Positions 1 through 33,764 of a stretch of 33,764 nt of DNA are shown here, piece after piece. Every line of letters starts with the position of its first letter. Within the stretch, counting starts at the first letter, position 1. The stretch is from Desulforudis sp. (GTDB lineage: Bacteria; Bacillota; Desulfotomaculia; Desulfotomaculales; Desulforudaceae), in the NCBI GenBank assembly GCA_003604975.1, contig QZIR01000026.1, positions 1 to 33,764 of the forward strand. Reading direction: 5' to 3'. The translations under genes and the position numbers were made by a program. The notes beneath the pieces are model-generated. The model saw nothing but the letters and a program-made list of their open reading frames with translations, was not told the DNA's origin and ran no database searches.

Positions 1-295
1 CTAACTAAATCGAATAATTTGACACAAAAAATCCCCGCAAGCTACTGCTTGCAAGGCTTTATACAAGTTGACCCTATTGGCTTACTGCAAAACTAGGGAC
101 TAAGAATAGAAAAAAATATGCCCTTGAAGCATTCTGCCGCAAGGGTTTCTGGATTTTAGTTTTTAGTTAAGCTGTCAAACTAACGGGTTTCTGGATTTTA
201 GTTTTTAGTTAAGCTGTCAAACTAACGAGGTTGACAATTAACCAACCCGGTAATGATTGGAAGTCAGTGTATACAGCATTCATCCGAAAAAAACG
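1..295. other. AT-rich upstream region without a gene
   Basis: No convincing coding sequence was found here on either strand. The region is clearly more AT-rich than the genes that follow. It holds a perfect hairpin GCAAGC-TACT-GCTTGC at 37-52 and a second stem CCCTTG (121-126) with CAAGGG (140-145) followed by TTT, which could be the terminator of a gene lying to the left of the window. The 42-bp tandem duplication at 143-226 is listed separately. Reading is from inspection only. Confidence 0.6.
143..226. repeat. Tandem duplication of a 42-bp unit
   Basis: Two adjacent 42-bp copies, 143-184 and 185-226, look identical base for base. Each begins GGGTTTCTGGATTTTAG and ends GCTGTCAAACTAAC. There are only two copies with no spacer, so this is not a CRISPR array. 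It lies about 70 bp upstream of the glnB promoter and could carry a repeated upstream binding site or be a simple replication slip. Confidence 0.9.
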
Positions 296-324
296 TTGAC
301 ACTGCCAAATGGTGTGTATAGAAT
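296..324 (+). promoter_or_regulatory. Sigma-A-type promoter for glnB-amtB
   Basis: A perfect -35 box TTGACA (296-301) is followed after 17 bp by TAGAAT (319-324), one mismatch from the -10 consensus. Transcription would start near 331, just before the hairpins at 344-407, so the RNA would carry the attenuator leader at its 5' end. Predicted by eye. Confidence 0.7.
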
Positions 325-343
325 GGCTCCAATAGCATATGTG

Positions 344-407
344 CGATACGCAGTTGTATCGACTAAGGCCTGAGACGTCCTTTATTAAGGGGCGTCTATC
401 TGTTTTT
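344..407 (+). promoter_or_regulatory. ANTAR-like attenuator leader of glnB (divergent loops)
   Basis: First hairpin: CGATAC (344-349), loop GCAGTT (350-355), GTATCG (356-361). Second: AAGGCC (365-370), loop TGAGAC (371-376), GTCCTT (377-382), with one C-T mismatch. Both loops are six bases with G at position 4, but neither has the A at position 1 found in the other leaders of this window. The second hairpin overlaps an intrinsic terminator: AGACGTCCTT (373-382) pairs with AAGGGGCGTCT (387-397) and a T run follows (403-407). The arrangement, two hexaloop hairpins with the second overlapping a terminator, matches ANTAR-controlled antitermination. The unusual first loop base lowers confidence. 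Confidence 0.55.
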
Positions 408-445
408 CCGGACAAAATCCAGGTTTGCCGGCAACTAACATCTAA

Positions 446-864
<419 letters not shown>

Positions 865-915
865 GGACTATTTCCGGGACCCATCCCGGCCAGATTAAAA
901 AAGGAGTGTATTACC

Positions 916-2295
916 ATGAAGGGAACAGGAATAGTGGGGAGGTTGCACTGGCGGATGATCGCCGTACTCACGGTGGTGCTTACGGCGATTCCCGGCCTGG
1001 CTCTGGCCTCTGAAGAAGCGATCAGCCCGGCGGACAACGCGTTCATCCTGGTCGCGTCCGCGCTGGTGATGCTGATGGTACCGGGTCTGGCGCTGTTTTA
1101 CGGCGGTATGGCTTCCAGGAAGAATGTCGTTAACACGATTATGATGTGCTTCATGTGTCTTTGCGTGATTACGGTGACCTGGGTACTCTGGGGTTACACC
1201 CTGGCCTTCGGTACCAGTATCGGCGGGTTTGTCGGGGGCTTCGATTTCATCGGCTTTAAGGACGTTGGGATGGATTCGTCAGGTACTCTGGCCCACGCCA
1301 CGTTTGCCGTGTTCCAGATGATGTTTGCGGCCCTCACCATCGCCCTGGTGGCCGGCTCCCTGGCGGAAAGAATGCGTTTCGGCGCCTTCGTGATCTTTGC
1401 GGTGATCTGGTCGACCATCGTCTACTCCCCGCTCTGCCACTGGGTCTGGGGCGGCGGCTGGATCGGTGAGTTGGGTGCGCTGGACTTTGCCGGCGGCACC
1501 GTGGTTCACATCAGTTCCGGTGTGGCTGGTCTGGTGGGCTGCCTGGTGCTCGGCGCCCGGACTGGCTTCGGCAAGCGGCCGATGCCGCCGCATCACCTCC
1601 CGATGGTGCTCCTCGGCGCCGCCCTGCTGTGGTTCGGCTGGTTCGGCTTCAATGCCGGCAGTGCCCTTGAAGCCGGTGCGCTTGCGGCCAGCGCCTTTAT
1701 GGTGACCCAGATCGCGGCGGCCACCGCGGCCATGACCTGGGCCTTCGCGGAGTGGATCCGGCATGGTAAGCCGACCCTCCTGGGCACGGCCTCCGGTTGT
1801 ATCGCCGGTTTGGTCGCGATCACCCCGGCGGCTGGTTTCGTAGGACCCCTCGCGGCGATTGCGCTTGGTTTCGGTGGCGGACTGTTCTGCTTCCTCGGCG
1901 TCACAGTGCTCAAGCAGAAGCTCGGTTACGACGACTCCCTGGACGTCTTTGGCATCCACGGTATCGGTGGCACCTGGGGTGCCCTCGCCACTGGTATCTT
2001 TGCGGTTGAAGCGATTGGCGGTACCCCCGGTCTACTGGAAGGTAACGCCGCCCAGCTTGGTATTCAGGCGATCAGCGTTCTGGCGACCTACGTCTTTGTG
2101 GGTGTAATGACCTTCATTATCCTGAAGATCGTCGGCGTGATCGTACCGCTCAGGGCCAGCAAGAACGATGAGGATATCGGTCTGGACAGCGCGCTGCACG
2201 GTGAAAACGGTTACAGCGACTACATCGGAGGCGGAGTGCTCGCCCGCGAAGCGCACGGTATCCCAGCCACAGCCCGGAGCGAAGCCGCTCACTAA
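916..2295 (+). CDS. amtB: Ammonium transporter AmtB
   Basis: A 459-residue Amt/MEP/Rh-family ammonium channel of the cytoplasmic membrane. An N-terminal signal peptide (basic start, hydrophobic 14-30, likely cleavage after Ala31 in ALA-SEE) precedes about eleven hydrophobic segments. Family motifs are present: FYGGMASRKNVVNT near the start, AGSLAERMRF, GGTVVHISSGVAGLVG with the first pore histidine and DVFGIHGIGGTWGALATG with the second. The ATG is preceded by AAAAAAGGAGTG (896-907). It sits directly after glnB, whose product is the expected regulator of channel opening, and behind the attenuator at 813-864, so it can be shut off while glnB is still transcribed. The soluble tail ENGYSDYIGGG is typical of the region that P-II contacts. 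Confidence 0.97.
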   Translation: MKGTGIVGRLHWRMIAVLTVVLTAIPGLALASEEAISPADNAFILVASALVMLMVPGLALFYGGMASRKNVVNTIMMCFMCLCVITVTWVLWGYTLAFGTSIGGFVGGFDFIGFKDVGMDSSGTLAHATFAVFQMMFAALTIALVAGSLAERMRFGAFVIFAVIWSTIVYSPLCHWVWGGGWIGELGALDFAGGTVVHISSGVAGLVGCLVLGARTGFGKRPMPPHHLPMVLLGAALLWFGWFGFNAGSALEAGALAASAFMVTQIAAATAAMTWAFAEWIRHGKPTLLGTASGCIAGLVAITPAAGFVGPLAAIALGFGGGLFCFLGVTVLKQKLGYDDSLDVFGIHGIGGTWGALATGIFAVEAIGGTPGLLEGNAAQLGIQAISVLATYVFVGVMTFIILKIVGVIVPLRASKNDEDIGLDSALHGENGYSDYIGGGVLAREAHGIPATARSEAAH

Positions 2296-2311
2296 CTCAG
2301 GTAGTTCTCCC

Positions 2312-2405
2312 TGGCACTTAGCCAAGGTTACAGCCCCATATTGGGCAAAGAGGCCCTTGCCTGAACCTCGTAGTTCTTTGTAAGGGTCTCTTTCTTTCCT
2401 TTTTT
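2312..2405 (+). promoter_or_regulatory. ANTAR-type hairpin plus terminator before nifH
   Basis: Hairpin GGGC (2343-2346), loop AAAGAG (2347-2352), GCCC (2353-2356) has the A1/G4 hexaloop. The loop and 3' arm are reused in a 12-bp terminator stem: AAAGAGGCCCTT (2347-2358) pairs with AAGGGTCTCTTT (2382-2393, one G-U pair), followed by a T-rich tract to 2405. A weaker hairpin TGGC-ACTTA-GCCA (2312-2324) stands where a first ANTAR hairpin would be, but its loop is five bases and lacks G4. I see no clear sigma-A or sigma-54 promoter between amtB and nifH, so nifH may be reached by read-through from glnB-amtB or by a weak promoter. The element can also serve as the amtB terminator. Confidence 0.7.
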
Positions 2406-2422
2406 GAGGTTCCCAAACTTAA

Positions 2423-3280
<858 letters not shown>

Positions 3281-3598
3281 TTGAAGAAGGTCAGTGCGAT
3301 TGTCCGGCCGGAGATGGCCGAAGAAGTGTCCGAGGCCCTGGCCAAGGGTGGGTTCTCTGCCCTTACCAAGATGGATGTGGCCGGCCGCGGCAAGCAGATG
3401 GGTCTCAGGATGGGCAGCGTGTACTACGATGAACTGCCGAAGGTCATGCTCTGGTTAGTGCTCGATGACGAAAGAGTGAACGAGGCCGTGGAGATCATCA
3501 ATAAGACCGCGCACACCGGAAACTTCGGTGACGGCAAAATCTTTATCAGCCCCGTGGAGGAAGCTTACACGATTCGTACCGGAGTGAAAGAGCTATAG
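3281..3598 (+). CDS. nifI1: P-II-family nitrogenase regulator NifI1
   Basis: A 105-residue P-II homologue placed between nifH and nifD, the defining position of NifI1. Start is TTG at 3281, directly after the nifH stop, with AGGGGAG at 3265-3271 inside nifH. The core is recognisable: MKKVSAIVRP, the TGNFGDGKIFISP motif and the IRTG end. The T-loop region (GRGKQMGLRMGSVYYDEL) differs from GlnB, as in NifI1 proteins. In methanogens NifI1 and NifI2 form a complex that binds NifDK and blocks the NifH docking site when 2-oxoglutarate is low. The same post-translational ammonium switch-off is inferred here from homology and position. Confidence 0.93.
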   Translation: MKKVSAIVRPEMAEEVSEALAKGGFSALTKMDVAGRGKQMGLRMGSVYYDELPKVMLWLVLDDERVNEAVEIINKTAHTGNFGDGKIFISPVEEAYTIRTGVKEL

Positions 3599-3612
3599 GA
3601 GGTGGTGGCCAA

Positions 3613-3978
3613 ATGAAAGAGATTATCGCCGTTATTCGGCCGAACAAGATGCAGGCCACCAAGGATGAACTGGCCCGTATCGGATTCCCGTCCATGACCG
3701 CGGCCAAGGTATTCGGGCGTGGTAAACAGAGGGGCCTGGCCGCTGAACTGGCCTTCGATCTACCGGCTAAGCTGGCTACACACGGGGGAGGCATGCGCTG
3801 GATACCAAAGCGGATGGTTAGCCTGGTGGTTCCGAGCAAGGACGTTTCGAAGGTAGTGGCCGCGCTCATCCGGGTCAACCAGACCGGAGAGATCGGTGAC
3901 GGCCGGATCTTTGTCAGCCCGATCGAAGACGCAATCCGTGTGCGCACCCAGGAGAAGGGTGACATCGCCCTGGTGTAG
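3613..3978 (+). CDS. nifI2: P-II-family nitrogenase regulator NifI2
   Basis: A 121-residue P-II homologue, partner of NifI1. The ATG at 3613 follows TAGGAGGTGG, which overlaps the nifI1 stop. Motifs are [12 protein letters not shown] at the start, the NifI2-type T-loop with [20 protein letters not shown] (about residues 48-67), and [16 protein letters not shown]. The longer, basic T-loop is the usual distinction from NifI1 and GlnB and is the part thought to contact NifDK. It lies 44 bp before the nifD start and is almost certainly cotranscribed with nifD. Function is inferred from the established methanogen NifI system. Confidence 0.93.
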
Positions 3979-4022
3979 GGTCATCCGGGCGACGCCATTC
4001 AGATTCAGAAGGAGTAGAAATA

Positions 4023-5447
4023 ATGCCTTTTATCAGACTGAAGTGTGACGAACTGATCCCGGAGCGGGAGAAGCACACCTATATCACAGATAAGGATAAC
4101 CCGATTGTCCCGCTGTGTAACATCAACACGATCCCGGGGGATATGACCGAGCGTGGGTGAGCCTTCGCCGGTGCCCGCGGGGTCGTGGGCGGACCAATTA
4201 CCGACGCTATCCAGATCGTGCACGCCCCGGTAGGGTGTGCCTACTATACCTGGGCGACACGTCGGCACCTATCGGACCAATATGCCTGGTCCCTGCCCGG
4301 GAAGCTGGACAACGTGGCGTTTAACCGCCGCTACTGTGTAGTGACCGATATGGAGGAAAAGGATGTTGTCTTCGGCGGGAGTAAGAAACTTCTAAAGAGC
4401 GCGCTCGAGTCGATAAAGCTGTTCCCGGAAGCGACCGGGGTCATCATGTACACCACCTGTACCTCCGGTCTGATTGGAGACGATATCGGGTCGGTGGCGA
4501 AACAGATCGAGCAGGAGACCGGTAAGCTGGTGTTCTTTGCCGAGGCGCCCGGCTGTTCCGGGGTGAGCCAGTCGAAGGGCCATCATGTGGCGAACCGGCA
4601 GTTCTTTGGACAGATCAACGAGATCCGGCGCAAGCAACCGGAACGGGTCACCCCGGAGGAGGAGCGCACACCGTACGACATCATCTTAGTCGGGGAGTAC
4701 AACATGGACTGGGACCTTAAGGTGATCCTGCCGCTGATGGAGAAAATCGGGGTGCGCGTACTGAGTACCTTCACCGGTAATGCCCGGATGATGGATCTGG
4801 TCCGGCTGCCCGATACCAAACTGAACGTGGTGCACTGCCAGCGGTCGGCAACTTACATCGCGGATATGATCAAGGAAGGCTACGACATCCCCTACGTGAA
4901 GGCGTCGTTCTTCGGTATCCAGCAGACGAACAAGGCCCTGCGCACGATCACCCGGCATTTTGGTCTGGATGAGCTGGCCGAGAAGGTCATTGCCGAAGAG
5001 ACGGCACGCATCCAGCCGGCCCTGGACTGGTACCGCGAACGCCTGAAGGGCAAGACTGTGGCCATCTACGTCGGCGGGCCCCGGGTCTGGCACTGGATCA
5101 AGCTTATGGAAGAACTGGGGATGAAAGTGGTGGCCGGCGCCTGTACCTTCGCGCATGAAGACGACTACGAAAAGATCAACAGCCGGGCGCCGGACGGGAT
5201 GCTGATCATTGATAACCCGAACGAGTTCGAGGTCGAGGAGTTGCTGGAGACCTGTAAACCGGACATCTTCCTCTGCGGCCTGAAGGAGAAGTTCCTGGGC
5301 CGGAAGATGGGCATTCCCACCCTGAACTCGCACTCTTACGAGAAGGGGCCCTACGCCGGATACGTCGGATTTATCAACTTTGCCCGGGATATCTACCAGG
5401 CGTTGGGGGCACCGGTCTGGAGCCTGGTTAACGGAAAGGAGGAATAG
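4023..5447 (+). CDS. nifD: Nitrogenase MoFe protein alpha chain NifD, in-frame UGA read as selenocysteine 46
   Basis: Reading from ATG 4023 (AAGGAG at 4009-4014) gives 474 residues with one in-frame TGA at 4158-4160, codon 46. The context is [20 protein letters not shown]. The same position in other NifD proteins is the conserved RGCAYAG cysteine (Azotobacter Cys62), a P-cluster ligand. Everything else expected is present: second P-cluster ligand Cys72 (HAPVGC), third Cys146 ([11 protein letters not shown]), FeMo-cofactor ligand Cys272 (VVHCQRS), the [12 protein letters not shown] segment and cofactor His437 ([12 protein letters not shown]). The 428 codons after the TGA are intact. A protein starting at GTG 4185 would lack two P-cluster ligand regions' context and has no ribosome site, so recoding is preferred over a short gene or pseudogene. 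A sequencing error (TGC or TGT read as TGA) cannot be excluded. Confidence 0.9.
4158..4195 (+). promoter_or_regulatory. Candidate bacterial SECIS element in nifD
   Basis: The UGA at 4158-4160 is followed by a hairpin: GCCCGC (4173-4178), loop GGGGTC (4179-4184), GTGGGC (4185-4190), six pairs including one G-U. A lower helix GGT (4170-4172) with ACC (4193-4195) continues it across a two-base GG bulge. The loop starts 18 nt after the UGA and has G in its first two positions with an internal GGU, features of SelB-binding bacterial SECIS elements such as that of E. coli fdhF as I recall it. The same bases encode a conserved glycine-rich segment in GC-rich sequence, so a chance hairpin is possible. 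Confidence 0.65.
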
Positions 5448-5453
5448 CAGAAC

Positions 5454-6926
5454 ATGTCCAGCAATTGTCAACCCATACCGATTGAAGGTATTGCCTATAA
5501 CCAGCTCAAGATTGAGAAGAAGCCGATCGTACCCGAATACGTGCCGCGTGATCCGGTTCTGGTCCCCAAGGCCAACCGTACGGTGGTCGTGAACCCGTCC
5601 CGGACCTGTATGCCCTTCGGCGCGATGTTCGCCGGGCTCGGAATGCACCGCGGGCTGCCCTTTGTGCAGGGGGCCCAGGGCTGCACCACTTACGTGCGCT
5701 ACACCTTCTGCCGAATCTTTCAGGAACCGGCTAGCATCGCCAACGCCTCCTTCCACGAGGACGCGGCGGTCTTCGGCGGCCGGAAGAATTTCATCGAGGG
5801 TATGCGTAACCTGATCGTGCGTTATCACCCTGATGTGGTGACCGTGGTGACCACCTGTTCCAGTGAGATCATCGGAGACGACATGGTCAGCTTCATCAAG
5901 GCTGCGCGGAAGCGCCTGATCAAGGAACTGGGCGAGGAGGAGGGCAACCGCCCGAAGCTGGTGCTGGTGAACACCCCCAGTTTCGCCGGTTCACATATCG
6001 TCGGCTACGACCGGGCTTCCCGGGCCTTCCTGGAGACGCTGGCCCAGGACCACTCGAAGCCGAATAACCGGATCAATATTCTCCCCGGGATGGTCATGCC
6101 GGGCGACCTGCGGGAACTGAAGCACATGCTGCGCGAAATGGGTGTGGACGCCTACATCCTGTTTGATATCAGCGACGTGTTTGACACCCCGTTGATGCCC
6201 CCGCAGACCTTGCCCTACTACCCGGAGGGAGGTACCAGGGTCGCGGAAGTCGAGGACATGGGCAACTCGATCGCTACCTTTGCCCTTTGCCAGAACGAGG
6301 GCGGGCTCGGAGCCCGCTACCTGGAGCAGAAGTTCGAGATTCCCGCTTTTATCGGGCCGATGCCGATGGGCGTCAAGAACACCGACCTGTTCCTGAAGCG
6401 GGTGTCCGAGGTTACCGGAAGGGAGATCCCGAAGTCGCTGAAGGATGAGCGGGGACGGCTGTTGGATTTCATGGCCGACACCCTGCACCACACCATGATG
6501 AAGCGGGTGGCCATATTCGGAGACCCGGATATTGCGACCGGCATTACCCGCTTCGCGTGCGAACTGGGTATGGAGCCGGTGGCGGTGATGAGCGGGACAA
6601 AGACCAAGACCTTCACAGCCGACATCGAAGGGATCGTGGGTGAGTTCGGATTCAAGCCGCTGATCCTAAATGGCAGCGACCTGTTTGAGCTCGAGGAGTC
6701 ACTGAAGACGATGCCCGTGGACGTGATCATCGGAAATTCCAAGGGTGCTGATATCGCCAAGGAACTCCAGGTGCCACTGGTCCGGGCGGGACTCTTCGTA
6801 TACGACCGTGTCGGTTACCATAAGCGGCCCGTAATCGGTTACAGGGGAGGGGAACGGTTGCTGGCCGACCTCGTGAATGCGATTATGGATTTCAGCTATC
6901 CCGAGGAGCGGACCCAGCAGCTATAA
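5454..6926 (+). CDS. nifK: Nitrogenase MoFe protein beta chain NifK
   Basis: A 490-residue beta subunit that pairs with NifD. The three P-cluster cysteines are present as ordinary cysteines: Cys52 (TCMPFGAMFA), Cys77 (QGAQGCTTYVR) and Cys135 (VTTCSSEIIGDD). The NTPSFAGSHIVGYD segment with the P-cluster-adjacent serine is also intact. The gene begins 6 bp after the nifD stop with AAGGAGG (5437-5443) inside nifD, so the two are coupled. Thus only the alpha chain carries the unusual UGA. The N terminus is short compared with the Azotobacter protein, as is usual for clostridial NifK. Confidence 0.97.
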   Translation: MSSNCQPIPIEGIAYNQLKIEKKPIVPEYVPRDPVLVPKANRTVVVNPSRTCMPFGAMFAGLGMHRGLPFVQGAQGCTTYVRYTFCRIFQEPASIANASFHEDAAVFGGRKNFIEGMRNLIVRYHPDVVTVVTTCSSEIIGDDMVSFIKAARKRLIKELGEEEGNRPKLVLVNTPSFAGSHIVGYDRASRAFLETLAQDHSKPNNRINILPGMVMPGDLRELKHMLREMGVDAYILFDISDVFDTPLMPPQTLPYYPEGGTRVAEVEDMGNSIATFALCQNEGGLGARYLEQKFEIPAFIGPMPMGVKNTDLFLKRVSEVTGREIPKSLKDERGRLLDFMADTLHHTMMKRVAIFGDPDIATGITRFACELGMEPVAVMSGTKTKTFTADIEGIVGEFGFKPLILNGSDLFELEESLKTMPVDVIIGNSKGADIAKELQVPLVRAGLFVYDRVGYHKRPVIGYRGGERLLADLVNAIMDFSYPEERTQQL

Positions 6927-6931
6927 GCGCC

Positions 6932-8308
6932 ATGTTAAAAAAGGAATATGCCCTTGACGGGTTTAAGCGGGTACCCTTTATTGATCCCGTCCGGGCCGTG
7001 CACGGTGTTCTCATCGATGCCGCGGCGCCGGCGGTTCCGGCCTGTGACCAGCGCACCGTTCCGGGCGTAATGTCCCAGCGGGCCTGCGCCTATTACGGGG
7101 CCCGGTGGTTCCTGGCTCCGCTGAAGCAAGCGATCCACCTGGTACACGGCCCGGTATCCTGCGCCTACTACGGTGAAACGGTACGTAAGAAGAAGTACAC
7201 CGTGTTCTCAACGGACTTGAGCGAGAAAGAGGTCATCTTCGGCGGGGAAGCCAAACTCCTGCAGAACCTTCTGGAGATTGGTGAACGCTTCCCGGACACC
7301 AAGGCCATCCTAATCTACGTTACTTGTGCCCCCGGGTTTACGGGAGACAACGTGGAGCGCGCCTGCCGCAACGCGGAGCAGGCGACGGGGATCCGCTGCG
7401 TGCCTGTGAACTGCCCCGGTTTCCTGGGTTACCACCAGGCTACCGGCCATGAAATCGGAGCACAAGTGCTGCTGGACCACTTTATCGGGCGGGACGACAA
7501 GGCGGAGGCCGGTTCTTACGACATCAACATCCTGGGTGAGTACGACGTGATGGGGGACTACAAGGTCATCAAGGCGCTCCTCGGTAGGATGGGTATAAAC
7601 GTGGTCTCCGCACTCACGGCTGACGCCACGGTGGATAACCTGGCCCGGGCCCACCGGGTACGGCTGAACGTCATACACTGCCGACGCACGGGAGGCCCGA
7701 TGGCCGAGAAGATGCGGCAAAAATACGGCATCCCGCACGTCAAGGTTTCCTTTTTCGGGGTCGCTCAGACCAGTACTGCGCTACGGCAGATCGGGGCGCG
7801 GCTCAACCTGCAGGAGGCTGCTGAACGAGTGATCGCTGAGGAAGAGGCGATGGTCGCCGCCGACCTGGAGCGTTACCGGTGGGAACTGAGTGGCAAGCGG
7901 GTCGGTCTGTTCTTTGGCGGTTCGCGCATCGGGTCGATGCAGAACTGCTATCGGGAACTGGGCATTGAGGTGTTGGCGGCGGGCAGCCAGTTTGGCGGCA
8001 AGGATGATTACCGTGACGCCTGGTCCACCATGAAACCCGGTGCCGCCCTCGTGGATGATACCAACGAGGAAGAGGTCCTGCGTTTCATCCGACAGTACCG
8101 ACCGGACGTTATCGCCGGGGGGATGCGGGAGAAGTGGATCGCGCATAAGTTTGGTATCCCGTTCACCGTCTTTCCGCAAGAAAGCGGTCCCTACGCCGGA
8201 TACTTCGGTTTTCGCAACTTAGCACGCGACATTCTGGTGGCCCTCAAGGCACCGGTGTGGCAGATCGTAAGAGGGGAGTCAGAAACAGATGCTGGATCTA
8301 CGTCTTAA
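6932..8308 (+). CDS. nifE: Nitrogenase cofactor scaffold NifE
   Basis: A 458-residue NifD-like protein, assigned to NifE. The cluster-binding cysteines are Cys52 (SQRACAYYGAR), Cys77 (VHGPVSCAYY) and Cys132 (VTCAPGFTGDN), and IHCRRTGG is also present. The NifD cofactor histidine ([12 protein letters not shown]) is replaced by FPQESGPYAG, as expected for a scaffold rather than an active nitrogenase. In known systems NifE forms a tetramer with NifN on which the iron-sulfur core made by NifB is converted to FeMo-cofactor. Here nifB follows immediately and no nifN is seen. The ATG at 6932 is 5 bp after the nifK stop with no good ribosome site nearby, suggesting coupling to nifK. Its last 20 bp overlap nifB. 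Confidence 0.9.
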   Translation: MLKKEYALDGFKRVPFIDPVRAVHGVLIDAAAPAVPACDQRTVPGVMSQRACAYYGARWFLAPLKQAIHLVHGPVSCAYYGETVRKKKYTVFSTDLSEKEVIFGGEAKLLQNLLEIGERFPDTKAILIYVTCAPGFTGDNVERACRNAEQATGIRCVPVNCPGFLGYHQATGHEIGAQVLLDHFIGRDDKAEAGSYDINILGEYDVMGDYKVIKALLGRMGINVVSALTADATVDNLARAHRVRLNVIHCRRTGGPMAEKMRQKYGIPHVKVSFFGVAQTSTALRQIGARLNLQEAAERVIAEEEAMVAADLERYRWELSGKRVGLFFGGSRIGSMQNCYRELGIEVLAAGSQFGGKDDYRDAWSTMKPGAALVDDTNEEEVLRFIRQYRPDVIAGGMREKWIAHKFGIPFTVFPQESGPYAGYFGFRNLARDILVALKAPVWQIVRGESETDAGSTS

Positions 8309-9173
8309 CAATGTGCCGGTGAACACAGAAACCGTCCGAAACAGGCCTGTCGGTAAGGTTAATGACTTAAAGGGGCACCCGTGCTTTAACCCGGGCGACC
8401 ATCACCGCTTTGGCCGCATTCATCTGCCGGTGGCGCCCCGCTGCAATATCAAGTGCGGTTACTGTGACCGGAAGCTAGACTGCGCGAACGAAACCCGGCC
8501 GGGTACCTCCAGCAGGGTTATCACCCCGGAAGAGGCGCTCCTTGCCCTGCAAAAGGCGTTGGTGGAAGAGCCCCGGATCCGGGTCGCGGCCGTGGCCGGC
8601 CCCGGGGATCCCCTGGCGAATGAGGAAACCTTCCGCACTTTTGAACTGGTTAGTAAGACTTACTCTGGAATGATCAAGTGCCTGAGTACCAACGGGCTGT
8701 TTCTGCCGGGGAAGGTCGACCGCTTGGCGTTGCTAGGGCTAAAAGCGCTTACGGTAACCCTCAACGCGGTTCATCCGGAGATTGGTTCCCGGATCTACGA
8801 GTGGGTCGATTATGAAGGTGAGCGTCTTACCGGCTACGACGCGGCGGACCGGCTGATCAAGAACCAGCTTGAGGGGATCAAGCGGGCGGTTGAACTCGGC
8901 ATCTCGGTCAAGGTAAATACGGTACTGATTCCGGGCATTAACGACAGCCACGTGGAAGAAATCGCGCAAACGGTAAAGGAACTGGGGGTACACCTGATGA
9001 ATATTATGCCGCTCTATCCCGCGGCTTCGTTTAAGGACTTCGCGCGGCCCACCGCTAGTCAACTGCAGGAGGTGCGCTCCACGGCTTCCGGAATCCTGCC
9101 GCAGATGACTTGGTGCCGGCAGTGCCGCGCCGATGCCTATGGGTTGCTGTCGGCCGAAACATGTTTGTCTTGA
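8289..9173 (+). CDS. nifB: Radical SAM cofactor-core synthase NifB
   Basis: A 294-residue radical SAM enzyme that builds the NifB-cofactor (8Fe-9S core with central carbide). The CxxxCxxC motif is at Cys52-Cys56-Cys59 (APRCNIKCGYCDRK), preceded by HPCF and followed by DCANETRPGTSSRV, all NifB landmarks. The C-terminal MTWCRQCRADAYGLL carries the extra cluster-binding cysteines. There is no fused NifX/NafY domain, so this is the short NifB type common in archaea and Clostridia. It starts inside nifE with AGAGGGGAG at 8270-8278. It is the last gene before composition changes into the molybdate transporter block. Confidence 0.97.
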   Translation: MLDLRLNNVPVNTETVRNRPVGKVNDLKGHPCFNPGDHHRFGRIHLPVAPRCNIKCGYCDRKLDCANETRPGTSSRVITPEEALLALQKALVEEPRIRVAAVAGPGDPLANEETFRTFELVSKTYSGMIKCLSTNGLFLPGKVDRLALLGLKALTVTLNAVHPEIGSRIYEWVDYEGERLTGYDAADRLIKNQLEGIKRAVELGISVKVNTVLIPGINDSHVEEIAQTVKELGVHLMNIMPLYPAASFKDFARPTASQLQEVRSTASGILPQMTWCRQCRADAYGLLSAETCLS

Positions 9174-9234
9174 AAGTAAACTTCGGGGGCTGTTGGGGGG
9201 GGGGTGCGAAATGAGAAAGGGAAGGGGTACGAAA

Positions 9235-10053
9235 ATGAAAAAAGTGTTTATTGTCGGATTGGCTGTATTAGTGTTCGCCGTGCTGACCGTGGGGTGTGTC
9301 GATAAAAACGAGGTAAAAATAGCCAAATTCGAGGATTTGGGGCTGGAAGGGGTAAAGATTGCCTCCGGAGACCCCGGACATGTTCCTGCGGGAAAGTATG
9401 CGGTGGATATTCTTTGTAATCTGGAGCAGACCGATCCGGATCTCGCCGGCAAGATCACAAACAACATTGTTACGAGGGAGGCTCACGTCAGAGCTGTTCT
9501 GGACAAGGTTGTTTTGAAGGAAGTTGATGCGGGGTTTGTTTACCGGACGGACGCTTACACCGAAAGAGAAAAGGTTGAGATTATAGAAATACCTGAAGAA
9601 ATCAACGTGGTGCCGGAGTATCCGGTCGCGGTCTTAAAGGGTAGTGACAACCGGGAAGCGGCCGCTGAATTTGCCGGGTTCGTACTCTCTCGGGAGGGGC
9701 AGGAGATACTCGTCGATTACGGATTTACCGGCGTAGTGAGCGATCCGGAACCTTACACGCCGAAGGAGATCAAAGATACCATTGTGGTCTATGCCGCCGG
9801 ATCGTTAACCGATGTCTTTGAAGAAATGGCGACCGAATTCGAAAAGATGACCGGTGGCGAGGTAAAGCTGCTATTCGCAAGCTCCGGCGCTTTAAGACAG
9901 AAGATACAGGCTGGGGCCGTGGGTGGTGAAGCCGGTGCCGATGTGTTTGCTTCGGCCAGTATGAAGCAGATGAGAATTCTCGAAAAGGAGGGCTTCGTGG
10001 CCGACTATGGCGTATTCGCCAAGAACGAAATGGTTGTGGTCGTGCGAAAGTAG
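9235..10053 (+). CDS. Circularly permuted ModA-like molybdate-binding lipoprotein
   Basis: A 272-residue lipoprotein: basic start, hydrophobic 4-18, lipobox LTVGC with Cys21. It should bind molybdate outside the membrane for ModBC. The halves are in reversed order. Residues about 33-175 (FEDLGLEGVKIASGDPGHVP to VDYGFTGVV) match the C-terminal half of ordinary ModA. Residues about 182-272 (TIVVYAAGSLTDVFEEM to FAKNEMVVVVRK) match the N-terminal half. By comparison with E. coli ModA the ligand residues survive: Ser190, the serines of FASSG, Ala52 (HVPAG), Val85 (AHVRA) and Tyr103 (GFVYRTDA). ATG 9235 is preferred because it gives a clean signal peptide behind GGGAAGGGGT; ATG 9211 is an in-frame alternative. 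Its base composition is more AT-rich than nif. modB follows at 10086. Confidence 0.85.
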   Translation: MKKVFIVGLAVLVFAVLTVGCVDKNEVKIAKFEDLGLEGVKIASGDPGHVPAGKYAVDILCNLEQTDPDLAGKITNNIVTREAHVRAVLDKVVLKEVDAGFVYRTDAYTEREKVEIIEIPEEINVVPEYPVAVLKGSDNREAAAEFAGFVLSREGQEILVDYGFTGVVSDPEPYTPKEIKDTIVVYAAGSLTDVFEEMATEFEKMTGGEVKLLFASSGALRQKIQAGAVGGEAGADVFASASMKQMRILEKEGFVADYGVFAKNEMVVVVRK

Positions 10054-10085
10054 GCGCTGTTTGAGGGGTGGGAGGTGTTAAAATC

Positions 10086-10874
10086 GTGCCGATTCGTAGC
10101 GGCTACCTGGCGATAGGCGTTAAATTCGCAACCAGCATCAGTTTGTTGGTGTTTGCTTTGTTGATCATCTTCCCGCTTATCGCATTGGTATTTACTATTT
10201 TCTCGGCCCCGGTGGATTTCAAAGCTTTATCGTCCAGATCGGTGATTAACCCGCTCATATTGAGTGTGCTGACCGCCTTGATTTCAACAGCAATTTCGGT
10301 ACTTGTAGGTGTTCCGCTCGCCTACGTGCTCACCTACAAAAGTTTTCCGCTGAGAGACGTACTTGATACAATGGTGAATCTTCCTTTCGTGTTGCCGCCG
10401 AGTGTGGCCGGATACCTGCTCCTACTGACGTTCGGAAAATACGGGTTGCTTGGATATCCACTCAACATACTGGGAATTACAATTATGTTCACGACCTTCG
10501 CAATCGTCATCGCCCAAACGTTCGTTGCTTTGCCCTTTGTTGTTAAGAGTGCCAGGGCGACAATGGAAGACATTCAACCTTCTCTGATTGATGCCGCAAA
10601 GACGCTTGGAGCGCGTGAGTTTGAAATATTCAGGGAAGTCATCCTGCCCTTATCAAAAACGGGAGTGCTGTCCGGAACAATAATGGCGTATGCCAGAGCG
10701 ATAGGGGAGTTCGGCGCTACCATGATGGTTTGCGGGTTATTGGTGACTTTACCGGTAGCGATCTACGCCAACGCTATAGGCGGGGACAGAGAGACAGCCA
10801 ATGTGCTTGCCGTGGTGCTGATCGCAATTGCCTTCACCATACTTACAGTATTTAAAAGGGTTGTGAGATCATGA
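10086..10874 (+). CDS. modB: Molybdate ABC transporter permease ModB
   Basis: A 262-residue inner-membrane permease of the molybdate/tungstate/sulfate group with about six hydrophobic segments. The cytoplasmic EAA loop that docks the ATPase reads GAREFEIFREVILPLSKTG and is followed by ARAIGEFGATMM, typical of ModB/CysT. GTG 10086 is chosen as the start because GGGAGGTG lies at 10070-10077, at normal spacing; an in-frame GTG at 10068 lies over that ribosome site. It overlaps modC by 4 bp (ATGA). The neighbours, a ModA-like binding protein and ModC, support molybdate over sulfate. Its place between nifB and nifV suggests supply of molybdenum for FeMo-cofactor. Confidence 0.92.
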   Translation: MPIRSGYLAIGVKFATSISLLVFALLIIFPLIALVFTIFSAPVDFKALSSRSVINPLILSVLTALISTAISVLVGVPLAYVLTYKSFPLRDVLDTMVNLPFVLPPSVAGYLLLLTFGKYGLLGYPLNILGITIMFTTFAIVIAQTFVALPFVVKSARATMEDIQPSLIDAAKTLGAREFEIFREVILPLSKTGVLSGTIMAYARAIGEFGATMMVCGLLVTLPVAIYANAIGGDRETANVLAVVLIAIAFTILTVFKRVVRS

Positions 10875-12010
10875 TTGAGCTAATAAATATCGCCAAAAAA
10901 TTTAAGAATAAAGTTGTGCTGAATGACATCAGCCTAAGTGTGGGGAAGGGAGAAATAATGGTGCTCTTGGGGGCAAGTGGGTGCGGTAAAACCACCCAAT
11001 TGAAAATAATAGCCGGATTAGTAAGACAAGACCGCGGGGATGTAGTGCTGAACAATAAAGTGATCAATAATTCACCACCCCAGGAGAGGAACATCGGCTT
11101 CGTTTTTCAGGACTATGCCTTGTTCCCTCATAAAGACGCATTCGAGAACATTGCCTTTGGCTTAAAGATAAGCAAGTTGCCCAGAAATGAGGTAAATAGC
11201 AGAGTATGCAAAACAATGGAAATGCTGGAAATTGGAGATTTTAGGAATGAAAGAATCTCTCGGCTGAGTGGAGGGCAGAAGCAGCGAGTCGCCTTGGCCA
11301 GAGCGCTGGTTATGGATCCGGATGTTTTACTCCTGGATGAACCGTTAAGTGCGTTGGACCCGGTTTTAAGGGAAAAATTGAGAGAAGAACTGAACGCTAT
11401 TCTGAAAAACACTGGCATAGCTGGAATTTATGTAACGCACGATCTGACCGAGGCGATGATCGTTGGGGATAAGATCGCGATCATGAACGAAGGCGAAATA
11501 CAGCAGATCGATAAGCCGGATGAGGTGTTTTATCGTCCCAAAACAGAATTTGCGGCCAGATTCGTCGGGGCAAGGAATATCCTGGAGGGGCGGGTTGTCG
11601 AATTGAACCGGGATGAAGCAACAATTGAGGTGATTAACGGGTCAAATCCATTTAAAATTCGCACCTTGAAGTATCCCCTATTCGAGCGCCAGAAAAATAT
11701 CTCCCTTTGCATCCATCCCGAGGAGGTAGTCCTGGGTTTGAGAGAAGGGGACAATTTGATGCGCGGAACAATCACCGGCATAATTCCGAACGGCCCGGCG
11801 CTAAAGATTACCGTCAATATTGCCGGTTTGAAACTATATGCAACCACTACCAGACGTTTGTTGAACTACGAGGTAAACGATGAAGTTTGGGTATCATTTA
11901 GCAGAAACGCATTTCACCCGCTATGTGGCAAGAAGTGCCGTTCTCCAGCTCGGGAAATTCCCGCATCGTGTGTCAGATCAGGGGGCAGCAAAGAAGCGTT
12001 GTGCCGCTGA
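10871..12010 (+). CDS. modC: Molybdate ABC transporter ATPase ModC
   Basis: A 379-residue ABC ATPase with Walker A GASGCGKTT (about 34-42), Q-loop FVFQDYALFPH, signature LSGGQKQR, Walker B VLLLDEPLSALDP and switch histidine in YVTHDLTEAM. A C-terminal TOBE-like region (about 230-350) would sense oxyanion. The start overlaps the modB stop. The family normally ends near the segment VWVSFSRNAFHPL; here about 28 further residues rich in Cys and basic residues follow, in DNA whose composition returns to GC-rich. This tail may come from read-through into host sequence at the edge of a transferred block. Specificity for molybdate is inferred from ModA and ModB. Confidence 0.92.
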   Translation: MIELINIAKKFKNKVVLNDISLSVGKGEIMVLLGASGCGKTTQLKIIAGLVRQDRGDVVLNNKVINNSPPQERNIGFVFQDYALFPHKDAFENIAFGLKISKLPRNEVNSRVCKTMEMLEIGDFRNERISRLSGGQKQRVALARALVMDPDVLLLDEPLSALDPVLREKLREELNAILKNTGIAGIYVTHDLTEAMIVGDKIAIMNEGEIQQIDKPDEVFYRPKTEFAARFVGARNILEGRVVELNRDEATIEVINGSNPFKIRTLKYPLFERQKNISLCIHPEEVVLGLREGDNLMRGTITGIIPNGPALKITVNIAGLKLYATTTRRLLNYEVNDEVWVSFSRNAFHPLCGKKCRSPAREIPASCVRSGGSKEALCR

Positions 12011-12015
12011 AATGA

Positions 12016-12033
12016 GGCCCCGAATATCGGGCC
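12016..12033 (+). other. GC-rich hairpin between modC and nifV
   Basis: GGCCCCGA pairs with TCGGGCC around an ATA loop, seven pairs with one bulged C, just after the modC stop. No T run follows, so it is not a standard terminator. It may limit transcription from modC into nifV or act as a processing or stability element. Confidence 0.35.
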
Positions 12034-12094
12034 GCAAAGCCGGGTGGGTTGATGGACGTGGTTATGCTCTTAAATAGGGAGGGGTGTGGTCAGG

Positions 12095-12919
12095 ATGCTT
12101 ATCATTGTGGACAGCACCCTGCGTGACGGGGAACAGTCGGCCGGGCTGGCTTTTTCGACCGGCGAAAAGATACAGGTCGGAAAACTTCTCGATGCGCTCG
12201 GGGTGGACGTCATCGAGGCCGGCATCCCGGCGATGGGCCGTGTAGAGCAGGAGGCAATCAGCGCCCTGATCCATGCCGGTCTCCGGGCCGAGGTCACCTC
12301 CTGGAACCGGATGCATCCCGCAGACATTAAGGCCTCTCTCGAATGCGGGATCAGGCTCCTACACCTTTCCGCTCCGGTCTCCGACATTCACCTGGAGCAC
12401 AAGCTGCGCTGTAGTCGGTCATGGGTGCTGGGACAGATGCGGGAGATGGTGGCTTTCGCACAGTCCAGTGGCTGCCGGGTTTCCGTGGGGGCGGAAGACG
12501 CTTCACGGGCTGATCCCGCTTTCCTGCGCGCCTACGCCTTGGCTGCCGAGGAAGTCGGCGTCGAACGCCTGCGGATCTGTGACACCCTGGGGATACTGGA
12601 CCCTTTCAAAACCTACGAAATGGTCAGGAGTGTCGTGGAGTGGGTTAACATCGATGTGGAAATACACGCCCACAACGACTTCGGAATGGCTGCTGCAAAC
12701 ACCCTGGCCGCACTTCGCGCGGGCGCCCGGGCCGCAAGCGTCACCGTGAACGGGATCGGTGAGCGGGCCGGCAACGCCGGGCTTCAGGAGGTCATCCGGG
12801 CGGCCCGTCAATTCTTCGGTCTTAAGCGGGGCTATGATGCTAATATAATGGATCAGTTACAGTCTCTGGTACGGGCTTTAAGCTACCGGGAGTTCCCTGA
12901 AGTGAAGGAGGCGATCTGA
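12095..12919 (+). CDS. nifV: Homocitrate synthase NifV, short (catalytic barrel only)
   Basis: A 274-residue member of the DRE-TIM metallolyase family, condensing acetyl-CoA with 2-oxoglutarate to homocitrate, the organic ligand of FeMo-cofactor. The N-terminal [13 protein letters not shown] motif and the metal-binding HAHNDFGMA are present, together with the late barrel motif [12 protein letters not shown]. Full-length NifV proteins have roughly 370-380 residues; this one stops after the barrel, lacking the C-terminal helical portion. Clostridium pasteurianum splits NifV into two genes, but no matching second part is recognised here. ATG 12095 is used because GGGAGGGG (12077-12084) is well spaced; GTG 12086 is too close to it. 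It could also be a related short homocitrate/isopropylmalate synthase-like protein, but the nif context favours NifV. Confidence 0.85.
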
Positions 12920-13011
12920 TGCCAAACCCCCGTACGCTGGTAATCCAGAACGTGTCCCGTTCGCTTAACCCCGCGGGGAACGGGCTGGATATTTGCCGCT
13001 GTTTATTGTAG
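12919..13011 (+). CDS. Possible 30-residue peptide between nifV and nadE
   Basis: An ATG at 12919 overlaps the nifV stop (TGATG) and has a very good ribosome site, AAGGAGG at 12905-12911. It encodes 30 residues beginning [13 protein letters not shown] and ends at 13011. No family is recognised. Within it CCCGTTC (12957-12963) pairs with GAACGGG (12978-12984), so the segment may instead be structured leader RNA for nadE or the remnant of a lost downstream gene such as the missing NifV C-terminal part. The strong ribosome site is the only solid argument for translation. Confidence 0.35.
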   Translation: MPNPRTLVIQNVSRSLNPAGNGLDICRCLL

Positions 13012-13037
13012 ATTTAAGGGCAGAGGTGACGTTTGTA

Positions 13038-14669
13038 ATGCGTATCGCCGTGGCCCAGATTAATCCGACCGTCGGGGACTTCCCCGGCAATATCCACCTG
13101 ATCAAGAACTACATCGGCCGGGCCCGTAAGGCGGGGGCGGACCTGGTCGTTTTCCCCGAGATGGCGGTCTCGGGATACCCGCCTAAAGATCTCCTGTGCC
13201 GTAAGGACTTTATAAATGCCATCGAGGCCAGTCTGACCGAGATCCTGGCGGCAACCAAGGAAATCGCGGTGTTGGTCGGCACTCCCGTCCGCGAGGCGGA
13301 CGGCAACCTGATTAATGCCGCTGTGCTGATGCGTGACCGGAACCTCGTTGGGCGGGCCGCCAAAACCCTGTTGCCCGAGTACGATGTATTTGACGAGCGG
13401 CGCTATTTTGCGCCCGGTTTTGACAATCGGCCCTTGGATCTACGCGGGATGCGGCTCGGTGTGACGGTTTGTGAGGACATCTGGAACGTCAGGGGCGTGA
13501 CGGGCGTACCTTCTTACCCGCGTGATCCGGTAAAGGCCTTGGCCGAACAGGGTGTAGACTTTTTCATCAACCTCTCCGCTTCACCCTACCACCTGGGGAA
13601 ACAGCAGCAGCGTCTAGACCTGGTGGGATCCATTGCTGCCCGGTACAGTCGGCCATTCCTGTACGTCAACCAGGTTGGCGGCAACGACGATCTCGTGTTT
13701 GACGGGGCAAGCTTTCTGGTGAATAGTCGCGGTCAGCGGGTACTGCAGGGGAAGAGTTTCGACTCCGACTTCTGGGTGTTTAAAGTCGATGCCGTCAACG
13801 ACCTACCTACGCCGGTTCCGGACATTGAAGAGGGTCCGGCGGCGGTTTACCAGGCCCTGGCCCTCGGTCTGGGAGATTACCTGCGGAAGATCGGTTACAG
13901 CAAGGCCGTGGTCGGTCTTTCCGGCGGGATTGACTCCGCGGTCACGGCTGCGCTGGCGGTGGCGGCCCTGGGTTCGCAAAACGTGCTCGGGGTAAGCATG
14001 CCTTCCCGCTATTCCTCGCGGGGCAGCGTTGAAGACTCTCGGGAGCTGGCCAAGCGCTTGGGTATCGAGTTTCGGGTGCTGCCCATCGAGCCCCACTTCC
14101 AGTCCTTCCTGGACCAGTTCAATGACGACGGTCAGGCCCAGGGCGACCTGGCCGAGGAAAACATCCAGGCCCGCCTGCGTGGCAACATCCTGATGTTTAT
14201 TTCCAACCGGGAAGGGTACCTGGTCCTGAGTACAGGCAACAAGTCCGAGACCGCGGTGGGCTACAGTACCCTCTACGGGGATATGGCCGGCGGTCTGGCC
14301 GTATTGGCCGACGTGCCCAAGGTGATGGTCTATGAGCTGGCGGCCCACATCAATCGGAAACGGGAAATCATTCCGCACACTATCATCCACAAGGCTCCCT
14401 CCGCCGAACTCCGCCCCGGACAGGTGGACCAGGACAGCCTGCCCCCCTACCCGATCCTGGACGGCATTCTCAAGGCCTATATCGAGGACGGCTGTCCGGT
14501 GCATGAAATCGTAGCCAGGGGCTACGCTGAGCCGGTTGTCCGGCGGGTAACCACAATGGTCGATCGCGCTGAATACAAGCGTCGTCAGGCGGCGCCGGGG
14601 CTTAAGATTACCTCCAAGGCCTTCGGTTCGGGGAGGAGATATCCAATCGCCCACCGCTGGACCCCTTAA
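13038..14669 (+). CDS. nadE: Glutamine-dependent NAD+ synthetase
   Basis: A 543-residue two-domain enzyme making NAD+ from nicotinate adenine dinucleotide, ATP and glutamine. The N-terminal nitrilase-type glutaminase domain shows its Glu (Glu41, VFPEMAVSGYPP), Lys (AAKTLLPEYDVFDERRYF) and Cys (GVTVCEDIWNV). The C-terminal ATP pyrophosphatase domain has the PP-loop GLSGGIDSAVTAAL and STGNKSETAVGYSTLYGD. ATG 13038 follows AGAGGTGA (13022-13029); the reading frame is open upstream but the nitrilase family starts here (MRIAVAQINPTVGD). Its place next to nifV and the assimilation genes links NAD synthesis to glutamine supply, though the connection is inferential. Confidence 0.96.
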   Translation: MRIAVAQINPTVGDFPGNIHLIKNYIGRARKAGADLVVFPEMAVSGYPPKDLLCRKDFINAIEASLTEILAATKEIAVLVGTPVREADGNLINAAVLMRDRNLVGRAAKTLLPEYDVFDERRYFAPGFDNRPLDLRGMRLGVTVCEDIWNVRGVTGVPSYPRDPVKALAEQGVDFFINLSASPYHLGKQQQRLDLVGSIAARYSRPFLYVNQVGGNDDLVFDGASFLVNSRGQRVLQGKSFDSDFWVFKVDAVNDLPTPVPDIEEGPAAVYQALALGLGDYLRKIGYSKAVVGLSGGIDSAVTAALAVAALGSQNVLGVSMPSRYSSRGSVEDSRELAKRLGIEFRVLPIEPHFQSFLDQFNDDGQAQGDLAEENIQARLRGNILMFISNREGYLVLSTGNKSETAVGYSTLYGDMAGGLAVLADVPKVMVYELAAHINRKREIIPHTIIHKAPSAELRPGQVDQDSLPPYPILDGILKAYIEDGCPVHEIVARGYAEPVVRRVTTMVDRAEYKRRQAAPGLKITSKAFGSGRRYPIAHRWTP

Positions 14670-14671
14670 GA

Positions 14672-14797
14672 GGAGAGCGCTGATAAGCTACGCGTGGCTT
14701 TGTCATGCTCCGCCGTCCAGCGCTCACGTACGATTCAGTACGCTTCGACGCCGTCCGTCGTCGCCTTCCGCGCCCCGCTTGCTTCTGAGCGCTCTCC
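14672..14797. repeat. 126-bp element with 10-bp terminal inverted repeats
   Basis: GGAGAGCGCT at 14672-14681 is the exact inverse of AGCGCTCTCC at 14788-14797. Inside, CGTAC (14727-14731) pairs with GTACG (14738-14742). The segment has no credible gene and fills most of the space between nadE and the ANTAR gene. It could be a small non-autonomous mobile element (MITE-like) or a structured RNA or terminator. No second copy was noticed in the window, so mobility is unproven. Confidence 0.45.
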
Positions 14798-14804
14798 ATA
14801 CAAA

Positions 14805-14830
14805 ACCCATAAAACTACCACTTTATAGGG
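14805..14830. promoter_or_regulatory. Imperfect inverted repeat upstream of the first ANTAR gene
   Basis: CCCATAAA pairs imperfectly with TTTATAGGG around a short loop, about 50 bp before the ANTAR start. It could be an operator or a weak terminator; no T run follows. A -10-like TTAGAAT lies just downstream near 14839, without a clear -35 box. Confidence 0.25.
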
Positions 14831-14877
14831 CTTCGTGTTAGAATAGGGAGCACACCAGCAATGAATGGGGTATACCG

Positions 14878-15468
14878 GTGGTACAGTCCCGCATCGTCAT
14901 CGCCGTCGACAACGCGGTCGAGCGAAAAAAACTGAAGGACAAGCTGCAGAAGGCCGGTCACCTGGTCATCGGCCAGGTCCGGGACGCCAAAGAAACGCTT
15001 CGCGTGACCTTCCAGACGAACCCCGATCTGGTCATCCTGGACGCTGGTCTCCCGGACTTCGGCGGCTTGGGTGTGGCCCAGGTCATTGATGAACACCGCG
15101 TGTGTCCGGTGATTCTCCTCGCCTCGGAGGTCAGCGACATCGTTCAGCGCGCCCGGCAGGGGTGGCTGCTCAGCTATTTACTGTCCCCGTACACCGATGA
15201 CGAACTCTATCTGGCTACGGAAGTCGCCCTGGCCAACTTCCAGCGTCTGGTCGCCCTGGAGCGTGAAAACACCAGGCTGAAGAACAACCTGGAGACCCGG
15301 AAGCTGGTGGACCGCGCCAAGGGACTCCTGATGAACCACAAAAAACTCAACGAGCAGGAAGCCTATAAGTACCTGCAGCGCCTGAGCATGGACCACGCCA
15401 AACCGATCGCCAGGATCGCCCGTCAGGTGATCGAGCAGCTTGCGGGAAACGGACGGAATGGGAATTGA
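14878..15468 (+). CDS. ANTAR-domain response regulator, first copy (atypical receiver)
   Basis: A 196-residue protein with a receiver-like domain (about 5-120), a coiled-coil linker and a C-terminal ANTAR RNA-binding domain (about 135-188; TRKLVDRAKGLLMNHKKLNE and EQEAYKYLQRLSMDHAKPI). ANTAR proteins bind paired hexaloop hairpins and prevent transcription termination. The phospho-acceptor Asp55 (LVILDAGLP) is present. The conserved Thr/Ser is Ala82 and the conserved Lys is Ser103 (YLLSPY), and the acidic pair is reduced to Asp11, so normal phosphorylation switching is doubtful. No histidine kinase is encoded nearby. GTG 14878 is used; the ribosome site is weak. Targets are probably the hairpin leaders in this window. 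The product resembles antiterminators of the NitR/NasT type by architecture only. Confidence 0.88.
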   Translation: MVQSRIVIAVDNAVERKKLKDKLQKAGHLVIGQVRDAKETLRVTFQTNPDLVILDAGLPDFGGLGVAQVIDEHRVCPVILLASEVSDIVQRARQGWLLSYLLSPYTDDELYLATEVALANFQRLVALERENTRLKNNLETRKLVDRAKGLLMNHKKLNEQEAYKYLQRLSMDHAKPIARIARQVIEQLAGNGRNGN

Positions 15469-15507
15469 CAGTATTCTGTATACCTGAAAAACTTGTTGAA
15501 AAAGAGG

Positions 15508-15537
15508 TTGCATTGAGGCGGGCATCCGATCTATAAT
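15508..15537 (+). promoter_or_regulatory. Sigma-A-type promoter before the pseudo-glutamine synthetase
   Basis: TTGCAT (15508-15513), 18-bp spacer, perfect -10 TATAAT (15532-15537). Predicted start about 15544, leaving some 20 nt before the hairpin at 15565. The same TTGCA-type -35 with 18-bp spacing recurs at 18764-18793. Confidence 0.65.
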
Positions 15538-15564
15538 CTATAACAACTGCTAAATATATGAGAT

Positions 15565-15629
15565 GGGGCAATGGCGTCCCTCTGGAAGTTCCTTGTTTTA
15601 AGGGGTTTCCGGGGACGTTTTTTATTTTT
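15565..15629 (+). promoter_or_regulatory. ANTAR-type hairpin plus terminator before the pseudo-glutamine synthetase
   Basis: Hairpin GGGGC (15565-15569), loop AATGGC (15570-15575), GTCCC (15576-15580) with A1/G4; the loop is identical to that before amtB. Its 3' arm is reused by a long terminator: CGTCCC (15575-15580), GGAA and CCTT pair with AAGG, TTCC and GGGACG (15612-15617), followed by TTTTTTATTTTT to 15629. No canonical first hairpin is visible between the predicted start and 15565. Confidence 0.75.
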
Positions 15630-15647
15630 CGGAGGTTATGTAGGCTA

Positions 15648-16982
15648 ATGCAGAGAGTCGTCACTGTAGATGATGTAATCGCGCTTGCTGAGGAGACACA
15701 CGTCAAGTTTGTCCGGTTGCAGATTACCGATATCCTGGGCGCATTAAAGAACGTGGCCATTACGGTGGAGGAACTTGAGCGGGCCCTGGCCGGCCGGGTT
15801 CTCTTCGACAGTGCGATCATCGAGGGACATATCCGGGGCCGGGCACGGGATATCCTGCTTCAGCCGGATCCGTCCACCTTTGAGATTTTTCCCTGGCGAC
15901 CCCGTGACGGCGCCGTGGCGCGCCTGATCTGCGAAGCCCGTAATCCTGACGGGACTCCGTTTGAGGCTTGTTCACGGTTGGTCCTGCGGCGAGCCGCCGC
16001 GGCCCTGCGCGAAGCCGGTCTGGAACTGACCGTCGGCGCCGAGATTGAGTTTTTCCTGCTGCACGGTGACGGTCAGGGCCAACCTAAACTGGAGACCCAC
16101 GACCGGGCCGGCTACTGTGACCTCTCGCCGGTTGACCTCGGCGAAAACGCACGGCGGGACATGGTACTGACCCTGGAGGAGATGGGTATCGAGGTGATGT
16201 CCTCGCACCACGAGGAAGCACCCGGCCAGCACGAGATCGGTCTGAAGGATGACACTGTCGTAGCCATCGCCGATAAAATCGCTACTTTTAAGTTTGTGGT
16301 CCGTACCGTCGCCCAGCGCCACGGATTGCACGCTTCATTTATGCCGAAACCGTTACCGGGGCGGAGCGGTTCCGGCCTGACGCTGAAACTATCCCTGTGG
16401 CGCGAGACGGAGAACCTCTTCACGGTTCAGGATGGTAAGCTCAGCACTGCCGCACGGCACTTTATGGGCGGCCTTATCCGCCACAGCGGGGCGCTGACGG
16501 CCCTGACCAATCCACTAGTGAATTCCTACAAGCGGATGGTTCCCGGCCAGCTCTCGCCATACCTGGCGGCCTGGTCCAGAGATAACCGGTCAACGATGCT
16601 TCGCGTTCCCACGCAGCCCGACGAAAGCGTGCGGTTGTTGCTCCGAAGCCCGGATCCCGCGGCCAATCCTTACCTGGCCCTGGCTGCCATCGTCGCTGCC
16701 GGCCTGGATGGAATAGAGGGACAGATCGAGCCGGAACCTTTTATTAACGACGAGGTGGTCGGGGAAACCGATTCCCCGGCCCTGCGTACCCGGCTGAAGA
16801 AGGACGGTTTACCCCGCAACCTGCAGAACGCACTCCAGGCTTTGGAAGGAGATGAGCTGATCAGCGGTGTACTCGGGGAAGAGGTTGTGCAGCGCTACCT
16901 GAGACACAAAGAGAATGAATGGTCCGAGTTTGAGTCCGAGATTCACACCTGGGAGATAGAGAAGTACCTGGCCAACTATTAG
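15648..16982 (+). CDS. Glutamine synthetase-like protein lacking catalytic residues
   Basis: A 444-residue GSI-family homologue, full length and collinear with the two normal enzymes at 19739 and 25112. Residues kept include the GAEIEFF glutamates, HHEEAPGQHEI and NSYKR. Residues changed are decisive. The GSGMH histidine (His269 in Salmonella) is Thr245 (GSGLTLK). The flap glutamate of VPGYEAP (Glu327) is Leu302 (VPGQLSP). The metal ligand glutamate of RVELRNPDP (Glu357) is Leu331 (RLLLRSPDP). The DGSS loop reads FDSAI. Glutamine synthesis is therefore unlikely; a ligand-sensing or protein-binding role is inferred, perhaps toward the ANTAR proteins. A different gamma-glutamyl ligase activity is less likely without these residues. 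ATG 15648 follows GGAGG (15631-15635) immediately after the terminator; an upstream in-frame ATG at 15558 lies inside the hairpin. Confidence 0.9.
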   Translation: MQRVVTVDDVIALAEETHVKFVRLQITDILGALKNVAITVEELERALAGRVLFDSAIIEGHIRGRARDILLQPDPSTFEIFPWRPRDGAVARLICEARNPDGTPFEACSRLVLRRAAAALREAGLELTVGAEIEFFLLHGDGQGQPKLETHDRAGYCDLSPVDLGENARRDMVLTLEEMGIEVMSSHHEEAPGQHEIGLKDDTVVAIADKIATFKFVVRTVAQRHGLHASFMPKPLPGRSGSGLTLKLSLWRETENLFTVQDGKLSTAARHFMGGLIRHSGALTALTNPLVNSYKRMVPGQLSPYLAAWSRDNRSTMLRVPTQPDESVRLLLRSPDPAANPYLALAAIVAAGLDGIEGQIEPEPFINDEVVGETDSPALRTRLKKDGLPRNLQNALQALEGDELISGVLGEEVVQRYLRHKENEWSEFESEIHTWEIEKYLANY

Positions 16983-17048
16983 AGAGAAAAGGGCTGGACA
17001 CGCCCTCAAGACTTATTCTAATTAAATGATTCAGGAGGATGATTACCA

Positions 17049-18680
17049 ATGACCTTGAGCGTTGGGACGAACGCCAGTCCTGCAACCCTGACCAAGTTGC
17101 GGACCGGTGAAAACCAGTGCCCGCAGAGCGGGATGTGTGTAACCTGTCTGGATGGATGCCCGGGAACGTGTGAGATTGGTAAGTCTGCGGTCCGCAGTAC
17201 CGAGTTGATTTATCCGAAGCCGTACGGGAAGACCACCTCGGCTTCCCAGAAGAAATATCCCGTGGACTACTCGCACTTCAATATCCTGGGTACGCCGGTC
17301 GGCGCCATTGGTGTCGATGCCGACCCCGATAAGGCGATCTTTCCGGCGGTCAACCTGGAGACCGCCCTCGGTGCCAATGGTAACCTGAAGCTGAAGTTCC
17401 CGATGGTGGTTGCGGCGATGGGCTCGACCAAAGTGGCGGCCGACAACTGGGAGCACCTGGCCGCAGGCGCCGCGATCTCCGGCATCGGCATCGTGGTTGG
17501 CGAGAATGTCTGCGCGATGGACCCCGACTCGGAGATCAGGGACGGACGGGTCATTCACTCGCCGGCGATGGAGAAGCGCATCCATTCTTTCCAGGACTGG
17601 TACAACGGGTACGGTTTTATCGCCGTTCAGGAAAATGTTGAGGATTCGCGGATCGGGGTCCTGGAATACGTGATGGAGAAATTCGGCGTAGAGGCCGTTG
17701 AGCTGAAGTGGGGCCAGGGCGCCAAGGACATCGGCGGAGAGGTTAAGCTGGATACCCTGGAGCGGGCCCTGCAGTTGAAGAGCCGCGGTTACATCGTGCT
17801 CCCTGATCCGGAAGATCCGAAGGTACAGGAAGCCTTTAAAGAGGGCGCTTTCAAGGAGTTTGAACGCCATTCCCGGATCGGAATGGTGGAATGGGAGAGT
17901 TTCAACGCCCGTGTCGAACAGATGCGCGCTAAGGGCGCCAAGTACGTCTTTCTGAAGACGGGCGCCTACGGTCCGGCCGACCTCGCCCGGGCGATCAGGT
18001 TTGCCTCTGACGCCAGGCTGGATCTCCTGACCGTGGACGGGGCCGGTGGCGGTACAGGGATGAGCCCCTGGCGGATGATGAACGAGTGGGGTATCCCCAC
18101 CGTGTATCTGCAGTCCATGATTACCTCGTTCTGCGACCGCTTGGCCGCCAAGGGCGCCTACATCCCACCCATCGCCATTGCCGGCGGGTTGACGATGGAA
18201 GACCACATGTTCAAGGGCCTGGCGATGAGTGCTCCGTACGTCAAGGCGATCGGAATGGCCCGCTCGCCGTTGGCTTCGGCGATGGTCGGCAAGAATGTCG
18301 CGCAGGGTATCAAGGACGGTAAGGTGTTGCCGGAGTACAAGAACTACGGTGACAAGTTAGAGCAGGTCTTTGTCTGTGCCCGTGAAGTCCGCGAGATGCT
18401 TGTGAAGGACTATGCGAACCTACCGGTGGGAGCGATCGGTGTCTATTCATACATTCAGCGTCTCACTCAGGGATTGCGTCAGTTTATGTGCGGTGCCCGC
18501 AAGTTCAGCCTCGAATACATCAGCCGCGACGACCTGGTCGCACTGACCAAGGAAGCCGCCGAGATTTCGGGAATCCCGTACGTGATGGGGGCGCAGGCTG
18601 CAGAAGTCGACCGCCTTCTCGGGCACACGGCAAAGGTGACCGGTTTTGTCGGAAAGACTGAACAAAGGTCGGCGAGGTAG
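17049..18680 (+). CDS. FMN-binding glutamate synthase family protein
   Basis: A 543-residue protein matching the FMN-binding synthase domain of glutamate synthase, without a glutaminase domain. An N-terminal cysteine cluster (Cys24, Cys30, Cys33, Cys37, Cys41; CPQSGMCVTCLDGC) suggests an iron-sulfur site. The barrel segment LTVDGAGGGTGMSPW and the following IAIAGGLTMEDHM are typical FMN/2-oxoglutarate-binding motifs. AGGAGG at 17034-17039 gives a strong start. It follows the pseudo-glutamine synthetase by 66 bp and is likely cotranscribed. It may form glutamate from ammonia or a partner glutaminase, or act in another flavin amination; the substrate cannot be read from sequence. The true three-part glutamate synthase is encoded at 21440-24877. 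Confidence 0.85.
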   Translation: MTLSVGTNASPATLTKLRTGENQCPQSGMCVTCLDGCPGTCEIGKSAVRSTELIYPKPYGKTTSASQKKYPVDYSHFNILGTPVGAIGVDADPDKAIFPAVNLETALGANGNLKLKFPMVVAAMGSTKVAADNWEHLAAGAAISGIGIVVGENVCAMDPDSEIRDGRVIHSPAMEKRIHSFQDWYNGYGFIAVQENVEDSRIGVLEYVMEKFGVEAVELKWGQGAKDIGGEVKLDTLERALQLKSRGYIVLPDPEDPKVQEAFKEGAFKEFERHSRIGMVEWESFNARVEQMRAKGAKYVFLKTGAYGPADLARAIRFASDARLDLLTVDGAGGGTGMSPWRMMNEWGIPTVYLQSMITSFCDRLAAKGAYIPPIAIAGGLTMEDHMFKGLAMSAPYVKAIGMARSPLASAMVGKNVAQGIKDGKVLPEYKNYGDKLEQVFVCAREVREMLVKDYANLPVGAIGVYSYIQRLTQGLRQFMCGARKFSLEYISRDDLVALTKEAAEISGIPYVMGAQAAEVDRLLGHTAKVTGFVGKTEQRSAR

Positions 18681-18698
18681 CCTGTTGGGCCAGAATCT

Positions 18699-18714
18699 CT
18701 AGCAAAGGTGCTAG
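18699..18714 (+). terminator. Perfect hairpin after the FMN protein gene
   Basis: CTAGCA-AAGG-TGCTAG, six pairs, lies 19 bp after the stop codon. A T-rich stretch (GGTTTTATAATTG) comes about 10 bp later, so termination would be inefficient. It may separate the operon from the ANTAR gene. Confidence 0.35.
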
Positions 18715-18763
18715 TGGTTAAACGGTTTTATAATTGTATACTCGCCGGAAATGCCTAAATATA

Positions 18764-18793
18764 TTGCAAACTAACGAGCTAATTAACTATAAT
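18764..18793 (+). promoter_or_regulatory. Sigma-A-type promoter of the second ANTAR gene
   Basis: TTGCAA (18764-18769), 18-bp spacer, perfect -10 TATAAT (18788-18793). Predicted transcription start about 18800, some 20 nt before the first hexaloop hairpin, so the whole ANTAR target is included in the RNA. Confidence 0.7.
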
Positions 18794-18819
18794 CATACCG
18801 TAGGTTAAACTTTATAGTC

Positions 18820-18910
18820 GGGTACAGAGTTGTACCCTGGAGTGGCAATGACGCCCTCATCCAGTGGATAGGTAAATTATGCCTGTCGACCGGTGAGGGT
18901 TTTTGTTTTT
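18820..18910 (+). promoter_or_regulatory. Canonical dual-hexaloop ANTAR target and terminator (autoregulatory)
   Basis: First hairpin: GGGTAC (18820-18825), loop AGAGTT (18826-18831), GTACCC (18832-18837). Second: GGC (18844-18846), loop AATGAC (18847-18852), GCC (18853-18855), extended by GAG/CTC. Both loops have A1 and G4, the full ANTAR recognition pattern. The terminator CCCTCATCC (18854-18862) with GGTGAGGG (18892-18899) and T run to 18910 overlaps the second hairpin, so the two folds are mutually exclusive. It directly precedes an ANTAR gene, implying positive autoregulation. Confidence 0.9.
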
Positions 18911-18928
18911 GAGGGGAGGTTAAGTGTT

Positions 18929-19507
18929 TTGCCAAGACAGCAGAGGGTCGTGCTGGTGGACGAAAACAATGTCTGGCGCAAGAACATCAAGGCGATGCTA
19001 ACCAAGGCCGACCTGATGGTCATCGGCGAAGCCGAGGACGGTATTACCGGCCTCAAACTAATCAGGGCCAGACAGCCGGACATTGTGCTTATCGAGGCGA
19101 TGCTGCCCGGGATGACCGGTCTGGAACTGGCGTCCATCGTGCACGGGGATAAGCTGGCGCCGGTGATCATGATGTGCAATGCCTACTACCAGGATCTCCT
19201 GGCAAAGGCGGTCAGCGCCCATGTCTACGGGTTCCTGGTCAAACCGGTGGATGAGCACCAGTTGATCGCCTCCGTGGAAGTGGCGACGGCCCGGTACGCC
19301 GAGATTGTAAACATTGAAGACGAGATCCGCCAGCTAAAGGATAAGCTGGAAACCCGGAAGATCCTGGAGAAGGCCAAGGGTATCCTGATGAACACCCTCG
19401 GGTTGAACGAGGCTGAGGCCTTCCGCCGGATTCAGAAGCAGAGCATGAACCGACGCATATCCATGCGCGCGGTGGCTGAGGCGATCATTCTTACGCACAA
19501 CATGTAG
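18929..19507 (+). CDS. ANTAR-domain response regulator, second copy (Glu at phosphorylation site)
   Basis: A 192-residue receiver-ANTAR protein, the usual size. The receiver has VVLVDENN and the Lys of FLVKPV, but the phospho-acceptor aspartate is replaced by Glu56 (IVLIEAMLPGMTGLEL), and the conserved Thr by Cys (VIMMCNA). Asp-to-Glu at this site often mimics phosphorylation, so the protein may be always active or controlled by a ligand or partner. The ANTAR domain covers about 135-190 (LETRKILEKAKGILMNTLGL and EAEAFRRIQKQSMNRRIS). TTG 18929 is chosen: GAGGGGAGG lies at 18911-18919, and the reading frame upstream runs back into the terminator. A canonical ANTAR target precedes its own gene and another follows before glnA. 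Confidence 0.9.
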   Translation: MPRQQRVVLVDENNVWRKNIKAMLTKADLMVIGEAEDGITGLKLIRARQPDIVLIEAMLPGMTGLELASIVHGDKLAPVIMMCNAYYQDLLAKAVSAHVYGFLVKPVDEHQLIASVEVATARYAEIVNIEDEIRQLKDKLETRKILEKAKGILMNTLGLNEAEAFRRIQKQSMNRRISMRAVAEAIILTHNM

Positions 19508-19552
19508 CATTGTCCTGGAAAGCTTAAGGTTTCCGACGAAGAAAATTTAATA

Positions 19553-19638
19553 CCGGTACAGAGCAGTACCGGAAGGCAACGGGGCCTTCGAAGACGGTTC
19601 GGGTATGTGCCGGAACCTGTCCTTGAAGGTTGTTTTTT
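19553..19638 (+). promoter_or_regulatory. Canonical dual-hexaloop ANTAR target and terminator before glnA
   Basis: First hairpin: CCGGTAC (19553-19559), loop AGAGCA (19560-19565), GTACCGG (19566-19572). Second: GAAGGC (19572-19577), loop AACGGG (19578-19583), GCCTTC (19584-19589). Both loops show A1/G4 and the hairpins abut. The terminator starts in the second arm: CCTTC (19585-19589) pairs with GAAGG at 19625-19629, enclosing GGTTC/GAACC, followed by TTGTTTTTT to 19638. No convincing promoter is seen after the ANTAR stop codon, so the leader may be transcribed from 18764 as well. Confidence 0.9.
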
Positions 19639-19738
19639 CAGGGGTGATGCGATGTTGCCGGTATAGTTCTAGAGTTGGGCACTGGTCCCTGCGGGGACTG
19701 CAAAGCAATAAACACATTCAATTAAGGAGGTTTCTTAA

Positions 19739-21070
19739 ATGGACGTTTCGGCCAAGCAGGAAATCATGGAAAAGGCGAGACAGTTAGGTGTCAAGTTTAT
19801 CCGGTTACAGTTTACGGACATCATGGGCGTGATGAAAAACCTGGCCATTCCTCTGGAGCAGCTGGAAAAGGCCCTCGACGGTGAATTAATGTTTGACGGT
19901 TCCTCGATTCACGGTTTTGCCCGGATTGAGGAGTCTGATATGTATCTGCGTCCCGACCCGCGCACCTTCGTGGTCTTCCCCTGGCGTCCCCGGGACGGTG
20001 CAGTGGCCCGTCTGATCTGCGACGTCTACAAGCCGGACGGTAGCCCGTTCGAGGGCTGCCCCCGCAACACGCTGAAGCGGGTTCTGGCCGAGGCCCGCAG
20101 CATGGGCTACACCATGAATGCCGGCCCCGAAATGGAGTTCTTCCTGTTCCACGTGGACCCGAACGGCAAGCCGCTCCTGGACACCCACGACAAGGCCGGT
20201 TACTTCGACCTTTCACCGGTGGACCAGGGCGAGAACGCCAGGCGTGAGATGGTCATGGCGCTGGAAGAGATGGGTTTTGAAGTGGAAGCTTCGCACCACG
20301 AGGTGGCTCCCGGACAGCACGAGATCGACTTCAAATACTCCGACGCCCTGGACGTCGCCGATAAGGTTGTTACCTTCAAGTTCGTAGTGCGGACGCTCGC
20401 CCAGCGGCACGGCCTGCACGCGACCTTTATGCCGAAGCCGATCTTCGGGATCAACGGTTCCGGAATGCATATGAACCAGTCGCTCTTCCTGAAGGGCGAG
20501 AACGCTTTCGACGATCCGTCCCAGCCCGACGGTCTGAGCCAGACGCTCCGTTACTACGTGGGCGGCCTCTTAAAGCACGCCCGGACGTTCGCGGCGCTGA
20601 CAAACTCGACGGTAAACTCCTACAAGCGCCTGGTTCCCGGTTACGAGGCTCCGGTTTACGTGGCCTGGGCGCAGGGCAACCGCAGTGCTTTGATCCGGAT
20701 CCCGGCCAAGCGCGGCCTCTCCACCCGTGTGGAACTGCGTAACCCCGACCCGGCCTGCAACCCGTACCTGGCGCTGACCGGTATGCTGGCCGCCGGGTTG
20801 GATGGTATCAAGAACAAGATTGCCCCGCCTGAGCTCACGGAGAGCAACATTTACCACCTTACGGGCGCCCAGCTGGATGAAATGCACATTGCGAGCATGC
20901 CCGGCAGCCTGAAGGAAGCCCTGGATGAGTTGGCCGGCAATGATCTGATGAAGGCCGCCCTCGGTTCGCACTGCTTCGAGAAGTTCGTCGAGGCCAAGAG
21001 TGTGGAATGGGATAACTACCGCGTCCAGGTTCACCCCTGGGAGGTAGACGAGTACCTTACCACTTATTAA
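19739..21070 (+). CDS. glnA: Glutamine synthetase type I, first active copy
   Basis: A 443-residue GSI-alpha-sized enzyme making glutamine from glutamate, ammonia and ATP. All catalytic motifs are intact: FDGSS loop, [40 protein letters not shown] flap and [19 protein letters not shown] keeps the arginine that in Bacillus GSI-alpha mediates glutamine feedback. There is no adenylylation-type extension. AAGGAGG precedes ATG 19739. It lies behind the best ANTAR target in the window and next to an ANTAR gene, an arrangement known for clostridial glnA regulation by antitermination. It is followed by a strong terminator at 21213-21253. Confidence 0.97.
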
Positions 21071-21174
21071 GAAGTGTGAAGTGAGATGTGAGTAGAGATG
21101 GCGGAATTCGCATCGCGAATTTCCTCAACCCTCTCACCTCCAAGATCCCACCTCCCACGTCACAATTGGTGGTC
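21071..21174. repeat. Degenerate GTGAG/CTCAC inverted repeat after glnA
   Basis: Purine-rich GAAGTGTGAAGTGAGATG on the left (from 21071) faces pyrimidine-rich CTCTCACCTC and TCCCACCTCCCAC on the right (about 21131-21158), around an inner hairpin GAATTCGC (21104-21111) with GCGAATTTC (21115-21123). Related ACTTCTCACNTCTCAC-like sequence recurs at 26469-26503 and 31233-31284, so it looks like a dispersed intergenic repeat family. No gene is present. Confidence 0.5.
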
Positions 21175-21195
21175 GCGGGGGCTATAAACCCCCGC
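21175..21195 (+). terminator. GC-rich perfect hairpin
   Basis: GCGGGGG (21175-21181), loop CTATAAA, CCCCCGC (21189-21195). A strong stem without a T run; it may act with the terminator that follows 18 bp later. Confidence 0.4.
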
Positions 21196-21212
21196 TGATC
21201 ATCCTCCTGTCC

Positions 21213-21253
21213 CCCTACCGGGGGGTTGGTCTCCCCCCGGTAGGGTCCTTTTT
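21213..21253 (+). terminator. Strong intrinsic terminator after glnA
   Basis: CCCTACCGGGGGG (21213-21225) pairs perfectly with CCCCCCGGTAGGG (21233-21245), 13 pairs around a seven-base loop, followed by TCCTTTTT to 21253. It separates glnA from the glutamate synthase operon. Confidence 0.9.
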
Positions 21254-21439
21254 AACTAACGGGCAAAGGATGTACTAAGTGATGTCCTTTCGTTGCCGAG
21301 TTGCCTGGACCAAGATCTTGAAGGTGGGACGAGGGATGCTGGAGAGTGAAGGCGAGAGAGACCGGACGGCGGTTTCCACGAGGCTTTCACGACCTGTCTC
21401 CTGTACTCCTGCCTCGTATATTAAGGTAGGTGTAGATTA
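21254..21439 (+). other. Unassigned, probably structured leader of the glutamate synthase operon
   Basis: About 185 bp without a gene. AAAGGA pairs with TCCTTT and GGC with GCC inside the span from about 21260 to 21299, and purine-rich GGAGAGTGAAGGCGAGAGAG (from about 21340) faces CCTGTCTCCTG further on. No A1/G4 hexaloop target, T-box core or other known riboswitch was recognised, and no clear promoter. It may be a 5' leader, but this is inference from the pairing only. Confidence 0.3.
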
Positions 21440-22540
21440 ATGAGAGAGGGAATGGTCAGGATCCCCTCAGGATGCGCGATCAGCGCCATTATGAATGTAA
21501 AGGGGATCCGCTTCAACGGTGAAGCCATTATCAGGTCTATCACCTGCATGCACGAACGATCCAACGGACTCGGGGGCGGGTTTGCCGCCTACGGTATCTA
21601 TCCCCGATTTCGTGATCTGTACGCGCTGCACCTGTTGTATGAATCCGACAGGGGACGGATAGACGCCGAGTCCTTTATCAAGGATAACTTCGTGGTGGAA
21701 CACAGTGAATCGATCCCCACGCGACCGGTGGTTTCGATCACTGATCCACCGATGTTTTACCGTTACTTTGTTTCCGTCCGGCCGGACTCGCTTGACGCTC
21801 TGCGCGGAGAGGATGAGGCTGAGCTGCTGGTCCGGGCGACGATGACCGTCAACAACTGCATCCGGGACGCCTTCATGGTCTCCGCCGGTAAGAACATGGG
21901 CGTGTTCAAGGGGGTCGGTTTCCCGGAGGATATCGCCCGCTTCTTCCGGCTCGAGGAATACGAAGGCTACCTCTGGACGGCGCACGGCCGTTTTCCGACC
22001 AACACCCCCGGCTGGTGGGGTGGAGCCCATCCTTTCGGGATCCTGGACTGGACCGTGGTCCATAACGGCGAGGTCTCATCCTACGGGATCAACAAGCGCT
22101 ACCTGGAGATGTTCGGCTATCATCTGACCTTGCAGACCGACACGGAGGTCGTGGCTTACCTGTTTGACCTCCTACACCGGCGCCAGAAGGTGCCGCTTAA
22201 CCTTGTGGCCCGGGCCCTAGCTTCCCCCTTCTGGAAGGACATCGACCGTATGCCCGAGGAAGAGCGGGCCATGTATAAGGCCATTCGGATGGTCTACGGT
22301 CCTGCGATGCTGAACGGACCCTTCAGTATCATCGTCGCCTTCAACGGCGGGATGATGGGCTTAAACGACCGAATCAAGCTCCGGCCGCTGAGCTGTGGGA
22401 AGAAGGACGATTTTGTGCTGATGGGCAGTGAGGAGAGCGCCATCCGCAGTATCGTCGGTGATCTGGATGAGGTTTGGGATGTACGGGCCGGCGAAATGGC
22501 CCTGGTACAGCTTGAGGAAGGGGGTGTGGCCGTTGGCTAG
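21440..22540 (+). CDS. Glutamate synthase amidotransferase subunit (archaeal-type, GlxB-like)
   Basis: A 366-residue class II glutamine amidotransferase, the glutaminase part of a split glutamate synthase. The likely nucleophile is Cys12 in IPSGCAISAI, so about 11 residues would be removed by processing. Ntn-type motifs follow: HGRFPTNTPGWWGGAHPFG and VVHNGEVSSYG, then TLQTDTEVVAYL. AGGTAGGTG precedes the ATG. The next gene starts 8 bp before this stop, so the three glutamate synthase genes form one operon. Ammonia released here would pass to the FMN subunit. Confidence 0.92.
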   Translation: MREGMVRIPSGCAISAIMNVKGIRFNGEAIIRSITCMHERSNGLGGGFAAYGIYPRFRDLYALHLLYESDRGRIDAESFIKDNFVVEHSESIPTRPVVSITDPPMFYRYFVSVRPDSLDALRGEDEAELLVRATMTVNNCIRDAFMVSAGKNMGVFKGVGFPEDIARFFRLEEYEGYLWTAHGRFPTNTPGWWGGAHPFGILDWTVVHNGEVSSYGINKRYLEMFGYHLTLQTDTEVVAYLFDLLHRRQKVPLNLVARALASPFWKDIDRMPEEERAMYKAIRMVYGPAMLNGPFSIIVAFNGGMMGLNDRIKLRPLSCGKKDDFVLMGSEESAIRSIVGDLDEVWDVRAGEMALVQLEEGGVAVG

Positions 22541-24137
22541 GAGCTACCTGCCCCCGGAGTATATCGTGGATATCAACCGCGACAAGTGCCGCCGTTGCGG
22601 GCTGTGTGTACGGGGATGCGGTTTCAGTGTGCTCAAGTGGGCGCACACCGACTGGCAAGAGAAGATGGGAACCTTTAAGGACGGTCAGGATGACCTGGGC
22701 GTGGTGTACCAACGTATCGTAGAAACCACCCCCGACTACATTGTAGCGGACTCCAGCCTCTGCCGCCAGTGCCATTACTGCGTGTCGCACTGCCCGGAAG
22801 GCGCGATTAACGTGATCAAGAACCCGGTGGCGTACCGGGCTAACGAACACTGGGCCGCGCACCACATGCGCAACATCTGGCTCCAGGCCGAGACCGGCGG
22901 CGTGCTGCTGACCGGATCCGGTAATGACAAGGCCTATTTCAGTTACTTCGACCACATGGTGCTGGACGCCTGTCAGGTGACCAATCCGTCCATCGACCCC
23001 CTGCGTGAGCCGATGGAACTACGTTCCTTCCTGGGCGAACGACCCGACGGCCTGGAATTCGAGCGTACCCCGGAGGGGCAGGTGCGCCTGAAGACCCAGC
23101 TTCCCCCGCATGTACAGCTGGAGACGCCGATTATCTTTCCGGCAATGTCCTACGGGGCGATCAGTCTAAACGTGCAGAAGGCGTTCGCCATGGCCGCCAA
23201 GGCGTCCGGAACCTTGATGAATACAGGCGAGGGCGGAATGCACCAGGATCTCTATCCCTACGCCGACCACATGATTGTCCAGGTGGCGTCGGGACGCTTT
23301 GGCGTTAATCCCGGCTACCTCCGCCGTGGACGGATTGCCGAAATCAAGATCGGTCAGGGGGCCAAGCCCGGTATCGGCGGTCACCTGCCCGGGGAGAAGG
23401 TCGATTCCGGGGTCTCCCAAACCAGGATGATTCCGATCGGCAGCGACGCTATTTCCCCGGCCCCGCACCACGATATCTATTCTATCGAGGACCTGGCCCA
23501 ATTGATCTATGCCTTGAAAGAGGCCACGGAATATATCAAGCCGGTGTCCGTCAAGATCTCCGCGGTGCACAACGTGGCGGCCATCGCCAGCGGCATCGCG
23601 CGGGCGGGCGCCGACATCATCACCATTGACGGTTTCCGCGGCGGCACGGGCGCCGCGCCGCTGATCATTCGCGACCACGTGGGCATCCCGATCGAGGTGG
23701 CCTTGGCTACTGTGGACGAGCGCTTGCGGCGGGAAGGCATCCGGAACCGGGTATCCATCGTGGCTTCCGGCGGGATCAGGCATTCAGGTGATGTGGCCAA
23801 GGCTATCGCCCTTGGCGCCGATGCCGTCGCTATCGGTACGGCGGCGCTGATTGCGCTGGGCTGCCACGTCTGCCAGAGTTGTTTTACCGGAAACTGTAGC
23901 TGGGGCATCGCGACTCAGCGCCCAGAACTGACCGCCAGGCAGGATCCGGAGCGGGGCGCGGAACTCCTGACCAACCTCCTGCGCGGCTGGTCCCGTGAAC
24001 TCAAAGAAATCCTCGGGGCGCTGGGCCTGAACTCGATCGAGAGCCTACGGGGCAGTCGCCTGCGCCTGCGCGGGGTAGGTCTGTCGAAGCAGGAACTTGA
24101 CTTGCTGGGCATCAAGCCTGCCGGCGAGGGGGCCTAG
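22533..24137 (+). CDS. gltB: Glutamate synthase FMN subunit with two ferredoxin clusters (archaeal-type)
   Basis: A 534-residue protein. Two 4Fe-4S motifs open it, CRRCGLCVRGCG (about 19-30) and CRQCHYCVSHCP (about 78-89). The FMN barrel follows, with FPAMSYGAIS, GFRGGTGAAP and VASGGIRHSGDVAKAIALGA, and then CHVCQSCFTGNC for a further iron-sulfur cluster. It makes two glutamates from 2-oxoglutarate and ammonia passed from the amidotransferase, probably with reduced ferredoxin or a separate electron donor, since no NADPH subunit is encoded here. TTG 22533 is chosen with GAGGAAGGGG (22514-22523); GTG 22524 is too near this site. It overlaps the preceding gene by 8 bp. Confidence 0.93.
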   Translation: MARSYLPPEYIVDINRDKCRRCGLCVRGCGFSVLKWAHTDWQEKMGTFKDGQDDLGVVYQRIVETTPDYIVADSSLCRQCHYCVSHCPEGAINVIKNPVAYRANEHWAAHHMRNIWLQAETGGVLLTGSGNDKAYFSYFDHMVLDACQVTNPSIDPLREPMELRSFLGERPDGLEFERTPEGQVRLKTQLPPHVQLETPIIFPAMSYGAISLNVQKAFAMAAKASGTLMNTGEGGMHQDLYPYADHMIVQVASGRFGVNPGYLRRGRIAEIKIGQGAKPGIGGHLPGEKVDSGVSQTRMIPIGSDAISPAPHHDIYSIEDLAQLIYALKEATEYIKPVSVKISAVHNVAAIASGIARAGADIITIDGFRGGTGAAPLIIRDHVGIPIEVALATVDERLRREGIRNRVSIVASGGIRHSGDVAKAIALGADAVAIGTAALIALGCHVCQSCFTGNCSWGIATQRPELTARQDPERGAELLTNLLRGWSRELKEILGALGLNSIESLRGSRLRLRGVGLSKQELDLLGIKPAGEGA

Positions 24138-24139
24138 CC

Positions 24140-24877
24140 ATGTTGAGACTGGACGCTGCCGGCGTACACTATCGCGAACTGAACCGGATGATTAAGGCCG
24201 CGGCCCGGGACGGGGAAACCGAAATTATCCTGGATAACATCAACGGCCAGCGCTACATCGGTACCGGAATGGAGGAAGACGTCCTGATCCGGATCAACGG
24301 AGTACCCGGCAACGACTTGGCTGCTTTCATGAGCGGTCCGACCATCCACGTCTACGGAAACGCCCAGGACGGCGTGGCCAACACCATGAACGCAGGTACC
24401 GTGGTCATCGGTGGTAACGCCGGTGACGTGCTCGGCTACGGGATGCGTGGAGGGAAGGTCTTTGTCCGTGGCAAAGTCGGTTATCGCGTCGGGATCCATA
24501 TGAAGCAGTACCAGAACCTGGTGCCCCTCCTCGTAGTCGGGGGCACGGCGGGCAAGTTCTTCGGCGAGTATATGGCCGGTGGCATTCTGGTTGTACTGGG
24601 GCTGGGCCGTAAGCCCGGTGAGCCGATTACAGACGACTACCTGGCCACCGGGATGCATGGAGGCGTGATCTACCTGCGCGGGGAAGTGGATGAACACCGG
24701 CTCGGGGCAGAACCTCGTGTCTTTGAACTTGACGACCAGGACCATGCCCTGCTCGACCCGATTATCAAGGAGTACTGCCGTTACTTTGACACCGACCCGG
24801 CCCGGGTCAAGGACCGTCCGTTTGTAAAGCTGATGCCCTATTCCCACCGGCCATACGGCCGTCTCTACGCTTTCTAG
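24140..24877 (+). CDS. Glutamate synthase GXGXG-domain subunit (archaeal-type)
   Basis: A 245-residue protein corresponding to the C-terminal beta-helix domain of large-chain glutamate synthase. The repeated glycine pattern is visible throughout, for example GNAQDGVANTMNAG, GGNAGDVLGYGMRGG and MAGGILVVLGLG. In the joined enzyme this domain is structural and helps channel ammonia between the glutaminase and FMN sites. It starts 2 bp after the FMN subunit stop. Alone it has no catalytic residues, so it must work with the two upstream products. Confidence 0.92.
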   Translation: MLRLDAAGVHYRELNRMIKAAARDGETEIILDNINGQRYIGTGMEEDVLIRINGVPGNDLAAFMSGPTIHVYGNAQDGVANTMNAGTVVIGGNAGDVLGYGMRGGKVFVRGKVGYRVGIHMKQYQNLVPLLVVGGTAGKFFGEYMAGGILVVLGLGRKPGEPITDDYLATGMHGGVIYLRGEVDEHRLGAEPRVFELDDQDHALLDPIIKEYCRYFDTDPARVKDRPFVKLMPYSHRPYGRLYAF

Positions 24878-24878
24878 T

Positions 24879-24920
24879 GGTGCCAGGCACCTAACTTATT
24901 ACCTAACTTATTAACTTATT
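24879..24920. repeat. GGTGCC palindrome and TAACTTATT repeats
   Basis: A 13-bp palindrome, GGTGCC-A-GGCACC (24879-24891), begins 1 bp after the stop codon, followed by three TAACTTATT units (24892-24900, 24904-24912, 24912-24920). Short palindromes of this kind are common in intergenic REP-like elements; no gene is present. Confidence 0.45.
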
Positions 24921-24988
24921 GGGGAACAGTTGCGAATGCCGGCGTGCCGGCGCTACAAATTTGATACTGGCAGGAACAGAAATCTAAT

Positions 24989-25033
24989 AGGCAGGCTGCT
25001 TTTAGTCGGAAAAAGGAGCCTGCCTCCTTTTTT
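24989..25033 (+). terminator. Intrinsic terminator before the third glutamine synthetase gene
   Basis: AGGCAGGCT (24989-24997) pairs with AGCCTGCCT (25017-25025), nine pairs, then CCTTTTTT. It probably ends the glutamate synthase operon. It could be an attenuator of the following glnA, but no A1/G4 hexaloop overlaps it. Confidence 0.8.
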
Positions 25034-25111
25034 ATCAGCCTGTATCAAGGCTGGATTATATGTTATTATCGGAGGGAGCTAGTTAGATAATTTACGGAGG
25101 GATGGGGGAGC

Positions 25112-26443
25112 TTGAACAGGTACACCAACGACGATGTACGCAGCCTGGCAAAGGAGCACGGGGTAAAGTTTGTTCGTCTCCAGTTTACGGATATCTTCGG
25201 GGTGATGAAAAATGTGGCAATCACGGTCGAGCAATTGGACAAAGCCCTGAACAACGAGCTGATGTTTGACGGGTCCTCGATTGAGGGTTTTGTCCGGATC
25301 GAAGAGTCGGATATGTACCTACGACCGGACCCGAATACCTTTGTGATCTTTCCGCCGGGTCCCGGGCGGGACCCGGTCGCCCGTTTAATTTGTGATATCT
25401 ACAATCCAGATGACACGCCTTTTGAGGGTGATCCACGCTACATCCTGCGGCGGGCGATGGCTGATGCTGCGGCTTTGGGCTACACCATGTACGTCGGGCC
25501 AGAGGCTGAGTTCTTCCTGTTCCACGTGGATTCGGACGGACGGCCGACCACCCACACCCACGACTCCGCCGGCTATTTTGACCTGGCCCCCGTCGATCTT
25601 GGTGAGGAAGCACGCCGCGACATGTGCCTCACCTTGGAGCAGCTCGGGTTTGAGATCGAGGCCTCGCATCACGAGGTAGCCCCCGGCCAGCACGAGATCG
25701 ACTTTAAATACGATGACGCCCTGGACGTAGCCGACAAGATCCTGACCTTTAAATCGGTGGTGCGAAGCGTCGCCCAGCGCCACGGTCTGCACGCTACCTT
25801 TATGCCCAAGCCGCTCTTTGGTACGGCCGGATCCGGCATGCACCTCAACCAGTCCCTCTTCAAGGGGGATGAGAACATCTTCTTTGACGCTGCAGCTGAC
25901 GATCAGCTGAGCGAAGAGTGTATGCACTATATCGGTGGCATCCTAGAAAACGCCCGGGCCATGAGCGCAATCTTAAACCCCACGGTCAATTCCTACAAGC
26001 GGCTGGTCTCTGGTTTCGAGGCCCCGGTCTATATTGCCTGGTCCTACCGCAACCGCAGCCCGCTGATCCGTATTCCGGCGAAGCGGGGTCTGTCCACCCG
26101 GATCGAGCTGCGGAACCCTGATCCGTCCTGTAACCCGTACCTGGCTCTGGCTGTGTGCCTGCAAGCGGGTCTACACGGCATCAAGAACCGGATTGCGCCC
26201 CCGCCGCCCTGCGATCGGAATATTTACGATATGACCGACGCCGAGCGGGCCAAGAACGAGATCGTGCGCCTGCCGGAGAGTCTCAAGCAGGCCCTCGACG
26301 AACTGGAGGAGAACGCCGTGCTCCGTGCCGCACTTGGTGAGCATGTTTTTCATCGCTACATCGAGGCTAAGCGGATCGAGTGGGCGCGTTACCGGATGCA
26401 GGTGCATGCGTGGGAGTTAGAAGAGTACTTAACCAAATTCTAA
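25112..26443 (+). CDS. glnA: Glutamine synthetase type I, second active copy
   Basis: A 443-residue GSI enzyme with intact FDGSSIEGF loop, [41 protein letters not shown] flap and [19 protein letters not shown] keeps the feedback arginine of GSI-alpha. One oddity is [13 protein letters not shown] where the others have [13 protein letters not shown]. The start is TTG at 25112, with GGAGG at 25096-25100. Unlike the first active copy it has no ANTAR hairpin, so the two are likely expressed under different conditions. It is followed by a terminator and then a PuuD-like amidotransferase gene; a gamma-glutamyl ligase with another amine as substrate is possible but the sequence looks like true glutamine synthetase. 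Confidence 0.95.
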
Positions 26444-26468
26444 GGAGAATGCTGTTAAACTTCGCCAA

Positions 26469-26503
26469 TTCACTTCTAACATCCCACATCTCACTTCTCA
26501 CAT
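26469..26503. repeat. Copy of the ACTTCTCAC intergenic repeat
   Basis: Pyrimidine-rich TTCACTTCTAACATCCCAC followed by ATCTCACTTCTCACAT, related to the segments at 21071-21158 and 31233-31284. It has no matching purine-rich arm here, so it is a half copy. Confidence 0.4.
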
Positions 26504-26505
26504 GA

Positions 26506-26534
26506 GGGTACCCGTAAGGGTACCCTTTAGTTTT
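26506..26534 (+). terminator. Intrinsic terminator after the second active glnA
   Basis: GGGTACCC (26506-26513), loop GTAA, GGGTACCC (26518-26525), followed by TTTAGTTTT. Each arm is itself a palindrome, so alternative cruciform pairings exist. Confidence 0.8.
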
Positions 26535-26583
26535 ACGATCAGCCACTCCCGCATAAATGAATGGAAACGGACGGAAAGTGGGG

Positions 26584-27351
26584 ATGGCGTTGGCATTGAT
26601 CGGCATTACCTGTGAGCACGACGACGAGTACACCCGTATCTGGCTTTACAACAGTTACTTCCGGGCGGTCGAAAAGGTGGGCGGTGTACCGCTTCTGATT
26701 CCGTCGCTGCATTCCGGTAACACTCTGGATAGCCTGGTCAGTGTGCTTGGTGGTTTAATCCTTTCTGGGGGCGGCGATGTTGACCCCCACTTCTTCGGCG
26801 AGGAACCGCTTCCGGAAACCGGTCTGATTGCCCCCGAACGCGACGTTTTCGAGATCACCCTCACTCGCCGGGTTCTTGCCGCCGGAAGGCCCGTTCTCGG
26901 GGTCTGCCGGGGGATGCAGGTACTCAACATCGCCTGCGGTGGCGATATTTACCAGGACATCTCACTGATCGGCGGGATTAACCGACTGAAACACTACCAG
27001 GATGGGCCGCGCTGGTACCCTACGCACGAGATCCTGCTCAGGCCGCACACCCGTTTTGCCAGCATTATCGGTGACCGGCAGCTTCGTGTGAACAGCTTCC
27101 ACCACCAGGTGGTGCGACGGGTGGCCCCGGGCTTGCACGCCACGGCGTGGTCCCGGGACGGTATCGTGGAGGTGATCGAGGGCACGGGCCCCGCCTTTGT
27201 GCTCGGTGTACAGTTTCATCCGGAATGCATGTGGGAACGGTATCCCATTTTCCTCAACATCTTTGAAGCTCTGGCGCAGGCTGCGGATGCTTCGGAATCA
27301 ACAGTTAAGCAGTCCATCGCTAAAATTATACAAGGAAAACTGGCCTTCTGA
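26584..27351 (+). CDS. Class I glutamine amidotransferase-like hydrolase (PuuD / peptidase C26 family)
   Basis: About 255 residues. The family cleaves gamma-glutamyl amides such as gamma-glutamyl-GABA. The nucleophile is in GVCRGMQVLN and the His-Glu pair in GVQFHPECMWE, with LILSGGGDVDP upstream. The start at 26584 (MALALIGITCEHDD) fits family members, which begin near this IGIT motif, behind GGAAAGTGGGG; an in-frame ATG at 26557 would add nine residues. It stands between a glutamine synthetase and pabB. It is not a PabA-type aminodeoxychorismate amidotransferase by its motifs, so the pairing with pabB is probably not a single complex. Polyamine or gamma-glutamyl compound breakdown is an inference from family membership. 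Confidence 0.88.
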   Translation: MALALIGITCEHDDEYTRIWLYNSYFRAVEKVGGVPLLIPSLHSGNTLDSLVSVLGGLILSGGGDVDPHFFGEEPLPETGLIAPERDVFEITLTRRVLAAGRPVLGVCRGMQVLNIACGGDIYQDISLIGGINRLKHYQDGPRWYPTHEILLRPHTRFASIIGDRQLRVNSFHHQVVRRVAPGLHATAWSRDGIVEVIEGTGPAFVLGVQFHPECMWERYPIFLNIFEALAQAADASESTVKQSIAKIIQGKLAF

Positions 27352-27411
27352 GTGGAATACTGGGGTTAAAGTGGAAACCAGGGGTTGGTTTTCTAAGGAG
27401 AGGGTCAGGGT

Positions 27412-28797
27412 TTGATTGAACCCTTGGAAATGCACAGGGAACGCCTCGGCCCCGTTCGTGGGTCCTTCACCAGATACTGTACATCCTTGGCGGGTATGCC
27501 CGGCACTGTCACCCTGATTAGTGGGGGTCCGACGGAGCAGGGACGCTACAGCCTGCTTGGTGCTTATCCATACGCTGCAGTTTACGGCAGGGGTAGGACT
27601 CTGGACGTTGTACGCCGAGGGGGCACTGTTACCCGTGTAGACAACCCCTTCAAAGTGTTGAACGAAATATTCCCGGTTCACGGACTAGGTAAACTACCGG
27701 ATGATCTACCCTTTGCCGGGGGAGCTTTGGGATATCTCGGATATGAGTTGGCGGGTCATTTGGAACGGCTGCCACCGCCGAGAGGCGATAGATTTCAATT
27801 GCCAGAGTTATGCCTATTCTTCCCGAGCCTGGTCGTTATCCGAGATCGGTTAAAAAGGGAGGATTACCTGCTTACCTGTAAAGCTACCCCGTCCGGGGTT
27901 AGTAAGAAACTCCGCGACCTGGCCCGGCAGCCCGAAGCGCCGGTGCAAACCGGAGCATTGCTCTATTCCGCCGGTCAATTGTCAGCAAACTTCTCGCGCT
28001 CTGCTTACCTGGGCATTGTGGAGCAGGCCCGGCGGTACATTCACCAGGGCGACATCTATCAGGTCAACCTGTCCCAACGTTTCCGCTACGGCTTTCACGG
28101 AGACCCGTATTTCCTCTTTACGCGTCTGCTCGCAGAGAACCCAGCCCCGTATTTTGCTTACATCAATGGCGGTAATTTTGCCGTAATTTCGACCTCACCC
28201 GAACGGTTTGTGAAGCGTCGGGGACAGGTCGTCGAATCCCGGCCCATTAAAGGAACCCGACCACGGCACGCAGACCCGGAACAGGACGCTGCCCAGCGGG
28301 CGGAACTCCTGGCCAGCGTGAAGGACAGTGCGGAATTGGTGATGATTGTCGACTTGGTCCGCAATGACTTGAGCCGGGTATGTCAGCCAGGTACGGTAAA
28401 GGTGGACGAACACCGGAGGATTGAGGGCTACCGTAATGTATACCACATGGTCTCAGTGATCACGGGGCAGTTGCGGTCTGGGTTGGGGAGCATCGAGCTG
28501 CTCCGGGCGCTTTTCCCGGCTGGTTCGATTACAGGTTGCCCGAAGATCCGGGCGATGGAGATCATCAACGAACTGGAGCCCGACGTACGGGGCGTATATA
28601 CCGGGGCTATCGGATACATCGGCTGGCATGATAATGTGGATCTGAACGTGGCCATTCGTACGGCCGTAGTCAAGGGAGACAGCCTGTCTTTTGCGGTGGG
28701 AGGAGGTATTGTCTACGATTCCGATCCGGAGGCAGAATATCTGGAGACACTGCACAAGGGGGCCACGTTCTTTAAACTGCTGGGGGTGAACCCATGA
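27412..28797 (+). CDS. pabB: Aminodeoxychorismate synthase component I
   Basis: A 461-residue chorismate-using enzyme that, with an amidotransferase and ammonia, makes 4-amino-4-deoxychorismate for folate. The motif SRPIKGTRPR has the lysine diagnostic of PabB; anthranilate synthases usually have alanine there (PIAGT). DLVRNDLSRV, LFPAGSITGCPK and the final VAVGGGIVYDSDPEAEY-like region (FAVGGGIVYDSDPEAEY) support chorismate binding. TTG 27412 is chosen with AAGGAG at 27395-27400. It overlaps the following aminotransferase by 4 bp. No pabA is visible in the window, so its amidotransferase is encoded elsewhere or ammonia is used directly. Confidence 0.93.
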   Translation: MIEPLEMHRERLGPVRGSFTRYCTSLAGMPGTVTLISGGPTEQGRYSLLGAYPYAAVYGRGRTLDVVRRGGTVTRVDNPFKVLNEIFPVHGLGKLPDDLPFAGGALGYLGYELAGHLERLPPPRGDRFQLPELCLFFPSLVVIRDRLKREDYLLTCKATPSGVSKKLRDLARQPEAPVQTGALLYSAGQLSANFSRSAYLGIVEQARRYIHQGDIYQVNLSQRFRYGFHGDPYFLFTRLLAENPAPYFAYINGGNFAVISTSPERFVKRRGQVVESRPIKGTRPRHADPEQDAAQRAELLASVKDSAELVMIVDLVRNDLSRVCQPGTVKVDEHRRIEGYRNVYHMVSVITGQLRSGLGSIELLRALFPAGSITGCPKIRAMEIINELEPDVRGVYTGAIGYIGWHDNVDLNVAIRTAVVKGDSLSFAVGGGIVYDSDPEAEYLETLHKGATFFKLLGVNP

Positions 28798-29669
28798 GGA
28801 ACCTCTTCCTCTATCTAAACGGCGAGATTCTACCGGAGCGTGATGCCCGGGTCTCTGTGTTCGACCGGGGGTTTCTTTACGGAGATGGTCTTTTTGAGAC
28901 TTTGAAGGGGGTACGGGGCCGTGCCCTGATGCTGGAGGAGCACCTGGCGCGTCTTCGGAGGAGCTGTGCCTGCCTGCAGCTGCCTTATCCAGATAGCGTC
29001 GACTGGGAAACCGTAATTGCCGCTCTCTTCGAAGCAAATAACCTGACCGGAGAACCGGCCGTGGTGAAGATTGTCCTTACCCGCGGTGTGATCGAGGGAC
29101 GGGGGCTGCCGTGGACGGATTCACCTACTCTGGTCATCTACATCAGGCCCCATTCGGAGCTCCCTCCGGAGGACTATGTTCGAGGAATGTCGGTTACCGT
29201 CTTCCCCGGAAGCCGTGGAGGTCCGCTAGCTCCTCACAAAACCCTGGCCTACCTGACCAGCCTGTTTGCGCGGGAATACGCTATCGCCTTAGGCTTTGAG
29301 GAAGCCCTGTTGACGGATCGAGATGGTTGCGTGCTGGAAGCGTGCGGTTCGAACCTGGTGTGGATTAAAGGTAACACGCTGTACGTCACCCCGCCCGACC
29401 AGCGCCTGCCGGGGGTGACGGAATCAGCACTCCGGGATGCCTTGGCGGCAAAGGGAATGGCGGTCCGGGAGCAATCGGTTCTTCCGGAGGAACTCGAGGG
29501 AGCAGACGCTGTTTTTCTCACCAACAGTCTTATGGGGGTCATACCCGTTACCCGGCTGAATGACTTGAAACTGAACCGGCCTGGTTACATCGAAATAACG
29601 GCACGATTCAATAGGTTGATATTTGAGTCGCCAGGTAAGCCTAACAAAGGGTTAGAATTTCCCGGTTAA
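28794..29669 (+). CDS. pabC: Class IV aminotransferase, probably aminodeoxychorismate lyase
   Basis: A 291-residue PLP enzyme of fold type IV. FDRGFLYGDGLFETLK near the N terminus and the PLP lysine in APHKTLAYLTS are present, with EACGSNLVWIKG and LPGVTESALRD further on. Overlap with pabB (ATGA) favours 4-amino-4-deoxychorismate lyase giving para-aminobenzoate. Branched-chain or D-amino acid aminotransferases share these motifs, so the assignment rests mainly on context. Confidence 0.82.
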   Translation: MRNLFLYLNGEILPERDARVSVFDRGFLYGDGLFETLKGVRGRALMLEEHLARLRRSCACLQLPYPDSVDWETVIAALFEANNLTGEPAVVKIVLTRGVIEGRGLPWTDSPTLVIYIRPHSELPPEDYVRGMSVTVFPGSRGGPLAPHKTLAYLTSLFAREYAIALGFEEALLTDRDGCVLEACGSNLVWIKGNTLYVTPPDQRLPGVTESALRDALAAKGMAVREQSVLPEELEGADAVFLTNSLMGVIPVTRLNDLKLNRPGYIEITARFNRLIFESPGKPNKGLEFPG

Positions 29670-29704
29670 GTTTGGAACGGCAGTATCTACAAGGGGGTAT
29701 CCGA

Positions 29705-30859
29705 ATGATCGCCATAAAGAACGGGCGGATTCTGACGATGGCCGGTCCTACTCTACCGCAGGGAACAGTGATTATTGAGGACGGTCGGATTAAGGCCGTC
29801 GGCGCTGACCTGCCCGTTCCGGATGGGGCAGAGGTCATCGACGCCACGGGGAAGGTCGTAATGCCCGGGCTGATTGACGCCCACTGCCACGTGGGTATTG
29901 CTGAGGAAATCTATCGTGTGGAGGGTGACGACACCAACGAGTACTCCGATCCAGTGACTCCCCACCTGCGTGCTATTGACGCGGTTAACCCGGAGGACCT
30001 CGGTTTTCGCGACGCCCTGGCCGGCGGCGTCACTACCGTTTGCACCACACCGGGCAGTGCGAACATCCTTGGCGGTGAGATGCTGGCAATGAAAACCGCC
30101 GGCCGGGTCATCGACGAAATGGTGATTCAGGCTCCGATCGGTCTCAAGGCGGCCCTGGGCGAAAATCCGAAGCGGGTCTACGGCCGCGACAAGAAAACGC
30201 CGATCACCAGGATGGCCAGTGCCGCCCTGCTACGCACAGCCCTCACTGGCGCCCGGGACTACCTGGATAAGATCGAACGCGCCGGACGGGGCGAAGGGGA
30301 GAAACCGGGGCGTGACCTAAAACACGAGGTGGTGGCCAAGGTGCTTACGGGTGAAATCCCCCTACGTTTACACGCCCACCGTGCCGATGACATTATGACC
30401 GCCCTGCGTATCGCCAGGGAATTTGGTATCCGCCTGGTTATCGAGCACGCTACCGAGGGGTACAAGGTAGCCGACATCCTGGCCCGCGAGGACATTCCCG
30501 TAATCATCGGGCCGATCATCACGAACCGCCCAAAGGTCGAGATGCGCGACCGGACCATTAAAGCGGCCCACCACTACCGTGAGGTGGGAGTCCGTTTTGC
30601 GATTATGACGGACCACCCGGTGGTTCCCATTGAATACCTGGGGTTGTCGGCGGCCCTGACCGTGCGCGGCGGACTGGACGAGGAATCCGCCATGCAGGCG
30701 GTTACCATCGAGGCGGCCCGGATCCTGGGTCTCGATGAAAGGATCGGCAGCCTTGAACCGGGCAAAGACGCTGATCTTATCATCCTCGACCGGGATTTCT
30801 TTGATGTTCGGGCAAGGGTTGAACGTGTCTACGTAGCGGGTGAGTGTGTTTATGAGTAA
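29705..30859 (+). CDS. Metal-dependent amidohydrolase (imidazolonepropionase-like)
   Basis: A 384-residue amidohydrolase-superfamily protein. The first metal motif is LIDAHCHVG (residues about 56-64), a later histidine is in LHAHRADDI, another in VIEHATEGY, and a final aspartate in IMTDHPVVP. The N- and C-terminal parts form the usual small beta domain (MIAIKNGRILTMAG, GKDADLIILDRDFFD). ATG 29705 follows AAGGGGGTAT; an upstream TTG frame extension has no ribosome site. The substrate is unknown; hydrolysis of a cyclic amide or deamination is typical of the superfamily. It lies 35 bp after the class IV aminotransferase gene and may share its transcript. Confidence 0.88.
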   Translation: MIAIKNGRILTMAGPTLPQGTVIIEDGRIKAVGADLPVPDGAEVIDATGKVVMPGLIDAHCHVGIAEEIYRVEGDDTNEYSDPVTPHLRAIDAVNPEDLGFRDALAGGVTTVCTTPGSANILGGEMLAMKTAGRVIDEMVIQAPIGLKAALGENPKRVYGRDKKTPITRMASAALLRTALTGARDYLDKIERAGRGEGEKPGRDLKHEVVAKVLTGEIPLRLHAHRADDIMTALRIAREFGIRLVIEHATEGYKVADILAREDIPVIIGPIITNRPKVEMRDRTIKAAHHYREVGVRFAIMTDHPVVPIEYLGLSAALTVRGGLDEESAMQAVTIEAARILGLDERIGSLEPGKDADLIILDRDFFDVRARVERVYVAGECVYE

Positions 30860-31232
30860 GCTCCTGGGGTAACAGTATTCTCCGATGGCTTGTTTAGATA
30901 ACGATAATGACGATGATGATAATCACAATTATCAGCGAGATCGTCCAAACCAACCCACTACTCTTTATCTTTTCAATATCAATCATATGCCTGATTCTCC
31001 TTCCAGGTTTTTCCCTACATGGTATGCCCAACCATCCATTTTGGAACAGCAAAACCAATACCTCTAGGCTTAATACCCATTTGTTGGTCGGTAGAAAAAC
31101 ACCGGTTAACCAGCTAGAATATAATGATAGTGAAGATGATTGCCAGAATGGGTGTCAGAACGCTCATTTTGGCTGATTTTAGACTCCTACAATGAATACA
31201 GCAAAGGGAATGAGTTCGTGAAGATTGCAAAA
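30860..31232. other. AT-rich intergenic stretch, no supported gene
   Basis: About 370 bp more AT-rich than its surroundings. One reading frame at 30907-31176 encodes 89 residues with a hydrophobic start (MIITIISEIVQTNPLLFIF), but there is no ribosome site and the rest looks random, so it is not called a gene. The repeated GATGATGATAA-like and AATGATAGTGAAGATGATT stretches give it a low-complexity look. It could be decayed sequence. Confidence 0.4.
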
Positions 31233-31284
31233 TGGGAAGTAGGATGTGAGAGGTAACTTCCAACTTCTCACCTCTCACTTCCCA
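31233..31284. repeat. Inverted copy of the GTGAG/CTCAC intergenic repeat
   Basis: TGGGAA (31233-31238) and GTGAGAGGT (31246-31254) pair with ACCTCTCAC (31270-31278) and TTCCCA (31279-31284). The sequence is related to the segments at 21071-21158 and 26469-26503. Confidence 0.55.
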
Positions 31285-31289
31285 TACGA

Positions 31290-31306
31290 GGCAGGAATAT
31301 CCTGCC
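31290..31306 (+). terminator. GGCAGGA palindrome
   Basis: GGCAGGA-ATA-TCCTGCC, seven pairs with a three-base loop, then CCGTTTCG. Probably a terminator or part of the adjacent repeat element; only a weak T stretch follows. Confidence 0.35.
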
Positions 31307-31339
31307 CCGTTTCGAATAAAGTATTAAGTTAAGCGTAGT

Positions 31340-31432
31340 TACCCATAGGGGTGCCCGGAATGGGCTGAGAAAAGCACGGTGTGCTTTACCCTTGGAACCT
31401 GATCCGGTTTGAGCCGGCGGAGGGAATGGGTC
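31340..31432 (+). promoter_or_regulatory. TPP riboswitch (THI element)
   Basis: The conserved thiamine pyrophosphate aptamer is clear: GGGGTGCCCGG then GGGCTGAGAAA (31361-31372), ACCCTTGGAACCTGATC (from about 31388) and GGAGGGAATGGG. The closing stem ACCCAT (31341-31346) pairs with ATGGGT (31426-31431). It precedes the thiamine genes on the same strand. Binding of TPP would favour the terminator at 31448. Confidence 0.95.
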
Positions 31433-31447
31433 GAATCAGACTTATTT

Positions 31448-31475
31448 CACCCCTGCGAGGGTGGTTTTTGTTTAC
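31448..31475 (+). terminator. Riboswitch-controlled terminator
   Basis: CACCC (31448-31452), loop, GGGTG (31459-31463), then GTTTTTGTTT. It lies 16 bp after the TPP aptamer and before the first thiamine gene, the normal expression platform position. Confidence 0.75.
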
Positions 31476-31488
31476 GGGGTAAATTAAG

Positions 31489-32613
31489 ATGAAGGATATC
31501 TTACGGATCGCCGATGTTAACCTGAACCGGGCACGCGAAGGCCTGCGTATCATCGAGGAGATGGCCCGCTTTAAGCTGGCCGACTCCGGGCTGACAGCCG
31601 CGATTAAGGATCTCCGGCACCGGCTGTCGAGGCTTGAGCAGGATTTCCCCGGGGGAAGGGCGGACCTGATCGCAGCCCGAGACACGGCTAACGATATCGG
31701 GGCCCTGACCTGGGAACCACGGGAGCGCCGCAGCTTCCTGGACACCGCTGGCGCAAACTGGAAGAGGGTGCAGGAGGCTGCCCGGGTACTGGAGGAATTG
31801 GCCCGGGGCTTTGACCCTCCCCTCGCGCACCGAATCAAGGAGATCCGTTTTGAGGCTTATACCCGAGAACAGGAATTTACCGCACAGCTCTATGCCCGGC
31901 AGCGGTCCGCCGTAATCGGTGAGGCGGGACTGTACCTGGTGATCGGAAGTGAGAATACCAAGGGGCGGCCACTGCTCAACGTAGTCAGCGAGGCCATTAG
32001 CGGCGGGGTACGGGTGGTGCAACTGCGGGAGAAAAACGCGGAGGCGTCCGAAATCTTGCCCCTGGCCCACAGCTTGGCCACCCTGTGCAGGCAGTCCGGG
32101 GTTCCTTTCATCATCAACGACCGGGTTGATATCGCTTGCGCCGTGGAAGCGGACGGGGTGCACCTGGGGCAGGACGACCTGCCGATCGAGGAAGCCAGGC
32201 GGATTCTCGGCTGGTCAAAGGTCATCGGGCTCTCCACGCACAGTATGGAAGAGGCCCTTGATGCGGAGGAGCGGGGCGCCGACTACATCGGAGTCGGTCC
32301 GGTTTTTACGACTCCGACTAAAGAAGGGCGGCGTGCCGTGGGTCTTAACCTGGTCCGGGCAGCAAGTAGAAAGGTGCGTATTCCTTTCGTGGCCATAGGC
32401 GGGATTGACCAGGAGAACAGTAAAGAAGTCCTGCAGGCTGGGGCCCGACACATTGCCGTGGTCCGTGCCTTGGGCCACGCTCCAGATGTATATGCCGCCG
32501 CCAAGACTCTCTCGGGAACGATCAAGAAATACTGGAGGGATACCATTGAATCAGATGTTTGCGGCCTGGCGGAACCAGGTGACACCGGAGATGGAGCGGG
32601 TGGCCGAAGCTGA
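31489..32613 (+). CDS. thiE: Thiamine phosphate synthase with N-terminal ThiD2-type domain
   Basis: A 374-residue fusion. Residues about 1-145 ([20 protein letters not shown], then [11 protein letters not shown]) match the ThiD2 domain, proposed as an alternative hydroxymethylpyrimidine phosphate kinase. Residues about 150-355 are ThiE, joining pyrimidine pyrophosphate with thiazole phosphate: [54 protein letters not shown] and VAIGGI are all in order. The C-terminal end overlaps the thiC start by 68 bp. The start ATG 31489 follows a poor ribosome site right after the terminator. Expression is controlled by the TPP riboswitch. Confidence 0.93.
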
Positions 32614-33764
32614 GGGACGCCCGGTTGAATGTATCATGCAGGGGGTCGGAAACGGGACGGTTGTGATACCGGCCAACACCAATCGCCGGAATCTTAAGGC
32701 CCGGGGCTTTGGGACCGGCTTACGCACCAAGGTCAACGCCAATATCGGCACCTCATCTCAGCTAAGCTCAATCGAGGACGAATTGGCCAAACTGAAGGCC
32801 GCCGCCGAGGCAGGGGCTGATGCGATTATGGATCTGAGCACGGGGGGCGACCTGGACGAGGTGCGGCGGCGTATCCTGGCCGAGACCACGTTGCCCCTGG
32901 GTACCGTACCCATTTACCAGGCCGTGGTTGAAGCCAAAGTAAACAGGGGCAGCATCGTGGATATGACCGCTGACGACCTGTTTGACGTGATCGAACGGCA
33001 GGCGCGTGACGGCGTGGATTTTATGACCGTACACTGCGGGGTGACCCTGGACTCTATCGGAAGACTCAGGCAGCAGGGCCGGGTGACCGACATCGTGAGC
33101 CGGGGGGGGTCTTTTCTGACCGGTTGGATGCTCCACCACGGCCAGGAAAACCCCCTCTACGAGGAGTTTGACCGGTTGCTGGACATCTGCCTGGAATACG
33201 ACGTTACCTTGAGCCTGGGCGACGGGTTGCGTCCGGGATCGATTGCTGACGCCACCGACCGTGCCCAGATCCAGGAACTCTTGATCCTTGGTGAACTCCT
33301 GGATCGCTGCCGGGAAACCGGGGTGCAGGCCATGGTCGAGGGTCCGGGCCACGTACCGTTGGACCAGGTAATCATGAACGTACAGCTGCAAAAACGGCTG
33401 TGCAAGGGGGCGCCATTTTACGTACTTGGTCCCCTGGTGACTGACGTAGCCCCTGGTTACGACCACATCACCTCGGCCATCGGGGGGGCGGTAGCGGCGA
33501 TGGCGGGTGCGGATTTCCTTTGTTACGTAACACCGGCCGAACATCTGGGCCTGCCTACGATAGAGGATGTGCACGAAGGCGTTATCGCGGCGCGGATTGC
33601 GGCGCACGCTGCCGACCTGGTGAAAAACGTGCCTGGTGCGAGGGATTGGGATCAGCAGATGTCCGAGGCTCGAAAGGCGCTCGACTGGGACCGCCAGCTC
33701 GAACTGGCCATCGACCCGGTAAAGGCAAAACGCTACCGCGGCCAACTGAACCCGAAGGGCAACA
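32546..33764 (+). CDS. thiC: Phosphomethylpyrimidine synthase ThiC (partial, 3' end outside)
   Basis: 406 codons are visible and the frame is still open at the window edge. ThiC converts aminoimidazole ribotide to hydroxymethylpyrimidine phosphate with a radical SAM mechanism. Typical segments: [101 protein letters not shown] and [15 protein letters not shown]. The C-terminal cysteine motif that binds the cluster would lie just past the edge. TTG 32546 (GGAGGGA at 32534-32540) is chosen; ATG 32555 is an alternative. It overlaps the thiE fusion gene. Confidence 0.96.

Follow-up and report, generated by a model that had tools for sequence, protein, structure and literature searches.

How is a nitrogenase gene read when a TGA triplet occupies the codon of one of its metal ligands? 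The question is raised by a 33,764-nucleotide stretch of DNA from Desulforudis sp. (contig QZIR01000026.1, positions 1–33,764; called the window here), which carries a nifD gene for the alpha subunit of nitrogenase component 1, of the Group III type, at 4023–5447 on the forward strand. The coding frame (4023–5444) comprises 474 codons and is followed by a TAG stop, but codon 46 (4158–4160) is an in-frame TGA. By sequence alignment, this codon corresponds to alpha-Cys62 of Azotobacter, a ligand of the P-cluster.

Apart from this triplet, the gene has the features of an intact nifD. Its product matches the TIGR01862 profile with 544 bits, above the cut-off, and is the only NifD among the three component-1-like matches in the genome. 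A ribosome-binding site, AAGGAG (4009–4014, forward strand), can be read directly 5' of the ATG, and the frame stays open for the 428 codons past the TGA. The remaining alpha ligands are kept (Cys72 and Cys146, with Cys272 and His437 for the cofactor), as are all the beta ligands in nifK (Cys52, Cys77 and Cys135), and the spacings of the beta ligands and of alpha residues 46 and 72 match those of Azotobacter. The closest sequence in the PDB, 9spz, matches the window NifD over its full length (E 2e-186); its segment 'TERGCSFAGARG' aligns on the window UGA, where 9spz has a Cys rather than a selenocysteine (Sec). The sequence-only reading of this DNA had placed the TGA in the RGC cysteine column of a complete nifD, with the ribosome site before it and an intact remainder with the other ligands after it, and the frame and the 9spz alignment bear this out. 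Since TGA is an ordinary terminal stop in seven of the 26 listed genes of the window, the TGA code is not reassigned.

The nifD gene lies within a nif cluster whose members are all on the forward strand. Genes for a P-II protein (467–802) and an ammonium transporter (916–2295) lie upstream of nifH (2438–3280), the iron protein gene, whose product scores above the TIGR01287 cut-off. There follow the P-II family regulators nifI1 (3281–3598) and nifI2 (3613–3978), nifD, the beta subunit gene nifK (5454–6926), a gene for a nifE-like cofactor scaffold subunit (6932–8308), a nifB-like radical SAM gene (8289–9173), the binding protein, permease and TOBE-containing ATPase genes of a molybdate-type ABC transporter (9133–12010; the specificity for molybdate is presumed) and a nifV-like homocitrate synthase gene (12086–12919). 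The last of these and nifB are short forms: NifB has 294 residues and consists of the radical SAM part only, while the nifV-like product has 277 residues that cover positions 2–271 of a 365-position model, the C-terminal part being absent. A search for a separate nifN in this genome found none, the sole match to the nifN model being nifK itself. The minimal set nifHDKENB is thus incomplete, with H, D, K, E and B present, as in the published Sec group. Nitrogenase-like working is probably kept, in a cluster that lacks the full canonical diazotroph set, and the homocitrate synthase and molybdate-type transporter genes suggest that the enzyme is a molybdenum nitrogenase. Downstream of the cluster, at 14878–26443, the window has three glutamine synthetase-type genes, two ANTAR response regulators and split glutamate synthase genes; further on, a TPP riboswitch (31337–31442) precedes a ThiD2-ThiE fusion gene (31489–32613).

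The machinery for selenocysteine insertion, which the sequence-only reading had proposed looking for, is present in the genome (3.14 Mb, 99% complete): selA and selB are adjacent, selD is found and there is a tRNA-Sec with the anticodon UCA. The selD gene (L084, C7:10031–10954) carries an in-frame TGA of its own and its product is probably itself a selenoprotein, as is known for SelD in other bacteria. Presence of SelA does not tell Sec genomes from Cys genomes; SelA occurs in 42 of the 42 genomes tested, whatever the state of nifD. The machinery, though required, therefore gives no prediction of that state.

A hairpin begins 12 nucleotides past the TGA, as had been noted from the sequence. 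Its core (codons 51–57, 4173–4193, forward strand) consists of a six-pair stem, GCCCGC and GUGGGC, closed by the loop GGGGUC (4173–4190), followed by GGA; one extra G-C pair is possible, which would leave the loop GGGU. The criteria of Zhang and Gladyshev, from 2005, reportedly require of a bacterial SECIS a hairpin just 3' of the UGA with a loop that starts with G and lies 16–37 nucleotides away, and the nifD hairpin, with its loop at +19 and G as the first loop base, agrees with them. No Rfam SECIS model matched this stretch of the window, even with permissive thresholds. The folding energy is unremarkable for such GC-rich sequence (z = -0.94), and, since it is not significant alone, other evidence for the hairpin is needed.

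This evidence comes from the silent sites. Because the stem is nearly invariant, synonymous constraint was used as a stronger test than base-pair covariation. In the Sec genes (n = 19, near-duplicates and the odd gene of Desulfovirgula thermocuniculi omitted), the mean synonymous difference over codons 51–57 is 0.015, compared with 0.52–0.57 in the other stretches scored; in 21 Cys genes the same codons have a mean of 0.60. The constraint has sharp edges and is seen only in genes with the TGA. Conservation of the hairpin, unlike its energy, thus exceeds chance, and no other single result argues as strongly as this constraint for decoding of the UGA as Sec. All 24 Sec proteins have Val at residue 55, where 15 of the 21 Cys proteins have Ile, a pattern consistent with an RNA signal that limits the protein.

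The sequence-only reading had also suggested that Cys and UGA might alternate at this column in related NifDs, and they do. Searches by family, by order, by phylum and in Thermodesulfobacteriota gathered 45 intact NifD genes, each from a different genome, in two phyla, of which 24 have TGA and 21 have TGC or TGT, always in the same column and mixed within genera. The window genome (Sec) and its congener G001 (Cys) have NifDs that are 93% identical, a second genus is split between G002 (Sec) and G004 (Cys), and the window NifD is 90% identical to the Sec NifD of G002, a member of the same family. A scan of 84,980 species found at least 13 real Sec loci, a lower bound because the search pattern misses variants such as USYAG; four of its 17 hits (L054, L055, L064 and L065) were chance matches. 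The real loci include those of Desulfovirgula thermocuniculi, Desulfofundulus thermosubterraneus, Desulforadius tongensis, Carboxydothermus islandicus, Thermodesulfatator atlanticus and Thermosulfurimonas dismutans. Extra TGA triplets in two nifE-like genes were rejected as selenocysteine codons: the one in G066 proved to be a terminal stop, and an equal frame length suggests the same for that in G050.

A maximum-likelihood tree of NifD, computed after masking of the columns linked to Sec, intermingles Sec and Cys proteins, with eight changes at best and at least seven forced by well-supported branches. Several Cys genes (those of G001, G004, G195 and G493) keep a near-intact relic of the hairpin. 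Hairpin DNA common to the two phyla suggests a single origin of Sec followed by repeated loss, although the change counts do not separate gain from loss and transfer is also possible. The Sec nifD of D. thermocuniculi (G070; L050 and L110) stands out in this tree, since it is nested in a Cys clade. Its hairpin is different and weak (CCGC-GAU-GUGG, loop at +19), its residue 53 is Asp where all other relatives have Gly, and the gene is constrained like its Cys sister (dN/dS 0.065). It may be an independent regain and is a candidate for one; alternatively, its TGA may stem from faulty sequencing or from a nonsense mutation that arose very recently.

Might the TGA of the window be a true nonsense mutation, and nifD a pseudogene? 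Decay of this kind has occurred in Desulfofundulus australicus (L057), in which about 53 first codons of a Sec nifD, with the same TGA, are fused to the tail of nifK and to an apparent nifV fragment, identified by eye; the deletion begins just past the start of the hairpin. Low or absent nitrogen fixation in some Desulfofundulus also fits a pseudogene: a paper of 2024 cites acetylene reduction as very low in Desulfofundulus salinus and as absent in D. kuznetsovii, and the same paper describes nifD 'fragmentation' in part of the genus. The published nitrogen-fixation physiology of the Sec-nifD genera is weak and mixed, and we infer that part of this 'fragmentation' is the Sec codon taken as a stop, D. 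australicus being truly decayed. A nifD decayed after the same TGA, which the sequence-only reading had named as evidence against Sec, is found in this one relative. In the intact TGA genes, purifying selection is strong. Downstream of the hairpin, dN/dS is 0.01–0.16 in pairs that include a Sec gene, and pN/pS over codons 2–45 is 0–0.17, so that both sides of the UGA must be translated and kept. With the 428 intact codons, a window nifD that breaks no otherwise invariant column and a TGA that occurs in two phyla but always at the Cys column, a pseudogene is very improbable. The same selection on codons 2–45 counts against a functional product initiated at an internal GTG (4185), 3' of the UGA, from which an ORF finder gives a 420-residue frame; this product would be without the alpha-62 ligand, its start sits within the conserved hairpin, and its probability is close to nil. 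As little credit can be given to a sequencing or assembly error for TGC or TGT: a relative in the same genus does have TGT, but the same TGA recurs in 23 other assemblies, and the silent sites of the accompanying hairpin are conserved only when the TGA is present.

A different kind of alternative concerns function. Howard et al. 2013 (PMC3760896) suggested that the UGA could serve in expression control, in which case the UGA and its hairpin would act mainly through selenium supply or slow Sec insertion and have little effect on the P-cluster. Since Sec is inserted in this case too, the conflict with the preferred explanation is confined to function. The UGA does come early in the gene, and Sec and Cys neighbours show no parallel compensating changes in NifD or NifK, save V55, whose codon is part of the hairpin, and one conservative V/I exchange in NifK, so the two residues look interchangeable. 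A control element, however, would not have to sit at a ligand, and in 24 of 24 genes the UGA is at the metal-ligand codon and never at another early codon. Expression control as the main role is accordingly unlikely, though it deserves some weight.

The explanation preferred here is that SelB and tRNA-Sec decode UGA-46 under the direction of the 3' hairpin, giving a full-length Group III alpha subunit in which a selenolate would replace the alpha-Cys62 thiolate as a ligand of P-cluster iron. This reading, which the sequence-only reading had also reached, is very probable: insertion of Sec at UGA-46 is well supported by the machinery, the Cys/UGA alternation, selection on the SECIS, purifying selection on the protein and the SECIS of a formate dehydrogenase gene in the same genome. 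Sec insertion in the cell would place an Se-Fe bond in the P-cluster, and this ligation would presumably have a selectable effect, on electron transfer, on cluster stability or on assembly; the sequence-only reading had proposed that redox behaviour or oxygen sensitivity could be shifted. It is conceivable, but falls short of probable, that an Fe-Se P-cluster is advantageous in some anaerobes and that Sec has often been lost and even re-evolved, in D. thermocuniculi, as though the RNA signal had overridden the protein. A selenium ligand would be a natural, X-ray-visible probe beside a single iron of the electron-transfer cluster and would naturally test the contribution of the P-cluster thiolate; the close Sec/Cys pairs, with highly similar proteins within one genus, make such a comparison practical. 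In addition, annotation may report intact nifD genes of such anaerobes as fragmented or lost, which would skew surveys of nitrogen fixers.

In the formate dehydrogenase gene of this genome, the UGA is followed by a hairpin whose loop, GGUCU, is at +19, just as far away as in nifD, and the GGUC motif is common to both. Several known systems resemble that of the window. Cys-type Group III NifDs of the same families are 66–93% identical proteins from operons of the same type; unlike the Sec genes, they have Cys at codon 46 and lack synonymous constraint over codons 51–57. The sequence-only reading had taken a selenocysteine NifD to be undescribed, but Howard et al. 2013 (PMC3760896) had described three Group III NifDs with alpha-Sec62; they reported Sec genes and a bSECIS for the same subunit, codon 46, ligand and Group III type as in the window. 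Their text gives the codon as 'amber TAG', whereas the cases here all have TGA. Two correlates from that paper appear not to hold here. Sec62 was proposed to covary with beta-Ala92, the equivalent of Ala74 in the window NifK and a correlate rather than a defining trait; this residue is Ala in all 44 NifKs scored, Sec and Cys alike, and so does not separate the two. The absence of nifN noted for the Sec group is not strict, since a second beta-type gene lies between nifK and nifE in two of the Sec genomes, those of Desulforadius tongensis (G035) and G101. These nifN candidates (L108:5002–6345, reverse strand, and L109:3000–4334, forward strand) fall below the curated nifN cut-off. A 2026 review of the prokaryotic selenoproteome (PMC13188914) includes TIGR01862 (nitrogenase component I alpha) among the selenoproteins annotated in GenBank, with an RxU motif, the same motif as in the window NifD; the term appears once, in a table, and no treatment of the SECIS, of the distribution or of the evolution of this family was found in that review. 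The window nifD is therefore a new member of the alpha-Sec62 NifDs already reported, and what the present comparison adds to them is the signature of selection on the SECIS, the repeated switching between Sec and Cys and the apparent failure of beta-Ala92 and nifN absence as correlates.

Follow-up and report, generated by a model that had tools for sequence, protein, structure and literature searches.

We identified a modA gene in which the two parts of the molybdate-binding protein are encoded in swapped order, in the window analysed here (the whole stretch of DNA, 33,764 nucleotides). The product is very probably a natural circular permutant of ModA, a tethered lipoprotein that serves as the binding protein of ModBC and supplies molybdate for synthesis of the nitrogenase cofactor. 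Judged from its sequence, the ORF at 9235-10053 encodes a permuted homologue of ModA that, by topology, is not a standard member of the family. Coordinates of the gene, its parts and its neighbours are given in Table 1.

The coordinates and reading frame given in the initial annotation were right, with an ATG at 9235 and a stop codon ending at 10053. A longer ORF starting at 9133 is also present; the start at 9235 is favored by GGAAGGGG upstream and by the signal peptide ending in TVG/C that is read from 9235. The encoded order is a signal peptide to C21, then the C-terminal part of ModA, then its N-terminal part. In a Pfam search, PF13531 (SBP_bac_11) matched as two stretches in reversed order, with profile positions 76-227 aligned to residues 12-165, followed by the N-terminal part. 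The TIGR01256 (modA) model gave 141.1 bits in two reversed pieces for the unrotated protein and 153.5 bits in a single stretch (1-217 of 217) for the rotated protein, both exceeding the curated cut-off of 62.5 bits. Rotated sequence also aligned in one piece with residues 4-231 of E. coli ModA (1amf, 85.6 bits), and solved ModA structures, 1amf among them, aligned with it end to end. Thus, the true circular permutation and the single signal peptide (residues 1-21) that had been claimed for this protein were both found. The cysteine of the lipobox has an identical position in all five permuted homologues, and the window protein has an unusual T at -3.

Table 1. Features of the permuted modA gene, its parts and its neighbours (positions in the window).
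Feature	Position	Strand	Details or basis
Nitrogenase genes nifH, nifI-like, nifD, nifK, nifE	2438..8308	+	profile search and ORF survey
nifB, directly upstream	8289..9173	+	TIGR01290, 313.6 bits
Circularly permuted modA, whole gene	9235..10053	+	272 aa
Lipoprotein signal peptide, residues 1-21	9235..9297	+	lipobox TVG/C21; sequence
Lobe B without first strand (alpha4 to beta9), residues 22-124	9298..9606	+	rotated alignment to 1amf, 1atg, 7t4z
Hinge 2, residues N124-P127	9604..9615	+	alignment to P. aeruginosa ModA His209-Ile212
Lobe A C-terminal part (beta10-alpha9-alpha10), residues 128-164	9616..9726	+	alignment and A. baumannii ModA secondary structure (PMC11734730)
New linker, old C-terminus to old N-terminus, about residues 165-182	9727..9780	+	least conserved part
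Lobe A N-terminal part (beta1 to beta4), residues 183-263	9781..10023	+	rotated alignment
Hinge 1 (N264-E265) and last strand MVVVV (beta5, lobe B), to K272	10024..10050	+	alignment to P. aeruginosa Gly104-Thr105
modB, molybdate ABC permease	10068..10874	+	TIGR02141, 198.0 bits (cut-off 182.6)
modC-like ABC ATPase with TOBE domain	10871..12010	+	ABC_tran and TOBE
nifV (homocitrate synthase), directly downstream	12086..12919	+	TIGR02660, 345.6 bits

The initial annotation had proposed a search for homologues with the same order, and four other genomes provided them. These proteins were full-length and colinear, each in one open frame, with 99% (G001, from the same genus as the window organism), 70% (G067), 58% (G059) and 51% (G442) identity; the G442 genome, which belongs to another class of the same phylum, is assembled as a single contig. 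Because homologues in four separate genomes share the order, the swap is real and not an assembly join. A hybrid made by collapse of two tandem canonical modA genes, which the initial annotation had named as a refutation, was considered because the window genome is a draft of 75 contigs; given the shared colinear order in four genomes, one of them a single contig, the absence of direct repeats of at least 14 bases across the gene and the conserved position of the linker, we reject this explanation as having next to no probability.

Occurrence of the permuted form was limited. It was detected in 4 of the 113 genomes of the whole order. A phylum-wide sample of about 400 genomes added one more case, and 59 genomes from one further class added none; sampling was almost wholly inside one phylum. 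No relative was detected in viral contigs, and the best match in plasmids, that in Deinococcus H1, has canonical order. When rotated permuted sequences were placed in a tree together with canonical ones, they formed one clade with support of 100/96, and a single origin is therefore the simplest reading. The form is spread over two families of one order and one distant class and is missing from most relatives, which suggests transfer or many losses.

Purifying selection acts on both halves of the protein. In the comparison with G067, dN/dS was about 0.11 for the first half (C-part) and 0.06 for the second (N-part), with dS near or beyond saturation. In three divergent comparisons, identity was 25-44% in the linker (residues 166-181) and 55-75% in the two parts. 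In addition, all permuted members contain a five-residue insert before beta3 (VGGEA region), unlike canonical ModA.

In P. aeruginosa ModA, the hinges are at Gly104-Thr105 and His209-Ile212 (PMC9171197). Lobe A of A. baumannii ModA consists of beta1 to beta4 together with beta10-alpha9-alpha10, whereas beta5 to beta9 form lobe B (PMC11734730). To map the hinges, the window protein was aligned with the sequences of 1atg, 7t4z (P. aeruginosa) and 1amf; the 1atg query was identical to the PDB chain over its full length. Both hinge crossovers, N264-E265 and N124-P127 by alignment to P. aeruginosa ModA, lie inside the permuted chain. The new chain ends fall in the beta5/alpha4 loop, inside lobe B and one strand beyond the crossover, and lobe A is now contiguous. 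The cut had previously been placed at the crossover between lobes, which is wrong: hinge 1 (N264-E265) is within the chain, and strand 266-270 (MVVVV) after it belongs to lobe B. The topology also gives no support to the changed hinge motion that had been suggested; since both hinges remain in the chain, altered motion is not expected on topological grounds. Rather, both termini and the lipid anchor would have moved from lobe A to lobe B according to this mapping, so that a change of tether point, and not of hinge, would be expected.

We infer a fold in which the chain would begin in lobe B (alpha4) and then cross hinge 2. Lobe A would be completed from the old C-terminal piece, the new linker and the old N-terminal piece; hinge 1 would be crossed last, and strand beta5 would be added back into lobe B. 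Because both hinges and the five oxyanion-binding positions are kept, permuted ModA is expected to close around molybdate as other ModA proteins do and to dock on ModB. An AlphaFold2 model, for which the input comprised only two near-identical sequences (that of the window and the 99% identical L029), had a pLDDT of 33 and a pTM of 0.28, values too low for the model to be of use.

Residues S12, S39, A125, V152 and Y170, which we take to be the molybdate ligands of E. coli ModA (1AMF), were mapped by rotated alignment to S190, S217, A52, V85 and Y103. The lobe B section (residues 22-124) holds A52, V85 and Y103, and the N-terminal section of lobe A (residues 183-263) holds S190 and S217. All five positions are present, in agreement with the annotation, in which the binding residues had been described as kept. 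Four of the five residues are invariant across the five permuted homologues, and A52 is replaced by V in G442. Equivalent ligands in A. baumannii ModA are S39, S66, V150, V177 and Y195 (PMC11734730).

The permuted modA is adjoined by modB and a TOBE-domain ABC ATPase gene, and the intact modB and modC that had been reported downstream were recovered. The ATPase scored below the NCBIfam modC and wtpC equivalog cut-offs and nearer to the WtpC and PotA models than to modC. Nif genes are neighbours of the permuted modA in the window, G001 and G059, and nifV is its neighbour in G067. In G442 (C1:68905-69756, L052), permuted modA and modB are located beside a xanthine dehydrogenase-type iron-sulfur subunit and a molybdenum-cofactor domain protein, with no modC beside modB and no nif context.

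The ligand residues by themselves do not distinguish molybdate from tungstate, and on sequence alone tungstate would be an equally possible ligand. Together with the higher score of the companion ATPase on the WtpC model than on modC, this leaves some room for a protein whose ligand has shifted (e.g., to tungstate), or that acts as a tethered sensor instead of a transport protein. However, the gene is linked with nif or, in G442, with xanthine dehydrogenase and Mo-cofactor genes, its ModB passes the molybdate model, and the window genome holds a separate TupABC for tungstate; we consider a shifted ligand or a sensor unlikely. Molybdate uptake for Mo enzymes appears to be the best reading of function.

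In all five genomes, the only ModB above the TIGR02141 cut-off adjoins the permuted gene, and in the four relatives the permuted protein is the only ModA above the TIGR01256 cut-off. In the genome of the window (G000), the other ModA-model match above the cut-off is a one-lobe remnant on C1. It is part of a canonical-order modABC remnant (C1:202-1461, L034), in which ModA stops after the first lobe, the first part of ModB is missing and ModC is without its front part (Walker A); the remnant reflects either operon decay or a deletion at the end of the contig. Other PF13531 matches identified in this genome, besides the C1 remnant, were a WtpA-like protein (C15) and TupA (C4), and matches on C2 and a second one on C15 resemble PotD and PstS by eye. 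For the WtpA-like gene (C15:48961-49875; L035:4962-5876, minus strand), the modelled start gives no obvious signal peptide, and neither a permease nor an ATPase is encoded next to it.

Presence of the WtpA-like protein and TupA in the same genome would also fit a permuted gene that is a decayed, non-functional remnant of a modA rearrangement, with another protein feeding ModBC. Such decay is very unlikely: both halves are under purifying selection, the frames are open in five genomes, the operon that is broken is the canonical-order modABC on C1, and the four relatives lack any other ModA above the cut-off. Permuted ModA is therefore retained as the apparent binding protein of this system, the role that the initial annotation had assigned to it, and apparently as the sole one.

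The permuted form likely originated by tandem duplication and fusion of modA, after which the first N-part and the last C-part would have been lost. Duplication and fusion with loss of these outer parts would account for the present order with one signal peptide. A repeat search of 9100-10900 detected no remnant or repeat of a duplication intermediate. Canonical nif-linked ModA of other Bacillota (e.g., G463, L043) is located between a nifB-like gene and modB and has the residues flanking the cut, FAKNKL...KIAKIADL, in common with the permuted protein, but has canonical order and falls outside the permuted clade. Because this canonical gene has the same position between the nifB-like gene and modB, and its product resembles the permuted proteins on either side of the cut, a canonical nif-linked modA of this type could have been the gene that the permuted form replaced.

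Natural circular permutants are usually old and difficult to align. Permuted ModA is recent enough for whole-length alignment of rotated and canonical forms; its members group in one clade, and the genomes that encode it have no other intact ModA-type protein. Compared to known ModA proteins (TIGR01256; E. coli 1AMF, A. vinelandii 1ATG and P. aeruginosa 7T4Z), it contains all segments, the ligand positions and both hinges, and has a modBC partner and Mo-enzyme context as they do. It differs from canonical ModA in segment order (B-A-B versus lobe A-lobe B-lobe A), in the predicted location of its termini and lipid anchor on lobe B, and in the new linker. We found no published permuted ModA in the open-licence literature, coverage of which was incomplete.

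Other naturally permuted binding proteins have been described. TpMglB-2 (Tp0684) of Treponema pallidum, a glucose-binding lipoprotein, is a natural circular permutant that still binds ligand and changes conformation (PMC4990184), and it is similar to permuted ModA in being a tethered, permuted binding protein of an ABC system. However, it has a type I (cluster B) sugar-binding fold, is permuted within the N lobe and has acquired a fourth crossover, and identity to MglB is only 13% in the permuted segment (PMC4990184). In contrast, homology of the permuted ModA is plain; its fold would be the type II (cluster D) oxyanion-binding fold, with no crossover gained or lost. The sequence is that of ModA (type II), and membership in the TpMglB-2 type (type Ic, cluster Bc) was rejected. 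Structural permutation relations among glycine-betaine-binding proteins, ModA and CysB were reported in 2008 (CPSARST, PMC2395249), and thus the type II binding-protein fold occurs naturally in permuted forms. Those relations are between families with less than 24% identity (PMC2395249), whereas the permutation described here occurred within the ModA family.

The new order could itself have been adaptive, although we regard this as doubtful. A tether moved to lobe B might alter seating on ModB or the speed at which the clamp opens or closes, and might have been favored enough for the permuted form to take over from canonical ModA as the only molybdate-binding protein of several Bacillota that fix nitrogen or degrade purines. 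Tethering was also raised by the authors of the TpMglB-2 study as a possible reason for permutation (PMC4990184). Permuted ModA provides a clean natural experiment on venus-flytrap binding proteins and the ABC transporters they serve, in which the importance of chain order or of the tethered lobe can be examined; with both hinges preserved, any difference in binding or transport could be traced to the tether point and not to the hinge.

Several additional features of the nif region were observed. In the window, the NifX-like C-terminal part of the model is missing from nifB (294 aa versus 441), and nifV is short (277 aa versus 365); both genes occur in the same short forms in G059. At 6926-8308 in the window, nifE is followed straight by nifB, with no nifN, and in G059 (L032:5046-8069) a nifK/nifN-like gene is directly upstream of nifE. 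Further downstream, three glutamine synthetase-like genes (15558-16982, 19739-21070 and 25112-26443) were recognized by eye within 11 kb, with response-regulator-like ORFs, also seen by eye, between them (15558-26443).
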